A stretch of 64,000 bases of DNA from Parasphingorhabdus cellanae. Its GTDB lineage: Bacteria; Pseudomonadota; Alphaproteobacteria; Sphingomonadales; Sphingomonadaceae. Location: NCBI RefSeq assembly GCF_017498565.1, contig NZ_CP071794.1, forward strand, positions 3,713,953-3,777,952. The letters are read 5' to 3'. The number at the start of each line of letters is the position of its first letter. The stretch's first letter is position 1. Made by a program: the position numbers and the translations under genes. Below, one piece after another: positions 1 through 64,000 of the stretch. Below the pieces are notes generated by a model that saw only the letters and a list, made by a program, of their open reading frames with translations, did not search any database and was not told where the DNA came from.

Positions 1-632
1 GGGCCAGCGGCCGTTCCGATGATGTAGAAAGTATCATGCACATTGGCGACCCAGTCGCGCAAAGCGTCGTTCATGGCGTCCTTCAGCGTCGCCGAGCCAC
101 TGGTCACTGGCACGACCTCTGCGCCTAGCAACCGCATCCGGAAAATATTCGGCTTCTGCCGCTCAATATCGGTCGCGCCCATATAGATCACGCAGGGCAG
201 GCCAAAGCGGGCGCAGACAGTCGCCGTTGCCACACCGTGCTGACCCGCGCCGGTTTCCGCGATGATCCGCGTCTTGCCCATGCGTTTGGCGAGCAATATC
301 TGGCCGATGCAATTGTTAATCTTGTGCGCGCCGGTATGGTTGAGCTCATCGCGCTTGAACCAGATTTGCGCGCCTTTGCCTTCTGGCGCGTCTTTCCGGA
401 CGTGCTCGGTCAGGCGCTCGGCAAAATAGAGCGGGCTGGGACGACCGACATAATGCTCCAGCAGGTCATCAAATTCTTCCGCAAAAGCCGGGTCGGCCTG
501 TGCCGCGCGATAATGCTTTTCCAGGTCGAGAATCAGCGGCATCAGCGTCTCGGCCACATAACGCCCACCAAATTGGCCGAAATGGCCGCGATCGTCGGGT
601 TGGTTGCGGAAGCTGTTAGGTTGGTCGTTCAT
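1..632 (-). CDS. trpB: Tryptophan synthase beta subunit (N-terminal part, cut by window edge)
   Basis: Tryptophan synthase beta chain joins indole and serine to make tryptophan, using pyridoxal phosphate (PLP), in complex with TrpA. I translated the minus strand from the ATG at 632. The first 210 residues (of about 400 usual for the family) are present before the window ends. The [13 protein letters not shown] start typical of TrpB is visible, followed by the PLP lysine in GAHKINN (K104) and the catalytic-glutamate region [16 protein letters not shown] (E126). It lies downstream of trpF on the same strand, separated by a 77-base gap that contains a palindromic repeat, so it is probably part of a lapA-pyrF-trpF-trpB transcription unit. 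The rest of the gene, and perhaps trpA, should lie to the left. The identification is firm; only completeness is unknown. Confidence 0.97.
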
Positions 633-652
633 TTTTCAAATTTCCGCTTATG

Positions 653-713
653 CTGAGCCTGTCGAAACATATTTATCGGTGGCGTTTTGCCAATCATCCT
701 TCGACAGGCTCAG
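653..713. repeat. Palindromic interspersed element at the trpF 3' end
   Basis: Bases 653-666 (CTGAGCCTGTCGAA) are a perfect 14-bp inverted match of 700-713 (TTCGACAGGCTCAG), with 33 bases between the arms. The flank reads on as GACGAACGGCGG. From memory, the core TTCGACAGGCTCAG is a highly repeated intergenic sequence in sphingomonad genomes, comparable to REP/BIME elements; this is recalled, not searched. The element lies between trpF and trpB. Its right arm contains the trpF stop codon, and the adjoining flank encodes the last few trpF residues. A transcript hairpin could modulate read-through or mRNA stability, but there is no T-run to call it a terminator. No second copy was noticed in this window. 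Confidence 0.75.
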
Positions 714-1360
714 GACGAACGGCGGTTATCAAAGTCCTGAACCGCTTGGCAAAAGGCAGCGATTCTGTCCACATCTTTGACGCCCGGCGCGGATTCTACG
801 CCTGAGGAAACATCGACCAGCGGCGGGTTTGTGGCTTCGATGGCTTGCGCTATGTTGTCGGAATCTAAACCGCCAGCAAGGCCCCATGGCACCTTATGCT
901 TATGGCCTTCCAGCACAGTCCAATCAAAACTTGTTCCTGTGCCGCCGGGCAGGGCTTTGGCCGGAGCATCGAATAACAGCCGGTCGGCAGCGCCCTCAAA
1001 GCGGCTGCTCTTTGCCAATGTCGCTTGGTCTCGCAAACCGAGGGCTTTCCAGACCTCAACATTGCTCTGATCGCGTACCAGTTTGATCCACTCAGGTGTC
1101 TCTCTGCCATGAAATTGGATAACGTCAGGGCGAACGATATGCACCGCTTGCCCGGTGAGCTTTGGGTCTGCATTGACCAGCAAGAGCACCGTTTTCATCG
1201 CCCCCAGCGTGGCTTCCCGCAATTCCGCAGCACGTTCCAGTGATACATGGCGCGGGCTTTTCTCGAAATGCACAAGGCCGATATAGTCGGCTCCTGCCTT
1301 AGCAGCAGCTGCGATGCTGGCTTCGTTGGACAAGCCACATATTTTGATTTCAGTCTTCAT
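710..1360 (-). CDS. trpF: Phosphoribosylanthranilate isomerase
   Basis: TrpF catalyses the Amadori rearrangement of N-(5-phosphoribosyl)anthranilate in tryptophan synthesis. The 216-residue product has the family TIM-barrel pattern: EIKICGLSNE near the N-terminus (catalytic Cys in KICG), GLVHFEKSPRHV, VQFHG-like VIQFHGRETPEW, LLFDAPAK with the catalytic Asp, GTGTSFDW, and WGLAGGLDSDN followed by the C-terminal phosphate-binding stretch DVSSGVES. It starts 8 bases after the pyrF stop, so the two are co-transcribed. The last residues (NRRSS) and the stop codon fall at or within a palindromic repeat, so the C-terminus looks extended or replaced by that element. Confidence in function is high. 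Confidence 0.97.
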   Translation of the reverse strand: MKTEIKICGLSNEASIAAAAKAGADYIGLVHFEKSPRHVSLERAAELREATLGAMKTVLLLVNADPKLTGQAVHIVRPDVIQFHGRETPEWIKLVRDQSNVEVWKALGLRDQATLAKSSRFEGAADRLLFDAPAKALPGGTGTSFDWTVLEGHKHKVPWGLAGGLDSDNIAQAIEATNPPLVDVSSGVESAPGVKDVDRIAAFCQAVQDFDNRRSS

Positions 1361-1368
1361 CGGCTGGC

Positions 1369-2043
1369 TTAGAGCGTGGCCTCAATTGACCGCGCCGCCG
1401 CATTGGGGTTCTCTGCTGCAGTAATCGGACGACCGATTACCAACACGCTGGCGCCATCATCACGCGCTGCACGCGGCGTTACCGTCCGTTTCTGGTCGCC
1501 GGCCTTGCCGTTAGCAGGGCGCAGCCCGGGGACAACAAAATAGCCATTTTTCCAAATTTTATGCGCTGCACCAACTTCATTGCCGGAACAGACAATACCA
1601 TCCAACCCCGCTTCGCCAGCCAGATTAGCCAGTCGCTCCACCTGATCATGGGGACTCCCGCTATAGCCGACCGCCCCCATGTCGCGCTCGTCCAGCGAGG
1701 TGAGCAGTGTGACGCCAACAACCTTGGTATGGCTACCCGCTGCGGCTTTCGCATCCTCCATCATCGCCCGCCCGCCTGACGCGTGGATCGTGACAATGGC
1801 CGGCTCCAGGACATTGATGGCCTGCATGGCTTTCGCGACGGTATTGGGAATATCATGAAGCTTGAGGTCCAGAAAAATCGGTAGGCCGATTTTCTGGATT
1901 TCATGTACGCCATGATGACCATTGGCGCAGAAAAATTCCAGGCCAAGTTTCAGGCCGCCAATATGACCTTTTACGGATTGGGCTAGCTCAATCGCATTGT
2001 CCAGTATCGGTGTGTCGAGCGCAACAAATATGGGGTTGGTCAT
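1369..2043 (-). CDS. pyrF: Orotidine 5'-phosphate decarboxylase
   Basis: PyrF decarboxylates OMP to UMP in the last step of de novo pyrimidine synthesis. The 224-residue protein is of normal length for the bacterial short form. The diagnostic active-site motif FLDLKLHDIPNTV (Asp-x-Lys-x-x-Asp) is intact. VALDTP at the N-terminus, HASGG in the middle and the phosphate-binding VPGLRP and VIGRPIT segments near the C-terminus are also present. Its ATG overlaps the stop of the upstream lapA-like gene in an ATGA arrangement, and trpF follows after 8 bases, which suggests translational coupling in a single operon. Linking pyrimidine and tryptophan genes in this way is common in alphaproteobacteria. 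Confidence 0.97.
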   Translation of the reverse strand: MTNPIFVALDTPILDNAIELAQSVKGHIGGLKLGLEFFCANGHHGVHEIQKIGLPIFLDLKLHDIPNTVAKAMQAINVLEPAIVTIHASGGRAMMEDAKAAAGSHTKVVGVTLLTSLDERDMGAVGYSGSPHDQVERLANLAGEAGLDGIVCSGNEVGAAHKIWKNGYFVVPGLRPANGKAGDQKRTVTPRAARDDGASVLVIGRPITAAENPNAAARSIEATL

Positions 2044-2462
2044 GTGCCTGCTGCCTTGTCATCTTTAGCGGCGGAAGCTGTGATCGGCGAAACCGCTGGT
2101 GCCGGTTCAGCAATCTGGTCTTTGCCGAGATCGAGTGGCGCCGATGCGGGCGGCTTCGGTGATGCCGGGGCCGCCGGAGCAGATGTTGCTGGACGTGTCG
2201 TCGGCGTAGCCGGTGTCGGTGCTGGCCGCGCTGCCGCTTCCAATGTCTTGATCCGCCTGTTCAAACGCCACTTCGATGTACGGTGGATCAGCCATAAAGG
2301 CACAAAACCCAGCAAAAAGGCGCCAATTACAAGTACCGGTAATTTGGTATCAACGCGGACGTCTTCCCAGATCAACACGGATGTGGGCGACCAGTTATTG
2401 ACTGCAAATACAACCAATATGACCGCCAATATGACCCAGAAAAGCGTTTTAATAAACTGCAT
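2040..2462 (-). CDS. LapA-domain (DUF1049) inner-membrane protein
   Basis: A 140-residue membrane protein. Residues 1-25 form a first transmembrane helix, followed by the short motif NNWSPTSV typical of LapA (lipopolysaccharide assembly protein A, DUF1049). A second hydrophobic helix lies at about residues 43-60 (LPVLVIGAFLLGFVPLWLIH), then a basic stretch (KWRLNRRIKTLEAA). The remaining about 65 residues are a low-complexity Ala/Pro/Thr-rich tail, probably disordered in the cytoplasm. In enterobacteria LapA works with LapB in LPS assembly control; no lapB is visible here, so the role is inferred from the domain only. The gene precedes pyrF with an overlapping ATGA. Related bacteria often have ihfB just upstream, whereas here the neighbour is purB. 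Confidence 0.8.
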   Translation of the reverse strand: MQFIKTLFWVILAVILVVFAVNNWSPTSVLIWEDVRVDTKLPVLVIGAFLLGFVPLWLIHRTSKWRLNRRIKTLEAAARPAPTPATPTTRPATSAPAAPASPKPPASAPLDLGKDQIAEPAPAVSPITASAAKDDKAAGT

Positions 2463-2552
2463 ACGAAACCCTCATTTGCGCATTTTTTTACATATTACGC
2501 GTAAATTCGATCAGTGACCAGAGTTGTTACTATTTAGGGTTAAGCTAAAGAC

Positions 2553-3854
2553 TTATTCACCAAAAACGCGGGCAAAAATCGTATCGATATGCTTGAAGTG
2601 ATAATCCAGATTAAACCGTTCTTCCAGCTCGGCATCTGACAACTTCCCGGTGACATCAGGATCGGCTTTGAGCAGATCGAGCAGTGCGATTTCGCCATCC
2701 GATTCCCAAACCTTCATAGCGTTGCGTTGAACAATCCGGTAACTGTCTTCGCGGCTGATACCCGCTTGAGTCAGCGCCAGCAGAACCCGCTGAGAGTGCA
2801 CAAGGCCGCCCATCCGATCGAGATTTTTCTGCATACGCTCTGGATAGATGAGCAGTTTTTCAATGACTCCGGTTAGACGGGCGAGGGCAAAGTCCAAGGT
2901 GATCGTGGCATCAGGGCCGATCATGCGCTCGACCGAACTGTGCGAGATATCGCGCTCATGCCACAAGGCGACATTTTCCATCGCGGGCAGAGCATAGCTG
3001 CGCACCATGCGAGCAAGACCGGTCAGATTTTCGGTCAGAATCGGGTTGCGCTTGTGCGGCATTGCGCTGGAGCCTTTTTGACCCGGCGAAAAATATTCCT
3101 CGGCTTCCAGCACTTCGGTGCGTTGCAAATGGCGAATTTCAACCGCAAGTCGCTCTACGGAGGAAGCTACAACCGCCAGCGTGGCAAAATATTGTGCATG
3201 GCGGTCGCGGGGAATGACTTGTGTTGAGACAGGCTCAATTTCGAGACCCATTTTTTCCGCCACATGCGCTTCGACCTTGGGATCGATATTGGCAAACGTG
3301 CCGACCGCGCCGGATATGGCACAGGTTGCGACTTCCTTGCGCGCGAGGACCAGTCGATCGCGATTTCGTTCAAATTCGGCATAAGCCTGCGCCAGTTTCA
3401 TTCCGAAGGTGACGGGCTCGCCATGAATACCGTGGCTGCGGCCGATGGTCGGGGTCAATTTATGCTCATAAGCACGGGTTTTGATCGCCGCGAGCAGCTT
3501 GTCCATATCGGCCAGCAAAATATCGGTGGCGCGGGTCAGCTGCACCGCAACGCACGTGTCGAGTACGTCGCTCGACGTCATGCCTTGATGCATGAAACGC
3601 GCCTCTTCACCGACATTTTCGGCAACATTCGTCAGAAAGGCGATGACATCATGCTTCACTTCGCGTTCAATCTCGTCAATCCGCGCAACGTCAAATTTCC
3701 CTTTGGCCCAGATCGCTGCTGCTGCTTCCTTGGGAACCACGCCTAATTCAGCGAGCGCATCAGTGGCATGCGCTTCTATTTCAAACCAGATTTGGAACTT
3801 GGATTCAGGCTCCCAAATGGCAACCATTTCGGGGCGGGAATAGCGCGGTATCAT
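2553..3854 (-). CDS. purB: Adenylosuccinate lyase
   Basis: PurB cleaves SAICAR to AICAR and adenylosuccinate to AMP in purine synthesis. The start is placed at the ATG at 3854 (MIPRYSRPEMVAIWEPESKF) because it has AAGGAAAG just upstream and matches family N-termini. An in-frame upstream extension to 3974 looks unlike PurB. The 433-residue product carries the fumarase/aspartase superfamily signature GSSAMPHKRNP with the catalytic flexible-loop serine, TSSDVLDT early on, and RSHGIHGEPVTFG in the middle. It is transcribed away from the phosphofructokinase gene; the 135-base interval 3855-3989 must hold both promoters. It lies 90 bases upstream of the lapA-pyrF-trp block and could be co-transcribed with it. 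Confidence 0.97.
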   Translation of the reverse strand: MIPRYSRPEMVAIWEPESKFQIWFEIEAHATDALAELGVVPKEAAAAIWAKGKFDVARIDEIEREVKHDVIAFLTNVAENVGEEARFMHQGMTSSDVLDTCVAVQLTRATDILLADMDKLLAAIKTRAYEHKLTPTIGRSHGIHGEPVTFGMKLAQAYAEFERNRDRLVLARKEVATCAISGAVGTFANIDPKVEAHVAEKMGLEIEPVSTQVIPRDRHAQYFATLAVVASSVERLAVEIRHLQRTEVLEAEEYFSPGQKGSSAMPHKRNPILTENLTGLARMVRSYALPAMENVALWHERDISHSSVERMIGPDATITLDFALARLTGVIEKLLIYPERMQKNLDRMGGLVHSQRVLLALTQAGISREDSYRIVQRNAMKVWESDGEIALLDLLKADPDVTGKLSDAELEERFNLDYHFKHIDTIFARVFGE

Positions 3855-3989
3855 TTTTTCTTTCCTTGAAACTGAAAAAGCTGGTTTAATCCAGACTTTA
3901 GATGATCTGAGAATTGCCGCCCCGCTAGCAGCTACATAATGAGTCGGCAATGTGTGGCGCTGAGGGAATGGCACAACAGGGAGAATAAT

Positions 3990-5090
3990 ATGCGTCTGGC
4001 AGTATTAACCGGCGGCGGCGACGTTCCGGGCCTCAACCCTTGCATCCGGTCAATTGCGATGTCGGCTTGGCAGCGCGGCTGGGATGTTATTGGCCTGCGC
4101 CGGGGCTGGGAAGGGGTGCTGGAGACCGATCCGACGGATCCCTGGTCGCTGGAAAATTCCGCGATGGTGCTCGACAAGGATGCGGTGCGCGGGATTGACC
4201 GGCAAGGTGGAACCATATTGCACAGCTCTCGGTGTGACCCGCGGGTAACCCCCGACGGAGATCAGACACAAAAGGTTCTCGACATATTGGATGCACTGAA
4301 AGTGGATGCTCTCATCACAATGGGCGGTGATGGTACATTGCGGTTTTCAGCCCATCTCGCCAGTTTGGGGCGCAATGTGATTTCCATCCCGAAGACGATG
4401 GATAACGATGTTTTTGGTACCGATTATTGTATCGGCTTTTCCACTGCTGTCACACGGTCAGTGGAAGCGATTAATGCGCTCCGAACCACGGTAGCGAGCC
4501 ATGAACGGATAGCCGTTATCGAGCTGTTCGGGCGCCGGTCCGGAGAGACCGCTTTGTTATCCGGTTTTCTGTCTCAGGCTGATCGTACCGTTATTGCAGA
4601 AGTACCGGTGGATATTGATCAGCTATTGCCGCTATTGCTTGCAGACAAAGCAAATAATCCGGAAAGTTACGCCATTTGCCTGGTGTCAGAAGGCGCCAAG
4701 TTGGCAGGCAACGAAGTTGATGACGCCGAGATCAGCAAATCCAACACCAATCGTATCGGCGTGAATATCGGTACTCAATTGGCGAGAGAAATCGAGGCGC
4801 GGTCGCCCGAACGCACCATCGTGCAGGAATTGGCCTATCTGATGCGCGCTGGCGAACCCGATGCGATGGATCGGATGGTCGGCTTTGCATTTGGCGCTTT
4901 GGCGGTGCAGCTAATAGAGGAGGGCCGGACGTCCAACATGGTTTGCCTGACCGACGGCAATTATGGCGTTGTGCCTATTGGAACGCTGCTGGAAGGCACC
5001 AAAGGCGTGAATGTTTCTGGTTTATATGATGCGCGTCAATATCGCGCCAATCTTGTGCAGATAGAGGACATGCCGATGTTTCTATATTGA
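3990..5090 (+). CDS. 6-phosphofructokinase
   Basis: Phosphorylates fructose 6-phosphate to fructose 1,6-bisphosphate. The ATG at 3990 is preceded by CAGGGAG and gives 366 residues beginning MRLAVLTGGGDVPGLNPCIR, the normal PFK start. The phosphoryl-donor motif is GGDGT (residues 112-116) and the catalytic loop is PKTMDND (134-140). Classical ATP enzymes have GGDGS with PGTIDND, and pyrophosphate enzymes have GGDD with PKTIDND, so this protein combines features of both. Such mixed-motif members are often annotated as pyrophosphate-dependent, but the Gly after GGD is the ATP-type residue. Phosphate donor therefore uncertain. Sugar-phosphate contacts such as ELFGRRSGETAL are present. A weak 7-bp inverted repeat (5100-5106 with 5117-5123) follows the stop. 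Confidence 0.92.
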   Translation: MRLAVLTGGGDVPGLNPCIRSIAMSAWQRGWDVIGLRRGWEGVLETDPTDPWSLENSAMVLDKDAVRGIDRQGGTILHSSRCDPRVTPDGDQTQKVLDILDALKVDALITMGGDGTLRFSAHLASLGRNVISIPKTMDNDVFGTDYCIGFSTAVTRSVEAINALRTTVASHERIAVIELFGRRSGETALLSGFLSQADRTVIAEVPVDIDQLLPLLLADKANNPESYAICLVSEGAKLAGNEVDDAEISKSNTNRIGVNIGTQLAREIEARSPERTIVQELAYLMRAGEPDAMDRMVGFAFGALAVQLIEEGRTSNMVCLTDGNYGVVPIGTLLEGTKGVNVSGLYDARQYRANLVQIEDMPMFLY

Positions 5091-5154
5091 GCGCATGGGG
5101 ACGGCTGTAACTATTAAGCCGTCGCGACGAATAGGGTGATGAGGGGATCACGAA

Positions 5155-7317
5155 ATGACTATCGACCAAGCTGTTTTGCAAGAAGAACGCCTGTCACCAT
5201 TTTTGCGAGTTACACTCCGAATATGGGTAAAGACCTATCGCTCAATCATATCGTTGATCAGCCCGCTTTTTGATCTACTGGTTCGACTATTTGTCGCGCA
5301 GGCTATATTCCGCTCGGGCGTCGTAAAATTGTCTGATTGGGATACAGCTCTCAATCTCGCACGCTTTGAATATCCGGTGTCATGGATGGCTCCTGAAACG
5401 GCTGCTGTGGTTGGCGTAACCATAGAAATTATAGCGCCGATATTGCTGTTAGCGGGCCTGTTTACGCGTGGCGCAGCCTTGGCGATCTTGACCCTGTTGG
5501 CAATTAGTCAGATTGAATATATTCCGACCGATCTGAATCTTTGGTTGATTGCCATATCGGGATGGTATGTTTTGCGCGGAGCAGGAGGCTTTTCCTTTGA
5601 TCGCGCCGTTGCCGGCGGATTGGGCGACAGCGCTTTGCCATTTGCGCGGCCAGTCATGGGCTTGTTCCGGTTTTTGACCGATAAGGTAGCACCTGTATGG
5701 TTGCTCGCCATTCGGATATGGTTAGCAGTAACATTGCTTGCCGTGGTTGGCATCATCGGTTTGGCAGGTCCGGACGTTTTTCTGCCGGTCAAAAGCTTTG
5801 CCGATATTAATCCCGCATTGGCTGTCTGTTTGGCGGTGTTACTCATCATCGGACTCGTTGTTCCTGTAACGGGTCTAATGCTTATACTCTCGCTCAGCAC
5901 ATTGGCTGTCATGGGGCTGCATCCTGATCTCACATTTTATCCGATGTTGCTCTTTGGATTGATCGCCATATTTGGTGCGGGCTATTTGTCGGTCGACCGG
6001 ATGATTTCCGGCTGGCTGGAATCCAATATATTGTTCGACCGGAAATATGAGGATGTGCCCGAGAACTGGCCGCATATTGTTGTTGTGGGCGCTGGCTTTG
6101 GCGGTCTGGCCTGCGTTGGTAAACTCAAGAACCTGCCAGTGCGTATCACTCTAATTGACCGACATAACTATCATTTGTTTCAGCCGCTGCTCTATCAAAT
6201 TGCAACGGCTGCGCTGTCGCCAGCGGATGTGGCCACTCCTATACGGGGGTTGTTCCGCAACGATGGTAACGTCCGCGTATTGCTGGGCGAAGTAAGCAGT
6301 ATTGATAGCGCCAAGAAAACACTGACCTATGGCCAGAATGGCCTGGACTACGATCATCTGGTGCTGGCTACAGGTGCATCGCACAGCTATTTCGGCAAAG
6401 ATGAATGGGCGCCTTTTGCGCCTGGCTTGAAGACTATCGAGGATGGCGTTTCGGTCCGAGGTCATGTGCTGCGCGCGTTTGAGCGGGCAGAATCATCCAA
6501 TGATTCGGAACGGGTTAAACGTCTGCTGACTTTTGTGATTGTCGGTGCGGGGCCGACCGGTGTTGAGCTGGCTGGTGCCATTGCCGAACTCGCGCATCAT
6601 GGTCTGAAAGACGAATTTAGCCGGATTGATCCCGCGCAGGCGCAGATCATTCTCGTGCAATCGGGTGATCGGATATTGCCAGCCTTTCCCGAAGAGTTGT
6701 CGGCTCATGCTGCGGCCTCGCTCAGCAATTTGGGCGTGGATATTCGCTTGAAATCACGCGTGACAGATATTTCAGCTGATCGGGTGAAAATTGGCGACGA
6801 TATGGAGATCGCGACCGAGACCGTACTTTGGGCTGCAGGGGTGATTGCATCTCCGGCAGGAAAATGGCTGGAAGCCGATACCGATCGGGCAGGGCGGGTC
6901 GCAGTAGACGACTATATGCGGGTTGCGGGGCACGAAAATGTCTTTGCAATAGGTGATACAGCGGGCAGCAACGCTTGGGATGGCAATCCGGTTCCGGGAC
7001 TGGCACCTGCAGCCAAGCAAGCCGGCGCATATGTTGCCAGCTACATTCAAAACCAGCTTCTCGACGACAAACAAATGGCTCCTTTCAAATATAAGCATCA
7101 AGGCAGCCTCGCGACCATCGGTCGGAAAAGCGCGGTCGCCGATTTTGGCTTTATGAAATTACACGGGGCGCTCGCCTGGTGGCTTTGGGGCGCGGTGCAC
7201 GTTGGCTTCCTTTCTGGCATGCGGAACCGGATAGCGGTATTGGTGAACTGGATATGGTCCTATTTCACACTGCAGCTCGGTATCCGGCTGATCACAGGCA
7301 AGGATAGCGGCGCTTAG
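5155..7317 (+). CDS. DoxX-type membrane module fused to type II NADH dehydrogenase (FAD)
   Basis: A 720-residue fusion. Residues about 35-145 form a four-helix DoxX-like module. Residues about 175-285 form a second hydrophobic unit with similar helix spacing, perhaps a degenerate second DoxX copy. From about residue 305 the protein is a complete NDH-2-type flavoprotein: HIVVVGAGFGGLAC (FAD Rossmann motif 312-317), DRHNYHLFQPLLYQIAT, a second dinucleotide motif FVIVGAGPTGVELAG, and AIGDTAG near the end of the FAD domain. The expected activity is NADH:quinone oxidoreduction without proton pumping, here tethered to the membrane by the N-terminal helices. GAGGGGAT precedes the ATG. It follows the phosphofructokinase by 64 bases and converges on radC (8-base gap). 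Confidence 0.9.
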   Translation: MTIDQAVLQEERLSPFLRVTLRIWVKTYRSIISLISPLFDLLVRLFVAQAIFRSGVVKLSDWDTALNLARFEYPVSWMAPETAAVVGVTIEIIAPILLLAGLFTRGAALAILTLLAISQIEYIPTDLNLWLIAISGWYVLRGAGGFSFDRAVAGGLGDSALPFARPVMGLFRFLTDKVAPVWLLAIRIWLAVTLLAVVGIIGLAGPDVFLPVKSFADINPALAVCLAVLLIIGLVVPVTGLMLILSLSTLAVMGLHPDLTFYPMLLFGLIAIFGAGYLSVDRMISGWLESNILFDRKYEDVPENWPHIVVVGAGFGGLACVGKLKNLPVRITLIDRHNYHLFQPLLYQIATAALSPADVATPIRGLFRNDGNVRVLLGEVSSIDSAKKTLTYGQNGLDYDHLVLATGASHSYFGKDEWAPFAPGLKTIEDGVSVRGHVLRAFERAESSNDSERVKRLLTFVIVGAGPTGVELAGAIAELAHHGLKDEFSRIDPAQAQIILVQSGDRILPAFPEELSAHAAASLSNLGVDIRLKSRVTDISADRVKIGDDMEIATETVLWAAGVIASPAGKWLEADTDRAGRVAVDDYMRVAGHENVFAIGDTAGSNAWDGNPVPGLAPAAKQAGAYVASYIQNQLLDDKQMAPFKYKHQGSLATIGRKSAVADFGFMKLHGALAWWLWGAVHVGFLSGMRNRIAVLVNWIWSYFTLQLGIRLITGKDSGA

Positions 7318-7325
7318 AGATGTGT

Positions 7326-8030
7326 TTAAATCAAGCCTTTTGACCGGAAGGACGTGTGTCCGTCCTTGCCGATGATGATATGATCATGCACCGCGATACC
7401 CAATTTACGTCCGGCATCGCATATATCTTTGGTAATCGCGATATCCTGGCGGCTGGGCGCGCTGTCTCCACTGGGATGATTATGGACCAATATAATTGCC
7501 GCTGACCCCAGCTCCAGCGCGCGCTTGATCACTTCTCGCGTATATATAGCAGCCTGATCGATCGACCCTTCGCTGACCAACTCGTCGCGAATCAAACGGT
7601 TTTTGCTGTTGAGATGCAGCACCCGGACCCGTTCATGGACCAGATGCGCCATATCGGCACGGAGATAGTCCAGCAGAGCCTGCCAGCTGGTCAGGATTGG
7701 CTGCTCGCGGATGGGTTCAGAAATAAGCCGCAATGCAGCCGCTTGAACAATCTTGATGGCCGCAGCGCTGGTCTCGCCCATGCCTGGGACTTTCTGAATC
7801 GATTGTCCGTCGGCAGTTAACAAAGCCGATAGACCACCAAATGTTTCGATCAGTTCCTTTGCCAGCGGCTTGGTATCGCGGCGTGGGATGGCAATGGCCA
7901 GCAGATATTCAACCAATTCATGATCGAGCAGCGTATCGCCGCCGCCATTGAGTAGCCGTCCGCGCAGCCTCGCGCGATGGCCTTTTCCATGATGGATTTT
8001 GGAAATTTCTGCATCATCCAATTTGGCCAT
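7326..8030 (-). CDS. radC: RadC-family JAB-domain protein (UPF0758)
   Basis: The 234-residue product begins MAKLDDAEIS; a TTG at 8057 would give a longer form, but the ATG is preferred although no strong ribosome-binding site is seen. The N-terminal half has the helix-hairpin-helix region (LIETFGGLSALL, KVPGMGETSAAAIK). The C-terminal half is a JAB/MPN metalloprotease-like domain with the conserved metal-ligand motif HNHPSGD (183-189) and an Asp at 196. Despite the name, RadC is not established as a repair protein; related proteins occur in mobile elements and competence regulons, and its substrate is unknown. It converges on the NADH dehydrogenase gene and diverges from ydbH across a 158-base interval. 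Confidence 0.92.
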   Translation of the reverse strand: MAKLDDAEISKIHHGKGHRARLRGRLLNGGGDTLLDHELVEYLLAIAIPRRDTKPLAKELIETFGGLSALLTADGQSIQKVPGMGETSAAAIKIVQAAALRLISEPIREQPILTSWQALLDYLRADMAHLVHERVRVLHLNSKNRLIRDELVSEGSIDQAAIYTREVIKRALELGSAAIILVHNHPSGDSAPSRQDIAITKDICDAGRKLGIAVHDHIIIGKDGHTSFRSKGLI

Positions 8031-8126
8031 AACGAAACATAGCCAGTTTGCGCGCAAATGGGATAAGAAAGCCGATTTTTAGTATTAATTGGCCGAATAT
8101 GTCCAATCGTGAATAAATATCATAAA

Positions 8127-8138
8127 AACTGTACAGTT
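8127..8138. promoter_or_regulatory. 12-bp perfect palindrome between radC and ydbH
   Basis: AACTGTACAGTT reads identically on both strands and lies in the AT-rich interval between the divergent radC and ydbH genes, 51 bases before the proposed ydbH start. A related half (CTTGTACATTG) follows about 10 bases later. It may be an operator for a dimeric regulator. It does not match the usual alphaproteobacterial LexA box (GTTC-N7-GTTC). Short palindromes occur by chance, so this is only a candidate. Confidence 0.35.
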
Positions 8139-8188
8139 GCTCCACTTGTACATTGCAACTTAAGCTAGACTTCTGCATTTCAGCTGGG

Positions 8189-11100
8189 ATGGAGGAAGAA
8201 ATTGAACCAGGCCCTTTGGGCAGCCGATTGCGGCCAAGGCTATTCGTCTATCTGATCCTCTTTCTATTGCTTGTTGGTTTCATTGTGCTGTGGTTCAGTC
8301 GGATTACCATTGCTGACAATTTTGTTCGTGGCGAGTTGGATAAACGGGGCGTGGAAGCCAGTTACGAAATTGAAGATATCGGTTTTCGCAAACAGACCAT
8401 TCGCAATCTGGTGATTGGCGATCCCGACAAGCCTGACCTGACCGCTGATCTGGTTGAAATCGGCAACAGCCTGGGCACTGACGGCGCTGGCATAAACTGG
8501 GTGAGAGCCACTGGGGTCAAGGCCTTTGGTCGCTTGCGCGATGGCAAGCTATCCTTTGGGGCGCTCGATAAGTTTTCTGACCCAGAGGATGATAGCCCTT
8601 TGGCGCTACCCGATATTTCGCTGACGCTTGAAAAGGCCCAACTGCGGATCGACAGCGACTACGGTCCGATTGGGCTGGCGCTGAACGGAGCCGGCAATTT
8701 GCATAATGGCTTTGAAGGCGAACTTGCTGCTTTGAGCGAAGAGCTCGAATTGGGCGGCTGCGCAATTTCGAAGCTCAGCTACTTTGGTGAAATCGCGATT
8801 AGCGAGCGCAAGCCCCGCTTGGATGGTCCATTGCGGTTGCCAACCGTCCAATGTCCGGAATTGGATGTTTCTGCACAAGATGTCGGTGTTCAGCTGGCTT
8901 TGGAGTTGGGACAGGATTTTACGAGCTGGACTGGCGATGCGGGGATATCAAGCGGACCTGCAGTTTTTTCAGATTACAGTGCCAAAGCAGTTAAATCGAC
9001 TATTTCCTTTACCGGTGACCTGGATCGCAGCAGCGGGAATATCGACCTCACGACAAATGACGTGACATCACCATATGGCCGCGCCGAAATTGGACGAGTC
9101 AGCGGACCATTTCAAATCGGCTATGGCGATGATCCTATGACAGCACGGTTTGAAGGCACTCCTGAAATCCGGTCTGCAAAAATATCTAATGGCCTGATGA
9201 AGCAAACCGCTGGTTGGGCAGCATCAACTGACGAAACACCAATAGGACCAATTGCCAAAAAACTTGCCAATGCGATCCGGAATGCTGGCAACTCGCTCAA
9301 TCTCACTGGTGATGTGAAGTTTGAGATGGAGGCAGATGGAACCAAGTTGGCGATCAACGCATTAAACGCAACATCGCGGTCCGGTGGAGAGATGATGCTG
9401 GATGACGCCATTTTACTAACCTTTATCGGCGATGATGTGAAGATGCTGGCAGAAGGCGACCTTCTTTTGAATGGTGGCGGCTTTCCGGATGCACAAATCG
9501 ACCTAAATGATGGCAGTCTGGTAAACGGTTTTTCCGGCAGCCTGCAAATGGCTGCTTATCAAGCGGGCACAGCAAAGCTTAATATCCCTAACCTTGATTT
9601 TTCGCCCTCCAGTGGCGGCGGCACTAATATCGATGGCCGTATCATGCTGTCGGGGCCGTTCGCCGATGGGCAAGTCACCGGGCTGCAAATTCCAATCAAA
9701 GGTGTGATTGGCGGACGTGGTGGATTTTCCCTTTATCGTGAATGTGTCGACCTGCAATTTGCCAGCTTGCGAACAGCTGCTTTTGTCGCTGGTCCGACGC
9801 GGACAAGATTATGTCCGGCCGGGAATGCAGGCATCGTCTCAAATAGTGGTAGCGGAGTGAATATCGCAGCCAATGCTCCGTCATTTGACCTTAACGGTGC
9901 AGTTGGCGGCACACCGCTTGCCCTGTCCAGCGGTGCACTCGGTTTTTCAATGAGCAAAGGCATGACCGCTGAAAATGTCTCTGTTCGCATGGGTACACCG
10001 GACAGCATGACAAAGTTCGATATGGCCTTGGTAAGTGCTGCATTTGGCCGCGTCGTTACCGGCAAAATCAAGGGTGGTGAGGGGCAGATAGCGAATGTTC
10101 CGTTATTGTTTGACGATGTAGATGGAGATTGGCGTTTCGTTGACGGGGCCTTTTTGGCAGATGCACAGCTTCGGGTGCGCGACGCCAAACAAGTAGAGCG
10201 CTATCGGCCATTGATCAGCAACAATGTACAGTTGAAATTTGCCGACGGGGAAATTACCGCAGATGGTCTTTTGCGAGAGCCGACGACCCAGCGCGCAGTC
10301 GCAACTGTCAGCATGAACCATAGGCTTGACAACACTACAGGAGAGGCAATTATCGATGTCTCAGGGCTGACTTTTGATGATCAGCTTCAACCCGAAATGC
10401 TCACGCCATTGACGCTTGGTGTCATCGCAAATGTCAATGGCGCGGTGACCGGTACCGGAAGAATTAACTGGGACGCGCAAAAAGACGGCGTTCAGAGTAC
10501 GGGCGTTTTTCGCACCGATTCTATTAATCTTGCAGCAGCATTTGGACCAGTCACCGGTCTTGCGGGGGAAATCAGGTTTTCGGACTTGCTCAGTCTGGAG
10601 ACAGCACCGGGCCAACAGGTTCGAATGGCCGAGGTCAATCCTGGTGTAGCGGCTTTTAATGGCGAGCTTTTCTATCGTTTGCTGCCGGACTATAAAATGC
10701 AGGTTGAGGGAGGCCAATGGCCGTTCGCCGGCGGGATGCTGTATCTGGAACCCACGATCCTTGACCTTGGAGAGGATGCGGAGAGAAGGCTAGAATTTAC
10801 AGTTGTGGGTGTCGATGCAGCGCAGTTTCTGACTCAATTTGATTTTGAAAATCTGACCGCCACAGGCGTTTTTGACGGGAAATTGCCGATGATCTTCGAT
10901 CAGGATGGTGGTCGGATCGCCGGTGGTTATTTGGTCGCACGAAAAGGCGGTGGTTCGCTCGCCTATATTGGTGAGTTGACCTATGAAGATATGGGCACTT
11001 TTGCAAATTTTGCCTTTAACGCTCTGAAATCGTTAAAATACCAGCAATTGACGATCGGCATGGATGGCGCAATTGACGGCGAAATTATCACCGAAGTAAA

Positions 11101-11374
11101 GTTTGCCGGGCTCCAACAGGGAGATGATGCGAGTAAGAACTTCATTACCAAGCAACTGGCCAAAATTCCGCTGGAATTTAATGTGCGGATCCAGGCACCC
11201 TTCATGCAGCTAATGAGCAGTGCAAAGGCTTTTTACGAGCCAGAAATATTAGTCGGTCAAAATTTACCGGCTTTGCTCAGGGCGCAGGAAGAGCGGGCTG
11301 CGGAGGCCGCCAAAGCATTGGAAAACAATTCTGAATCAACTGTTCAGCCACGGGAAAGCGACAATGAACCATAA
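8189..11374 (+). CDS. ydbH: YdbH-like AsmA-superfamily envelope lipid-transport protein
   Basis: A 1061-residue protein (ATG at 8189; an in-frame TTG at 8153 would add 12 residues). After a short cytoplasmic N-terminus there is one membrane anchor at about residues 20-43, then about 1000 residues of beta-rich periplasmic sequence ending in the region matching the YdbH/dicarboxylate-transport domain. The order ydbH-ynbE-ydbL with overlapping ends is the same as in enterobacteria. There YdbH, with TamB and YhdP, forms bridge-like proteins moving phospholipids from inner to outer membrane, and the lipoprotein YnbE completes the bridge. Function is inferred from this family and synteny. The stop overlaps the next start (TGA at 11372 inside ynbE), implying translational coupling. 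Confidence 0.85.
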   Translation: MEEEIEPGPLGSRLRPRLFVYLILFLLLVGFIVLWFSRITIADNFVRGELDKRGVEASYEIEDIGFRKQTIRNLVIGDPDKPDLTADLVEIGNSLGTDGAGINWVRATGVKAFGRLRDGKLSFGALDKFSDPEDDSPLALPDISLTLEKAQLRIDSDYGPIGLALNGAGNLHNGFEGELAALSEELELGGCAISKLSYFGEIAISERKPRLDGPLRLPTVQCPELDVSAQDVGVQLALELGQDFTSWTGDAGISSGPAVFSDYSAKAVKSTISFTGDLDRSSGNIDLTTNDVTSPYGRAEIGRVSGPFQIGYGDDPMTARFEGTPEIRSAKISNGLMKQTAGWAASTDETPIGPIAKKLANAIRNAGNSLNLTGDVKFEMEADGTKLAINALNATSRSGGEMMLDDAILLTFIGDDVKMLAEGDLLLNGGGFPDAQIDLNDGSLVNGFSGSLQMAAYQAGTAKLNIPNLDFSPSSGGGTNIDGRIMLSGPFADGQVTGLQIPIKGVIGGRGGFSLYRECVDLQFASLRTAAFVAGPTRTRLCPAGNAGIVSNSGSGVNIAANAPSFDLNGAVGGTPLALSSGALGFSMSKGMTAENVSVRMGTPDSMTKFDMALVSAAFGRVVTGKIKGGEGQIANVPLLFDDVDGDWRFVDGAFLADAQLRVRDAKQVERYRPLISNNVQLKFADGEITADGLLREPTTQRAVATVSMNHRLDNTTGEAIIDVSGLTFDDQLQPEMLTPLTLGVIANVNGAVTGTGRINWDAQKDGVQSTGVFRTDSINLAAAFGPVTGLAGEIRFSDLLSLETAPGQQVRMAEVNPGVAAFNGELFYRLLPDYKMQVEGGQWPFAGGMLYLEPTILDLGEDAERRLEFTVVGVDAAQFLTQFDFENLTATGVFDGKLPMIFDQDGGRIAGGYLVARKGGGSLAYIGELTYEDMGTFANFAFNALKSLKYQQLTIGMDGAIDGEIITEVKFAGLQQGDDASKNFITKQLAKIPLEFNVRIQAPFMQLMSSAKAFYEPEILVGQNLPALLRAQEERAAEAAKALENNSESTVQPRESDNEP

Positions 11375-11618
11375 GATAAGTCAATTGACGGATGCATCTG
11401 GAAATGCGATTCGTTCAATTATGAAGAGTAGGAAGACATCTGGCCTGATATCGGGTGTCACCTTGGGGCTAAGTGCCGTTCTGGCAGGATGTGTGCAGGT
11501 TTCTGCGCCCGACAAACCCATCGTGATCAACTTGAATATCAACATAAAACAGGAAGTCGTCTATCGGCTGGATGGCGACGCAAAAGATTTGATTAACAGT
11601 GAAGCGGAGATTTTCTGA
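11364..11618 (+). CDS. ynbE: YnbE-family outer-membrane lipoprotein
   Basis: A small lipoprotein of 84 residues from the ATG at 11364 (GGGAAAG upstream), or 65 residues if translation begins at the ATG at 11421. The later start gives a textbook lipoprotein signal (hydrophobic stretch then LAGC, Cys43 in the longer numbering). The mature part is short and contains IVINLNINIKQEVVYRL, the conserved YnbE stretch. In E. coli YnbE assembles as an outer-membrane multimer that contacts YdbH to complete a lipid-transport bridge. The gene overlaps both ydbH upstream and ydbL downstream, so all three are one operon. Family assignment rests on the motif plus gene order. Confidence 0.85.
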   Translation: MNHKISQLTDASGNAIRSIMKSRKTSGLISGVTLGLSAVLAGCVQVSAPDKPIVINLNINIKQEVVYRLDGDAKDLINSEAEIF

Positions 11619-12013
11619 TGTTTGAGTTTATACGGAAAAATAGAGCAGTTGCCGTTGTTGGCGGATTGGCTTTGACCGCAATAGTTGCGACGCCGGTAAT
11701 GGCACAGCGCGATCCCGCCTATGCTGCAGCGCGTTCTTCTGGCGTGATTGGTGAGAAGCCCGATGGATATCTGGGTTATGTGACATCGCCATCAGCGTCT
11801 GTTAAAGCCATGGTCGAGGATTTGAATATTAAGCGTAAGGCGGCTTACACCCGGAAGGCGCAGGAAACAAATTCCACAGTGGAGCAATTTGCATTTACTT
11901 CTGGGTGCAATTTAATCATGCGCACGGATGCTGGCGAGAAATACCAGGCTCCGGACGGCAGCTGGCAGACCAGAACATCGGCAGCTCCCACGCGGGATTC
12001 GCGTTGCCCTTAA
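11618..12013 (+). CDS. ydbL: YdbL-family periplasmic protein (DUF1318)
   Basis: A 131-residue exported protein. Residues 1-29 form a Sec signal peptide ending TPVMAQ, and the mature protein begins near RDPAYAAARSSGVIGEKPDGYLGYV, a conserved start of the DUF1318/YdbL family. Unlike the shorter E. coli protein, it has an additional C-terminal segment with two cysteines (SGCNLIMR and the terminal SRCP) that could form a disulfide. YdbL has been proposed to modulate YdbH-YnbE assembly, but its molecular role is not settled. Its ATG overlaps the ynbE stop by one base. A rho-independent terminator follows, closing the operon. Confidence 0.82.
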   Translation: MFEFIRKNRAVAVVGGLALTAIVATPVMAQRDPAYAAARSSGVIGEKPDGYLGYVTSPSASVKAMVEDLNIKRKAAYTRKAQETNSTVEQFAFTSGCNLIMRTDAGEKYQAPDGSWQTRTSAAPTRDSRCP

Positions 12014-12041
12014 GTTCAATTGAACACAATATTTTTACATC

Positions 12042-12074
12042 AAGCGCGCCAGCAATTTTGGCGCGCTTTTTTTT
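12042..12074 (+). terminator. Rho-independent terminator after ydbL
   Basis: A perfect 9-bp stem AAGCGCGCC (12042-12050) / GGCGCGCTT (12060-12068) with a 9-base loop runs into a T-tract (TTTTTTTT to 12074). It sits 28 bases after the ydbL stop and separates the ydbH operon from the ATP synthase genes. Confidence 0.92.
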
Positions 12075-12124
12075 GATTTAAATTCCTGAATTTTTATCGA
12101 AATTTCTGCAGTGCAGCATCGCTG

Positions 12125-12152
12125 TTGACTTGGCGCACCCGCTTTTCTAAAC
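12125..12152 (+). promoter_or_regulatory. Candidate sigma-70-type promoter for the Fo ATP synthase operon
   Basis: TTGACT at 12125-12130 is a good -35 match. CTAAAC at 12147-12152 (16-base spacer) is a possible -10. It lies between the ydbL terminator and atpI, about 100 bases before the proposed start. The -10 match is poor and no transcription-start evidence exists. Confidence 0.35.
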
Positions 12153-12250
12153 GGGCGCGGTTAGCGGGGCTACTCGCTGTCGTGAGTAGAACCAAGTTAA
12201 TCGGCTTTGTCGCTGATTTTCAACAGTTTTTCACAGAATCACGACAGAGA

Positions 12251-12565
12251 ATGGACCCGGTAAGTCTGATGGACGATGATGCTAAGATAGACGCGTTAAA
12301 AAAGCGGATCGATCAAGCGACGTCGGAAGAAGCCGTTAGATCAGGCAAAACCCAAAAAGGGGTCGATGATAATTATCGGCTCGGAAACCGGGTTTTGGCG
12401 GATTTGATTGCGGGTATTGGTGGCGGTGCATTGGTCGGCTGGGTGCTGGACCATTTTATCGGAACCTCGCCTTGGCTTCTTTTGGTATTCCTGTTTCTAG
12501 GGATCATCGTGGCGTTCAGAAATATTATTAAACTCTCAAATGAGAGCGCAAAAAAGCACAAGTGA
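12251..12565 (+). CDS. atpI: ATP synthase accessory protein I
   Basis: A 104-residue protein (ATG at 12251; a second in-frame ATG at 12269 is possible, and an upstream TTG at 12125 is unlikely because it would add a non-conserved stretch). An N-terminal charged region with KKRIDQAT precedes two transmembrane helices (about 45-65 and 72-92) containing the AtpI hallmarks LIAGIGGGALVGWVLDH and FRNI. AtpI assists c-ring assembly and stability of Fo. It heads the atpI-B-E-F'-F cluster. The F1 genes are not in this window, as usual in alphaproteobacteria where Fo and F1 genes are separate. Confidence 0.93.
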   Translation: MDPVSLMDDDAKIDALKKRIDQATSEEAVRSGKTQKGVDDNYRLGNRVLADLIAGIGGGALVGWVLDHFIGTSPWLLLVFLFLGIIVAFRNIIKLSNESAKKHK

Positions 12566-12600
12566 TTTTGCGTACCATTTGAAAAACAGGGGTCCCTTGC

Positions 12601-13383
12601 GTGGCGACTGAAGAAGGTAAAATCGATCCAATGTACCAGTTCGAGGTACAGACGATTTTTGAGGGCTTTTCGTTGGGCGGTCAACAGATCGCTTTAACCA
12701 ATAGCGCCGTATGGATGATGTTTTCCGTAGCCGCTTTATGGGCTTTTATGCTTGGCGGTATGAAGCGCGAGCTCGTGCCGGGGCGCTGGCAAATGATGGT
12801 CGAGGGCTTTACCGGCTTTATCGACAATATGATGGATGCGAATATCGGTCCGGCTGGCCGGAAATATGCGCCTTATGTATTTTCGCTCTTTATGTTCATA
12901 TTATTTTCCAACGTTTTGGGCCTGCTGCCGGTAGGCGTGCTGGGTCTGCATCCCTTTACAGTGACCAGTCATTTGACGGTGACCGGTGTATTGGCAATTA
13001 TCAGCTTCTCGATTGTTTTGATCGTTGGTTTTGCCAAGCATAAGCTTCACTTTTTCTCACTATTCGTTCCGCATGGCACGCCACTCCCAATGATTCCGTT
13101 TATTTTCATTGTTGAGCTATTGTCCTTCCTGGTTCGTCCTTTCAGCCTTGCACTGCGTTTGTTTGTAGCCATGACTGCGGGCCACATATTGCTGAAGGTT
13201 TTGGCGGGCTTTGTCATCAACAGTTCCAACGCAGGCGCCGGTTATGGCGTGCTCGTCGGTATCCCAAGTTTTGCGCTAATGATTGGTATTAGTGCTCTCG
13301 AATTGCTGGTGGCGGTTGTGCAGGCCTATGTGTTTGCGTTGCTGACATCGCTTTACATAAATGATGCAGAAAACCTGCATTGA
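12601..13383 (+). CDS. atpB: ATP synthase Fo subunit a
   Basis: Subunit a forms the proton half-channels next to the c-ring. The 260-residue product starts at a GTG (12601) preceded by CAGGGGTCCC, and begins with a short leader leading to KIDPMYQFEVQ. Multiple transmembrane helices are visible. The essential arginine lies in the conserved helix RPFSLALRLFVAMTAGH, and the terminal helix SALELLVAVVQAYVFALLTS matches the family signature. Length is normal. It lies 35 bases after atpI and 52 bases before atpE. Confidence 0.97.
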   Translation: MATEEGKIDPMYQFEVQTIFEGFSLGGQQIALTNSAVWMMFSVAALWAFMLGGMKRELVPGRWQMMVEGFTGFIDNMMDANIGPAGRKYAPYVFSLFMFILFSNVLGLLPVGVLGLHPFTVTSHLTVTGVLAIISFSIVLIVGFAKHKLHFFSLFVPHGTPLPMIPFIFIVELLSFLVRPFSLALRLFVAMTAGHILLKVLAGFVINSSNAGAGYGVLVGIPSFALMIGISALELLVAVVQAYVFALLTSLYINDAENLH

Positions 13384-13435
13384 TTTGAAACAAGACTTTA
13401 TTTCCAAACGATATTTTTGAACAGGAGTTATTATC

Positions 13436-13663
13436 ATGGACGCAGAAGCAGCAAAATTATTGGGCGCAGGTCTGGCAGCAATTGGTGCCGGTGTAGCCGC
13501 CGTAGGTGTGGGTAACGTATTCGGAAGCTTCCTGGAAAGCGCATTGCGCAATCCATCAGCTGCTGACGGCCAACAGGGCCGTTTGTTCATCGGCTTTGCC
13601 GCTGCCGAGCTTTTGGGTCTGCTGGCATTTGTTGTCGCAATGATCCTGATTTTCGTTGCCTAA
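13436..13663 (+). CDS. atpE: ATP synthase Fo subunit c
   Basis: A 75-residue hairpin proteolipid, the monomer of the rotating c-ring. Helix 1 is Gly/Ala-rich (GAGLAAIGAGVAAVGVG), the polar loop contains the RNPSA motif that contacts F1, and helix 2 carries the proton-binding glutamate E58 in GFAAAELLGLLAF. GAGTTATTATC precedes the ATG, including an AGGAG. There is no sodium-type ligand set (no Gln/Ser/Thr triad) that I can see, so proton coupling is expected. Confidence 0.97.
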   Translation: MDAEAAKLLGAGLAAIGAGVAAVGVGNVFGSFLESALRNPSAADGQQGRLFIGFAAAELLGLLAFVVAMILIFVA

Positions 13664-13734
13664 TAATGATGTGAAACGAGCGGGGCGGCATTTGAACCGC
13701 TCCGCTGTTTCAAAATATTGGAGCCTCTGGTTCA

Positions 13735-14229
13735 ATGCCACAAATTGATCAAATCGCCGCAACCTATGGATCTCAGATTTTCTGGCTTTTGCTGACATTC
13801 GGGATTACATTTTTTGTCATCGGTTTAGGCATGTTTCCGAAAATTCAAGGTACGGTTGATGCCCGGGATAAGCGGATTGCCGATGATCTTGAAGCGGCGC
13901 GTGCCGCTAATGTGACAGCGGACGAACTGGAAGAAAGCTACCGTGTCAAAATGGAAAATGACCGTAGCGAAGCGCAGGCCCTGGTAGAAGCGAGCAAGGC
14001 GAAGGCCAATGCCGCTGCGGAAAAGCGCAAAGATAAAGCCAATGCTGATATTGCCACCAAACTGGCGGCAGCAGAAGCGGACATCAAGGCGCGTGCCGGC
14101 GAAGCGTTAAAAGAGATTGAAGGCGTTTCCGCCGAAGTGGCGCAGGATATGGTTGCCAAAATTTCCGGTGCGAAAGTAACCAAAGCGGCAGCATTGAAAG
14201 AAACAAAGGCAGCTTTGAAACATGGTTGA
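13735..14229 (+). CDS. ATP synthase Fo subunit b' (AtpF-like, first copy)
   Basis: A 164-residue peripheral-stalk subunit. One transmembrane helix at about 15-35 (IFWLLLTFGITFFVIGLGMF) is followed by a long Ala/Glu/Lys-rich coiled coil. Alphaproteobacteria carry two related b-type subunits, b' and b, that form a heterodimeric stalk. The shorter, plain N-terminus MPQIDQIAATYGSQIFW identifies this one as b'. The end overlaps the start of atpF by 8 bases. It was distinguished from the next gene by order and N-terminus only. Confidence 0.93.
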   Translation: MPQIDQIAATYGSQIFWLLLTFGITFFVIGLGMFPKIQGTVDARDKRIADDLEAARAANVTADELEESYRVKMENDRSEAQALVEASKAKANAAAEKRKDKANADIATKLAAAEADIKARAGEALKEIEGVSAEVAQDMVAKISGAKVTKAAALKETKAALKHG

Positions 14230-14884
14230 AGCACAAGCACAGACAGATCAATCCAGTTCCGGACCAGAGGCCATGGACGCGGCGTCTGAAACGGTAGCAG
14301 AGCGGCTTGATACGCCGTTGGATAACGAACCTATGCCTGTTACCGGAGTGGAAGCGCTGGAAACAGGATCAACCGACGCGCATGTTTCGCCAGCGGTATT
14401 CGGTTTGGATGCAACCGTTTTTGTATCATTGTCGATGTTGGTTGTCGTTGCCCTAGTGCTTTGGAAAAAGGTGCCGGCGCTTATTGGTGCATCACTGGAC
14501 AAGAAAATCGCCGATATTCGTGAGCAATTGGACGAAGCGAAAAAGCTGCGTGAAGAATCCGAAGAGCTGCGCGCAAAATATGAATCCCGTTTGCGAGCTG
14601 CCGACGACGAAGCAGCTGAAATCTTGGCGCAAGCAGAAAGCGAAGCCGAATTGGTGGTTGCGGATGCCAAAAAAGCCACGACCGATCTTATCGCTCGCCG
14701 CAAAAAAATGGCCGAAGATAAAATTGCCGCTGCCGAACGTGCCGCGGTTGCCGATGTTCGGGCAAAAGCAGCCAGTGCGGCCACGGTTGCGGCGCAGAAC
14801 TTAATTGCCGCAAAGCATGATGCAGCTGCAGACAAGAGCCTGATCGACAAAACGATCAGCGATTTGGGTACTAAACTTAACTAA
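14222..14884 (+). CDS. atpF: ATP synthase Fo subunit b with long N-terminal extension
   Basis: A 220-residue b subunit. The membrane helix (TVFVSLSMLVVVALVLWKKV) begins only near residue 62. The first about 60 residues are acidic and Ser/Thr/Glu-rich (for example MVEAQAQTDQSSSGPEAMD) and do not look like a signal peptide. After the helix comes a stalk coiled coil (IADIREQLDEAKKLREESEE), ending at LGTKLN. A GTG or ATG nearer the helix would give a normal-length b subunit, but the start used overlaps the b' gene by 8 bases, a typical coupled arrangement. The function of the extension is unknown. Confidence 0.93.
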   Translation: MVEAQAQTDQSSSGPEAMDAASETVAERLDTPLDNEPMPVTGVEALETGSTDAHVSPAVFGLDATVFVSLSMLVVVALVLWKKVPALIGASLDKKIADIREQLDEAKKLREESEELRAKYESRLRAADDEAAEILAQAESEAELVVADAKKATTDLIARRKKMAEDKIAAAERAAVADVRAKAASAATVAAQNLIAAKHDAAADKSLIDKTISDLGTKLN

Positions 14885-14948
14885 TTCAGAGCATTTTGGC
14901 TTGGATTGGGCGCTGGTAATCATCAGCGCTCACGCTTAGATATAGATC

Positions 14949-16865
14949 ATGTCAGGCCCACAATCTCCCGACCGTTTTAACGAAGACAAGGCGACCTATG
15001 CCGTACGCGGCAATGAAACACCGGACCTTGAAACGGGCATGGCGGCGATCCGTGAGACCTTAAATACACTACCGACCCGACCGGGCGTCTACAGGATGCA
15101 GGATAGTCGCGGCGATGTCCTTTACGTCGGCAAGGCCCGTTCCCTGAAAAACCGGGTCGGGTCCTATGTCCAGATGAACCGACTACCGCACAGATTGCTT
15201 CGTATGGTCGCGCAAACCCGGTCCATGACCATCGTGACGACGGGCAGCGAGGCAGAAGCACTGCTGCTTGAAGCGCAGTTGATTAAAAAATTTCGTCCCG
15301 CCTATAATGTGCTACTGCGCGACGACAAAAGCTTTCCCTTCATCTTGTTACGCGAGGATCATGACTTTCCGCGTATCCAGAAACATCGCGGGGCGCAAAA
15401 AGCGAAGGGCAGATATTTCGGACCCTTTGCCAGCGCAGGATCAGTCAATCAAACGCTGAACGCTTTGCAAAAGCTGTTTCTACTCAGATCCTGTACCGAC
15501 AGTTTTTTCAACAACCGCTCGCGGCCTTGCTTGCTCTATCAAATCAAACGCTGCTCGGCGCCTTGCGTGGACCGGATTTCCAAGAATGATTATGCAGAGT
15601 TGGTTGAGGATTCGCGCAACTTCCTCTCTGGAAAATCTACGGAGGTGCAACAAAAACTGGGCGCGCAGATGGAGAAAGCGGCGGAAGATCTCGATTTCGA
15701 GATGGCGGCGCTTTATCGCGACCGCTTAAAGGCGCTTACCTTCATTCAGGGTAATCAGGCTGTTAACGCTGCAGGTCTGCCAGACGCAGATATATTCGCG
15801 CTGGCGGCCAAGGGTTCTACGGTTTGCGTACAGGCGTTTTTTATCCGCGGTGGGCAGAATTGGGGGCATCGCAGCTTCTTTCCGGCGCATACAACCCATG
15901 TTGAGATCGAAGAGGTGTTCTCCAGTTTCCTGATGCAATTTTATGATCGGATGCCGCCGCCGAAACTGGTATTGCTGGATCGCGAACTGCCTGATGAGGC
16001 TTTGTTGTCGGAAGCGCTTGGTACCCGCGCGGATTACAAGGTTAGCGTTTCAAAGCCCCAGCGGGGTGATCGCTTGAAGCTGCTCAAACAAGCGAGCCGA
16101 AACGCTGAGGAGGCGCTGGACCGGCGTTTGGCCGAATCATCTACCCAAGCGAAGATTATGCGTGAAATGGTCGATCTGCTGGAACTGGAAACAGTGCCAG
16201 ACCGCATCGAGATTTACGATAACAGTCATATTCAAGGAACAAATATGGTCGGCGGTATGGTTGTTGCCGGGCCCGAGGGTTTTCGTAAAAATGCTTATCG
16301 CAAGTTCAACATCAAAAACCCTGACACCAAGCCCGGTGATGATTTCGCGATGATGCGAGAGGTGCTCGAACGGCGTTTCGCGCGTGCCCAAAAAGAGGAT
16401 CCGGATCGGGAGAAGGGTGAATGGCCGGATCTCGTTCTGATCGACGGCGGTAAGGGGCAGATGAGTGCTGCGAAGGACGCGCTAGCGGAAATTGGAGTCG
16501 AAGATGTCAATATGATCGGCGTGTCCAAGGGGCCGGATCGCAATGCTGGGCGCGAGACTTTTCATTTTATCGACGGCCGAGAACTGAACTTGCCGATTAA
16601 CAGCCCGGTGCTGTTTTACCTTCAACGCTTGCGCGACGAAGCACACAGGTTCGCGATTGGCGCGCATCGTCAGAAACGCGCTAAAACCGTTGGTCACAGT
16701 TCGCTCGATGATGTGCCGGGTATCGGTCCGGCTCGGAAAAAGGCGATGTTGCTGCATTTCGGAACCGCGCGGGCTGTGAAGAATGCATCGTTGGAAGACC
16801 TGCAGGGTGCACCCGGAGTTTCTGCAACTGTGGCGCAAAAAGTATATGACTATTTCCATGGCTAG
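14949..16865 (+). CDS. uvrC: Excinuclease ABC subunit C
   Basis: UvrC makes both incisions around DNA lesions in nucleotide excision repair. The 638-residue protein has all expected parts: a GIY-YIG nuclease domain (PGVYRM then VLYVGKARSLKNRV, about 45-75), a Cys-containing region (RSCTDSFFNNRSRPCLLYQIKRCSAPC is interrupted here only in description), a UVR domain near FEMAALYRDRL, the RNase H-like nuclease (EIYDNSHIQG, LVLIDGGKGQ) and C-terminal tandem helix-hairpin-helix (DVPGIGPARKKAM). The first about 35 residues precede the usual start and are variable. The gene overlaps recO by 8 bases. Confidence 0.97.
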   Translation: MSGPQSPDRFNEDKATYAVRGNETPDLETGMAAIRETLNTLPTRPGVYRMQDSRGDVLYVGKARSLKNRVGSYVQMNRLPHRLLRMVAQTRSMTIVTTGSEAEALLLEAQLIKKFRPAYNVLLRDDKSFPFILLREDHDFPRIQKHRGAQKAKGRYFGPFASAGSVNQTLNALQKLFLLRSCTDSFFNNRSRPCLLYQIKRCSAPCVDRISKNDYAELVEDSRNFLSGKSTEVQQKLGAQMEKAAEDLDFEMAALYRDRLKALTFIQGNQAVNAAGLPDADIFALAAKGSTVCVQAFFIRGGQNWGHRSFFPAHTTHVEIEEVFSSFLMQFYDRMPPPKLVLLDRELPDEALLSEALGTRADYKVSVSKPQRGDRLKLLKQASRNAEEALDRRLAESSTQAKIMREMVDLLELETVPDRIEIYDNSHIQGTNMVGGMVVAGPEGFRKNAYRKFNIKNPDTKPGDDFAMMREVLERRFARAQKEDPDREKGEWPDLVLIDGGKGQMSAAKDALAEIGVEDVNMIGVSKGPDRNAGRETFHFIDGRELNLPINSPVLFYLQRLRDEAHRFAIGAHRQKRAKTVGHSSLDDVPGIGPARKKAMLLHFGTARAVKNASLEDLQGAPGVSATVAQKVYDYFHG

Positions 16866-17592
16866 CCTGCGAACCTCTGCGATTATCTGTTCCGTCCGGC
16901 AACATGGCGAACATGGTGCGGTGGTGCGCTCACTGACCCCGAGAAATGGATTGATGGCGGGCTATGTACGCGGTGCACGTTCACGAACGATGCGACCGGT
17001 GTTGATTCCTTCCAACATCGTGCAAGCCGATTATCGCGTGCGGACCGAGGCTCAACTCGCGTCGATGACGGCCGAATTGCAGCAAAGCCGGGGGCCGTAT
17101 CTTGGGGAGCCTTTGGCCAGTTCCGCGCTGGGCTGGGTAACCGCGCTGACCGCTGCGATATTACCGGAAGAGCAAAATTATCCGCAGCTTCACTCGGCTC
17201 TGTCTGCCTTGCTGGATGCAATATGCGGTGCGCCATCGGCCAAGGGTTGGGCTGTAGCGTTGGTGCGCTATGAGCTGTTATTGTTGTCAGAGCTGGGATT
17301 TGGCTTGTCGCTCGATAGATGCGCAGTGACGGGCAGCGCGGATGATTTGGTCTATATTAGTCCCAAAAGTGCGACAGCGGTAAGCCAAGGGGCAGGGCAG
17401 ATTTACAAGGATAGGCTCTTACCGTTACCAGACTTTCTAAAGGGCACAGCGAGTCCTGAATGGGATGATATTTTTGATGGTTTGAAGGTCACAGGGTTTT
17501 TTCTCAAACGTCACTTTTTCGAAGACAGCCGGAATGACGTCATGGCGGCGCGCTCGGTTTTGGTAGATCGATTAAAAAGGGTGGTTGCCTAA
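16858..17592 (+). CDS. recO: DNA repair protein RecO
   Basis: RecO loads RecA with RecF/RecR at gapped DNA. The ATG at 16858 lies inside the uvrC end (ATGGCTAG, 8-base overlap) and gives 244 residues with the family N-terminus: [20 protein letters not shown], then [17 protein letters not shown], an OB-fold. The helical C-terminal half includes [22 protein letters not shown]. Only one cysteine is seen where zinc-binding RecO proteins have four, so a zinc site is unlikely. Pairing with uvrC places two DNA repair genes in one transcription unit. Confidence 0.95.
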
Positions 17593-17651
17593 TCCCGTTG
17601 AGCGGGGCAGGGAGTAGCGGAAACTTGGCCAAGAATTCTGGGGAGAATAAC

Positions 17652-18701
17652 ATGCATATTGCGGTGCTTGCAGGTGACGGCATTGGTCAGGAAATCATGG
17701 TCGAAGCCTTGCGGGTATTGGACGCTCTGGGACTCCCTGATTTGCGTTTGGATCATGCGGATGTCGGCGGCGTGGCATACAAGAACCACGGTCATCCATT
17801 GCCGCCAGAGACCCTGGAATTGGTCATGGCCGCCGATGCCGTATTATTTGGAGCGGTGGGTGATCCCGAATGCGATGATCTGGAACGCCATTTGCGCCCG
17901 GAACAAGCCGTGCTTGGATTGCGCAAGGAAATGCAGACATTCGCCAACTTGCGCCCTGCGAAAGCTTTTGCCGGGCTTGAAAACCTCTCTGCCCTGAAGC
18001 CGGATATCGCGGGTGCGATTAATCTATTGATTTTCCGGGAACTGACCGGCGATATCTATTTCGGTGAAAAAGGCCAACGCACCACAGACGCAGGGTTACG
18101 CGAAGGCTATGATATCATGGCCTATGATGAGGAAGAGATCAGCCGTATCGCCCATATCGCGTTCAATGCGGCACAGGGGCGCCGCAAAAAGCTATGCTCA
18201 GTGGACAAAGCGAATGTGTTGCAAACATCGGTTTTGTGGCGGGCAGTCGTTAATGAAGTTGCCGCCGATTACCCGGATGTCGAACTCAGTCATATGTATG
18301 TCGACAATGCTGCGATGCAGCTGGTGCGCAATCCAGGGCAGTTTGATGTTATGCTAACCGGGAATATTTTCGGTGATATCCTCTCTGACCAGGCCAGCAT
18401 GTGTGTCGGATCGATTGGGCTACTGGCGTCCGCGTCTTTGGGCACCGGAACCCGCGGACTCTATGAGCCGATTCATGGCAGTGCGCCGGACATAGCCGGG
18501 CAGGGTATTGCCAACCCCTCTGCGATGATCTTGTCCGCTGCGATGATGCTGCGCCACAGTTTCGATATGGAAGAAAAAGCTTCGCAGATTGAAAGGGCTG
18601 TGGCTGACGTTCTGCAGCAGGGGATACTCGGCCATGATCTGGGCGGCAGGGCATCGACATGTGAAATTGGCGATGCGGTTGTTGCACGGCTTGCCAGCTA
18701 A
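17652..18701 (+). CDS. leuB: 3-isopropylmalate dehydrogenase
   Basis: LeuB oxidatively decarboxylates 3-isopropylmalate in leucine synthesis, using NAD. The start is the ATG at 17652 behind GGGGAG, giving 349 residues. Diagnostic motifs are present: [25 protein letters not shown] (substrate-binding Args), [15 protein letters not shown] (recognition of the isopropyl side), VDKANVL and the metal-binding aspartates in [15 protein letters not shown], then [18 protein letters not shown]. Those features fit LeuB rather than tartrate or isocitrate dehydrogenase. leuA and leuCD are not in the window. metZ follows after 24 bases. Confidence 0.95.
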
Positions 18702-18725
18702 GCGCCAAGGGGCTTAAGAAAAGAT

Positions 18726-19934
18726 ATGAAAAGAGATACCGGTCAAGATCGCGCGATTACGAAAAACTGGCGCCCAGCAACGAAAGCCATTCGTAGCGGC
18801 ACGATGCGCAGTGAATTTGGCGAGACATCGGAAGCCTTGTTCCTGACATCCGGTTACACTTATGACTGTGCCGAAGATGCGGCAGCCCGTTTTAATGGTG
18901 AGCAATCCGGCATGACTTACAGCCGCTTGCAAAACCCGACGGTGCAGATGTTGGAAGAGCGGATTGCGGTGATGGAAGGTGCGGAGGCCTGCCGTGCAAC
19001 AGCGTCCGGTATGGCAGCAATGACTGCCGCATTGTTGTGCCAATTGGAAGCCGGTGATCATGTCGTGGCGAGCCGTGCCCTTTTTGGTTCTTGCCGCTGG
19101 TTGACCGACAGTCTGTTACCGAAATTCGGTATAGAGACCACGGTTATCGATGGCCGCGATATCGATAATTGGGAACAAGCGATCACGCCCAAGACAAAAG
19201 TATTCTTCTTTGAAACGCCAGCGAACCCGACCATGGACGTCATCGACCTGCGGTCTGTTTGCGATCTGGCACGGGCGAAAGGTATTATAAGTGTTGTCGA
19301 CAATGCTTTCGCCACCAATGTTCTTCAGCGGCCGATGGAATTTGGTGCCGATATTGTAGCCTATAGCGCAACCAAGATGATGGACGGGCAGGGGCGCGTA
19401 TTGGCTGGTGCTGTTTGTGGTACGGAAGAGTTTATCGAGGAAATTTTGCTGGCTTTTACCCGCAACACAGGTCCGACTCTAAGTGCGTTTAATGCCTGGG
19501 TTGTTCTGAAAGGACTCGAGACTCTTGACCTGCGTATCCGCAAGCAGAGCAATAATGCCTTAGAGGTGGGTAAGTTTTTGGAGCAACGGGTAGAAAAAAT
19601 ATTGCACCCTGGCCTACCCAGTCATCCGCAACATAATCTTGCGATGAGCCAGATGGAAGCGGCAGGACCGATCTTTTCGCTCTATGTTGGCGGCGGTCGC
19701 AAGCAAGCGCATAATCTACTTAACGCATTGAATCTTATAGATATATCGAATAATATAGGGGATAGTCGATCGTTAATGTGTCATCCCGCGTCGACGACTC
19801 ATCATGGTCTGGGGGAGGACGCACGGTTAGAAATCGGGATCACTGAAGATATGTTAAGGATCAATGTCGGACTGGAAGACCCTATCGATTTGATCGAAGA
19901 TTTGGATCAAGCCCTTTCGTCTGTTGGTCTTTGA
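18726..19934 (+). CDS. metZ: O-succinylhomoserine sulfhydrylase
   Basis: A Cys/Met-metabolism PLP enzyme that makes homocysteine directly from O-succinylhomoserine and sulfide. The 402-residue product has the family motifs YSRLQNPTVQMLEERIA, EGAEACRATASGMAA, FFETPANPTMDVIDL, the PLP lysine in YSATKMMDGQGR, and a C-terminal SRSLMCHPASTTH. Retention of these motifs fits MetZ; cystathionine gamma-synthase remains the main alternative because paralogs are close. It is in a co-directional run with leuB and apaG. Confidence 0.9.
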   Translation: MKRDTGQDRAITKNWRPATKAIRSGTMRSEFGETSEALFLTSGYTYDCAEDAAARFNGEQSGMTYSRLQNPTVQMLEERIAVMEGAEACRATASGMAAMTAALLCQLEAGDHVVASRALFGSCRWLTDSLLPKFGIETTVIDGRDIDNWEQAITPKTKVFFFETPANPTMDVIDLRSVCDLARAKGIISVVDNAFATNVLQRPMEFGADIVAYSATKMMDGQGRVLAGAVCGTEEFIEEILLAFTRNTGPTLSAFNAWVVLKGLETLDLRIRKQSNNALEVGKFLEQRVEKILHPGLPSHPQHNLAMSQMEAAGPIFSLYVGGGRKQAHNLLNALNLIDISNNIGDSRSLMCHPASTTHHGLGEDARLEIGITEDMLRINVGLEDPIDLIEDLDQALSSVGL

Positions 19935-19949
19935 CGCTATTATAAATAG

Positions 19950-20351
19950 ATGATGCAGGCGTTCTTCCCATTCTCAGAAACCACCGACGGGGTCACCGTA
20001 AGGGTATCGGTCACGTTTTTACCGGAGCAGTCAGACATAGATGGCCTGCGCTGGTTCTGGGCTTATCATATACGTATTGAAAACGAGCGTGATAGCGCGG
20101 TTCAACTACTAACCCGTCATTGGCGTATTTCTGACGCGCGCGGAGCTTTGCACAGAGTCGATGGTGACGGGGTGATTGGTGAACAACCTGTCATCCAACC
20201 GGGAAAATCGCATGACTATGTCTCTGGCTGCCCGCTCAATACGCCAAGCGGTGCGATGGCGGGTCATTTTATGTTTGTGGGTTCTGCACCGGACGCCTTT
20301 GAAGTTCGTATTCCTCACTTCCCTCTTACAGCACCAACTGTAGAGCAATGA
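19950..20351 (+). CDS. apaG: ApaG-domain protein
   Basis: A 133-residue fibronectin-III-like ApaG protein. Conserved features are the N-terminal GVTVRVSVTFLPEQS, YHIRIENE, LTRHWRISDARG, the GVIGEQPVIQPGK stretch and SPLN-like CPLNTPSGAMAGHFMF. ApaG is historically linked to cobalt resistance and Ap4A metabolism, but its activity is not defined. It starts 15 bases after metZ and its stop overlaps the LysR gene start (ATGA). Confidence 0.92.
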   Translation: MMQAFFPFSETTDGVTVRVSVTFLPEQSDIDGLRWFWAYHIRIENERDSAVQLLTRHWRISDARGALHRVDGDGVIGEQPVIQPGKSHDYVSGCPLNTPSGAMAGHFMFVGSAPDAFEVRIPHFPLTAPTVEQ

Positions 20352-21142
20352 AGCGTACCCATTTGCCGTTAAACGGGCTGCGTGTGCTCGATGCAGCGGC
20401 ACGGCATCTCAGCTTCACACGGGCCGCAGATGAGCTTGCAGTCACGCCGGCGGCTGTCGGGCAGCAGATTAGAGCGCTCGAAGATATGCTGGGCGTTGTT
20501 ATGTTTCGGCGCACACCGAAAGGACTGGAGCTGACCGATGAGGCGGCCGCAGGTCTGGACGCGCTGCGGTCAGGCTTTCTGGAATTTGAAGATGCTGTTC
20601 GGGCGATGCAAGCTGGTCAGTCTTCTCATAAACTGACCATCGCTGCACCGCGTGATCTGACGGCTAAATGGTTGAACGAGAGGCTGGCGAAATTCTCGCA
20701 GGACAATAAAGACGTCAGTTTTGCTGTTGTTGCTTCCGAAGGTGGCGCCGATTTTACCGAAGCCAATCTTGATGTGGCAATTGGTCTGACAGACGGACCT
20801 GGGGATAACGAAGGCGTGATCATTGGCGACACCATGTTCGTTAAAGTCGCTGCACCCGGCGGCAAGGCGGGTCAGAAAATTGACTGGCCCGGTTGTCCGA
20901 TTTCTGAAGGCGAAGAAACGCTGATGCGGGTCGCTGATGGCGGATTAGCAATAGAGGCTGCTGCCAACGACTTTGGCCATGCATGGGTGCCAAAGATGCT
21001 GGTGCAGCAAGATATTGCAGCAGGTCGGGTTGAGGTGATCGGTGAGGATAGTAAATCCTCTCGCGGCTATTGGTTGGTTGCTCCGCTCCCGCAATGGCGG
21101 CAGAAAAAGGTCAAGGCACTAGTTGCAGCGCTTTCGGCATGA
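20348..21142 (+). CDS. LysR-type transcriptional regulator (GcvA-like)
   Basis: A 264-residue regulator, shorter than the usual about 300. The N-terminal winged helix-turn-helix is clear: LPLNGLRVLDAAARHLSFTR and ADELAVTPAAVGQQIRALE resemble GcvA/AmpR. The effector domain from about residue 95 is a reduced LysR substrate-binding fold (LTIAAPRDLTAKWLNERL). Its target is not evident. It sits inside a head-to-tail chain with overlapping ATGA junctions on both sides (apaG before, acetyltransferase after), which is unusual for LysR regulators that are normally divergent from their targets. Confidence 0.88.
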   Translation: MKRTHLPLNGLRVLDAAARHLSFTRAADELAVTPAAVGQQIRALEDMLGVVMFRRTPKGLELTDEAAAGLDALRSGFLEFEDAVRAMQAGQSSHKLTIAAPRDLTAKWLNERLAKFSQDNKDVSFAVVASEGGADFTEANLDVAIGLTDGPGDNEGVIIGDTMFVKVAAPGGKAGQKIDWPGCPISEGEETLMRVADGGLAIEAAANDFGHAWVPKMLVQQDIAAGRVEVIGEDSKSSRGYWLVAPLPQWRQKKVKALVAALSA

Positions 21143-21663
21143 CCTTCTCCGTTTTGTTGACGGAACGGCTGCGTTTGCGCCCGTTGCGACTGGAAGATGC
21201 CGATGCCCTTCATCCTGTCTTTGCAGATGCGGACCTAATGCGCTGGTGGTCCAGCGGGCCCCATAAATCTGTTTCAGAAACGCGGGAATATGTGGCGCAA
21301 AATTGCGAAGGGGAGCCTTGGCAAACTTGGGCGATAACCAGAATGCAAGACGATACGGCACTGGGTTGGGTAGTTTTCATTCATTCGAAAGACCGCCCGA
21401 ATGTTAGAGAAATTGGTTATATCTTGAACCGTTCCGCTTGGGGAGCGGGAATAGCGCGAGAGGCGGTTAGCCGGGTGATCCGATATGGATTCGAAGAACT
21501 AGGTCTCCGACGCATCTACGCAGATGTTGATCCCGAGAATATGTCTTCGATCAAGCTATTAAAAGTTCTTGGTTTTCAACAGGAAGCGCATTTGCGGCAG
21601 GAATCAAAAACACATATCGGAATCCGCGACAGTTTGATATTCGGGTTGCTGCAAGATGACTGA
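21139..21663 (+). CDS. GNAT-family N-acetyltransferase (RimJ/RimL type)
   Basis: A 174-residue acetyltransferase starting at the ATG overlapping the LysR stop (ATGA at 21139). It has the RimJ/RimL pattern: LLTERLRLRPLRLEDADAL at the N-terminus, GYILNRSAWGAGIAREAVSRV forming the acetyl-CoA binding loop (motif A), and GLRRIYADVDPENMSSIKLLKVLGF in the second half. The substrate, whether an N-terminal amino group or a small molecule, cannot be told. It converges on the beta-lactamase-like gene; a 7-bp hairpin at 21658-21676 spans the junction but has no T-run. Confidence 0.9.
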   Translation: MTFSVLLTERLRLRPLRLEDADALHPVFADADLMRWWSSGPHKSVSETREYVAQNCEGEPWQTWAITRMQDDTALGWVVFIHSKDRPNVREIGYILNRSAWGAGIAREAVSRVIRYGFEELGLRRIYADVDPENMSSIKLLKVLGFQQEAHLRQESKTHIGIRDSLIFGLLQDD

Positions 21664-21682
21664 CAAAACGTCAGTCCGTAAT

Positions 21683-22999
21683 CTAACGAGCCGCAACCAG
21701 GTTCAACAATCGGTTCATCATCAAAGTGAATTTGTCATTATCGACAGGCGCCTTGCTGTTGTTCCAGCTTCCCGAAACCACATAGCTTCTGCCTGATTTT
21801 GACTTGGTCAAAAAGGCCAAGGAAATGACGCCAGGTTCCGAACCACCTTTGCCGCCAATATAGCTCCATCGCAAAGCATCTCCTGGCGGGATCAAAGGGT
21901 TGATCTTGAGGATATTCTTTACCACTGGGTCCTCAATTTCTTCGATAATCTTTAGCAGCCCGGTAATATCGGAAGGTGCGGCAAACCATTCTATCGTGTC
22001 GATATGTTGGGGTTTGTTCGCCAGGTTGCTGATTTCGATCGATTCCGGGGAGAGCCCGATGCCATGTTTGCTGAGCAAATTCCTTTGTTCATTGTTGCTT
22101 GCAGCAATGTAGAGATCCCGAACATCTGCACTATTTGGCATTTTTAGGTCAAAAAACTCTACGGTGTTCAACATCGGAAGTATCTTGTCAGGCGCACGAT
22201 GGCCGCTTTTATACACCATATCATCAATGGCCTTACTGCCGAGTTCGGTCATTAAAATATCTGTTGCGGTATTGTCGCTTACGGAAATCATTAGCGTCGC
22301 CAGGGCTTGCAGTGTCATCGGTGTTCCGTCCGGCCAGGTTTGTAAAACTCCGGACGGTAAGGACTTTCTATAGAGTGGAACAACATCGCTCCAACTTCGG
22401 TCGCTATTGGTTATCTTGGATGAGAGCGCGGCAAGGACATAGAGTTTGAACGTTGAGCCGATGGCAAGTTGCCGATCAGCATTTAGAGATGCCATGATGC
22501 TCGTCTGATCGGCGCTGATTTCGGCGATCTCAAATCCAGCAGCGCCAGGTAATGCTTCCATCTCGCGCTTGATCTTTTCGATGCTGTCGTCAGTCATATT
22601 GGCACCAGTGACTTGCAGTCCGATCACGGGATAAGGTGCAGAGCCATCCAGAACCATGCGCATTGCCAAAGTCGCCTTGGCATAAGCAATTTCGACCGTC
22701 CCATCCTGATTGCTCGCAGGAATGACACGGGCGATGGTGAGAGGTTCTCCATATTGTGTCTCAAGCTGTGCCACCAACGTCCGAAACTGAGTCACGGGGA
22801 TTGCATCGAGAAACGAACTGGCAAAGAAACTTTCTTCTTGTTCTGAGCCTTTCAGAATTTCGAGTAATTGGGACGCGCGGTCTTGATATTCGGAAGAAGC
22901 AGTCGACATTTGTTCCGCCCTTGCTGGGGAGGGAACCCCTGCGGCGGCCATAATCGCAAACGCCAAGAAAATCCAGAACCGGCTTAGCCGATCAAGCAT
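21683..22999 (-). CDS. Secreted class A beta-lactamase-like serine hydrolase
   Basis: A 438-residue exported protein. The ATG at 22999 lies within the end of parE (ATGCTTGA, 8-base overlap). Residues 1-28 form a signal peptide ending ARA. Residues about 40-150 form a separate N-terminal module with no activity I recognise. From about 165 the protein has the penicillin-interactive pattern: GSTFK (nucleophile Ser182, Lys185), SDN (241-243) and KGG (384-386, in place of KTG). The spacing fits class A beta-lactamases, but at 438 residues it is much longer than the usual about 290. The Ω-loop glutamate is not obvious to me. It may be a non-hydrolytic or cell-wall-related relative rather than a resistance enzyme. 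Confidence 0.8.
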   Translation of the reverse strand: MLDRLSRFWIFLAFAIMAAAGVPSPARAEQMSTASSEYQDRASQLLEILKGSEQEESFFASSFLDAIPVTQFRTLVAQLETQYGEPLTIARVIPASNQDGTVEIAYAKATLAMRMVLDGSAPYPVIGLQVTGANMTDDSIEKIKREMEALPGAAGFEIAEISADQTSIMASLNADRQLAIGSTFKLYVLAALSSKITNSDRSWSDVVPLYRKSLPSGVLQTWPDGTPMTLQALATLMISVSDNTATDILMTELGSKAIDDMVYKSGHRAPDKILPMLNTVEFFDLKMPNSADVRDLYIAASNNEQRNLLSKHGIGLSPESIEISNLANKPQHIDTIEWFAAPSDITGLLKIIEEIEDPVVKNILKINPLIPPGDALRWSYIGGKGGSEPGVISLAFLTKSKSGRSYVVSGSWNNSKAPVDNDKFTLMMNRLLNLVAAR

Positions 23000-24992
23000 C
23001 AATGGCTTCCTCGTCAAGACTGGCGGCATTTTGTTGGATGAAATTAAATCGATGTTCGGGGTTTTTACCCATCAGCCGGTCGACAAGGTCCTTTACGACA
23101 GCCCGGTTTTCATATTCTTGCGGCAAAGTCACCCGGTACAGGGACCGCGTTTCGGGATCCATCGTAGTTTCTTTGAGTTGGCCCGGGTTCATCTCGCCGA
23201 GGCCTTTGAACCGACTGACGTCAACTTTCTTTCCTTTAAACGGACCGTTCTCAATTTCTGCGCGTGCTTCATCATCCTGTGCATACAGGCTCTTGCCACT
23301 GGCGGTCAGGCGATAAAGCGGAGGACGGGCAAGAAACAAATGGCCCTGACGAACCAATTCCGGCATTTCCTGAAAGAAATAGGTCATCAGCAGCGTAGCG
23401 ATATGCGCGCCATCGACATCTGCATCCGTCATGATGATCACGCGTTCATAGCGTAAATTGTCCGGATCACAGTCTTTGCGAGTACCGCAACCAAGTGCCA
23501 ATGTCAGATCGGCTATCTCCGAATTGGCAAAAATCTTGGCGCTATTGGCCGAAGCAACGTTGAGGATTTTGCCGCGTATGGGCAAAATGGCTTGGGTTTT
23601 ACGATTTCGCGCCTGTTTTGCAGACCCGCCAGCGCTGTCTCCTTCGACAATAAATATTTCTGTGCCGTCTGCGTCATTGCCAGAACAATCGGTGAGCTTA
23701 CCAGGCAAACGCACTTTGCGTCCACTGGTAGCGGTTTTGCGTTTGACTTCGCGTTCGGCTTTGCGTTTTAGCCGCTCGTCCATCCGTTCCATGACAAAAC
23801 CAAGCAGCGCCTTGCCGCGGTCCATATTATCGGTCAGGAAATGGTCGAAATGATCGCGCACGGCATTTTCAACATATTTCGCGGCTTCGGGAGATGTCAG
23901 CCGGTCCTTGGTCTGGCTCTGGAACTGCGGATCACGGATGAAAACGGACAGCATCATCTCCCCGCCTGAGATAATATCGTCGGCAGTCAGCTGCGATGCC
24001 TTTTTTAGCTGCACCAATTCTCCAAAGGTTCGCATACCCTTAACCAGCGCGTTCCGCAGGCCGGTTTCATGAGTGCCGCCATTAGGTGTCGGAATGGTGT
24101 TGCAATACCAGCTGTAGCTGCCATCGGTCCAGATGGGCCAGGTTATGGCCCATTCAACACGCCCAGCATTATCAGGAAAATCCTGATTACCCGCGAAAAA
24201 GTCGGTTGTGACACATTCACGGCCACTCAATTGTTCGCGCAAATGATCAGATAAGCCACCAGGAAATTGAAACACGGCTTCTGCCGGAACATCTTCACTG
24301 GCCTGTTCTGGATCGCATTTCCAACGAATTTCAACGCCGGCGTAAAGATAGGCTTTAGACCGCGCCATCTTGAATAAGCGTGCCGGTTTAAACTTATTGC
24401 CGTTGCCAAAAATTTCAGTGTCGGGAATGAATGAAATGCTGGTTCCACGGCGATTGGGCGTGCTGCCGACTTCTTCTAGCTTGGATACGGCATTGCCCTG
24501 TGAAAAAGACTGTCGATAAATGGTTTTATTGCGCGCCACTTCGACAATAGTATCGGAAGACAGGGCGTTGACTACCGACACGCCAACACCATGCAAACCG
24601 CCTGATGTCGCATAAGCCTTGTCAGAGAATTTACCACCGGAATGCAACGTCGTCATGATAACTTCTAACGCTGATTTGTCGGGAAATTTGGGATGGGGGT
24701 CGACCGGAATTCCGCGACCATTGTCGGTGACGGTTAGGCGATTTTCGCTATCAAGGGTAATCTCGATGCGGCTCGCATGGCCGGCGACGGCCTCGTCCAT
24801 GCTGTTATCGATGACTTCTGCAGCCAGGTGATGGAGTGCGCGTTCATCAATGCCGCCAATATACATTCCAGGGCGTTTGCGAACGGGTTCGAGACCTTCC
24901 AATACCTCAATAGCAGAGGCATCATATTCACCGGACTTCGAAGCGGGCGCTGAGCCATTTGGGGTATCGGCGCCGAAAAGATCATCAGACAT
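22992..24992 (-). CDS. parE: DNA topoisomerase IV subunit B
   Basis: ParE is the ATPase subunit of topoisomerase IV, which decatenates daughter chromosomes. The 666-residue protein has the GHKL ATPase motifs (VIDNSMDEAV, VTDNGRGIPVD, GGLHGVGVSVVNALS), the transducer region, and the TOPRIM motifs EIFIVEGDSAGGSAKQARNR and IIMTDADVDGAHIATLL. It ends in the short ParE-type C-terminus (no GyrB-like large insert). The partner parC is not visible. Its 3' end overlaps the beta-lactamase-like gene start by 8 bases. Confidence 0.96.
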   Translation of the reverse strand: MSDDLFGADTPNGSAPASKSGEYDASAIEVLEGLEPVRKRPGMYIGGIDERALHHLAAEVIDNSMDEAVAGHASRIEITLDSENRLTVTDNGRGIPVDPHPKFPDKSALEVIMTTLHSGGKFSDKAYATSGGLHGVGVSVVNALSSDTIVEVARNKTIYRQSFSQGNAVSKLEEVGSTPNRRGTSISFIPDTEIFGNGNKFKPARLFKMARSKAYLYAGVEIRWKCDPEQASEDVPAEAVFQFPGGLSDHLREQLSGRECVTTDFFAGNQDFPDNAGRVEWAITWPIWTDGSYSWYCNTIPTPNGGTHETGLRNALVKGMRTFGELVQLKKASQLTADDIISGGEMMLSVFIRDPQFQSQTKDRLTSPEAAKYVENAVRDHFDHFLTDNMDRGKALLGFVMERMDERLKRKAEREVKRKTATSGRKVRLPGKLTDCSGNDADGTEIFIVEGDSAGGSAKQARNRKTQAILPIRGKILNVASANSAKIFANSEIADLTLALGCGTRKDCDPDNLRYERVIIMTDADVDGAHIATLLMTYFFQEMPELVRQGHLFLARPPLYRLTASGKSLYAQDDEARAEIENGPFKGKKVDVSRFKGLGEMNPGQLKETTMDPETRSLYRVTLPQEYENRAVVKDLVDRLMGKNPEHRFNFIQQNAASLDEEAIDA

Positions 24993-25022
24993 AATGATCC
25001 TATAAGAGCGTGGGAGTCAGAC

Positions 25023-25051
25023 TGGCAAGAGGCTTATTAGGCCTCTTGCCA
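25023..25051 (-). terminator. Hairpin between gcrA and parE
   Basis: Perfect 11-bp stem TGGCAAGAGGC (25023-25033) / GCCTCTTGCCA (25041-25051) with a 7-base loop, 33 bases downstream of the gcrA stop on the minus strand. There is no clear U-tract on either side, so it may be a weak terminator or a transcript-stabilising hairpin. Confidence 0.5.
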
Positions 25052-25084
25052 AATGGTCTGTAAAATATCGTCTTGTGGGCTGAT

Positions 25085-25759
25085 TTAGCGGACTCGCGGA
25101 CCACCAAAAGGCAGTGGTGGAGGCGCGCGCCGTGCGCCACGCGGCAATTGTGCCTGAAACGCCCGGCCGCAATGCTCAACACAATAAGGAAAGCCCGGAT
25201 TCACCTCTTCACCACAAAAATGAAAATCTGGCTCTCCAGGATGGTTCATCGGCCAGCGACATATTCTGTCATTCAAATCAAGCAAGCTAGTTTTGTCAGC
25301 AATCTCTTCGCTTGGCTTCGCGGGAACCAAGCGCCGCGGTGGTGCCGGTGGTATTGGTGCCTGCTGATCGCCCGGGCCTTGCCGCAAAAAGCCGCCGGGC
25401 CCAACAGACACAATTTTCGGACCATCTGGTTTCGGCATCTTGGACTGTTGCGCAGCATGCGTACGAGCAGCCGGTGTTGGCGGCGGCATTGCGCGGCGAG
25501 CGACATGCTCTTCTTTTTGCTTTGGTTTCTTGGTCGCTTTAACCGCGGCCTTTTTCGGTTTTGCGGCTGGTTTGGCGCCTTTTGCCGTCTTGGCTTTGGC
25601 TTTTACCGGGGAAGGACGTGATTTCAGGCCGAGCCGATGTGCTTTGCCAATAACGGCATTGCGGCTAACACCGCCTAATTCTTCCGCGATCTGACTAGCT
25701 GTCAGGCCTTTTTCCCACATCTGTTTCAGATGATCGATACGTTCGTCGGTCCAAGCCAT
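25085..25759 (-). CDS. gcrA: GcrA cell-cycle regulator
   Basis: GcrA activates transcription at promoters with methylated GANTC sites and is a master cell-cycle regulator in alphaproteobacteria. The start is the ATG at 25759 (an upstream in-frame start at 25819 gives an unlikely extension), giving 224 residues. The N-terminal helix-turn-helix is canonical: MAWTDERIDHLKQMWEKG, GLTASQIAEELGGVSRNAVIGKAHRLGL is split here as ASQIAEELGG and SRNAVIGKAHRLGL. A long basic, Ala/Lys/Pro-rich linker follows, then a C-terminal sigma-binding module with NDRICRWPMNHPGEPDF and cysteine/His residues (FHFCGEEV, YCVEHCGRAF). The CcrM methylase is not in this window. Confidence 0.95.
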   Translation of the reverse strand: MAWTDERIDHLKQMWEKGLTASQIAEELGGVSRNAVIGKAHRLGLKSRPSPVKAKAKTAKGAKPAAKPKKAAVKATKKPKQKEEHVARRAMPPPTPAARTHAAQQSKMPKPDGPKIVSVGPGGFLRQGPGDQQAPIPPAPPRRLVPAKPSEEIADKTSLLDLNDRICRWPMNHPGEPDFHFCGEEVNPGFPYCVEHCGRAFQAQLPRGARRAPPPLPFGGPRVR

Positions 25760-25873
25760 GCAAAATCCTACTATAATCCAATATCTAACCCAATATAAGC
25801 CAGCTGGCTGTATATTCAATCATACATAATATGGGGTTGTGATTGCTGTCGGTAGCCGATAGGCGAAAAGCCT

Positions 25874-26731
25874 ATGTTAGACCAGCCCCAAAATAGCGAC
25901 TCTGATCAACCTGAATTTATCGCACAAACTTATGCAGAGCCTGGGGTAGCCGTTATTCGTGGCGTCAACTGGGGTGGCTTTCTCGCGCTCTACTGGAAAG
26001 AAGTGCGCCGCTTTTTCAAGGTTCAGCTGCAAACTGTTTGGGCGCCTTCGATTACCACGCTGCTATTTTTGGTGATTTTCACCGTGGCATTGGGCAGGGG
26101 GGACCGCACCGTTTTGGGCGTACCATTTGCTGATTTCATTGCGCCCGGACTAATTTGCATGGGCATGATTCAAAACGCCTTCGCGAATAGCAGTTTCGCG
26201 CTTCTGGTCGGGAAGATTCAGGGGACGATTGTAGATTATTTGATGCCACCTCTGTCCGTTGGCGAGTTGCTGGCTGGTTTGGTAGCAGCATCAATCACGC
26301 GCGCGGCGTTGGTGGGTTTTGCTGTCTGGCTCGCTATGGCTCTTTGGCCCGGTGTAAATGTCAGTGTCAACCATTGGTGGGCGGTCATCTGGTTCGGTTT
26401 CATGGGCTCCGCAATGCTGGCTCTATTGGGCGTACTGACATCGATTTGGGCGGAAAAATTTGATCATGCAGCAGCAGTCACCAACTTTGTTGTGGCTCCA
26501 GCGGCTTTATTATCGGGAACATTTTATTCTATCGACAGATTGGCTCCTGCGTTTCAGGCCGCCAGCCATGCGAACCCGTTCTTCTATGCAATATCTGGCT
26601 TCCGCTATGGATTTTTAGGCGAGGCCGATTCGCCAGTGATAATCGGATCTCTCGTTTTACTCGGAATAAATGTCGGATTGACGGCGCTGTGCTATTTCCT
26701 GCTCAAAAAAGGCTGGAAGATCAAATCTTAG
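25874..26731 (+). CDS. ABC-2 type transport permease
   Basis: A 285-residue membrane protein with six predicted helices and the ABC-2 permease pattern (FLALYWKEVRRFFKVQLQ at the start; IAPGLICMGMIQNAFANSS; APAALLSGTFYSIDRLA; ANPFFYAISGFRYGF). This resembles the YadH/NodJ group that exports drugs or glycans. No ATP-binding partner lies within the window, so the substrate cannot be inferred and the ATPase must be encoded elsewhere. It is transcribed toward hspQ (15-base gap, convergent) and away from gcrA; the 114 bases before it (25760-25873) hold the promoters of both. Confidence 0.88.
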   Translation: MLDQPQNSDSDQPEFIAQTYAEPGVAVIRGVNWGGFLALYWKEVRRFFKVQLQTVWAPSITTLLFLVIFTVALGRGDRTVLGVPFADFIAPGLICMGMIQNAFANSSFALLVGKIQGTIVDYLMPPLSVGELLAGLVAASITRAALVGFAVWLAMALWPGVNVSVNHWWAVIWFGFMGSAMLALLGVLTSIWAEKFDHAAAVTNFVVAPAALLSGTFYSIDRLAPAFQAASHANPFFYAISGFRYGFLGEADSPVIIGSLVLLGINVGLTALCYFLLKKGWKIKS

Positions 26732-26746
26732 CTATTTGAAGGAGAT

Positions 26747-27127
26747 TTAGTGGCGGTGGATTCGGTGTAGCTGATATTTACCGCCATCTACCGCTTTGAA
26801 CATGCGCCCTACCTCAGGATGCATAACCGGTTCTCCGCTATCATCTTCTAGCAGGTTTTGTTGGCTGACATAGGCGACGTAGCTGCTATCAGCATTTTCC
26901 GCCAAAAGGTGGTAAAAAGGCTGGTCTTTCGAAGGCTGCAGGTCCTTGGGAATGGCATCATACCATTCGTCGCTATTGGCAAAAACCGGATCAATATCAT
27001 AAATCACGCCGCGAAAATCAAATAAGCGATGTTTAACCACATCGCCAATCGTGAAGCTGGCGTTCAGGACAGACGGCGTATCCTTGGGTAGGGGATTGGT
27101 GGAAGCGAGATGTTTGGTTTGAACCAT
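26747..27127 (-). CDS. hspQ: Heat shock protein HspQ
   Basis: A 126-residue HspQ/YccV-family hemimethylated-DNA-binding-like protein. The core reads FTIGDVVKHRLFDFRGVIYDIDP, then QPFYHLLAENADSSYVAYVSQQNLL and HPEVGRMFKAVDGG, matching family features. HspQ is an adaptor or modulator of Lon protease in enterobacteria. About 20 N-terminal residues precede the core and are not conserved in the families I recall. It lies between the ABC permease and the tRNA-Ser gene with its own promoter, expected in 27128-27288. Confidence 0.92.
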   Translation of the reverse strand: MVQTKHLASTNPLPKDTPSVLNASFTIGDVVKHRLFDFRGVIYDIDPVFANSDEWYDAIPKDLQPSKDQPFYHLLAENADSSYVAYVSQQNLLEDDSGEPVMHPEVGRMFKAVDGGKYQLHRIHRH

Positions 27128-27288
27128 ATCCCCAATTTAGTCAGTTACAGGGCAGATGCAAGCGCTTGCCATTTGTTTGTCGCTAAGGTTTCTCGCTTGG
27201 CAAATTGCAGATCATAGTCTAAGCGCGCCGCACGTTCGACACCGATGGTCTTCAAGATCATGGCTTCCGAGGTTATTTGCCGACGTGC

Positions 27289-27378
27289 GGAGAGGTGCCA
27301 GAGTGGTCGAATGGGGCGGTCTCGAAAACCGTTGTGCGAGCGATCGTACCCAGGGTTCGAATCCCTGTCTCTCCGCCA
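27289..27378 (+). tRNA. tRNA-Ser(CGA)
   Basis: A 90-base class II tRNA with encoded CCA (27376-27378). Acceptor stem GGAGAGG pairs with TCTCTCC followed by discriminator G. The anticodon loop CTCGAAA places anticodon CGA at 27323-27325, decoding UCG serine. The long variable arm (about 27332-27352) and the TTCGAATC T-loop are visible. The long variable arm is typical for serine tRNAs. Confidence 0.96.
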
Positions 27379-27533
27379 CTTGCTGCTCGTTGAACCAAAT
27401 TTGAACATCGATGAACCGTAGCAATACTAGTACATTTCTCGCCGCGAAGACCCCTCGACATGATCCAAAAAGACAGTTGATCGCTACGACCAGATACTTG
27501 ACTATCTAGCATAGCAAATATGAAGGAGTGGAA

Positions 27534-28058
27534 GTGGATCGTCTGGCCATAGCCGCGGATAAATTGGAATGTACCGAGTTGGTAACCCGGGTTGCTCGTG
27601 CGATCGACCGCTGCGACGCAGAATTGTTGAAGACGCTTTTTCATCCCGACGCGACTGATGATCATGGTATTTTCGTTGGTTCGGTTGATGAATTTATCGA
27701 GTGGGTCATGCCTTTGCTCGCTACAATGAAACGCACGCAACATATCATTGGGCAAGTGCTGATTGAGGTCGACGGTGACCATGCAGTTGGTGAGAGCTAC
27801 TTCATCGCGCACCATGCTATGAACAGCCCGGAGGGTGATATCTTGATGATCGCGGCAGGGCGTTATCTCGATCGCTTCGAACGCCGTGACGGCTGTTGGA
27901 AAATTTCTCATCGCCATGCTGTTTATGACTGGAATAGCGTAGAGCCGATGACTGACAGTTATGATCGCGCCAACCCGGCGTCGATGACATTGGGAACGCG
28001 AGGTACAAGTGACGCATCATATTCGCATCTTGCGAGTCAAGGAATTACTGCATCTTGA
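27534..28058 (+). CDS. SnoaL/NTF2-like protein next to Rieske oxygenase
   Basis: A 174-residue cone-fold protein. A GTG at 27534 is chosen because the AAGGAG at 27523-27528 would overlap a GTG at 27528 but sits at good spacing for 27534. The sequence has the SnoaL-like pattern: AIAADKLECTELVTRVARAIDRCD, ELLKTLFHPDATDDHG, SVDEFIEWV, TQHIIGQVLIEVDGDHAVGESYF and WKISHRHAVYDW near the C-terminus. Such proteins are found beside Rieske oxygenases as beta-like subunits or separate isomerases. With the following gene only 75 bases away, a functional pair is likely. The substrate is unknown. Confidence 0.82.
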   Translation: MDRLAIAADKLECTELVTRVARAIDRCDAELLKTLFHPDATDDHGIFVGSVDEFIEWVMPLLATMKRTQHIIGQVLIEVDGDHAVGESYFIAHHAMNSPEGDILMIAAGRYLDRFERRDGCWKISHRHAVYDWNSVEPMTDSYDRANPASMTLGTRGTSDASYSHLASQGITAS

Positions 28059-28133
28059 TGGGATCCCAGATCGGTGGGCGCTAACTCACTACGCGGCGTT
28101 GACGACGAACAGACGTGCAAAGGAAAACCTATT

Positions 28134-29471
28134 ATGGCTGACTACGATTCCGGCGAAATGGAAAGCAGGCGTGCTGATATTTCCAAACAACCCGAACCGG
28201 CGCTACGAGGAACGCCCATCACGCCGGACCGCTATTTCTCTAAAGAATTTATGGATCGGGAATGGGATACTATCTGGACGCGCACTTGGCAGATTGCCGG
28301 TATGGATCGTGAGTTAGAGAAGAGTGGCGACTATATTACCACGTCATTAGGCAAAGAACGTATTTTGTGCACGCGCGGAAATGATGGAAAGATTCGAGCA
28401 TTTTACAATGTATGTCAGCACCGCGGATTGCAGCTTATGTCGGAACCTTCGGGTAACACTCGGCGATTGACGTGCCCATATCATGGCTGGGCTTATAATT
28501 TATCGGGCGAATTGAAAGCGGTGCCAGATGAAGCGGACTATCCTCAGGGCAGCCCTTGTGGAAAACTAAACCTGGTCGAAATTCCATGCGAAAGTTGGGC
28601 AGGCTTTGTTTGGTATAATATGGACGAAAACTGTGTGTCTTTGAAAGCGTTTCTAGGCCCTATTGCAGATCAGATTGATTCCTATCCAATGGAAGAAATG
28701 CGGCGTACCCACTGGGTGACCATCGAAGGCGATTTCAACTGGAAACTTGTGCAGGACAATTTCAGTGAATCCTATCATGTACCCTTCGTTCATCCGAGTT
28801 CCAAATTCGTCATCGAATATAGCCATCACCACTGTCAATTCGATCATTACCCCCAAGGCCATTGTCGTATGTTCATGCCCGGTGCCGGGCCAGCAGAATC
28901 GATTAAAGGCGGTGAGAAAGAAACGCTCGCTTCAATGAGTGAAGAATTGCAGCGTTGGGAGTTGAATCCGGATGACTATCGCGGCGGCAAGACACGCAAT
29001 ATTCGAAAGGATTTGCAGCGCCAGAAAAGAAAACTTGGTAAATCGAAAGGCTATGATTTCTCAACCTATCATGATGATCAACTCACCGATAACTGGCACT
29101 ATACGATATTCCCCAATCTCTCGTTTAGTTTAAAACCGGATGGCAATATTTGGCTTCGAGCTCGTCCGCATGAGACAGACCCAGAAAAATGCTATTTCGA
29201 TATGTGGTATATGACGCTCTTTCCCAAAGGCGAGACCGAATATTATTCATGGGTTATGCGCGAATTTGTTGGAATAGATACTCCGGTGGAGCACGTGCAA
29301 GGCAAAGCTGGTGAAATTTCTGCAGGTCCGGCTATTGATGAGGATTTGGAGATTTGGCCGCTACAGCAGCGGGGACTCCATTCGCGAGGATATAAACGTG
29401 ACTATCTAGCCGGCCAAGAAAGCAGGATGCGCTATTTTCACGAAACATTGGAAGACTGGATGGATCGGTAG
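28134..29471 (+). CDS. Rieske ring-hydroxylating oxygenase alpha subunit
   Basis: A 445-residue oxygenase. The ATG at 28134 follows AAAGGAAAAC. The Rieske 2Fe-2S motif is complete: CQHRG (C94, H96) and CPYHGW (C114, H117). The mononuclear iron site is in QDNFSESYHVPFVHP (H215, H220), with a candidate Asp ligand in the DEDLEIWPLQQRGL stretch. It therefore has the parts of an active aromatic (or other) hydroxylase alpha subunit. No ferredoxin or reductase gene is seen nearby, so electron transfer must come from elsewhere. The substrate is not predictable. The pair lies just after tRNA-Ser, a common place for acquired DNA. Confidence 0.92.
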   Translation: MADYDSGEMESRRADISKQPEPALRGTPITPDRYFSKEFMDREWDTIWTRTWQIAGMDRELEKSGDYITTSLGKERILCTRGNDGKIRAFYNVCQHRGLQLMSEPSGNTRRLTCPYHGWAYNLSGELKAVPDEADYPQGSPCGKLNLVEIPCESWAGFVWYNMDENCVSLKAFLGPIADQIDSYPMEEMRRTHWVTIEGDFNWKLVQDNFSESYHVPFVHPSSKFVIEYSHHHCQFDHYPQGHCRMFMPGAGPAESIKGGEKETLASMSEELQRWELNPDDYRGGKTRNIRKDLQRQKRKLGKSKGYDFSTYHDDQLTDNWHYTIFPNLSFSLKPDGNIWLRARPHETDPEKCYFDMWYMTLFPKGETEYYSWVMREFVGIDTPVEHVQGKAGEISAGPAIDEDLEIWPLQQRGLHSRGYKRDYLAGQESRMRYFHETLEDWMDR

Positions 29472-29506
29472 ATTAGATCGCTTTTTGGCTGTCAAATGGT
29501 AACGAC

Positions 29507-32125
29507 TTAACCAACCTGGCGCTTGAGTTCGGTATTTGAGAATGGAACGATGTCAGCTACCGAGACTCTATTGTCGACCCGGCCGGATACTGTTTCCGTT
29601 GGCCGCGAAAATAAATAGCCTTGTAATTGCGTACAACCAAGGTCTCGCATAACGTCCATTTCCCTAATGCTCTCAATGCCTTCTGCGGTTGTCTTCATGC
29701 CCAATTCTTCGGCCATTGTTACAATGGCTCGGATGATCGCTAAGCTTTCAGTAGATCCCCGAGTGGCAGATTTCACGAAACCCCGGTCAATTTTTATGGT
29801 CGAAAAACTGGCGCGGCGGAGATAGCCGAGCGATGAATAACCGGTGCCAAAATCGTCCAGGACGAGATTGATACCCAGCGAACGCAGATTTTCCAATGTC
29901 GCGTCGGTTTTCTCGTGATTATCGAGGAACACACTCTCGGTCACTTCCAATTCGAGACGCTCAGGGCTCAGGCCGCTTGCTGCCAAGGCACCGATTATGC
30001 TGTTGGCCAGGCCGCCGCCCTCTACCTGAAGCGCTGAAACGTTGACAGACAGCCTGACATGGTCCGGCCAAGTTTTCGCTTGTGCACAGGCGGTCCGCAA
30101 TACCCAGTTACCGATATTGCCGATTAATCGTGCCTCTTCGGCAATCGGTATAAAGACGGCAGGGGAAATTTCTCCACGCGTGGGGTGGTTCCAACGCAAT
30201 AGCGCCTCATAACCGATGACTTGTTCGCTATTGGCATCCACGATGGATTGATAGGCCACGGACAAATCACCATTTTCCAGCGCCCCGCGCAGGTCATTTT
30301 CCAGAATATGCCGCTCATCGGCTTCAATCTGCATGAATTGCTTATAACGGACGCATTGACCGCGACCTGATTCCTTGCCGTGATAGAGTGCGAGATCAGC
30401 ACAACGCGTAAGCGTTTGAACATCGTCACTATCTTGTGGTCCAACCGCAACACCGATCGTAGCGCCGATATTTACGGACGTTCCATTGATAGAATGCGTG
30501 CCACAGAGTTTTTCGATGACTTTTTGACCAAGCTCTTCGATTTCCCGGTCGCTTTCAATGTGCGGGATCACCAAAGCAAATTCATCACCACCAAGGCGCA
30601 CGGCGTGGACTGTATCGCCGGCAGCTTGTTTGAGATGTTCTGCGATGTGGCAAAGAAGTTGATCGCCGATATTGTGACCGAGCGTGTCGTTCACCGTTTT
30701 GAATCGATCAAGATCGATTAGCATGACCGCACAACGATCACTATTCTCGTGGGCGCTGGCGAGCGCATCCGATAGCAGATCCCTGAAATAACGACGGTTA
30801 GCAAGGCCGGTAAGCAGATCGTGGCGAGCGGCATGCGATAGCTTCGCGTTCGCAGCACTCACGGCTTTTCTTCTCCGTCGGATAGATACTACCGCGAAAA
30901 ATAGCGCACCGATGACAGCAAAGGCGACGACCAGTACCAAGCTGGTGTAGCGCAAGATGGTCTGCGACTGGGCGAGCATCAGATCGCGCTGTGCCTGTTT
31001 GGCTTCCAGCTTGGAAATTTCAAGTTCACGATTGGCATCATCAAATTGCGCCGCAAGCAGCGCTGAATTGGTCGATGCAGCCAATTCCCTACCTGTATCG
31101 TCAAGGCGCTTGAACGCACTGAGATGTTGGAGCGCTTCCTTATAGCGCCCTAAAGCGCTGAACACTTGGAATGCCGTCGAATGATAATCCCGATAGGACA
31201 TTGTCGAGCTCTGCAAATCGACGCCGCGGAAGGCTTTGCCGACAAAATTCTCTGCTTCCGAGAGCCTATTTCCTGCCAACGCGATTTGTGCACGCGTGCC
31301 CCAAAGAAATGGCTCCCAGTCAGTCGCTCCGGACTGAGCAATATTCAAACCAGATAGTGTCGTCTTCTCCGCTTTTGCGAGATCGCCCTGAGCATATTGA
31401 GCGAAAGCCAAATTTGTTAATATTCGGGTTTGAAGGAGGGGGCTGTCCATCTCTTTTGCGACGTCCAGGGCTTTGGCATATTCTTTTTCCGCTTCACCAA
31501 ATTGCCCCATATCTCTCAAAGCGTTACCGCGATTGTTGTAAGAGGAGAGGTTTAACGCTGGATCGTCAGCATAGACCGATTTGGCTTGATCATAATAGTC
31601 CAGAACTCTCGGATAATCACGCGCCTCGTAATAAATCGAGCCGATGTTATGCAGAATGATCGCCTGACTACGTTTCTCATCCAGCTCTCCATATATCCGG
31701 TAAGCATCGTAGAGCATAGGTAGAGCTTGCTCTACCCGGCCGGTTTGGATAGCAATCGCAGATGAGGATTTCAGCAAATCGGCATTTAACTTGCTACCGG
31801 GTGCGACGCGTTTGACTGTTTTCAAGGCGCTGGCGATAACCGGCATTGCCTGTTTCGGTTTATTGAGCCGTGTAAGAGCTTCCCCTTCCAGCCACTGACT
31901 TGTTGCGATAGCCAATGCCGACTCTGTTTTCGGCATTGCGTTTGCAATTAGCGCAGCTTTGCGAGCTGACTTAAGCGCGTCACCGGGGTTCGACATCATC
32001 GCAGACTTGGTATCTGCAATCTGTGCTTCAAATGCTGATGGTCTCGGCTCTGTCTGCGCACTTGCTAAGGGGATGTTGAGCGCTGAGCCTAGCAGCAACG
32101 CTGCAATTATCTTTCGTCCCACCAT
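29507..32125 (-). CDS. TPR sensor diguanylate cyclase/phosphodiesterase (GGDEF-EAL)
   Basis: An 872-residue cyclic-di-GMP enzyme. Residues 1-24 form a signal peptide ending ASAQ. Residues about 40-370 are tetratricopeptide-like helical repeats, predicted outside the cytoplasmic membrane. A transmembrane helix lies at about 391-415, then an RRRRK stop-transfer. The GGDEF domain has an intact signature at 512-516, and the EAL domain has EAL at 640-642 with a conserved LRWNHP. Both active-site cores look complete, so it may be bifunctional, with activity balance unknown. The periplasmic TPR part suggests sensing a peptide or protein. It is transcribed toward the Rieske gene; no operon partner is close. 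Confidence 0.93.
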   Translation of the reverse strand: MVGRKIIAALLLGSALNIPLASAQTEPRPSAFEAQIADTKSAMMSNPGDALKSARKAALIANAMPKTESALAIATSQWLEGEALTRLNKPKQAMPVIASALKTVKRVAPGSKLNADLLKSSSAIAIQTGRVEQALPMLYDAYRIYGELDEKRSQAIILHNIGSIYYEARDYPRVLDYYDQAKSVYADDPALNLSSYNNRGNALRDMGQFGEAEKEYAKALDVAKEMDSPLLQTRILTNLAFAQYAQGDLAKAEKTTLSGLNIAQSGATDWEPFLWGTRAQIALAGNRLSEAENFVGKAFRGVDLQSSTMSYRDYHSTAFQVFSALGRYKEALQHLSAFKRLDDTGRELAASTNSALLAAQFDDANRELEISKLEAKQAQRDLMLAQSQTILRYTSLVLVVAFAVIGALFFAVVSIRRRRKAVSAANAKLSHAARHDLLTGLANRRYFRDLLSDALASAHENSDRCAVMLIDLDRFKTVNDTLGHNIGDQLLCHIAEHLKQAAGDTVHAVRLGGDEFALVIPHIESDREIEELGQKVIEKLCGTHSINGTSVNIGATIGVAVGPQDSDDVQTLTRCADLALYHGKESGRGQCVRYKQFMQIEADERHILENDLRGALENGDLSVAYQSIVDANSEQVIGYEALLRWNHPTRGEISPAVFIPIAEEARLIGNIGNWVLRTACAQAKTWPDHVRLSVNVSALQVEGGGLANSIIGALAASGLSPERLELEVTESVFLDNHEKTDATLENLRSLGINLVLDDFGTGYSSLGYLRRASFSTIKIDRGFVKSATRGSTESLAIIRAIVTMAEELGMKTTAEGIESIREMDVMRDLGCTQLQGYLFSRPTETVSGRVDNRVSVADIVPFSNTELKRQVG

Positions 32126-32196
32126 AAGCCCCCCGCTTTTGTAATCCGATTAGTCAGGGGCAAACATGGTTACGCAGTCCATCCCCAATAAATCTT

Positions 32197-35100
32197 TTAG
32201 AATGGGAGGCTTAGCACACCACCTGCTATTATTTCGTTAACATTGTTTCTAGCTGATGCATCATATTGAGCCCGTCCGAAGAAGGATAGTTCCCCGCCGC
32301 CCATGACCGGTGTTGCATAGAGCAATTCCCCGGTAAATCGGCGATTATTGTCAGCAATATTAAAGTCACGCGTCACAGAGCCAATTTCGCCTGTGGAACG
32401 ATCTATGACTTCAACCGCAGTATATTCCAACGTGCCATTTTCCACATGCAATGGTTGGGTGAAAGACATCCTTAGACGGTCGTCTTTCCGCATCAATCCC
32501 TGCTTGCCGATCGAGAACGCATAAGCTGAACTTCTTACATTACCGTTGGTACGCAGGTTCTGATTCAAGCCGCCATTTGATTTGGTCATCGCAGCGGTTG
32601 CAGACGCGGCGATATTTATACCATGAGGCAGATCAAAACTGGCACCCACGGTGATCGTTTTACTGTTCGAACCGTGCCGCAAGTCATTTTCAAGAGCGGA
32701 CTGAACACCCAGCAAGCCATCTTTTTCGTTCAACGAGGCAAAGCTTACGCTTACCGTCGCCGCTTTAAAGGGCTTGTGGGTCATACGAAGGTTGAATGCG
32801 CTGGCTTGATAGTCTTTTGCGCCGCGCAATTGCATCCGCTCAGCCTCGCTTAACGCCTGGTTTTCGGAATGATCCAAACGGCGACTAGTCAAGCCAAATG
32901 CGACGGTTGTATTCTTAACAATCGCAAATTCCGCGTCAAGAAATCCTCCACCTGAGGCAAGGCCGAGTACAGGGTTCAAACCGCCAGTAGCCGTGTCGTA
33001 ATCGGATGTCAGGCCAAATGATTGCTGACCAAGCAATGCAATAGCGCCATGGCCATAGCCTGCGTTAAAAGAGAATTGACCGGCAGCATCGCCAAATTTG
33101 ATGGCGCTATGGGGTAATTCGCCTTGACGGCCGTTGGTTAAATAGCGCGTCGGGTTGCTAGCTGAGATTGCAAAATGCCAACCTTCCCGTTTTGGGCTGT
33201 CATAGCTTGCAACATCGGTAAATCCGCCGACAGCTTTTGATGATGTAAGATTAGGGGTCGACCAGTCAACAAAACGATCCGTAATGTAGGACTGAAAATA
33301 CTCGTTAGAGCCGGTGACACTAGTTTTCTGGCCGATAAGCTGGCTGGAAAAAGGAACCGCAAAATCGCGATGCGTACCGCCAATTTTCTCAAACATGGTC
33401 AGGAAAACACCTTGTGCGTTCCAGGTTGCACCAACGCCTGTTTTTTGGAGGTCCGCTGCCTTGCGTTTCAATTTCTTGTTTCCCCGATATTCGTAGAATT
33501 CAAGAGAATTGAAATCGAGAGGTGATTGCGAAGCCTCTACGTCTAGCAGTCCCACGCCATAAACATCGTCAACACCTGGTGCGCCCAAGTCTTGGGCTGA
33601 GTCCAAGATGATGCTGACCGTTTCTTCAGGATGCTCGGTAAGCCACTGCCAACGATCATGTAGCAGCGTGATAGCGCCAGATACCAGAGGTGCAGCAAAA
33701 GAAGTACCTGAACGGCGGGTTACACCGCCATTTCCGTCGGCCATGAGGATAAGCTCCCCGGGGGCAACGATAAATATATCTTTCAGGTCATAGCCATCTT
33801 TGCACTTCCCGCCATCGCTCAGGCAAACCGATCCGGGTTTGTTAGAAAGGCTAGAGATATTGCCGACTGGATCAACTGCACCCACCACGATTAAGCCAAT
33901 GTCTGAATTGCGTTTAAATTCAACATTTTGCGTTTGTGTAATACCATCGTTACCGGCGGCGATTACAAAAACGGTATCTTTGGCGACCTTTTTAACATCG
34001 CTATTGTTGAAAACGTTATTCCACTCCGGATGCAACGTCCAACCTGAAACACCCAGCGACATGTTGATCACGCTCGCGTTGGCATTTTTAAGCGACACAA
34101 TACCGTCAGTGATGTCATTCCAAGACGCACTTCCGGTGTGATCGAACGGGTTATAGGTTGCAACAGATGCATTCGGCGCGATGCCCATGATGCCGCGGCC
34201 ATCATGCGCTGCGATCAATAGGCTGGCTACACCTGTACCATGGCCGCCGACTTGCGCAGAATAGCCGCCGGAGTGGAAAACATTATCAGTCAGATCAGGA
34301 TCATTCACGAACGAAGAGTCCAGAATGCCGATAACACTATCAGCGCCGCTACCCTGAATTTTTGTCAATTCAGGCGTCCAGTTTATGGTCCTCATCCAGT
34401 GGTCCACATGATCACGGCCACTATATCCCATTAAACCGTCATACCATTCGCTGACCAGCTGCGCACGCTGTGCTTGGCTAAGTGAGCGGAAGCCCCAGAC
34501 GCGGTTATTGCTGATCCCGAATTTTGCGAATAAAGGGTTGAGGAAGCTAGCTTCAAATGTTTGCCCGGTGCGAGCCTCTACAGCTGTGCCCCAAAGGTTT
34601 TTGGATTGGTTGATCAGGCTATTAATCTGATTTTCAAGCACGGTTCTTTTTGCGTTGGTATTACCATTTACAGCAATGTCGTTTAGCTGCAAATTGGTCT
34701 CTCTCCAAGTCGCGCCGAAACTGTGCCAGAAGCTATTTGTTTCTATGTAGCTGGGCAGTACGGTGCCTGAGAGCGGATCAATCTCGCCCTGAAAAGGATC
34801 GAGATTACCGTAAAACGGATCAACATTGCCGGCAAATGGGTCCACGTTGCCAGCAAACGGATCAAGATTGCCGCCAAATGGATCGATAGCGCCCCAGAGT
34901 GCTCTAATTTCACCATGAAATGGATTCAGGTTTCCAGAGAACGGGTCGATATTGCCTTCAAACGGATTGATATTGCCAGCGAAAGGATCGATTGAGCCGC
35001 TAAATGGATCAAGCGATCCAGAAAAAGGATCTATGCTGCCTGAAAAAGGGTCAATGCTGCCACCCATCGGAACGATCGGTCGTACGTCTGTATGTACCGA

Positions 35101-35241
35101 AGGTGCAGGATTTTCGGATTGTTCGGTAACCGGTTGTTCTACGATAGGATCGATAGTCTGCGCCATTGATGGCACAGCCGTCCCGAATATGATCAATGCT
35201 ATAGCCAGCTTGCTAGAGCGATAGTTAGATGGTCGTTTCAT
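32197..35241 (-). CDS. S8 subtilisin-like autotransporter with heptapeptide repeats
   Basis: A 1014-residue secreted protease. The ATG at 35241 follows GGGGAAC; a GTG at 35256 would add five residues. A signal peptide ends near MAQ. Residues 61-165 are fifteen perfect-register heptads of consensus G(S/N)(I/L/V)DPFx. A subtilisin domain follows with Asp308 (VIGILDSSF), His334 (GGHGTGVASLL) and Ser514 (SGTSFAAPLVSG), ending near residue 550. The C-terminal about 280 residues look like a beta-barrel autotransporter ending in SLPF (terminal Phe). The heptads may form an extended stalk between signal peptide and protease. The 71-base gap 32126-32196 separates it from the upstream-oriented GGDEF-EAL gene. 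Confidence 0.9.
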   Translation of the reverse strand: MKRPSNYRSSKLAIALIIFGTAVPSMAQTIDPIVEQPVTEQSENPAPSVHTDVRPIVPMGGSIDPFSGSIDPFSGSLDPFSGSIDPFAGNINPFEGNIDPFSGNLNPFHGEIRALWGAIDPFGGNLDPFAGNVDPFAGNVDPFYGNLDPFQGEIDPLSGTVLPSYIETNSFWHSFGATWRETNLQLNDIAVNGNTNAKRTVLENQINSLINQSKNLWGTAVEARTGQTFEASFLNPLFAKFGISNNRVWGFRSLSQAQRAQLVSEWYDGLMGYSGRDHVDHWMRTINWTPELTKIQGSGADSVIGILDSSFVNDPDLTDNVFHSGGYSAQVGGHGTGVASLLIAAHDGRGIMGIAPNASVATYNPFDHTGSASWNDITDGIVSLKNANASVINMSLGVSGWTLHPEWNNVFNNSDVKKVAKDTVFVIAAGNDGITQTQNVEFKRNSDIGLIVVGAVDPVGNISSLSNKPGSVCLSDGGKCKDGYDLKDIFIVAPGELILMADGNGGVTRRSGTSFAAPLVSGAITLLHDRWQWLTEHPEETVSIILDSAQDLGAPGVDDVYGVGLLDVEASQSPLDFNSLEFYEYRGNKKLKRKAADLQKTGVGATWNAQGVFLTMFEKIGGTHRDFAVPFSSQLIGQKTSVTGSNEYFQSYITDRFVDWSTPNLTSSKAVGGFTDVASYDSPKREGWHFAISASNPTRYLTNGRQGELPHSAIKFGDAAGQFSFNAGYGHGAIALLGQQSFGLTSDYDTATGGLNPVLGLASGGGFLDAEFAIVKNTTVAFGLTSRRLDHSENQALSEAERMQLRGAKDYQASAFNLRMTHKPFKAATVSVSFASLNEKDGLLGVQSALENDLRHGSNSKTITVGASFDLPHGINIAASATAAMTKSNGGLNQNLRTNGNVRSSAYAFSIGKQGLMRKDDRLRMSFTQPLHVENGTLEYTAVEVIDRSTGEIGSVTRDFNIADNNRRFTGELLYATPVMGGGELSFFGRAQYDASARNNVNEIIAGGVLSLPF
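34747..35061 (-). repeat. Fifteen tandem 21-bp units encoding GxxDPFx heptads
   Basis: Fifteen consecutive 21-base units (315 bases) encode heptads such as GSIDPFS, GNVDPFA, GNLNPFH. Two units are degenerate (GEIRALW and GTVLPSY). DNA copies differ from one another, so the array is not freshly amplified. Period 21 is shared by protein and DNA; it is not a CRISPR array. Confidence 0.9.
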
Positions 35242-35594
35242 TTGTTCCCCGTTCACCCACGAACTTATAATGAACGAATTAGGGGTCGTTTGTTAACCAG
35301 TGCGAAAAAAGATGGATTAATGACATTGTAACCAAAGAAGACCGCAAACTTCCGGTTTATTTTTTTGATGAAGCCAAGTTGTGGCAGTCTCTAACCACCA
35401 GAATTCAATCAATTTTCCTGCTTTTTGAAGAGATTCGAGCCCTATTTCTTAATCGCTTTTGCTGGTTCAGATCGGGCCATCGAAGTTTTAATAGTGGTTT
35501 AATATCTCCGGAAGCCAATAAAGACTGTGAAACGCCGCATTTTTTTGGCAGGATAAAATTTGGTCGTGGGGGCCAAGTTGATTTGAGGGACAAT
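35242..35594. other. Intergenic region between S8 protease and lipid cluster
   Basis: A 353-base divergent-promoter region. No gene is recognised; in-frame codons exist upstream of 35595 but look non-coding and lack a ribosome-binding site. No clear terminator or repeat is seen. It should contain the promoters for both the S8 protease and the HAD-PlsC gene. Confidence 0.4.
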
Positions 35595-37373
35595 ATGGCT
35601 GATCGGGATTCTCATCTGCAAGATGTGCTTAAGGCGCCTGAAGGGCCGCATATCGCGGCTTTGTTCGATTTTGATGGCACTATTATCGCCGGATATTCTG
35701 CCACTGCTATGTTGTGGGAAAAAATCAAGCGCCGGGAAATGACGGCCGAGGAATTGGTCGAAACCGCAAATGTGATGGCTCAGTACAGCATGGGGAGCAT
35801 GGGCTTTTCTGGCCTGATGATGGCTGCGTCCAAATTCATGAAGGGCGTTACCGAAGACAGCTATTTTGAATTTGGTGAAGAACTTTATCAGAAGCATATA
35901 GCGCGAAAGGTTTACCCGGAATCACGCGATCTTATAGAAGCGCACATAGCGAAAGGGCATACGGTTGCGATTGTTTCGTCCGCCACGATCTATCAGATTG
36001 AGCCTACCGCACGTGATCTGAATATTGAGCATGTACTTTGTTCTCAATATGAGGTTGAGAATGGCGAGTTTACCGGAAACATTATTCGCCCGCTTTGCTT
36101 TGGCGAAGGCAAAGTTATCGCCGCCGAAAAACTCGCCAAAGAGTATAAGCTCGATCTGAAGAAGAGCTATTTTTATTCTGATAGCGACGATGATATTGAA
36201 TTGCTGGAACGGGTTGGCAAACCGCGTCCGTTAAACCCTAACAGCAAGCTGACGGAAATTTCGAAAGAACGCGGCTGGCCGTTGCAAAAATTTGATAGCC
36301 GCGGGCAGGGCAAACCGGTCGACTATTTGCGAACAATTTATGCGACCGGATCGCTGGTTACATCTTTTGTAGCCGGATTGCCTATCTGGGCGTTGACGGG
36401 GTCACAGCGTGAGGCGACAAATTTCTCTACTGGACTGTTCGGCGATATTGCCACGGCGCTAACTGGCGTGGAACTGGATATCAACGGTGAGGAAAATCTT
36501 TGGGTCAACCGGCCCTGCATTTTTGTGTTCAATCATCAGAGCAAAGCTGATGTGATGATCATGGCAAAGCTGGTGCGCAAGGATGTCGGCGGGATTGCCA
36601 AGAAAGAGGTTAAAGACACGCCGGTAATCGGCAAGGTCATGGAAATGGCTGGTACCGTGTTTGTTGATCGAGCGGATGGTCGCAATGCCATAAAAGCGAT
36701 GGAGCCCTTGGTCGATGCCATCAAGATCGACGGAAAGTCCATCTGCATAGCGCCCGAAGGAACCCGCACCCTGTCTCCCAAAATAGGGCCGTTTAAAAAA
36801 GGGGCTTTCCATCTGGCGATGCAAGCCGGCGTGCCGATGGTTCCGATAGTGATACACAATGCGGGTGATGTCGCGCCAAAAAATGAATTTGTAATGCGCC
36901 CCGCGACGGTGAAAGTTGATATCCTTCCACCGGTTGATACCAGCAATTGGAAAAAAGCGACATTGAATGATCATGTTGCCGAAGTGCGCGGCATGTTCCT
37001 GAAAGCACTCGGTCAAAGTGCTGAAGATGCTGCAATGGCTGAAATTGCTGAATCCTCAGCGTCTTCGCTCCGGCAGCCCGCTGTAAAGCAAACAACGCCT
37101 GTGAAGACAAGAAGAGGAAAAACAGCGGCAAAAGCTGTTCCAAAGAAGGCGGCTCCTAAAGCAAGAAAAACCGCGCAGCGGCAAGCGCCCGTAGCCAAAA
37201 CAGCAACATCGCGAACTGCTACTGTCCAAAAAAATGTGAGCAAACCCGCTGTATCCAAAGCAGTCACCGCCAAAAAAACGGCCACCAAAAAAACAATCGT
37301 TAAAAAACCAGCCGCAAAGAAAACTGCAGCCCGGAAGGCTCCGCCCAAGAAGTCAGTTGTGGCGAAAAAATAG
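35595..37373 (+). CDS. HAD-phosphatase/PlsC acyltransferase fusion with histone-H1-like tail
   Basis: A 592-residue two-domain enzyme. The ATG at 35595 follows GAGGGA. Residues 20-230 are a HAD-superfamily hydrolase (LFDFDGTI with Asp25 and Asp27, SSAT at 129-131, SDSDDDIEL). From about 300 comes a PlsC-type 1-acylglycerol-3-phosphate acyltransferase with FNHQSKAD (His314, Asp319) and APEGTR (386-391). The order suggests acylation of lysophosphatidate and a phosphatase step, such as making diacylglycerol. Residues 497-592 are a Lys/Ala/Pro-rich tail (for example KKPAAKKTAARKAPPKK) similar to histone H1 or AlgP. It heads the lipid cluster, 9 bases before plsB. The tail is discussed under findings. 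Confidence 0.88.
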   Translation: MADRDSHLQDVLKAPEGPHIAALFDFDGTIIAGYSATAMLWEKIKRREMTAEELVETANVMAQYSMGSMGFSGLMMAASKFMKGVTEDSYFEFGEELYQKHIARKVYPESRDLIEAHIAKGHTVAIVSSATIYQIEPTARDLNIEHVLCSQYEVENGEFTGNIIRPLCFGEGKVIAAEKLAKEYKLDLKKSYFYSDSDDDIELLERVGKPRPLNPNSKLTEISKERGWPLQKFDSRGQGKPVDYLRTIYATGSLVTSFVAGLPIWALTGSQREATNFSTGLFGDIATALTGVELDINGEENLWVNRPCIFVFNHQSKADVMIMAKLVRKDVGGIAKKEVKDTPVIGKVMEMAGTVFVDRADGRNAIKAMEPLVDAIKIDGKSICIAPEGTRTLSPKIGPFKKGAFHLAMQAGVPMVPIVIHNAGDVAPKNEFVMRPATVKVDILPPVDTSNWKKATLNDHVAEVRGMFLKALGQSAEDAAMAEIAESSASSLRQPAVKQTTPVKTRRGKTAAKAVPKKAAPKARKTAQRQAPVAKTATSRTATVQKNVSKPAVSKAVTAKKTATKKTIVKKPAAKKTAARKAPPKKSVVAKK

Positions 37374-37382
37374 TGAGGCAGA

Positions 37383-39728
37383 ATGGATGAATCCGCGGCA
37401 ATAGCAAAAGCGGTTCCTCTGCTGACACAGGGGCCGAAATTATTTGTTTTAGATGCGCGTAACCGTGTCGAGCGCCGCTATTTACTGGATTGGCTTCATA
37501 CATCTCTTGCAGAGGGCGGGCCTGACCGGGAAATAAACTGGGTCAGTCTTCCGATATCTGACGAACGGGCTCGTTTGCGGTTGAAAGAATTGATCCGGAA
37601 ACTGGATGCTGACCCGGATACTACCGTAATACCGGTGCGGATCGCTTGGCGAATTCCTAATTTTGAGAAAGGCCGGGCACTTCAAAAGCGCCACGCCTTG
37701 TTCGGTGATCCCCGGATGCCAGGAAGTTTTCGGGCACGGACGATCTTGCTTCGTAACAAGCGCCGGGCACACTGCCTGACAGGGCAACCAGCAACAATTA
37801 GCGACCTCCGGCAACGCTTTGCGCAGCAGAATGCAGTTGAAGTTCAAAGCGATGATGAGCATGAATTTGCTGGTTTTGTGGTGCGTCAAGCTGGCCTTGT
37901 TCTTGATATCGAAGAGCGCGGCCTTCGCGGACGTCGATACAAAGTACCGCGCTTTGTCGCTGACGGCCTCAGAACAAGTCCGAAATTCAGAGCAGCGATG
38001 ACCGAACTGGCAGCCGATCTCGATAAGCCGGAAACGGCGCTTTACGAAGAAGCGAGCAAATACATGAAAGAGCTAATCGCTCGTCCAAGTGCGTTCTTCA
38101 TTGATATGAAGGCAAAGCTCGACCGTTTCATGTTGTCGCAGGGTTACGAAGACAAGGTGGTTTTCAAAAAAAGTGAGCTGGCACGATTGCGCAAAACAAT
38201 GCGGGACCATCCGACGCTGCTTCTGTTCACGCACAAAACTTATATTGATGGGGTAACGCCCACCGATCTGGCCTATCAAAATGATTTGCCGATGGTGCAT
38301 GTATTTGGCGGGATTAATCTCGATTTCTTTGGCCTTGGCTTTGTCTTGCGCCGTGCAGGTACGATTTTCATTCGCCGAAGCTTTGAGAATAACCCGGTCT
38401 ACAAGCTCGTGCTGCGCCACTATGTCAGCTATTTGCTTGAGAAACGCTTTCCCATGACTTGGGCATTTGAAGGCACGCGCTCCCGGCTCGGAAAATTAAT
38501 GCCGCCGCGTTACGGCTTGCTAAAATATGTGATGGATAGCGCTAATGTGAACGATATTAAGAATGTGCATATCATTCCGGTCGTGACCAGTTTTGACCTC
38601 ATCCGCGACGTCGAAGAATATGCAAGCGAACAAACAGGGCGTGCCAAGAAAGCGGAATCACTGAGCTGGTTTATCGGTTATCTTCGAAGCCTGCGTGAGC
38701 CAATGGGGAAGGTTTATGTTGATTTCGGCAAGCCGGTGGTCATCAAGCAGGCACCTGAGCCCAATGATCGCATTGGCTTATCCAAAATTGCCTTTGAAGT
38801 GGCTGTGGAGGCCAATCGTGCGACACCGCTGACTTTGACCTCTCTTATGTGCCTAAGCTTGTTGGGCACTGCTCCTCGTGCAATGACCGCAGATGAATTG
38901 CGTGCGGTGATCAATTTCTTTGTCGAATGGGCGCAAGAACGCAAAATCCGGTTTAGCGAGGATTTGACCCGGCAAAATCTGGAGGGCATCCAAAAAGTTG
39001 TGGATACACTGGTCAACAGCGGATTGTTTATGCGCTATGATCAGGGGTCAACCACGGTTTATGCGATCCAGCCTGAAAAACATCCGTTGGCGAGCTATTA
39101 CCGCAATTCTATTATCCACCATTTTCTTGATAAGGCAATAATTGAACTATCGCTGCTAAAGGCACGGGAAAATAAGGATAATGTACCTAAAGATGTGTTT
39201 TGGGCCGAAACGGAACGATTGCGCGATCTGTTTAAATTCGAATTTTTCTACCCACCGAAAAAAGAATATCGCAAAAACCTCAAAGCGGAATTGACACGCG
39301 CCTGTGCTGATTGGGAAATGAAGCTCGATAAAGGTGGGGTGTTGTTAAAAAGCCTGACCAACCGTTTCCAGCCTCTAATTGGCCATGCTGTTTTCCTTCC
39401 GTTCGTTGAATCATACACCGTTGTGCTAGATATATTGTCGCGGCTGGAGCCCGGCCAGGCAATTGACAAGAAGACTTGTGTTGAAGAGGCCCTGAAAGAA
39501 GGACGCCAAGCCTATTTGCTGCGGCGCATTACGAGCGAGGCCTCAATCGGCAAGATCTTGTTCGAAAACGGCTTCAAAATGGCTACAAGTCAAGGCCTGA
39601 CGGGTGAAACAACCGATGAAACTATCATGAAGCGCAAGGCTTTGCTCCGCAAATTCCGAGCGTTGTCACGGCGAATGGAAAAATCACGCTTGGAGGTACT
39701 AAATCTCGCCGACAAGATTTTTGACTGA
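37383..39728 (+). CDS. plsB: Glycerol-3-phosphate 1-O-acyltransferase
   Basis: PlsB transfers a fatty acyl group to sn-glycerol-3-phosphate, the first step of phospholipid and triacylglycerol synthesis. The 781-residue length matches the long PlsB form. The acyltransferase motif is FTHKTYIDG (His284, Asp289, HX4D intact though the usual HRS is HKT), then GTIFIRRSF and AFEGTRSRLGK for substrate binding. The C-terminal half is helical. It follows the HAD-PlsC gene by 9 bases and precedes a WS/DGAT gene by 26, in one apparent operon. GpsA downstream would supply its glycerol-3-phosphate. Confidence 0.9.
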   Translation: MDESAAIAKAVPLLTQGPKLFVLDARNRVERRYLLDWLHTSLAEGGPDREINWVSLPISDERARLRLKELIRKLDADPDTTVIPVRIAWRIPNFEKGRALQKRHALFGDPRMPGSFRARTILLRNKRRAHCLTGQPATISDLRQRFAQQNAVEVQSDDEHEFAGFVVRQAGLVLDIEERGLRGRRYKVPRFVADGLRTSPKFRAAMTELAADLDKPETALYEEASKYMKELIARPSAFFIDMKAKLDRFMLSQGYEDKVVFKKSELARLRKTMRDHPTLLLFTHKTYIDGVTPTDLAYQNDLPMVHVFGGINLDFFGLGFVLRRAGTIFIRRSFENNPVYKLVLRHYVSYLLEKRFPMTWAFEGTRSRLGKLMPPRYGLLKYVMDSANVNDIKNVHIIPVVTSFDLIRDVEEYASEQTGRAKKAESLSWFIGYLRSLREPMGKVYVDFGKPVVIKQAPEPNDRIGLSKIAFEVAVEANRATPLTLTSLMCLSLLGTAPRAMTADELRAVINFFVEWAQERKIRFSEDLTRQNLEGIQKVVDTLVNSGLFMRYDQGSTTVYAIQPEKHPLASYYRNSIIHHFLDKAIIELSLLKARENKDNVPKDVFWAETERLRDLFKFEFFYPPKKEYRKNLKAELTRACADWEMKLDKGGVLLKSLTNRFQPLIGHAVFLPFVESYTVVLDILSRLEPGQAIDKKTCVEEALKEGRQAYLLRRITSEASIGKILFENGFKMATSQGLTGETTDETIMKRKALLRKFRALSRRMEKSRLEVLNLADKIFD

Positions 39729-39754
39729 CTGATCCTATCAGAAAGGACTCGCCC

Positions 39755-41308
39755 ATGACCGACAAGCAGCAACCTCATCAGCTTAGTGCGCAGGATGCGC
39801 AGTTTGTCTATATGCAGACGCCCGACAATCTTACTCATGTCATGGCCGTCTATATCTATGATCCATCTTCCGCGCCTGGCGGGAAAGTTCGCTTCAAAGA
39901 TATTATTGAACATATGCGCAAACGCATGGTGGTTTCACCCATGTTTAAGCGCAGACTTTACCGGCTACCGCTGGATATTGATCATCCTTACTGGGTCGAA
40001 GACGAACATTTCGACCTGGAAGCGCATATCTCCCATAGTCGATTGCCAGAACCGGGCGATTGGCGCCAGTTTTGCATCCATGTCGCGCGCCACCACAGCA
40101 AACCGCTTGATATGAACCGGCCTCTCTGGGACATGTATGTGGTCGAAGGTCTGGACAATATCGAGGGCGTTGCGAAAGGCAGCTATGCCATTTTAACGCG
40201 GATACATCATTCGACAATTGACGGCACGTCAGGGGCTCATTTCTTTGCGTCTATTTCCGATATTGACACAAAAGGGACACCGGCCATTCCACTCCCAAAG
40301 AAAGAGGCGGAGATGGCACCGCTTCCTGAACCAGCGGAAATATTGAGCCGCGCTGTCAACAGCACCGTGACATCGCCAGTCAAACTCACGCAAGCGCTTT
40401 TGAAACTTACACCAGCGATATTGAAAAATGCTCAGAAAAACATCGCTAGTGATAGTGAGGGTGGTGAAGGAAAAGTACCGGAAACGCGGTTTAACGGTGC
40501 TGTTTCACCCCATAAAATGTTTGAAGCAGTCACGTTCGATCTTGATGATCTGAAAGCCATTAGACTGAAAGTAGATGGCGCGACTATCAATGATGTTGTG
40601 CTCGCCATTTGTAGTGGGGCGCTGCGTAAATATCTGACGAAACATAAAGAGCTTCCGGATGAATCGCTAGTGGCGGTCGCGCCAATCAACGCGCGTAGCA
40701 GAACAGGGGAGGAAGCCAATCCGGGCACCAACATAACCGCCATGACTGTCAAAATCTGGTCGAACATCGCTAACCCCATAGAGCGTTTGGAAGCCATCAG
40801 AGATACAACCCGCGAGACCAAAGCGGCCAAATCAGGTCTGAGCGCGCGGATCATGACGGATCTTACAAAACATATTCCTGGCGCGACCATGTCAGGTGTC
40901 GCACGGGTTCTGAATAGCGAGCGCTTCGCTCAAAAAGTGAGCAATCTATTCGTATCCAACGTGCCAGGGCCGCAGGTCCAGCTTTATATGAACGGCGCTA
41001 AACTAACTCATCAATATGGATTAGGGCCATTGGGCAACGGTATGGGCCTGTTTATTGCCACGCCGAGCTATCACGGAACGATTTCATTCAGCATTATTTC
41101 TGACCGAAAAATCATGCCAGACATTGAGTTTTTCCGCGAATGCCTCCAAACAGCGTTCGTACAGCTTCGAGATGCAAAGCCGGTAAAGGGCAGGGCCAAA
41201 GCAAAGGTGCCTCAATCAAAACCGGAAGCAAAACCGCAAGATGGCTCGGTTATGTATCGCCGGGTTTCAAAAAATCCGCGAAAAACGAAGCCAGAAAAGA
41301 CTAAATAG
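39755..41308 (+). CDS. Wax ester synthase/diacylglycerol acyltransferase (WS/DGAT)
   Basis: A 517-residue acyltransferase that makes triacylglycerol or wax esters from acyl-CoA. The catalytic motif HHSTIDG (151-157; His152, Asp156) matches the HHxxxDG signature, and the N-terminal LSAQDAQFVYMQTPDNLTHV and PLWDMYVVEGL are characteristic. C-terminal domain contacts include NVPGPQVQLYMNGAKL. The last about 45 residues are basic (for example KGRAKAKVPQSKPEAK), recalling the tail of the HAD-PlsC protein. The downstream patatin gene starts 84 bases later. Confidence 0.94.
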   Translation: MTDKQQPHQLSAQDAQFVYMQTPDNLTHVMAVYIYDPSSAPGGKVRFKDIIEHMRKRMVVSPMFKRRLYRLPLDIDHPYWVEDEHFDLEAHISHSRLPEPGDWRQFCIHVARHHSKPLDMNRPLWDMYVVEGLDNIEGVAKGSYAILTRIHHSTIDGTSGAHFFASISDIDTKGTPAIPLPKKEAEMAPLPEPAEILSRAVNSTVTSPVKLTQALLKLTPAILKNAQKNIASDSEGGEGKVPETRFNGAVSPHKMFEAVTFDLDDLKAIRLKVDGATINDVVLAICSGALRKYLTKHKELPDESLVAVAPINARSRTGEEANPGTNITAMTVKIWSNIANPIERLEAIRDTTRETKAAKSGLSARIMTDLTKHIPGATMSGVARVLNSERFAQKVSNLFVSNVPGPQVQLYMNGAKLTHQYGLGPLGNGMGLFIATPSYHGTISFSIISDRKIMPDIEFFRECLQTAFVQLRDAKPVKGRAKAKVPQSKPEAKPQDGSVMYRRVSKNPRKTKPEKTK

Positions 41309-41392
41309 GTGAGAAAATTAGAGCGCGATACTCAAAAAGGGTGCGTTTCCTCATCAATCTCTCTATTCGATCATACAGTAAGTGAGTGATAT

Positions 41393-42871
41393 ATGATTTT
41401 GAATACTAGTTTGAAGATTGAAAAGGCGATGGCGCAGGCGGAAAACTACTCCGACTGGTCAGATGCAGCAGCGCGGCATGATCGCTCGACGGGAGTGGAC
41501 GTCTGGAAATCTGAAGATGAAAGTAAGCATTTCGACTATAAGTCGATCCGCCGCCGCCTGAAACGTTTATCCCGGCTTTGGAAGGCGCAAGACAATGCAG
41601 GACTGCTCTATGCCTTGAATGAAGGTATTCACGGGAATATGGACGGCATGGGCAATGACAGGCTGCACCAAAAGGCGAAATTCGGCACTAAGCAGCTGAT
41701 CCAGGATTATGTCGATGCGATCGTAAATTCGCTGGAATATTTAGCGAGTGACAAAGTTACAGATATTCCTTTCGAAGAGAAGCTCGATTTTTTTCGCCGC
41801 GCTCAGCATTGCTATGGTCGTTCCGCCTTTTTGATGAGCGGTTCGGGTGCTTTTTTATACTTCCATATGGGCGTCGTGAAGGCGCTATGGTCTGAAGGAC
41901 TGCTGCCGCATATTTTGTCTGGATCAAGTGGCGGCTCGGTCGTTGGGGCGCTGGTGAGTACCCATGTTGATAACGAGATACCGCCATTTTTCGAACCTGA
42001 AAATCTGGTCACTGAGGGGCGAGATGAACTGGTAGAACATACTGGTTTTGGAATGCTGGGAAGTACTAAGCGCCTGAAGATTGACGAAGTCCGGGAACGG
42101 ATCAGCTCCATGATCCCAGACCTGACGTTTCAGGAAGCTTATGAGTTGACTGGCCGACATTTGAACGTTTCGATCGCGCCTGCTGAAAAACATCAAACAT
42201 CCAGACTGCTAAACGCTATCGCTTCGCCTAATGTCTATGTACGTGAAGCCGTCATGGCGTCTTGCGCGGTTCCTGGTATTTATCCCCCGGTCACTTTGGC
42301 TGCCAAAGATCATAAAGGTGTGCGCAAGCCATATTTGCCAAACCGCAAATGGGTTGACGGATCGGTGACTCATGATCTTCCTGCAAAACGCCTCGGTCGA
42401 CTTTACGGCGTGAATCATCATATTGTGAGTCAGGCAAATCCACTGATCACGCCTTTTGCCACCGACGTTAAGCAGCAAAAAACGCCTATAGGGGCGATCA
42501 GAAATGCCACGACCTCTACGATGAAGGCTTGGCTTAATGCCAATGTAGAGATTATGCAAAAACCGCTATCGTATTTTCCAAGACTGAACACGATGGCGAA
42601 CATGACTTTATCGGTGATCAATCAGGATTATACGGGGGATATAAATATTATCCGGCCCAGCATGTTCTGGAGCCCGAATAAATTACTCAGCGATCTGTCG
42701 CTAGAGGACATTACCGAACTTATTCAGCTAGGCGAGCGCACAACCTGGCCGAAAATCGAAATGGTTCGAACGCAGACGAAGATCAGTCAGACGCTAGACC
42801 GAATTTTGTTCGAATATGAAACTGAGTTGGCTCATGATCATGTTACGGCGATGAAAAGGAAAATCGCTTGA
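41393..42871 (+). CDS. DUF3336-patatin family lipase (TAG lipase-like)
   Basis: A 492-residue patatin-type lipase. The first about 145 residues match the DUF3336 module found before the patatin domain in eukaryotic triacylglycerol lipases such as yeast Tgl3/4/5 and plant SDP1. The patatin domain has GSGAFLYFHMG (oxyanion site), GSSGG with nucleophile Ser179, and VDGS with Asp322 of the Ser-Asp dyad. An alternative start at 41429 (MAQAENYSDW) is possible. The stop overlaps the next gene's start (TTGA). Neutral-lipid hydrolysis is inferred from domain architecture and neighbours. Confidence 0.88.
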   Translation: MILNTSLKIEKAMAQAENYSDWSDAAARHDRSTGVDVWKSEDESKHFDYKSIRRRLKRLSRLWKAQDNAGLLYALNEGIHGNMDGMGNDRLHQKAKFGTKQLIQDYVDAIVNSLEYLASDKVTDIPFEEKLDFFRRAQHCYGRSAFLMSGSGAFLYFHMGVVKALWSEGLLPHILSGSSGGSVVGALVSTHVDNEIPPFFEPENLVTEGRDELVEHTGFGMLGSTKRLKIDEVRERISSMIPDLTFQEAYELTGRHLNVSIAPAEKHQTSRLLNAIASPNVYVREAVMASCAVPGIYPPVTLAAKDHKGVRKPYLPNRKWVDGSVTHDLPAKRLGRLYGVNHHIVSQANPLITPFATDVKQQKTPIGAIRNATTSTMKAWLNANVEIMQKPLSYFPRLNTMANMTLSVINQDYTGDINIIRPSMFWSPNKLLSDLSLEDITELIQLGERTTWPKIEMVRTQTKISQTLDRILFEYETELAHDHVTAMKRKIA

Positions 42872-43722
42872 AGCGTCAGGAGGGGAGCCTAACGCTGGCA
42901 TCACCGTCTGTTGCTGTTGGTGCAAAGCTCTATTGCCAGAATTGGATACCAGACGAGGCGCCTAAGGCAGTTATCATATTGGTCCATGGCTATGATGAGC
43001 ATAGCGGTCGATATGCTTATTTCGCAGAGCATTGTGTAAATAATGGGTTTGCGGTTCATACATTGGACCACTGGGGGCACGGAAAATCAGATGGCGTGCA
43101 TGGTTTTGTGCCCGATTTCACGGTCTATCATGATGGTTTGGACGCGCTCCTTGATCAGTTACCAGAGGACCAGCGGGCATTGCCGTTGATATTGGTGGGC
43201 CATAGCCTTGGCGGTTTGATCAGCGCATCATATTTACTCGAAAATCAATCTCAATTCGCAGCGGCTGTACTATCGGGGCCAGCGATCAAAGCAACCGAAG
43301 AGCCATCTTCTTTCATGAAGGGCTTGAGCCGTTTTCTGTCTAACGTTGCTCCAAAAATGGGCGTATTGAGTCTTGATGCCACGGGCGTTAGCCGAGATCC
43401 GCAAGTGGTTGCTGACTATCTTGCGGACCCGTTAGTGTCTGGCACAAAGATCAGTGCGCGGCTGGCGGCAGAGATGATGGGTTATATGGAAGTCGTTCAA
43501 AACAAGGCGGATCATATTAAGCTGCCGATGCTGTTGCTACATGGCGAAGATGACAGTCTCACAGCACCGGAAGGGTCGGTATTCCTGCACGAACATATTG
43601 GTTCAGACAAAAAAATGTTAAAAATCTATCCTAGGCTGTTTCATGAGATTTTTAACGAGCCGGAAAAAGATGCCGTGCTGACAGATATGACCGACTGGAT
43701 TAATCGCATATTGGCAAAATAG
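42868..43722 (+). CDS. Monoacylglycerol lipase-like alpha/beta hydrolase
   Basis: A 284-residue hydrolase with the monoglyceride lipase pattern: VHGYDEHSGRY near the N-terminus, LDHWGHGKSDG, GHSLGG with nucleophile Ser113, HGEDD with the acid residue, and the diagnostic FHEIFNEPEKD with catalytic His. The start is a TTG overlapping the patatin stop by four bases, preceded by AAAGGA; the overlap suggests coupled translation. It would release glycerol and a fatty acid from monoacylglycerol, the final step after the patatin lipase. Confidence 0.9.
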   Translation: MKRQEGSLTLASPSVAVGAKLYCQNWIPDEAPKAVIILVHGYDEHSGRYAYFAEHCVNNGFAVHTLDHWGHGKSDGVHGFVPDFTVYHDGLDALLDQLPEDQRALPLILVGHSLGGLISASYLLENQSQFAAAVLSGPAIKATEEPSSFMKGLSRFLSNVAPKMGVLSLDATGVSRDPQVVADYLADPLVSGTKISARLAAEMMGYMEVVQNKADHIKLPMLLLHGEDDSLTAPEGSVFLHEHIGSDKKMLKIYPRLFHEIFNEPEKDAVLTDMTDWINRILAK

Positions 43723-43752
43723 GCGCAAGAATGCAAATGGGGGAATGCCGCA

Positions 43753-44682
43753 ATGATGATTATATTATATGTCTTGGGTGCAATAATTCTGGCCTTGCTG
43801 GTCAGTTATTTCGTTCTTCCTAAAGCGCTTTATGACCTAATGACTGCTCTACTTCGCCTACGCGGCGGTATGCGGCTGAAAAAGATCAGGGTAGGGGACA
43901 ATATATGGCCTTATCTTGAGGGTGGTCGCAGAGACGGAGTGCCAATCATTCTGCTCCATGGCTTTGGCGGCGATAAGGACAACTGGTCCATTTATGCGCC
44001 GCATATCACCAAACATCACCGTGTGATCGCACCTGACTTGCCGGGATTTGGAGAGAATGATCGTTCACTGGATCGCGACTATGATGTTGCGACACAGGCG
44101 CACCGGTTAAACGCCTTTCTGGATGCGATGAATATAAACAAATGTCATATTGGCGGTAACAGCATGGGCGGTTTTATCGCGCTGCAATTTGCGCTGGAAT
44201 ATCCGCAGAAAATATCGTCGCTTACCTTGTTCAATAATGCTGGCGTGGTCGGCGAAAACAAGAGTGAATTGCAGGTCGCCGCTGAGAAAGGCGAAAATGT
44301 ATTGGCGCTGGAAAGTCTCTCTGATGTTGATCGGCTGATGTCTTTTGTCGCTTACAAACCTGTTGCGATGCCGAAGAATTTCAAAAAGCTATTCTATGCC
44401 GAAGCTGCAGAACATCGAGATCTTCTGGATAAGATTTTCTGGCAGATAGCCGGTTCTGGCATAAACCACCCCCTCAACGACCGTTTGAGTGAAGTTACAG
44501 CACCGAGCCTTATCATATGGGGTAGACACGATCGGCTGATCGATGTGAGCTGTGTTGATGTTCTGGATCAGGGGTTAAAAAATAGCGAAGCAGTGATCTT
44601 GGAAGAAACAGGACATATACCGATGATTGAAAAACCCAAGGATACCGCATCCGCGCAACTCGCATTTCTTGCAAAACACTGA
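43753..44682 (+). CDS. Membrane-anchored alpha/beta hydrolase (ABHD6-like)
   Basis: A 309-residue hydrolase. Residues about 3-22 form an N-terminal membrane anchor, unlike the preceding soluble one. The catalytic pattern is IILLHGFGGDKDNW, then NSMGG with nucleophile Ser137, GRHDRLID with the acid, and EETGHIPMIEKP with the His. This arrangement resembles ABHD6-type lipases and also bacterial esterases; the substrate may be lipid or xenobiotic ester. It sits in the lipid cluster 30 bases after the monoacylglycerol lipase, with GGGGGAA before its ATG. Confidence 0.85.
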   Translation: MMIILYVLGAIILALLVSYFVLPKALYDLMTALLRLRGGMRLKKIRVGDNIWPYLEGGRRDGVPIILLHGFGGDKDNWSIYAPHITKHHRVIAPDLPGFGENDRSLDRDYDVATQAHRLNAFLDAMNINKCHIGGNSMGGFIALQFALEYPQKISSLTLFNNAGVVGENKSELQVAAEKGENVLALESLSDVDRLMSFVAYKPVAMPKNFKKLFYAEAAEHRDLLDKIFWQIAGSGINHPLNDRLSEVTAPSLIIWGRHDRLIDVSCVDVLDQGLKNSEAVILEETGHIPMIEKPKDTASAQLAFLAKH

Positions 44683-44751
44683 ATTTCCAGCCAGTTTAGC
44701 CGGAAAGAGCTTCTTGCTAAGAGGAGTCGCTAGAAATGTGGGGAGATTAGC

Positions 44752-45753
44752 ATGAAATTGCGCGTCGGGTTATTGGGTGGTGGTTCCTGGGGAACAACGG
44801 TGGCTTCTTTGGTGTCACGCAATGCGCCGATTAAGATTTGGGCGCGCGATAACGATACCGTCCGGGACATAAACGAAAACCATCGCAACAGTAAATATCT
44901 GCCCGACGCCACACTGCCAGAGGCATTGCAAGCGACAGGCGATATCGGTGAAGCGGTTAAAGATGCCGACGTACTGGTGATGGGAATCCCATCCAATAAT
45001 TTTCGGGATGTTCTGAAAGAAGCAAAATCCTATTTACGGCCCTGGGTTCCGGTCATTAGCCTGACCAAGGGTTTAGAGCTTTCTACTGGAAAGCGGATGA
45101 CAGAAGTGATTGAAGAAGTTTTGCCCGGTCATCCCGTTGGTGTTTTGACCGGACCCAATCTGGCGCGAGAAATAATGGCTGGCCAGGCGGCGGCCAGTGT
45201 GATTTCAATGGAAGACGAGATTATCGTCAAACAATTGCAACAGCTTTTCCATTCCGGTTTGTTTCGTGTTTATACAAATACGGATTTGCTTGGCTGTGAG
45301 CTTGGCGGCGTGCTGAAAAATATTATCGCAATAGCTGTCGGTATGGGTGATGGGCTCGGGGCAGGAGATAATACGCGCTCTGCTCTGATCACACGCGGCT
45401 TGGCAGAAATTACCCGCTTGGGTGTGGCTATCGGAGGACGCCCTGAAACTTTTTCCGGTTTAACAGGCATGGGGGATATGATTGCGACTTGCACCAGCCC
45501 GTTAAGCAGAAACCGGCATGTCGGCGTAGAGCTAGGGAAAGGTCGTAAGATTGACGATATTATTGAAGATATGCTGATGGTGGCAGAGGGCGTTAAAAGT
45601 GCACCCACTGTTATGGCGTTGGCAAAAAAATATAATGTCGCAATGCCGATTGCGGAAGATGTTTATGAAGTGACGAAAGGAACGCGATCTGCTGTACGCG
45701 CTTATCGGGGTCTGATTAGCGCATCGGCCGGGTCCGAGGCTGATGCCGGATGA
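44752..45753 (+). CDS. gpsA: Glycerol-3-phosphate dehydrogenase [NAD(P)+]
   Basis: GpsA reduces dihydroxyacetone phosphate to sn-glycerol-3-phosphate, the backbone for phospholipids and triacylglycerol. The 333-residue product starts after GGGGAG and has the Rossmann motif LLGGGSWGTT, the NAD(P)-specific loop with WARDN, SLTKGLE, VLTGPNLAREI, the catalytic lysine in ELGGVLKNIIAIAVG and a C-terminal GLTGMGDMIATCTSPLSRN. Placement at the end of the plsB-containing cluster is functionally coherent, since its product is the PlsB substrate. Confidence 0.96.
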   Translation: MKLRVGLLGGGSWGTTVASLVSRNAPIKIWARDNDTVRDINENHRNSKYLPDATLPEALQATGDIGEAVKDADVLVMGIPSNNFRDVLKEAKSYLRPWVPVISLTKGLELSTGKRMTEVIEEVLPGHPVGVLTGPNLAREIMAGQAAASVISMEDEIIVKQLQQLFHSGLFRVYTNTDLLGCELGGVLKNIIAIAVGMGDGLGAGDNTRSALITRGLAEITRLGVAIGGRPETFSGLTGMGDMIATCTSPLSRNRHVGVELGKGRKIDDIIEDMLMVAEGVKSAPTVMALAKKYNVAMPIAEDVYEVTKGTRSAVRAYRGLISASAGSEADAG

Positions 45754-46107
45754 ATCATACAGCAGTATAAGCATCCAAAACGATCAATCTGAGCAGAGTA
45801 TCCAGCTTTGATTTATTTTTATTTTTTGTGATCGATCATTAAATAAACAATTGAGTCATGCGCCAACAGATGGACCAGAATTGCTTAATCATGTCCGTTA
45901 ACCCTTAATTTACCAAATTTTACAACTAGGTATCGGGTATTAAGTATCGCCAAAGACTAAGAAATAAGTTGGTCCATTTTGGACTCTTCTTAACAATGTT
46001 GCTTTTACTTGCTTCTTTTTGGGGCGTGCCATAAAAATATCCACCAAGCACATCGGAAATTGTTACGTCTGTGTATCGACGCGGCACCGATTTTGTGGAG
46101 AGTATAT
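45754..46107. other. Intergenic region upstream of rpfF
   Basis: A 354-base AT-rich region with no gene recognised. It holds the end of the lipid cluster and the rpfF promoter. A short inverted repeat GTCCATTTTGGAC (45972-45984) lies about 125 bases before rpfF; its role is unknown. An upstream in-frame start for rpfF at 46009 lacks family similarity and a ribosome-binding site. No strong terminator was seen after gpsA. Confidence 0.4.
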
Positions 46108-47061
46108 ATGGATTTGAGAAGCCAAGCCGTAAATGATGTTGAGGGTGATTTGATCCTTGATGAGACGGAATCCTTGATCTTTCAGCAGCACGGTTTCGGC
46201 CAGGATATACTCCAGCAGCAATTTAATGAGATCGACTTACGGTTCGACAAATCAGATGAAATATTCTGGTGTTATATGAACCAGAAATCCCGACCCAGTT
46301 ACACTTATGCTCTGGGTGATGAAATTCAGCTTGTTCAAGACTGGGTTCAGACGAACTATGGACCTAGTGCTGCCAAGGCTGCTGATCCTTTGAGATATTT
46401 TGTATGTGGATCACATACTCCCGGCATTTATAATCTCGGCGGGGATTTAAAGCATTTTGCTGATTGCATCAGGCGCCGGGACTTGGGCGCGCTAAAGAAA
46501 TACGCGCGGACCTGTGTTCATATGCAATATGCAAATAGCACCGGCTTTGGCGCACCGATTATCACTATGGCATTGGTCCAGGGAGATGCATTGGGCGGAG
46601 GGTTCGAACATGCTCTGGCATTCGACCTTTTGGTAGCCGAGAAAAGCGCAAGATTGGGGTTGCCCGAGATTTTGTTCAATCTTTTTCCCGGTATGGGCGC
46701 TTATAGTTATCTGCGGCAACGGCTTAGCCGTCGGGAGACGGAACGGTTCATATTAGAAGGTAAATTATTCACAGCGGAAGAGCTCTATGACATGGGGGTT
46801 GTCGACATTCTCGCCGAAGATGGCAAGGGTGAGCAGGCAATAATCGAATATACCAAGGAAAATCGTAAACGTTTCCATGCGGAACGCGCTGTTTATAAAG
46901 CTCGTCGCTTAGCCAATCCGGTAACGCTAGATGAATTGCTAGAGATTACCGATATGTGGGCAGAAACGGCACTGCATCTTGAAGATGCAGATGTACGCAA
47001 AATGGAGCGTTTGGCAAACGCTCAGCAACGCCGGATGGAACGTTCGCTTCTGGCAGTTTAA
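46108..47061 (+). CDS. rpfF: RpfF-type DSF synthase (enoyl-CoA hydratase family)
   Basis: A 317-residue crotonase-fold enzyme matching RpfF, which makes cis-2-unsaturated fatty-acid signals (DSF family) from acyl-ACP by dehydration and thioester cleavage. The ATG at 46108 follows GTGGAGAG. The most telling region is QGDALGGGFEHAL, then LGLPEILFNLFPGMGAYS: two glutamates, E167 and E187, 20 residues apart, as E141 and E161 of Xanthomonas RpfF. This is not a generic enoyl-CoA hydratase, which lacks the FNLFPGMGAYS signature. It converges on rpfC (3-base gap), as in Xanthomonas. Confidence 0.93.
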   Translation: MDLRSQAVNDVEGDLILDETESLIFQQHGFGQDILQQQFNEIDLRFDKSDEIFWCYMNQKSRPSYTYALGDEIQLVQDWVQTNYGPSAAKAADPLRYFVCGSHTPGIYNLGGDLKHFADCIRRRDLGALKKYARTCVHMQYANSTGFGAPIITMALVQGDALGGGFEHALAFDLLVAEKSARLGLPEILFNLFPGMGAYSYLRQRLSRRETERFILEGKLFTAEELYDMGVVDILAEDGKGEQAIIEYTKENRKRFHAERAVYKARRLANPVTLDELLEITDMWAETALHLEDADVRKMERLANAQQRRMERSLLAV

Positions 47062-47064
47062 ACC

Positions 47065-49671
47065 TTAGCCCGCAGCGCTGAAACCGCTGTCCGCGACCCT
47101 AGTGTGGCGCGGGGATGGTTTGCTTAAGAAATCAGTAATTCTGGATAATTCTGTTTTTATCTCGTCGAGATAAACAAACCGTTTTTCGGTGAATTCTGCT
47201 TCAGTAATAACTTCAAGGACGCCGCACATTTGGGCGAGCTTGTTCGCTCCAACATTATTGGCACCGCTTTTAAAAGCATGTGCCTGAAAGCGAAAGTCAT
47301 CGACATTTGATTGTTTCACCGATTGTTCAAATAGCAGCATAATTTCCTGCGTATCCTCGATATAGGCATCAATAATTGATTGAATAAAAACTTCATCCCC
47401 AATGGATTTGAGATAGTCCATTTGGACACCATCTATCGGTGGTTCTGATTGGTTGGTTGCTTTTGTTCCGATATTGCGAACGACATTGAAGGGATCATTA
47501 GTATCGCTCATTGCCTGCGCTGTGTTGGCCTCAAGGAAGTTACCCGTCTGTTCTGCGACCGTATCCAGTAAAACCCCGGCTTCAATTGGCTTGGTAAGGC
47601 GAAGATCCATCCCGGCATCGAGACACTTCTTTTCTGTTTCCGGGGTTGAGTCAGCCGTCAAGCCGATTATTGGCACATGATTGCGAGGGCCTTCAATCTG
47701 GCGCCATAATTTACAGCACTCAATACCATCAATATTGGGCATATTGACGTCGAGAAATACGATATCAAAAGAATATTTTTCGAGTTCATCCAACGCCAAC
47801 TCACCGTCGGAAACCGCAACGACCTTGTGTCCGGCATTGACCAGGATGGTCTGCAAAACCATTTGATTGGTTCGGTTATCGTCCGCGATTAATATGTCGA
47901 GAGATACGTCGTTGCGAATAATCCGATCTGGATCATCTTCTTCGTTATTGTTGGTGCGATTAAATGAACAGCCGATCTGGACGACGCTGCGCACCGCATC
48001 AAAGTCTGGTGAGGCAGGTAAAACGGAAGCGAACGCAGCACGCAATTTTATTTCGTCCAGACTTTTACTGCTGTCATTGGAGAGTAGGACAGGGGGCAGA
48101 TTGGCTTCTTGGAAAATATCCCAGAGCGCGGAGTTATCCCTTTGCTGCTCTGCTATCATATCGTCCAGCAAAGCCAGATCATAAGAATGAAGCGCACGTT
48201 TCTCGAGTATCACTTCGAGTTTGTCATCGGTTAAACACTGGATATGGTCGACCTCAACATCACCTGCGTCCGAGCCACTTATCTCGGGACCATTTTGCCC
48301 AAAACCAAGTGATAAAATTTTGAGATTGTCTGAGTCTGCGGCATTCTGGACGGCCTTTATAATCTCAATCGGGCATGATAGCATAAAAGTGCTGCCCTCT
48401 CCCAATGTGCTATCGAGACTGACATGTCCGTCCATCTGTATCGCCAATTGCTGACAAATCGCCAATCCAAGACCAGTTCCTCCAAAATTGTCGATGATAG
48501 TTTCATCGGCTTGTTGGAAAACTCCGAAAATCTTGTCATGGGCGTCGGCCGCGATGCCAGGTCCGGTGTCAGTAACCGAACACCAAAGCAGAGGAACATC
48601 GGCGTCGGTGTCGATACCGCATTTCAATGTTATTGAGCCGGTTTCAGTGAATTTTACAGCATTGCTGGTGAGATTGATCAATATGTTACGGATATATTCC
48701 AATTGTCCGCTAACAAGTTGATCACTCATCGCTTCGGCCTGCAAATGAATGGTCAAGGCTTTTTCATCGGCCGCCAATTGCATGATGTCTCGGACTTCGG
48801 TGAGCACATCCACAATGCTGAACGTCTTCGGTTCCGGCAGCTCCTCTTGTGTGTCCGAGCGCGCAAAACTGAGCAGTTGATTGATCAAATGTAAAAGATG
48901 CTGACCGGCAGAAACGCTTGTGCTTACCATTTTTTGCTGCGCTTCCGGCAAGTTCATGTCCAGCAAATGCGTGCCATAACCGATAATAGCGTTGAGCGGG
49001 GTCCGCAGTTCGTGACTGATACTGGCAAGAAACAGACTTTTGGCTTTGTTCGCCTCTTCGGCCTCTTTCGTTGCTTTGGATATTTTTATAATCAGCGTCG
49101 AACAATAGGCAGGAATGATGATTAGCCCGAAAAGAAGCCCCAATGAGAGTGAAAGGTTTTGCTGCCAGAACGGGACACTGTAAACAGTCCAGCCAAATGA
49201 TAGTGTCCCCATCGCGGCGGCAACGGCAAGCCACTTTATGCCAAAGCGGAAACCGTAACCTAGGATCACCCATAAGTATAACGGATAGAGGGCGGCCACC
49301 GCGCTACCGCCTATGTCGAAGAGGTACGTTGCCACTCCAAAATCCGTCACTAGCCCGGCCAATCGCCTGGGATTGCTGGGGCCAGGTTCAAGGCGATACG
49401 CTATGTAGATGGTCAAGCTTGCCATCAGATGGAGCTTGAGGCCAAGCATTATGGGTTGTGTTGCATCAAGGAACAACGAAATGGAAAGGGTTATAACAAT
49501 CAAAACCAACCGGTTTATGATCATTTCCCGTTCGCGGTCCCGGCCGCGTGTCGCTAAACTATTGTGATGGCGACCGTGGTGATGGCGCCCGTTATGATGA
49601 CGACTGTGATGATGATGAGGCTTACCATGACTATGTTTCTTGTGCCGCGTTTTCGGGTTGAATGTAAACAT
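47065..49671 (-). CDS. rpfC: RpfC-type hybrid sensor kinase (DSF receptor)
   Basis: An 868-residue hybrid kinase. A His-rich N-terminus (14 His among residues 10-36) precedes five or so membrane helices (about 51-198), the sensor part of RpfC with the typical GYGFRFGIKWL. Then come HisKA (His220 in SISHELRTPLN), a HATPase domain (TDTGPGI, GGTGLGLAI), a degenerate receiver-like stretch at about 450-570, an intact receiver (Asp641 phospho-acceptor, Lys694) and an Hpt domain (His798 in AHAFKSGANNVG). This domain order is that of Xanthomonas RpfC. The start at 49671 follows AAAGG and AGGCGGA. It begins 5 bases after the stop of the REC-GGDEF-EAL gene and is co-transcribed with it. Confidence 0.92.
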   Translation of the reverse strand: MFTFNPKTRHKKHSHGKPHHHHSRHHNGRHHHGRHHNSLATRGRDREREMIINRLVLIVITLSISLFLDATQPIMLGLKLHLMASLTIYIAYRLEPGPSNPRRLAGLVTDFGVATYLFDIGGSAVAALYPLYLWVILGYGFRFGIKWLAVAAAMGTLSFGWTVYSVPFWQQNLSLSLGLLFGLIIIPAYCSTLIIKISKATKEAEEANKAKSLFLASISHELRTPLNAIIGYGTHLLDMNLPEAQQKMVSTSVSAGQHLLHLINQLLSFARSDTQEELPEPKTFSIVDVLTEVRDIMQLAADEKALTIHLQAEAMSDQLVSGQLEYIRNILINLTSNAVKFTETGSITLKCGIDTDADVPLLWCSVTDTGPGIAADAHDKIFGVFQQADETIIDNFGGTGLGLAICQQLAIQMDGHVSLDSTLGEGSTFMLSCPIEIIKAVQNAADSDNLKILSLGFGQNGPEISGSDAGDVEVDHIQCLTDDKLEVILEKRALHSYDLALLDDMIAEQQRDNSALWDIFQEANLPPVLLSNDSSKSLDEIKLRAAFASVLPASPDFDAVRSVVQIGCSFNRTNNNEEDDPDRIIRNDVSLDILIADDNRTNQMVLQTILVNAGHKVVAVSDGELALDELEKYSFDIVFLDVNMPNIDGIECCKLWRQIEGPRNHVPIIGLTADSTPETEKKCLDAGMDLRLTKPIEAGVLLDTVAEQTGNFLEANTAQAMSDTNDPFNVVRNIGTKATNQSEPPIDGVQMDYLKSIGDEVFIQSIIDAYIEDTQEIMLLFEQSVKQSNVDDFRFQAHAFKSGANNVGANKLAQMCGVLEVITEAEFTEKRFVYLDEIKTELSRITDFLSKPSPRHTRVADSGFSAAG

Positions 49672-49676
49672 TCCGC

Positions 49677-51833
49677 CTAACCTTTTGCCGCGCTAGACGC
49701 TTGCTCTTGCGGTTTAAGAAATAGTTTGGGCAAATCCTCCACTCGCTGTGGACGAGCAATTTGATATCCCTGTATCTCGTCAACGCCTGAAACTTGAAGC
49801 AGCTCAAGTTGTGCATCGTTTTCAACGCCCTCGGCAATGACGCGCATATCAAGCGCGTGAGCGAGATGCGAGATTGTCCCAATAATGGCGCGATCGGCGG
49901 CTGAATGTTCGATGCGCGATATAAAGGTGCGATCAATTTTGAGGCAATTTGCTGGCAAATCACGCAGATATTGCAACGATGAATAGCCAGTGCCGAAATC
50001 ATCGATGGAGATCCCGACACCGGTTTGGCGCAGACGATTTAAAGTCTCACGGACATGATCGTTATTATCGAGCAATAGCTCTTCAGTAATTTCGACCACG
50101 ATCTTCGATGGATCAATTCCGTTTTTCTGGATATTCTTCAATATCTCTTCGCAGACATTCTGGTTTTGAAACTGGCGCGGCGATACGTTTATGGCGACAC
50201 GCGGCAGATCGATGCCTTCCTCCGCAAATTGTCGGATCTGTTTGCAAACCTCGGCAATAACCCATTTGCCCAAGCTATCCATAATACCTGTGTCATCGGC
50301 TACTCTTATAAACTGTACCGGCAGCAAACGCCCGCGGGTCGGATGGTCCCAGCGAATTAACGCTTCCAGTCCGACATAGTTTAAGGTCTTCGCATCAACA
50401 ATCGGTTGATATTCGAGGGCAAACTGATCCTGTCCCAGCGCGTCGCGCAACTCTATTTCCAGAGCAGCATCAGCCTGAGCGATTTGGTTCATACCTTCCG
50501 AGAAAAAGCGGTGGCAATTACGGCCATTGGCTTTCGCATCATACATTGCGAGATCGGCGAGGCGCAGCAACTCTTCATAATCATCACCATCGTTTGGAAT
50601 TAAGCTGACGCCGATACTCGCGCCGATGACTTGCTCTATCCCGCTTATGGAATATGGTTGATTGATCGCTTTCAATATTTTGGTACACCGCGAGTTGATG
50701 GCGTCTGCGCCTTCCACTTTGCCCAAAATGATCGCAAACTCATCACCGCCTATGCGTGCTGCGAAGTCGTCTGGACCGATCATCTCGAGAAGGCGGTCAG
50801 CCACTTCCCGCAGCAACGTGTCACCGCTATGATGGCCGCGCGTGTCGTTGATTACTTTGAAGCGATCGAGGTCCAGCAGCAGCAAAGCCGCTTCCTGTCC
50901 GGTTTTCGCGCAGGTATCGATCGCTTTGCGAACCTTTTCGGCCAACAGTGCGCGATTGGGTAGGCCCGTCAACATGTCATGGAGAGCAAGATGCGTGCGG
51001 TGCTCTTCAGCAAATTTACGGGCGGTAATATCCACTGCTGTCGTCAATACTCCGATGGTTTCACCATTGTGATTGAGCAGCGGAGATTTGTTGCAGTGGA
51101 AGATCAACTCAACGCCGTCACTTGTGAACTTCTCTTCATAATGCGGTATTGGCTGTTCCGATTTCAGCACGCTTTTATTTCTGCGTTCAGAATTCTGTGC
51201 AAGGTCCGGCCCCAGCAATTCGCCAAAATCCTTGCCAACCATTTGATCGGGCGTCTTGTCGAACAGGGCCGATTGATAAGCATTGGTGAACAGACACCGA
51301 CCTGACCGATCGGTGGCGTTGATCATGATTGGTATGGTATCAATAATCTGCTCGAGCATGCTTTTGCTTGCCGGCGTGTCTTGATCTACGGCATCAGAGA
51401 GCGCCGCATGTTTGCGTTCAATCTCGGAAGCGCGCTTTCTCAGATTGACGCTTTTTTCGTTTTTCGTCAAAAGCGACATCGCCCGTTTGCAAAACTCAAC
51501 GTGGGATACCGGACTTTGTAGGAAGTCGGTCGCGCCGGCATCCAGCGCAGACAACCGGCACTCGCGGTCCTGATGTGCTGTGATCACGATTGCGGGAACG
51601 TCGCTGCAAGAGGACATCTTGCGCACTTTTCTGATAAATTCCGCGCCATTCATTTGTGGCATCCGATAATCCACCACCAGCAATTCAGCGCTGTTATTCC
51701 CCAACCATTCCAGCGCTTCGATGGGATCGGCAAATGTCACGGAGGAGTATTTCTCCCCCATGATTGTCACAAACTGGGCATAAATCCTTAGATTTGTTGG
51801 CCGGTCATCGACGATGAGAACGCGCGTTGTCAT
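49677..51833 (-). CDS. Response regulator with PAS-GGDEF-EAL output
   Basis: A 718-residue cyclic-di-GMP response regulator. The receiver (1-120) has D9, D10 and phospho-acceptor D55 (VVDYRMP), but the conserved Lys is replaced: FLQSPVS has Ser107 where FLxKP is usual. A PAS domain (about 160-275, TIPIMINATDRSG) links to GGDEF (362-366) and EAL (490-492 in LEALIRWDHP). Both catalytic signatures look intact. It sits upstream of rpfC in one unit, the position of RpfG (REC-HD-GYP) in Xanthomonas. It may therefore be the output of RpfC. The gene starts 107 bases after the putA stop. Confidence 0.9.
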   Translation of the reverse strand: MTTRVLIVDDRPTNLRIYAQFVTIMGEKYSSVTFADPIEALEWLGNNSAELLVVDYRMPQMNGAEFIRKVRKMSSCSDVPAIVITAHQDRECRLSALDAGATDFLQSPVSHVEFCKRAMSLLTKNEKSVNLRKRASEIERKHAALSDAVDQDTPASKSMLEQIIDTIPIMINATDRSGRCLFTNAYQSALFDKTPDQMVGKDFGELLGPDLAQNSERRNKSVLKSEQPIPHYEEKFTSDGVELIFHCNKSPLLNHNGETIGVLTTAVDITARKFAEEHRTHLALHDMLTGLPNRALLAEKVRKAIDTCAKTGQEAALLLLDLDRFKVINDTRGHHSGDTLLREVADRLLEMIGPDDFAARIGGDEFAIILGKVEGADAINSRCTKILKAINQPYSISGIEQVIGASIGVSLIPNDGDDYEELLRLADLAMYDAKANGRNCHRFFSEGMNQIAQADAALEIELRDALGQDQFALEYQPIVDAKTLNYVGLEALIRWDHPTRGRLLPVQFIRVADDTGIMDSLGKWVIAEVCKQIRQFAEEGIDLPRVAINVSPRQFQNQNVCEEILKNIQKNGIDPSKIVVEITEELLLDNNDHVRETLNRLRQTGVGISIDDFGTGYSSLQYLRDLPANCLKIDRTFISRIEHSAADRAIIGTISHLAHALDMRVIAEGVENDAQLELLQVSGVDEIQGYQIARPQRVEDLPKLFLKPQEQASSAAKG

Positions 51834-51940
51834 AGGTTCGCATTACGCAGCGATAATCAAAATAAGGTTAACGTATCATTGGTATTGTGCATCGTTGTTT
51901 TTAACGGTCAAATCTATGCATTTGCTGGAAAATAGACTCT

Positions 51941-54900
51941 TCAAGCATTCAGCAAAGACACGTCCCCGCCGGCGGCTGCGATATTGCGTGTAATTGTCTT
52001 CTCATGGACAAACCGATCATGCGTATCAGCCATCGTTAAAATGGGGGGGATCGATCCTTTTCTTGACGCGATCGCTACCCCAATAGCCTTGATATTAGCG
52101 TCATTCGGTTCGGTTATGAGGGCACCAAAAGGTGCATCTTGCAGCTGACTGGTCAAATCATCCAACGTGGATATTGTCCGTTGAACAAATCTGTCGATAC
52201 CAATGGTCCGGTTTATGGCTGTGAACACCGGATCAATATCGCTCGTCGAACCGCCTTGATCGATCTGCAAAAAACTATTGCCGGTAACTATGGCGCGCGC
52301 GCAAGCGACAAGAATCGCATCGTCATCCTGCATCACCGAAATGATCAGGCCGCGCCCTTGAAGATGGTAAGCGTTCGTTTCGCCGGCAGGTGATGCGAGA
52401 GCGCCATCATTTGTGAGAAGATGTTTTCTGGATTGAAGTTCGCGACCAATGAGTTCGCCAAATTCACTTCCGATATCTCTAGCCAATGTGGTAATCACTT
52501 CATCAGACGGGAAACCGCCATCTGTTTCGTTATAGGCAGCGATGCCATCTGAAACGGCCCGGGAAAGATCGCCCAAGATAGTTTTGTCGTCACTGTCTGT
52601 GACAGCGACAGGTTTATTCGAAATATCTATTTTCGATCCTATTTTTTTCGAAAGACGAGGCAAATAAAGTGGGCCGCCAGCTTTGGGTCCTGTCCCTGAC
52701 ATTCCTTGGCCGCCAAAAGGCTGAACGCCGACCACGGCACCGATCTGGTTGCGGTTGATATAGATATTACCAACATGGGCCTGTTTGGCCATCGCATCAC
52801 ATATGCTGTCAATCCGGCTGTGGATACCAAGTGTTAAGCCGAATCCGCTGTTGTTGATCTTGTCGATCATACCCATTTTTTCATGGGCAGAAAACCGGAC
52901 GATATGCAGTACGGGGCCAAAAATTTCCCGGTCAATATCGGAAAAACGATCCAGTTCGTAAGCGACAGGACGGATGAAATGACCTTCTGGGATAAGACCT
53001 GTTGTTGTCTCTCCAACCTTTCGTCCTATTTCATCTAGTCGCTTGATATGGCTGACGATATTCTGCTTCGCGTCGGCATCAATAACCGGACCGATATCGC
53101 AATCCATTTGATCGGGATTGCCAATCCTTAATGCATCCATCGCACCGCTCAGTAATTCCATAAAAGCATCCGCTATGTCCTCTTGCACGCATAGGACGCG
53201 CAGCGCTGAACAACGCTGTCCGGCACTTTGAAAAGCCGAGGATACGACGTCATCGACCGTTTGCTCCAAGAGGGCAGAAGAGTCGACTATCATAGCATTA
53301 ATGCCGCCGGTTTCAGCAATAAGGGGAGTGAGCGCGCGCCCTTGGTCGGCCAGACGGCTTGCTATGCGTTTGGCTGTTGCCGTCGAGCCGGTAAAACAAA
53401 CGGCTGCAACTGCCGGATTGGAAATCAAGGCTTCGCCAATATGCGCGCCATCACCGGGAACCAAATTAATCGCCGCCGGATCAATTCCCGCATCATGCAA
53501 CAACCGCACTGCCTCTGCCGCTATCAGCGGTGTCTGTTCAGCGGGCTTCGCAACTACCGTATTCCCGGCCGCCAGGGCTGCCGTGATCTGACCGAGAAAT
53601 ATCGCAAGCGGAAAATTCCATGGGGAAATGCATATTGTTACGCCGAGCGCTTCCCGATCCGCAAAAGACGCCGCTCTCGCTTGTTGGGCATAGTAGCGAC
53701 AGAAATCCACAGCCTCTCGCACTTCATCTATTGCATCTGACCATGTTTTTCCTGCCTCTTTGACCGCCAGATAATGGAAAGTTCCGGCCCGCAGCTCAAG
53801 CAAATCAGCGGCCTTTTCCAGCGCAGCAGCGCGTTCGGAAACGGGGCGGCTAGACCATCCCTTAAAAGCCAGGTTAGCCGCTTCAACCGCTGTCTCAGCT
53901 TGTTTTTCGTCAGCGGAAACAACATGGCCTATAACCTCATGTAACATCGCTGGATTGGCGACCGCTTGCTGATCGCCTGTGGCTTCTTCGCCGATGATAT
54001 TTGGTGCAGCAAGAAAGGTGTCTTGCGCAGCATGATTCAAACCCTTTTTGAAACGAGACTGAATTTCCGGATTGGATAGATCCCAACCAGCTGCGATTTC
54101 CCGTGTGCCTAGCAGATAACGTCGTGGTTTCGGGATAATATCATTTGTGACGGATTGATATTGCGTCAGCTCAGTGACTGGATCGCGCGCAAGCGTGAAT
54201 AGCGGGATGTCCTGATCGGCTAGCTTGTTTACGAAAGAGCTATTGGCACCATTTTCGAGCAATCGTCGGATCAAATAAGATAACAGATCTTTTTGTGTGC
54301 CCACCGGCGCATATATTCGACTGCTGGCGTTGGGCTGGGTCAATATAATATCGTGCAGCTGTTGGCCCATGCCGAAGAGGCGTTGAAATTCAATATCGTG
54401 GTCATTGCCTGCCAACTCCTGCACCGCCGCGGCGCTATACGCATTATGCGTGGCAAATTGTGGGTGAAAACAATCGGGATGGTCCAACAGTTTTTGTGCG
54501 CAGGCCAGATAGCTGAGATCTGTCATTTCCTTTCGAGTGAACACGGGATAGCTCTCGAGTCCCATCTCCTGAGCGCGTTTTATCTCGCTGTCCCAATAGG
54601 CGCCTTTCACGAGCCTTATAAATAGAGGTGCTTCGAGTTGGCGGGATTTTTCCGTCAGCCAGTCAAGCAAGGGTAGGGCGCGTCGCTGATAGGCTTGCAC
54701 CACAAAGCCTAGGCCTTGCCAGCCCCTGAGTTCAGGACTGGCGATCAGGGCTGCAAGAACATCCATCGATATGTCAAGCCGCTCGGTTTCTTCCGCATCA
54801 ATGGTAATTTGAACATTTGCTTTTTTTGCTTTGATAGCAAGCGTCAGCAATTTGCGCGCAATTTGGGGAACAACATGTTTTGCTTGGGCATATTCATATC

Positions 54901-55645
54901 GAGGGTGCAAGGCCGATAATTTTATCGATATGCCATGGTTGAATCGAGGGTCATGAGACTGGGCGTTTTGCGCTACTTTGTCCAAGGCTTGCGTATAAGC
55001 CGCGTAATATTTTTCTGCATCAGACATGGTACGTGCCGCTTCACCGAGCATATCAAAAGAGAAAAGATAACCCGTTTGGCCATATTGCTTGGCGCGCTTC
55101 AGCGCTTGATCGAGAGTTTCGGCAAACACAAATTGCGAGGATAGGGCTTTGATTGCCGTTCGGGTCGCGAAGCGGAGTTTTGCATTGCCGGTCTTCGCCA
55201 GTGGGTTTCTGGCGTTCTTTGTCCACTGCAGCCATTTGTCAGTCAGATGCAATGCTCTGCCAGAGAGGCTCATCGCGAGCGTATGGCCCGACCCGGCGTG
55301 AGAAAGCCAGCGGCGCCCCTTAAGCTTATCGCGGATGAGTTCGTTAGCGGTGACAGGGTCGGTTGTTCGAGACAAGGCTTCTGCAAGGCGCATGAGCTGC
55401 ACACCTTCGTCACTTGATAAGCCATATTCTGTCAGAAACTGATCGATTAAGGGTATATTGGTGTTGGCGCGTAGCTGCTCCATCAAGCTGCTGCTGCTAG
55501 CTGATATCTTGTCCCAGGCCGCGCCGTCGAGCCGCAAATCGTTTTGCATCTTTGCCTTTAAGGCTTTTTCGCAGCGCCACGTCGCAGCGGAGATATCGTT
55601 TCGAAGCTTTTGTTCGGATGAGTGGATCGGGGTTTGCTGATTCAT
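51941..55645 (-). CDS. putA: Bifunctional proline dehydrogenase/delta-1-pyrroline-5-carboxylate dehydrogenase
   Basis: PutA oxidises proline to glutamate in two steps. The 1234-residue protein has the N-terminal helical arm, the FAD proline dehydrogenase barrel (about 200-490; DAEETERLDISMD, LVKGAYWDSEIKRAQ, FATHNAYS) and the aldehyde dehydrogenase domain (about 560-1010; ISPWNFPLAI, Glu778 in AETGGINAM, catalytic Cys812 in AGQRCSAL), then a C-terminal ALDH-like tail. It lacks the ribbon-helix-helix DNA-binding domain of enterobacterial PutA, so it is not self-regulating. A divergent Lrp regulator across 108 bases fits the alphaproteobacterial PutR arrangement. Confidence 0.96.
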   Translation of the reverse strand: MNQQTPIHSSEQKLRNDISAATWRCEKALKAKMQNDLRLDGAAWDKISASSSSLMEQLRANTNIPLIDQFLTEYGLSSDEGVQLMRLAEALSRTTDPVTANELIRDKLKGRRWLSHAGSGHTLAMSLSGRALHLTDKWLQWTKNARNPLAKTGNAKLRFATRTAIKALSSQFVFAETLDQALKRAKQYGQTGYLFSFDMLGEAARTMSDAEKYYAAYTQALDKVAQNAQSHDPRFNHGISIKLSALHPRYEYAQAKHVVPQIARKLLTLAIKAKKANVQITIDAEETERLDISMDVLAALIASPELRGWQGLGFVVQAYQRRALPLLDWLTEKSRQLEAPLFIRLVKGAYWDSEIKRAQEMGLESYPVFTRKEMTDLSYLACAQKLLDHPDCFHPQFATHNAYSAAAVQELAGNDHDIEFQRLFGMGQQLHDIILTQPNASSRIYAPVGTQKDLLSYLIRRLLENGANSSFVNKLADQDIPLFTLARDPVTELTQYQSVTNDIIPKPRRYLLGTREIAAGWDLSNPEIQSRFKKGLNHAAQDTFLAAPNIIGEEATGDQQAVANPAMLHEVIGHVVSADEKQAETAVEAANLAFKGWSSRPVSERAAALEKAADLLELRAGTFHYLAVKEAGKTWSDAIDEVREAVDFCRYYAQQARAASFADREALGVTICISPWNFPLAIFLGQITAALAAGNTVVAKPAEQTPLIAAEAVRLLHDAGIDPAAINLVPGDGAHIGEALISNPAVAAVCFTGSTATAKRIASRLADQGRALTPLIAETGGINAMIVDSSALLEQTVDDVVSSAFQSAGQRCSALRVLCVQEDIADAFMELLSGAMDALRIGNPDQMDCDIGPVIDADAKQNIVSHIKRLDEIGRKVGETTTGLIPEGHFIRPVAYELDRFSDIDREIFGPVLHIVRFSAHEKMGMIDKINNSGFGLTLGIHSRIDSICDAMAKQAHVGNIYINRNQIGAVVGVQPFGGQGMSGTGPKAGGPLYLPRLSKKIGSKIDISNKPVAVTDSDDKTILGDLSRAVSDGIAAYNETDGGFPSDEVITTLARDIGSEFGELIGRELQSRKHLLTNDGALASPAGETNAYHLQGRGLIISVMQDDDAILVACARAIVTGNSFLQIDQGGSTSDIDPVFTAINRTIGIDRFVQRTISTLDDLTSQLQDAPFGALITEPNDANIKAIGVAIASRKGSIPPILTMADTHDRFVHEKTITRNIAAAGGDVSLLNA

Positions 55646-55684
55646 CTTGCGAACTTAATGATTTGCATTAGATGTGTAATATCG

Positions 55685-55710
55685 AATTATGGCCTTATAT
55701 GGGCATAATT
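55685..55710. promoter_or_regulatory. Candidate Lrp/PutR operator between putA and lrp
   Basis: AATTATG (55685-55691) and CATAATT (55704-55710) form a dyad across 26 bases in the putA-lrp divergent region, 40 bases before the putA start and 44 before lrp. AT-rich dyads are typical of Lrp-family sites. Within it, ATATGGGCATAAT (55697-55709) recurs exactly at 56288-56300 after the lrp gene. Binding is not shown. Confidence 0.5.
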
Positions 55711-55753
55711 TCTAATTTATTATACTTTCATAGGATGAAAGGACTAATATAAA

Positions 55754-56233
55754 ATGGAAGATAGGGAAATCGATAAGTTTGATTGGCGCATATTAAATGC
55801 AGTTCAGGCTGATGGTCGGCTTTCGCTTTCTTCGCTTTCTGCACAAGTCGGACTATCGAAAACACCATGTCAGATACGCCTCAAACGCCTTGAAGAAGAT
55901 GGTTATATAACTGGCTATCACGCACGCCTGAATATGCGAAAGATACGAAAAAACTATGTCGTTTTCATTCAAGTGAAACTTGAGGCAACCAGTCGGCGAC
56001 ATCTTGAGCAATTTAATAATGCTGCAAGAAAAATAGACGCGATCCAGTCCTGCCACATGATGGCTGGCGGCTTTGACTATCTACTCAAAGTTCGCTGCCG
56101 CAATATGGAAGAATATCGTTCCATCCTTACAGATTCCATCAATGATCTACCGGGTGTCTATCAGACAACAACCTTCCCAGTTATGGAAGAGGTGAAGCGA
56201 GTGGCCGATGTGGATCTAACCAGTTCGATTTAG
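55754..56233 (+). CDS. Lrp/AsnC-family transcriptional regulator (PutR-like)
   Basis: A 159-residue regulator with the Lrp layout. The N-terminal helix-turn-helix reads DWRILNAVQADGRLSLSSLS, AQVGLSKTPCQIRLKRLEEDG. The C-terminal RAM domain spans about 75-150 (VFIQVKLEATSRRHLEQF, IQSCHMMAGGFDYLLKVRC, PGVYQTTTFPVMEEVK). Divergent placement from putA, which lacks its own DNA-binding domain, suggests a proline-responsive activator like PutR of Agrobacterium and Rhodobacter. Proline sensing is inferred from context only. It has a candidate operator in the shared upstream region. Confidence 0.9.
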   Translation: MEDREIDKFDWRILNAVQADGRLSLSSLSAQVGLSKTPCQIRLKRLEEDGYITGYHARLNMRKIRKNYVVFIQVKLEATSRRHLEQFNNAARKIDAIQSCHMMAGGFDYLLKVRCRNMEEYRSILTDSINDLPGVYQTTTFPVMEEVKRVADVDLTSSI

Positions 56234-56287
56234 GGTTAAAGCGTAAGTCACGAATTAATGTTCTAATCGACATATTCGAAGTAACCG

Positions 56288-56300
56288 ATATGGGCATAAT
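56288..56300 (+). repeat. Second copy of the 13-bp putA/lrp intergenic motif
   Basis: ATATGGGCATAAT here exactly repeats 55697-55709, same orientation, 591 bases apart. This copy lies 55 bases after the lrp stop and 120 before the unrecognised gene at 56420. It could mark a second regulator site. Confidence 0.5.
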
Positions 56301-56328
56301 GAAGCTTGAAATATTCAGATAACTCAAG

Positions 56329-56364
56329 CAGATGATGAACAATAACAATATTGTTCATCATCTG
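56329..56364. promoter_or_regulatory. Perfect 16-bp inverted repeat upstream of an unknown gene
   Basis: CAGATGATGAACAATA (56329-56344) is exactly inverted at 56349-56364 around a 4-base loop ACAA. It is 55 bases before the GTG start of the following gene and 96 bases after lrp. No T-run follows on either strand side, so an operator or an mRNA hairpin is more likely than a classical terminator. Confidence 0.65.
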
Positions 56365-56419
56365 GAATCGCGATTTTCGATTGAGAGTTGAGCGATCACA
56401 ATAATATCGGGGACATGCG

Positions 56420-57010
56420 GTGGAATTCTCTTATGCTGATATATTGGATATGCTTTCGATAAAGCATAACGTGACTAAAGATAAGGTGGTGGCATTTCGC
56501 GGAAGGCTACAGCATTTCCAGCGTCTTGGTTTTCCGGCTGGTGCAAATACCGGCAAAGGTCACATGGTTGCCTATTCATGGCGGGAACTGTTCCTAATTG
56601 GTCTTGCTTTGGATTGCTTGGAAATTGGTTCAACGCCCGACCGTAGTGTCAATGAAATCGTGAAATTCGAAGATGTTTTTCTGTCAGCCGTGGCGCGCGT
56701 CGCAAGAGGCGGCCAAGCGGATGACGGTGGAGAGTTTGCATGCTTTTTAATTGTTGAATTGTCTAACTTGATGTCGCTGAAAGCTGAGAATGATTGGAGC
56801 CAAACCGTTAAATTGCTGTCACATAGCGATCTGATGGAAATATTATCGAGTGAGGGTTTGGATGCTCATCGCTCACCTTATGCGTTGATAGATTTGCGTC
56901 AGTTTTTGGCTGGCATTTTAAATGCATCTTTTGAAACTCTTGATGGCTCGAAAACAAAAATCATTAGTGATTTGAAAAATTGGGCCAGCCAGCAACCTGA
57001 CGTTGATTAG
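56420..57010 (+). CDS. Unrecognised protein, possibly MerR-like N-terminus
   Basis: A 196-residue protein not recognised. A GTG start at 56420 is supported by GGGGA 7 bases upstream. The first about 75 residues (YADILDMLSIKHNVTKD, VVAFRGRLQHFQRLGFP, YSWRELFLIGLALDCLE) read like a helical DNA-binding or MerR-like fold: a helix-turn-helix candidate, then an LGFP and a following helix. The rest is helical without motifs, ending NWASQQPDVD. There is no signal peptide or membrane helix. It lies alone between lrp and thyA behind a long perfect hairpin. A regulatory role is a guess from the N-terminus only. Confidence 0.75.
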   Translation: MEFSYADILDMLSIKHNVTKDKVVAFRGRLQHFQRLGFPAGANTGKGHMVAYSWRELFLIGLALDCLEIGSTPDRSVNEIVKFEDVFLSAVARVARGGQADDGGEFACFLIVELSNLMSLKAENDWSQTVKLLSHSDLMEILSSEGLDAHRSPYALIDLRQFLAGILNASFETLDGSKTKIISDLKNWASQQPDVD

Positions 57011-57087
57011 TTTCGTTTGTGGTTGCGTAGGTTGATCAATTACGATCAATTGCCTGGTTGAGGAAAGCAGGAGAGCCGTATAGCGTC

Positions 57088-58047
57088 ATGGCGAATATAT
57101 TTGGAGTGAACGTTGTGAGTCCTAGCCAGCATTATGAGCAGCAATATCTTGATCTCATGCAGCATATTTGGATGAATGGCGACGAGCGAGTGGATCGGAC
57201 GGGTGTCGGCACTCGAGCAGTATTTGGTGCAACAATGCGATTTGATCTTGCGGAAGAGGCGATTCCTCTTCTTACAACAAAGCGTGTGTTCTGGAAAACG
57301 GCCACCAGAGAAATGCTGTGGTTTCTTACTGGCGATACGAATATCCGTTCGTTGGTTGAGCAAAAGGTGCATATTTGGACCGACTGGCCCTTGGACAAAT
57401 ATCGCAAGGAAACAGGTCAAAAAATAAACCGAGATGAATTCGAGCAGCGGATCATCGAAGACAAAGCGTTTGCAGAGCAATGGGGCGATTTGGGGCCCGT
57501 CTATGGGAAGCAATGGGTCGATTGGCCACGCTACACACCAGCCGGTGAAGGGCTGTACCGGCGAGAAAAAAACGGTATCAATCAGATCAAATTACTTATC
57601 AATGGTTTAAAAAATAATCCAGGTTCCCGGCGCCATATTTTCACAGGATGGAACGTCGCTGAATTGGATCAGATGGCACTGCCGCCTTGCCACAAAACTT
57701 ATCAGTTCTACGTGTCGGACGGTAAATTATCGGCAATCCTCTATCAGCGCAGTTGTGATCTTGGGCTGGGGTTTGCATTCAACATTTATTCCGCCGCTTT
57801 GCTTGTGCGCATGATTGCACAGCAATGTAATTTGGACGCAGGCGAACTGGTTTGGAATGGTGGAGATGTGCATCTATACTTGAATCATACTGAACTTGTT
57901 GAAGAACAACTGTCACGCAAACCCTCTGGTGCGCCCAAATTCAAAATATTACAAAAGCCAGATTCTATATTTAACTATCAAATCACTGACTTTGCAGTGG
58001 AGAATTATGCGCCGCAACCTCACATTTCCGCACCGGTTGCCGTATAA
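57088..58047 (+). CDS. thyA: Thymidylate synthase
   Basis: ThyA methylates dUMP to dTMP using methylene-tetrahydrofolate. Motifs are complete: DRTGVGT, the WKTATREMLWFLTGDTNI region, the catalytic Cys201 in ALPPCHKTYQFYV, QRSCDLGLGFAFNI and the C-terminal end with PHISAPVAV. The start is uncertain. The ATG at 57088 is used here (319 residues). A GTG at 57115 has a better ribosome-binding site (TTGGAG, 8 bases upstream) and gives a start (SPSQHYEQQYLDLM) close to other ThyA proteins. A TTG at 57058 is unlikely. Length near 310-320 fits the longer ThyA group with an insert around residues 100-135. Confidence 0.96.
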   Translation: MANIFGVNVVSPSQHYEQQYLDLMQHIWMNGDERVDRTGVGTRAVFGATMRFDLAEEAIPLLTTKRVFWKTATREMLWFLTGDTNIRSLVEQKVHIWTDWPLDKYRKETGQKINRDEFEQRIIEDKAFAEQWGDLGPVYGKQWVDWPRYTPAGEGLYRREKNGINQIKLLINGLKNNPGSRRHIFTGWNVAELDQMALPPCHKTYQFYVSDGKLSAILYQRSCDLGLGFAFNIYSAALLVRMIAQQCNLDAGELVWNGGDVHLYLNHTELVEEQLSRKPSGAPKFKILQKPDSIFNYQITDFAVENYAPQPHISAPVAV

Positions 58048-58128
58048 TTTTTGATGGCAAATAATTCTTCAAAATTGCGTTCGTCAGATACGGGATTCCG
58101 TAGCGGTGTAATTTTATTCCATTACATG

Positions 58129-58163
58129 AGTGTAAATTTACAATAAAATATGATATTCACACT
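58129..58163. promoter_or_regulatory. Imperfect inverted repeat upstream of the S1 autotransporter
   Basis: AGTGTAAAT (58129-58137) and ATTCACACT (58155-58163) pair with one mismatch, about 75 bases before the autotransporter start. The repeat surrounds an AT-rich stretch. It may be an operator; support is weak. Confidence 0.3.
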
Positions 58164-58235
58164 GTTCTTGTGAGTCGCAGGGATTCTCAGAACAGTAGTA
58201 CAGAGTAGTTCAACCACCTCTTAGGGAGAGCTAGA

Positions 58236-61200
58236 ATGTCATTTCGTACCATCAGTCGTTTTCTATTCGTTACTGTATCTTCAACAGCCTGCGTTGCCGG
58301 ATTAGCAGCGCCAGCCCAAGCGCAAACAGGGCCAACTGTCTCAGACAATTCTGCTCAATCTCGCCCTGTCATGGTTGAAGATGCCCCCAAGATTGTCATT
58401 CGCGATGATCTTACTCTAGATGACCCACCTCCCGTTGGTGTTTTTGATAATATAGTTGATGTCACAGGCGTGGGACAAATGACCGTCCGTGGTGATCAAA
58501 ATTCTTTCGGACTCGGCCTTTGTACTGGCACGCTCATCAATCCACGTACCGTTATATTCGCGGCTCATTGCGTCAATAGCCGGGAAGCTGATGATTATGG
58601 TTTTGCGTCCGGTGGTACGGCGATTGCCTTTGGTTTTAGTGCCGACAACCGTCCCGCTGTGCGCCGCTGGGTTGGGCTTGATGACGGCGTTGCAAACCAG
58701 ACTGATGTGGATTTCAATATCTATAATGTAGAACAGGTCTGGTATGATGAACGGTCTATACCGACCGGATTTCTAGAAGCAGATGTGGCGCTCGCAACGC
58801 TGGACACCCACGCAGATGGCGTTCCAACCTGGACTCTCTTATTTTCTCCGTTGAGAGAAGAAACACACGGCGTTATCAATGGTTATGGGGCGAGAGGATT
58901 GGGGCCTGATGGATCCAATCTTGGCATCGACTTCCGCCGGCGTATAGCAGAGAACATGATTTCGTCCGCTAGTTCCCTGGATGACCGCAATAATTTTCTC
59001 TTTGGTCCCGATGATCCAAACTTGCCGCAAACACTTTATAATACAGATTTTGATAGTCCTGATGGCGAAGCAGTTTTTGATCCTGAAAATGGCCGGTTCG
59101 ATTTTGATTTATATGATGGGGCCGCTTTGCCACGCGAGGGAACAACGGCTGGTGGAGATTCTGGCAGCGCATTGGTTGCAGATGAACTATATGATACGCC
59201 GGTTATAACTTCGGTCCTGTCTGGTGGTTCGCGGTTTTTTGGCGATGAGGATGATCCTGAACCGGAACTGACATTTCAGCCGTTTTCATCTTACGGAACC
59301 CAGAGTTTTTACCAACCGCTTTATTTGTTCTGGGATCAGATTGTTGCGAACAACAGCTATGTTTATGCATCTAGTCGCGCTGGAACGCGTAGCTGGATGA
59401 ATCCGCGGCATTGGGTGCAAGACATGGATCCTAGCTACGCCATTGATGTTGATGGCGAGCTCGTTAATGCACTCCCTGGCTTTGAAGCGCCGGGTATTAC
59501 TGGAGATACTCCGAAATTCGGTAATGTTTGTTTCCTTGATGATTGCCTCGACCTTTCAACGCTTAGTGTAGAGTTCGATGAAGGAACACCAAATAGCGTC
59601 TTTATTGAAGGTGGTCCTGGAAGTCGTAATTTCGTTCCGAACAATGTAGTTGCTGATCCTTCAATGGACATTCGGGCGCGCTATTACGAAGTAACTTTGG
59701 CTGCAAACGGAGCAACAAGGTTACGTGATGACGTGACAATTGACCGTCTGAATATTGAGGGTGCAGCACGTCTTGATATCCGCAGACGCGGTAACCTTAA
59801 AGTTTGGGGTGATTATACCCAGACCGGAGGGTGGCTGGATCTTCGTGGTACCCTTACAACAGGCGAAGCCTTCCTCGGCGTGGGATTGTTAACCGGCAAT
59901 GGCTTCTTCGATCCGACATTCCTGACCTCGGTCAATGGTTCGATTGCTCCTGGCCGTGATTTTGGCGATACTGGCACACTGACGATCGCCGGGGACGTCA
60001 TTTTGGCCTCAGGCACATTGTCTATTTTTGATGTCAACCGTCGCCGCAATGACAAACTGGCTGTGATCGGTGATGCTGATAATTCCGGTATCATTTCGCT
60101 AGGAGGTACCGCTGCAGTGGTAAATGCCTTTGGTCGCAATAGTGCTCGCTTTGGTCAAACCTTCGAAATTGTTACGGCCGAGGGCGGTGTCGAAAATACT
60201 TTTGATGATGTTGTCGGAAGGATAGGCGTTCTTTATCCTGAACTGATTTATGGTTCGAACAACGTGACGGCCAGAATGCGGGCGATCCGGTTCTCTGACT
60301 TCTTCGGCAGCAGCGGTGTTACCAACCCATTCTCGCTGGCATTTGGTAATGCGTTAGATAGTGCTCGGAGCAGTTCCTACACAGATTTATCCAATGTCTT
60401 TGGGTTAATAGATGTGATGGAGGTCAATCAACTAAGTGCGACCTTCCAGGGTCTGTCAGCTTCGCAAGCTGGGCGAACAACGACACTTGATCAACAACAA
60501 GGCTCAACTATGAGAAATCTTGTCTCTGATCGTCTATCGTTACTCGGAGCCAGCGAAGGTGTGAAAGGCAAAATTAAGATTATCGGCGCTCCCGGAGTTC
60601 TGAATAATCGCGAACTTACCAATAGCTCTGCCTCACAAATTAGCTTTGCCGGGAACTATCAGTCTTCCAGTTGGAATGATGTGCAGTTACCAGAGAACAT
60701 GAGTGGTTTTATGTCCGCTGGATATAACCAATCTACGCTGGCATTTGGTAGTAATGGTGCGCAAGACCAACAAGGCAGCTGGCATATAGCGATGGGGCTA
60801 GAATACGGTCTGAATGATCGCGTGACCCTTGGTACCGCCTTTGGATATGCCGATGGCGCACAACAAGTTAGCGGAAGCCTTGCGAATGTTGAGACCAACC
60901 AAGCATCAGTCTATGGCAATTATCGTCTTGGCGGTAATTTCTATATCGGCGGACAGGCTTCGATGTCATATTCGCAGATTGACTCCAACAGCCGAGTTTC
61001 TAGCGGTATTTCGTTGAGTAACCTGAATACAAATTCGTTGACTTTCGCCAGCGAAATCGAAGCTGGTTACAATATCGATGTGGATGGCCTGTTGCTCACA
61101 CCACGAGCAAGCATTGGTTATTCGTCTTATAGCGTTGACGGGTTCCGCGACAGCGCTGGAAGTCTGGCGATGGCGGTAGATGAAATCAGCCGCTCTGGGA

Positions 61201-61523
61201 TGGAAGCTAAAGTGGGTCTGAAGATCTCGGGCAGCGCCAAAATGGGATATGCTTCAGGCTGGTCATTCAAACCAGAAATGAAACTGGATTATGTAAACCG
61301 GATTTCGGGGAACGACACGAATTTCCGGGTTCGTTTCCTGGATGCAGAAAACCTTCCGTTCGCTTTGCCGATTGGTTTGCAAGACGCGTCTTATGGCGAG
61401 ATGAAAGGTGGATTTAGTTTGACCAACGGACCTCTGAGCTTTGGTGCTGCGGTTGAAAGCCGATTGGGGCAGCAAATCTATCGCGATGATCGGGCAGTCG
61501 TGAATATGTCGGTTCGCTTCTAA
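58236..61523 (+). CDS. S1-family (trypsin-like) serine protease autotransporter
   Basis: A 1095-residue exported protein. A signal peptide spans 1-30 (ending APAQAQ). The trypsin-like triad is His111 (FAAHCVN), Asp183 (EADVALATL) and Ser309 (GGDSGSALV). After the protease region (to about 380) comes a beta-rich passenger with autotransporter-associated repeats (for example GSIAPGRDFGDTGTLTIAG), and the last about 280 residues are a beta-barrel ending in SVRF. This is a type V secretion protease. It has GGGAG before its start and a strong terminator after the stop, so it is a single-gene unit. Its substrate is unknown. It is the second autotransporter protease in the window. Confidence 0.92.
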   Translation: MSFRTISRFLFVTVSSTACVAGLAAPAQAQTGPTVSDNSAQSRPVMVEDAPKIVIRDDLTLDDPPPVGVFDNIVDVTGVGQMTVRGDQNSFGLGLCTGTLINPRTVIFAAHCVNSREADDYGFASGGTAIAFGFSADNRPAVRRWVGLDDGVANQTDVDFNIYNVEQVWYDERSIPTGFLEADVALATLDTHADGVPTWTLLFSPLREETHGVINGYGARGLGPDGSNLGIDFRRRIAENMISSASSLDDRNNFLFGPDDPNLPQTLYNTDFDSPDGEAVFDPENGRFDFDLYDGAALPREGTTAGGDSGSALVADELYDTPVITSVLSGGSRFFGDEDDPEPELTFQPFSSYGTQSFYQPLYLFWDQIVANNSYVYASSRAGTRSWMNPRHWVQDMDPSYAIDVDGELVNALPGFEAPGITGDTPKFGNVCFLDDCLDLSTLSVEFDEGTPNSVFIEGGPGSRNFVPNNVVADPSMDIRARYYEVTLAANGATRLRDDVTIDRLNIEGAARLDIRRRGNLKVWGDYTQTGGWLDLRGTLTTGEAFLGVGLLTGNGFFDPTFLTSVNGSIAPGRDFGDTGTLTIAGDVILASGTLSIFDVNRRRNDKLAVIGDADNSGIISLGGTAAVVNAFGRNSARFGQTFEIVTAEGGVENTFDDVVGRIGVLYPELIYGSNNVTARMRAIRFSDFFGSSGVTNPFSLAFGNALDSARSSSYTDLSNVFGLIDVMEVNQLSATFQGLSASQAGRTTTLDQQQGSTMRNLVSDRLSLLGASEGVKGKIKIIGAPGVLNNRELTNSSASQISFAGNYQSSSWNDVQLPENMSGFMSAGYNQSTLAFGSNGAQDQQGSWHIAMGLEYGLNDRVTLGTAFGYADGAQQVSGSLANVETNQASVYGNYRLGGNFYIGGQASMSYSQIDSNSRVSSGISLSNLNTNSLTFASEIEAGYNIDVDGLLLTPRASIGYSSYSVDGFRDSAGSLAMAVDEISRSGMEAKVGLKISGSAKMGYASGWSFKPEMKLDYVNRISGNDTNFRVRFLDAENLPFALPIGLQDASYGEMKGGFSLTNGPLSFGAAVESRLGQQIYRDDRAVVNMSVRF

Positions 61524-61550
61524 ATATAGACATTACGCAAAATAACTTGA

Positions 61551-61583
61551 AAAGGGGAGTGGGTTTCTGCTCCCCTTTTTTAT
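61551..61583 (+). terminator. Rho-independent terminator after the S1 autotransporter
   Basis: Stem AAAGGGGAG (61551-61559) / CTCCCCTTT (61570-61578), 9 bp perfect, with a 10-base loop and a T-run to about 61581. It lies 27 bases after the autotransporter stop. Confidence 0.92.
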
Positions 61584-61692
61584 GGCGATGCATAGGGCAG
61601 CTATGTTGACCTTTTTGTGAGAATGAAATAATATAATAATTAATTGAAATAATCCTTGCGTTGCAGCAAGGCGACCGAGCAGGAGATTTTGG

Positions 61693-62982
61693 ATGGCTGA
61701 TGATAATAGCAAAACAAACTTGCCGCCGTTATCTCTGCATGTTCCTGAACCGAAATATCGTCCTGGCGACAAGGTTGACTATAGCGATGTCGCCATTCCA
61801 AATGCAGGTGAGCAGCCTCGACCTGATGTCAGCAGCGAACCAGCCATTATGCGTGACATGGTCTATGACATGGTTCGCGTTCTCGATGATGATTATAAAG
61901 CGGTCGGACCTTGGGATCCCAAGCTTTCCGATGACACGCTATTGAAGATGCTGAAGACGATGGCTCAGGTCCGGGCCTTTGACGACCGGCTTCACCGTAT
62001 GCAGCGGCAGGGTAAGACCAGCTTTTACATGAAATGTACCGGCGAAGAAGCGACATCTGTTGCAGCGGCAATGGCGCTGCACAGCGATGATATGTGTTTC
62101 CCAAGCTACCGCCAACAGGGGATCCTGTTCGTTCGTGGCTATCCGATGGTGGATATGATCAACCAGATATTCTCGAACCGGGAAGACAAACTAAAAGGGC
62201 GTCAGCTTCCGATCATGTATTGTTCGCGGGACCTTGGCTTCTTCTCCATCTCTGGCAACCTTGCAACACAATATCCACAGGCTGTTGGTTGGGCGATGGC
62301 TAGCGCGGCAAAAGGCGATACGCGTATAGCTGCAACATGGTGTGGGGAAGGATCTACAGCGGAAGGCGACTTTCACAGCGCGATGACATTCGCGACAGTT
62401 TATAATGCGCCGATCATCATGAATATCGTGAATAATCAATGGGCGATCTCATCCTTTTCTGGTTTTGCTGGCGGGGAGCGGACAACTTTTGCGGCGCGCG
62501 CGGCTGGCTATGGTATTGCTGGACTGCGGGTGGACGGCAATGACCCGCTGGCGGTTTATGCTGCGACCCAATGGGCAGCCGAACGGGCACGCACCAACAA
62601 TGGTCCGACATTGATTGAGCATTTCACCTATCGCGCAGAAGCGCACAGCACGTCCGATGATCCAGGGGCTTATCGGAGTGCACAAGAACGGGAGGAATGG
62701 CCTTTGGGTGATCCGATTACCCGCCTGAAGCGGCATCTAATCCATCGTGGTGTTTGGAGCAAGGAGCAGCATGAGGCGCTTGATAAAGAATGTATTGAAG
62801 CGGTGAAAGTGGCAACCAAAGAAGCCGAGAAAAACGGCATATTGGGGCATGGCCTGCACCAGCCCTTTGAGACGATGTTCCAGGATGTGTTTGAAGAAAT
62901 GCCATGGCATCTGAAAGAGCAGAGCGAGCAAGCAAACAAGGAGCGCGAAATAAAATGGCCTAACACGGAGGCTTCTCAATAA
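61693..62982 (+). CDS. bkdA1: Branched-chain 2-oxo acid dehydrogenase E1 alpha
   Basis: The thiamine-diphosphate E1 alpha subunit that decarboxylates 2-oxo acids from Val, Leu and Ile. The 429-residue length and sequence match bacterial BkdA1 rather than pyruvate dehydrogenase: LHVPEPKYRPGDKVDYSDV at the N-terminus, VRAFDDRLHRMQRQGKTSFY, CTGEEATSV, SRDLGFFSISGNLATQYP, and the TPP motif starting WCGEGSTAEGDFHSAM and ending NNQWAIS. The phosphorylation-loop region EAHSTSDDPGAYRS is also present. AGGAGATTTTGG precedes the ATG. The stop and the bkdA2 start share one base (TAATG). Confidence 0.95.
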   Translation: MADDNSKTNLPPLSLHVPEPKYRPGDKVDYSDVAIPNAGEQPRPDVSSEPAIMRDMVYDMVRVLDDDYKAVGPWDPKLSDDTLLKMLKTMAQVRAFDDRLHRMQRQGKTSFYMKCTGEEATSVAAAMALHSDDMCFPSYRQQGILFVRGYPMVDMINQIFSNREDKLKGRQLPIMYCSRDLGFFSISGNLATQYPQAVGWAMASAAKGDTRIAATWCGEGSTAEGDFHSAMTFATVYNAPIIMNIVNNQWAISSFSGFAGGERTTFAARAAGYGIAGLRVDGNDPLAVYAATQWAAERARTNNGPTLIEHFTYRAEAHSTSDDPGAYRSAQEREEWPLGDPITRLKRHLIHRGVWSKEQHEALDKECIEAVKVATKEAEKNGILGHGLHQPFETMFQDVFEEMPWHLKEQSEQANKEREIKWPNTEASQ

Positions 62983-64000
62983 TGACAACCATGAACATGA
63001 TTGATTCCATTAACAGTGGCCTGGACAATATGATGACGCGTGATGAGAATGTGGTCATCATGGGTGAAGATGTCGGCTATTTTGGCGGCGTTTTTCGGGC
63101 TACGGCTGGTTTGCAGGAAAAGCACGGAAAAACGCGTTGTTTTGATACGCCAATTAGCGAATGCGGAATTATCGGTGTGGCGGTCGGGATGGCGGCTTAT
63201 GGCATGCGGCCGGTGCCGGAGATACAGTTTGCCGATTATATCTACCCTGGCCTCGACCAGCTTGTGTCTGAAGCGGCGCGTTTGCGTTATCGCTCGGCGG
63301 CTGAGTTTACCAGCGCGATTACGGTGCGCTCACCCTTTGGTGGCGGTATCTTTGGCGGGCAGACGCATAGCCAGTCGCCTGAAAGCATGTTTACGCATGT
63401 TTGTGGCTTGAAGACAGTCATTCCATCAACGCCTTATGACGCCAAGGGGCTGTTGATATCCGCGATCGAAGACAATGATCCCGTGATGTTCTTTGAGCCC
63501 AAGCGGATCTATAATGGGCCGTTTACGGGCTATTATGACAAACCGGTTGAGCCATGGTCGAAGTTTGAGGCCTCTGAGGTTCCTGAGGACTATTACAAGA
63601 TACCTATCGGCAAGGCGAACATCGTGCGGGAAGGCGATGCTGTCACGGTTCTGGCCTATGGCACGATGGTTCATGTCGCAAAGGCTGTGGTTGAAGAACA
63701 TTGTGTTGATGCGGAAGTGATTGACCTGCGAACGCTCGTTCCGCTGGATATCGAGACGATTGAGGCGTCGGTGAAGAAAACAGGGCGCTGTCTGATCATT
63801 CATGAGGCTACACGGACCAGCGGATTTGGTGCCGAGCTGTCGGCATTGGTTCAGGAGCGCTGCTTCTACCACCTTGAGGCGCCCATTGAGCGGGTGACCG
63901 GATTTGATACGCCTTACCCCCATTCGCTGGAATGGGCTTACTTCCCGGGACCGGTCCGGATTGGGGAAGCTTTGGATAAGATAGTCGGGGAGCTGACATC
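62982..64000 (+). CDS. bkdA2: Branched-chain 2-oxo acid dehydrogenase E1 beta (cut by window edge)
   Basis: The E1 beta partner of bkdA1. I translated 339 codons from the ATG at 62982 without a stop; the family is about 340-350 residues, so only the last few are missing. Motifs match: NSGLDNMMTRDENVVIMGED, FGGVFRATAGLQ, FDTPISECGIIGVAVGMA, PVPEIQFADYIYP, the cation site region RSPFGGGIFGG, FEPKRIYNGP and LIIHEATRTSGFGAEL. It pairs with E1 alpha in a heterotetramer; E2 (bkdB) probably follows beyond the window. Confidence 0.95.
   Translation, partial: MTTMNMIDSINSGLDNMMTRDENVVIMGEDVGYFGGVFRATAGLQEKHGKTRCFDTPISECGIIGVAVGMAAYGMRPVPEIQFADYIYPGLDQLVSEAARLRYRSAAEFTSAITVRSPFGGGIFGGQTHSQSPESMFTHVCGLKTVIPSTPYDAKGLLISAIEDNDPVMFFEPKRIYNGPFTGYYDKPVEPWSKFEASEVPEDYYKIPIGKANIVREGDAVTVLAYGTMVHVAKAVVEEHCVDAEVIDLRTLVPLDIETIEASVKKTGRCLIIHEATRTSGFGAELSALVQERCFYHLEAPIERVTGFDTPYPHSLEWAYFPGPVRIGEALDKIVGELT

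What the first reader, a model, noticed from the sequence alone, without database searches (positions are those of the whole stretch)
46108..51833. A DSF quorum-sensing module in a sphingomonad-like genome
RpfF has the two glutamates (E167, E187) at the same spacing as the catalytic pair of Xanthomonas RpfF, within the FNLFPGMGAYS-type signature. It converges on an RpfC-like kinase with TM-HisKA-HATPase-REC-Hpt layout, with 3 bases between stops, which is the Xanthomonas arrangement. DSF systems are well described in gammaproteobacteria and Burkholderia; occurrence with this conserved layout in an alphaproteobacterium is less known. I infer the cell makes and senses a cis-2-unsaturated fatty acid.
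Basis: partly seen in the sequence, partly recalled or inferred. Interest (0 to 1): 0.8.

Follow-up and report, generated by a model that had tools for sequence, protein, structure and literature searches.

The report
Rewired DSF signalling module in sphingomonads
A sphingomonad bacterium carries genes that probably make and respond to a fatty-acid signal known from plant pathogens, but its sensor has lost known signal-docking residues and its output protein is a different enzyme, so the pathway looks inherited and rewired rather than copied.

Summary
In detail: RpfF (46108-47061) carries the two catalytic glutamates and converges, 3 bases stop to stop, on an RpfC-like hybrid kinase (47065-49671). 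RpfF groups with proven DSF synthases, apart from the genome's own enoyl-CoA hydratases (100/100; fold search). Its receiver is the genome's closest to RpfG's, with Ser for the conserved Lys. RpfC's five DSF-docking residues, proven in Xanthomonas, are intact in 15 of 20 other alphaproteobacterial kinases and in 0 of 17 of this sphingomonad type. The genes behave as a unit: 36 of 39 named loci match all three; one same-genus genome lacks all three. Elsewhere in Alphaproteobacteria 16 of 17 related third genes found are REC-PAS-histidine kinases. Verdict: a probable DSF-family system, a new variant with changed sensor and swapped c-di-GMP output. 'Makes a cis-2 fatty acid' is well supported by homology; 'senses it as Xanthomonas does' is not. 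RpfF is not rare in alphaproteobacterial genomes (24 of 385).

The parts
46108..47061 (+). RpfF-like DSF synthase (crotonase fold), 317 aa
   Evidence: NCBIfam PRK08788 350 bits, cut-off 177; PDB RpfF chains 159-194 bits; tree; fold search
46606..46608 (+). codon of catalytic E167 (Xcc E141)
   Evidence: alignment
46666..46668 (+). codon of catalytic E187 (Xcc E161)
   Evidence: alignment
47065..49671 (-). RpfC-like hybrid histidine kinase, 868 aa
   Evidence: Pfam; of the own-genome matches to the kinase of an RpfF-kinase-REC-HD-GYP locus, the only one reaching its membrane region
49564..49644 (-). histidine-rich tract (residues 10-36) before the sensor region; strong in the window's genus
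49522..49545 (-). equivalent of the RpfC DSF-docking motif RxDSExxQ, here GRDREREM (residues 43-50)
   Evidence: residue identities from PMC5391125 passages
49087..49521 (-). membrane region of RpfC-like kinase (residues 51-195), five hydrophobic segments
   Evidence: hydropathy; alignment
48850..49044 (-). HisKA (210-274), H220
   Evidence: H220 invariant in 17 of 17
48367..48696 (-). HATPase_c (326-435)
47956..48330 (-). tentative degenerate receiver domain (448-572)
   Evidence: hhalign to the protein's own REC, probability 82.6; only 20.8 to the REC of G; tentative
47557..47895 (-). REC (593-705), D641 and K694
   Evidence: best-scoring REC-only PDB chain is RpfC's 3m6m_D
47209..47376 (-). 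Hpt (766-821), H798
   Evidence: H798 invariant in 17 of 17
49677..51833 (-). REC-PAS-GGDEF-EAL protein in the rpfG position, 718 aa
51486..51821 (-). REC of G (5-116), D55 kept
51513..51515 (-). codon of S107, where RpfG-type receivers have the conserved lysine
51015..51341 (-). PAS_4 domain of G (165-273)
50517..50987 (-). GGDEF domain (283-439), GGDEF motif intact
49749..50453 (-). EAL domain (461-695), catalytic motifs intact

Best explanation
This is a DSF-family cell-cell signalling module of a sphingomonad lineage. RpfF makes a cis-2-unsaturated fatty acid from a 3-hydroxyacyl-ACP (inferred from homology and a conserved active site; substrate and product unknown). The RpfC-type kinase controls RpfF and relays phosphate H220-D641-H798 towards the receiver of the third protein (inferred from domains and operon). 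That protein, REC-PAS-GGDEF-EAL, replaces RpfG and changes c-di-GMP. Shown: gene set, synteny, homology, conserved residues, presence or absence as a unit. Inferred: signal identity, direction of the c-di-GMP change, phosphotransfer. The sensor site differs from that of Xanthomonas, so either a different signal is read there, or part of the sensing has moved to the PAS domain.
For: RpfF: PRK08788 350 bits. G85, G86, G138, E141 and E161, and pocket positions L136, M170, W258 and L276, are identical to Xcc in the window (pocket list recalled). 42 RpfF rows separate from 6 own-genome enoyl-CoA hydratases with 100/100 support. Foldseek: 12 best PDB chains all DSF synthases at 1e-23 to 1e-26, next 2e-15. 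C: only own-genome match to L192's kinase that reaches the membrane region. G: best own-genome match to RpfG's REC, 86.2 bits against 57.7 for the next REC. Unit: 36 of 39 named loci match all three; all three missing in G305, a same-genus genome listed at 100% completeness, where gpsA and putA meet with overlapping stops.
Against: No product or phenotype is known. S18 and Q22 of the RpfC docking site are changed. G's receiver lacks the conserved lysine, which normally couples phosphorylation to output (recalled). The NCBIfam RpfF equivalog cut-off is not met (225 of 550 bits), but a Burkholderia-type RpfF 95% identical to the solved synthase 5fus scores 181.9, so that cut-off is narrow. In one search another kinase has the single best segment (198.5 against 198.1 bits for C; C has a second segment of 90.2). 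RpfC-G phosphotransfer was not tested.
Confidence: 0.72

Rival explanations
1. The fatty acid is sensed mainly by the PAS_4 domain of the third protein, as in RpfR and RpfS; the RpfC-like kinase mainly holds or releases RpfF and reads another cue.
For: RpfC docking residues lost while the PAS is kept. PAS_4 of RpfS and PAS of RpfR bind DSF-type signals (PMC4504480 and PMC5391125 passages). K to S in the receiver fits a phosphorylation-independent or altered role.
Against: H220, D641 and H798 of C are invariant in 17 of 17. The same REC-PAS module occurs beside RpfCs that keep the docking site, so PAS and docking site coexist there. No ligand test.
Confidence: 0.25
2. RpfF feeds membrane or storage-lipid metabolism rather than signalling; its neighbours are glycerolipid and wax-ester genes.
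For: plsB-like GPAT, WS/DGAT, patatin, two hydrolases and gpsA lie upstream and are found in 10 of 10 same-genus loci examined.
Against: F, C and G are absent together in G305 while that lipid cluster stays. In the 6 fetched type-A loci of other genera F-C-G sits in other neighbourhoods.
Confidence: 0.1
3. The kinase has switched to another ligand, for example a metal through its histidine-rich N-terminus.
For: 14 His in the 45 residues before the sensor motif in the window; 4 to 14 in the same-genus rows of the fetched type-A set, at most 1 in its other sphingomonad rows, at most 2 in other alphaproteobacteria.
Against: The tract is absent or weak in other sphingomonads with the same gene set, falls to 3 His in some named close relatives (L222, L225, L234), and may be neutral.
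Confidence: 0.1
4. F is an ordinary enoyl-CoA hydratase and the layout is coincidence.
For: NCBI names its close relatives 'crotonase/enoyl-CoA hydratase family protein' (JGI names some of them 'DSF synthase').
Against: Tree, fold search, residues and synteny.
Confidence: 0.03

Closest known systems
Xanthomonas / Stenotrophomonas rpfF with the rpfGHC operon
   Same: Convergent rpfF; G then C in one operon; RpfC domain order; RpfF active site; homologous REC at the start of the third protein.
   Different: Third protein ends in PAS-GGDEF-EAL, not HD-GYP; its REC has Ser for Lys; RpfC docking residues S18 and Q22 changed; no rpfH between; a possible extra degenerate receiver in C.
Burkholderia / Cronobacter RpfF-RpfR
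   Same: RpfF convergent on a locus coding a PAS-GGDEF-EAL output.
   Different: RpfR has PAS-GGDEF-EAL without REC (PMC4504480 passages); RpfF 35% identical over the aligned part; here an RpfC lies between.
   Same: RpfF and RpfC relatives; REC-PAS module 30-39% identical with Ser (15) or Thr (1) for Lys in 16 of 16.
   Different: Output is HisKA-HATPase, not GGDEF-EAL; 15 of 20 other alphaproteobacterial kinases keep RxDSExxQ (S or T).
Leptospirillum rpfFCG (PMC8357829)
   Same: rpfF, rpfC and a response regulator clustered outside Gammaproteobacteria.
   Different: One-directional, HD-GYP output (passages).

Membership tests
DSF synthase (RpfF) | Crotonase with E141/E161 and catalytic glycines | tested here: met
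DSF synthase (RpfF) | Groups with proven DSF synthases, apart from enoyl-CoA hydratases | tested here: met
DSF synthase (RpfF) | NCBIfam NF053515 equivalog cut-off (550 bits) | tested here: not met
   225 bits; the control L198, a Burkholderia-type synthase, also fails at 181.9, and L192 passes at 579.7, so this tests a narrow subgroup only
DSF synthase (RpfF) | Makes a cis-2-unsaturated fatty acid | not testable with these tools
   needs LC-MS
RpfC | Membrane region, HisKA, HATPase, REC, Hpt with phospho-residues | tested here: met
RpfC | DSF-docking residues R15 D17 S18 E19 Q22 | tested here: not met
   D17 and E19 kept, S18 to R, Q22 to M, R15 uncertain
RpfC | Binds DSF and represses RpfF through REC | not testable with these tools
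   among REC-only PDB chains C's REC scores best with RpfC's REC
RpfG | REC fused to HD-GYP | tested here: not met
   REC homologous, output is PAS-GGDEF-EAL; the genome's HD-GYP proteins lie elsewhere
RpfR | PAS-GGDEF-EAL without REC, beside RpfF | tested here: not met
   has N-terminal REC and RpfC lies between

The most novel reading that the evidence does not exclude
The module unites the two known DSF pathways in one operon: an RpfC kinase that has given up the Xanthomonas docking site, and an RpfR-like PAS-GGDEF-EAL output hung on RpfG's own receiver, in which loss of the lysine marks a change from phosphorylation-driven to ligand-driven control. The third gene would be a socket in which HD-GYP, histidine kinase or GGDEF-EAL outputs have been exchanged behind one conserved receiver.
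Probability: 0.25. Interest if true: 0.75.

Novelty: new variant of a known kind. Interest (0 to 1): 0.56.

Why it matters
DSF signalling is described mainly from xanthomonads, Burkholderia and some enterobacteria, with two separate core sensing routes (PMC4504480 passages). This locus and its relatives give a natural series in which sensor docking site, receiver lysine and output domain vary while the synthase active site stays. That makes two open questions testable: what sets ligand specificity of a membrane fatty-acid kinase, and how one receiver came to drive different c-di-GMP outputs. It also predicts DSF-type signals in culturable sphingomonads (for example Parasphingorhabdus marina DSM 22363).

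Tried and rejected
Ordinary enoyl-CoA hydratase: rejected. A recent transfer from a xanthomonad: not favoured; F and C lie nearest to other alphaproteobacterial sequences. One origin of all sphingomonad RpfFs: rejected by AU test, p 0.005 (13 sphingomonad rows against 20; the grouping was prompted, so p is indicative). NCBIfam RpfF cut-off as a test of function: rejected after the control.

Led nowhere: viral contig scan with C found no relative. Ten literature searches listed, judged by titles and abstract starts, no paper on an alphaproteobacterial RpfF-RpfC locus; one search returned none. This covers only an open-licence library, and I opened five papers (PMC8357829, PMC9040811, PMC4504480, PMC8895600, PMC5391125), as passages only (plus the abstract of the last). 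PMC8895600 says that KEGG assigns RpfC-RpfG to alphaproteobacteria.

Errors and dropped rows: the first gene caller failed. In one search one hydratase row was a wrong-frame ORF; discarded and redone. One search stopped part way; replaced. One search used 42 of the 121 RpfF rows (the long, degenerate L181 among those left out). One search left out L183 (partial). In one search three rows were dropped for lack of an N-terminus (L193, L243, L240); L179 and L196 are counted although their kinases look unlike RpfC; several named loci are the same genomes as unnamed ones (e.g. L206 and L213), so 17 and 36 are not independent. One search has no positive control genome of its own; the empty site is the independent check.

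Full report
Where it lies. The window is the last 64 kb of a single-contig 3.78 Mb genome. Close relatives by RpfF sequence are named Parasphingorhabdus and Sphingorhabdus, so 'sphingomonad-like' is right.

Anatomy. F (46108-47061, +) and C (47065-49671, -) converge with 3 bases between stops; G (49677-51833, -) precedes C by 5 bases. Pfam gives crotonase for F, HisKA-HATPase-REC-Hpt for C and REC-PAS_4-GGDEF-EAL for G. The order G then C, convergent on F, is that of Xanthomonas rpfGHC/rpfF (PMC4504480, passages read).

F is a DSF synthase by every comparison but one narrow cut-off. The four best distinct PDB sequences are RpfF-type synthases, 35-42% identical. Catalytic and pocket positions are identical to Xcc in the window (G86, G138, E141 and E161 named in PMC9040811, passages; the other positions recalled). 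A tree with six enoyl-CoA hydratases of the same genome puts the 42 RpfF rows used (of 121 available) on one side with 100/100 support and in 100% of 200 bootstrap trees. The AlphaFold model (mean pLDDT 88.5, residues 1-31 of low confidence) has DSF synthases as its 12 best PDB chains, then a drop of eight orders of magnitude in E-value. The model NF053515 (RpfF equivalog) gives 225 bits against a cut-off of 550. A Burkholderia-type RpfF (L198) gives 181.9, and L192, whose F is 99.6% identical to the solved 7zq7 over 261 residues, gives 579.7, so the cut-off marks a narrow subgroup.

C is RpfC-like but its sensor differs. Searching the genome with the kinase of an RpfF-kinase-REC-HD-GYP locus (L192), C is the only match reaching the membrane region; another kinase has the single best segment by 0.4 bits, while C has two segments. 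H220, D641, K694 and H798 are invariant in the 17 kinases aligned (12 of the window's type, 5 other alphaproteobacterial). Cai et al. 2017 (PMC5391125; abstract and passages read) showed R15, D17, S18, E19 and Q22 of Xcc RpfC to be needed for DSF binding. I counted rows keeping all five (S or T at 18): 15 of 20 other alphaproteobacterial, 8 of 14 non-alphaproteobacterial, 0 of 17 sphingomonad loci of the window's type, 0 of 36 in the overlapping named set. In the window D17 and E19 stay, S18 is R, Q22 is M; R15 depends on a gap. On a kinase tree of 35 rows the 13 that lack Q22 (10 of the window's type with L162, L177, L178) and the 22 that have it are split by a branch with 100/99 support; of those 22, L182, L186, L187 and L204 lack other docking residues.

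G keeps RpfG's receiver and changes the rest. Searching the genome with the REC-HD-GYP protein of L192, the receiver of G scores 86.2 bits and the next receiver 57.7; the two best hits are HD-GYP domains elsewhere that do not align in the receiver. Of 25 third genes taken from other loci, 24 align to G's N-terminus: 16 are REC-PAS-histidine kinases in Alphaproteobacteria, aligning over 272-298 residues at 30-39% identity, and 8 are REC-HD-GYP proteins aligning over 136-161 residues; one (L157) was not related (of the 24, Pfam was run on three, the others judged by alignment and motif; in L162 the gene lies on the other strand and in L204 the order is rearranged). At the conserved receiver lysine, G has Ser in 18 of 18 rows (17 sphingomonad plus L176) and in the named set 33 Ser and 2 Thr of 35 readable. 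The 16 REC-PAS-kinases have 15 Ser and 1 Thr; the 8 HD-GYP proteins have 7 Lys and 1 Arg. L176, from another family, also has REC-PAS-GGDEF-EAL, with a degenerate GGDEF motif. The receiver tree needs 3 changes for the three outputs, least possible 2, with weak deep branches. GGDEF and EAL motifs are intact in the window (motif definitions recalled).

The three genes are one unit. 36 of 39 named loci have matches to all three in this order, two of them with one partial gene; the other three loci are cut by contig ends. Of 11 same-genus relatives drawn, 10 have RpfF and G305 does not. G305 has no match to C at 1e-60 and only GGDEF-EAL matches to G, none covering its receiver. Its upstream lipid genes, gpsA, putA, the AsnC-type gene and thyA are colinear with the window, F, C and G find nothing there at 1e-10, and the stop codons of gpsA and putA overlap. 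Whether this is loss or the state before insertion is not decided.

How widespread. F homologs at 1e-40: 102 of 298 genomes of the family, 40 of 96 genera. At 1e-25: 24 of 385 of the class and 63 of 398 of the phylum (the draws overlap and include the window's genome). Of 60 family loci fetched (of 101 matches in other genomes), 11 are F-C-G like the window, 18 have F beside a convergent GGDEF-EAL protein without C, and 31 show neither by motif in the stretch fetched. Of these 31, 30 carry a homolog of the XrtA/PEP-CTERM amidotransferase within six genes (identified by NCBIfam on L060 only). F of the window's type and F of the other two types do not form one clade (AU p 0.005).

Mechanism. Most likely RpfF makes a cis-2-unsaturated fatty acid, C restrains RpfF and relays phosphate, and G alters c-di-GMP. 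The relay and the signal are inferred. Since the docking site is changed and the receiver lacks its lysine, I give 25% to sensing through the PAS domain of G.

What is new. RpfF with RpfC outside Gammaproteobacteria is not new in itself (PMC4504480 and PMC8357829, passages; PMC8895600, passages, for RpfC-RpfG). I saw no description of a REC-PAS-GGDEF-EAL or REC-PAS-kinase replacing RpfG, nor of the docking-site loss, in the ten searches named under Tried and rejected. Hence new variant of a known kind.

Noticed in passing
L060-L097, 31 family loci: In many sphingomonads an RpfF homolog sits next to an exosortase A (XrtA/PEP-CTERM) polysaccharide cluster (30 of 31 such loci) with no DSF sensor found beside it, suggesting a link of RpfF to envelope or polysaccharide functions.
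   Followed up: partly
49564-49644: Histidine-rich tract (14 His in the 45 residues before the sensor motif) at the N-terminus of the RpfC-like kinase, strong in the genus, length variable.
   Followed up: partly
37383-45753: Glycerolipid and wax-ester cluster (plsB-like GPAT, WS/DGAT, patatin, two hydrolases, gpsA) upstream of rpfF in 10 of 10 same-genus loci examined and kept in G305, which lacks F-C-G.
   Followed up: partly
G305 (L256): Same-genus genome with the whole F-C-G module absent and the stops of gpsA and putA overlapping: a natural comparison strain.
   Followed up: yes
58236-61523: 1095-aa protein with an autotransporter beta-domain; by eye a trypsin-like serine protease motif (GDSGSA) near the N-terminus.
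   Followed up: no
L181, L182, L183, L185: RpfF homologs with E161 changed to D (L182, L183, L185) or E141 changed to D (L181), possibly altered synthases.
   Followed up: no
56420-57010: 196-aa ORF between an AsnC-type regulator and thyA with no Pfam match.
   Followed up: no
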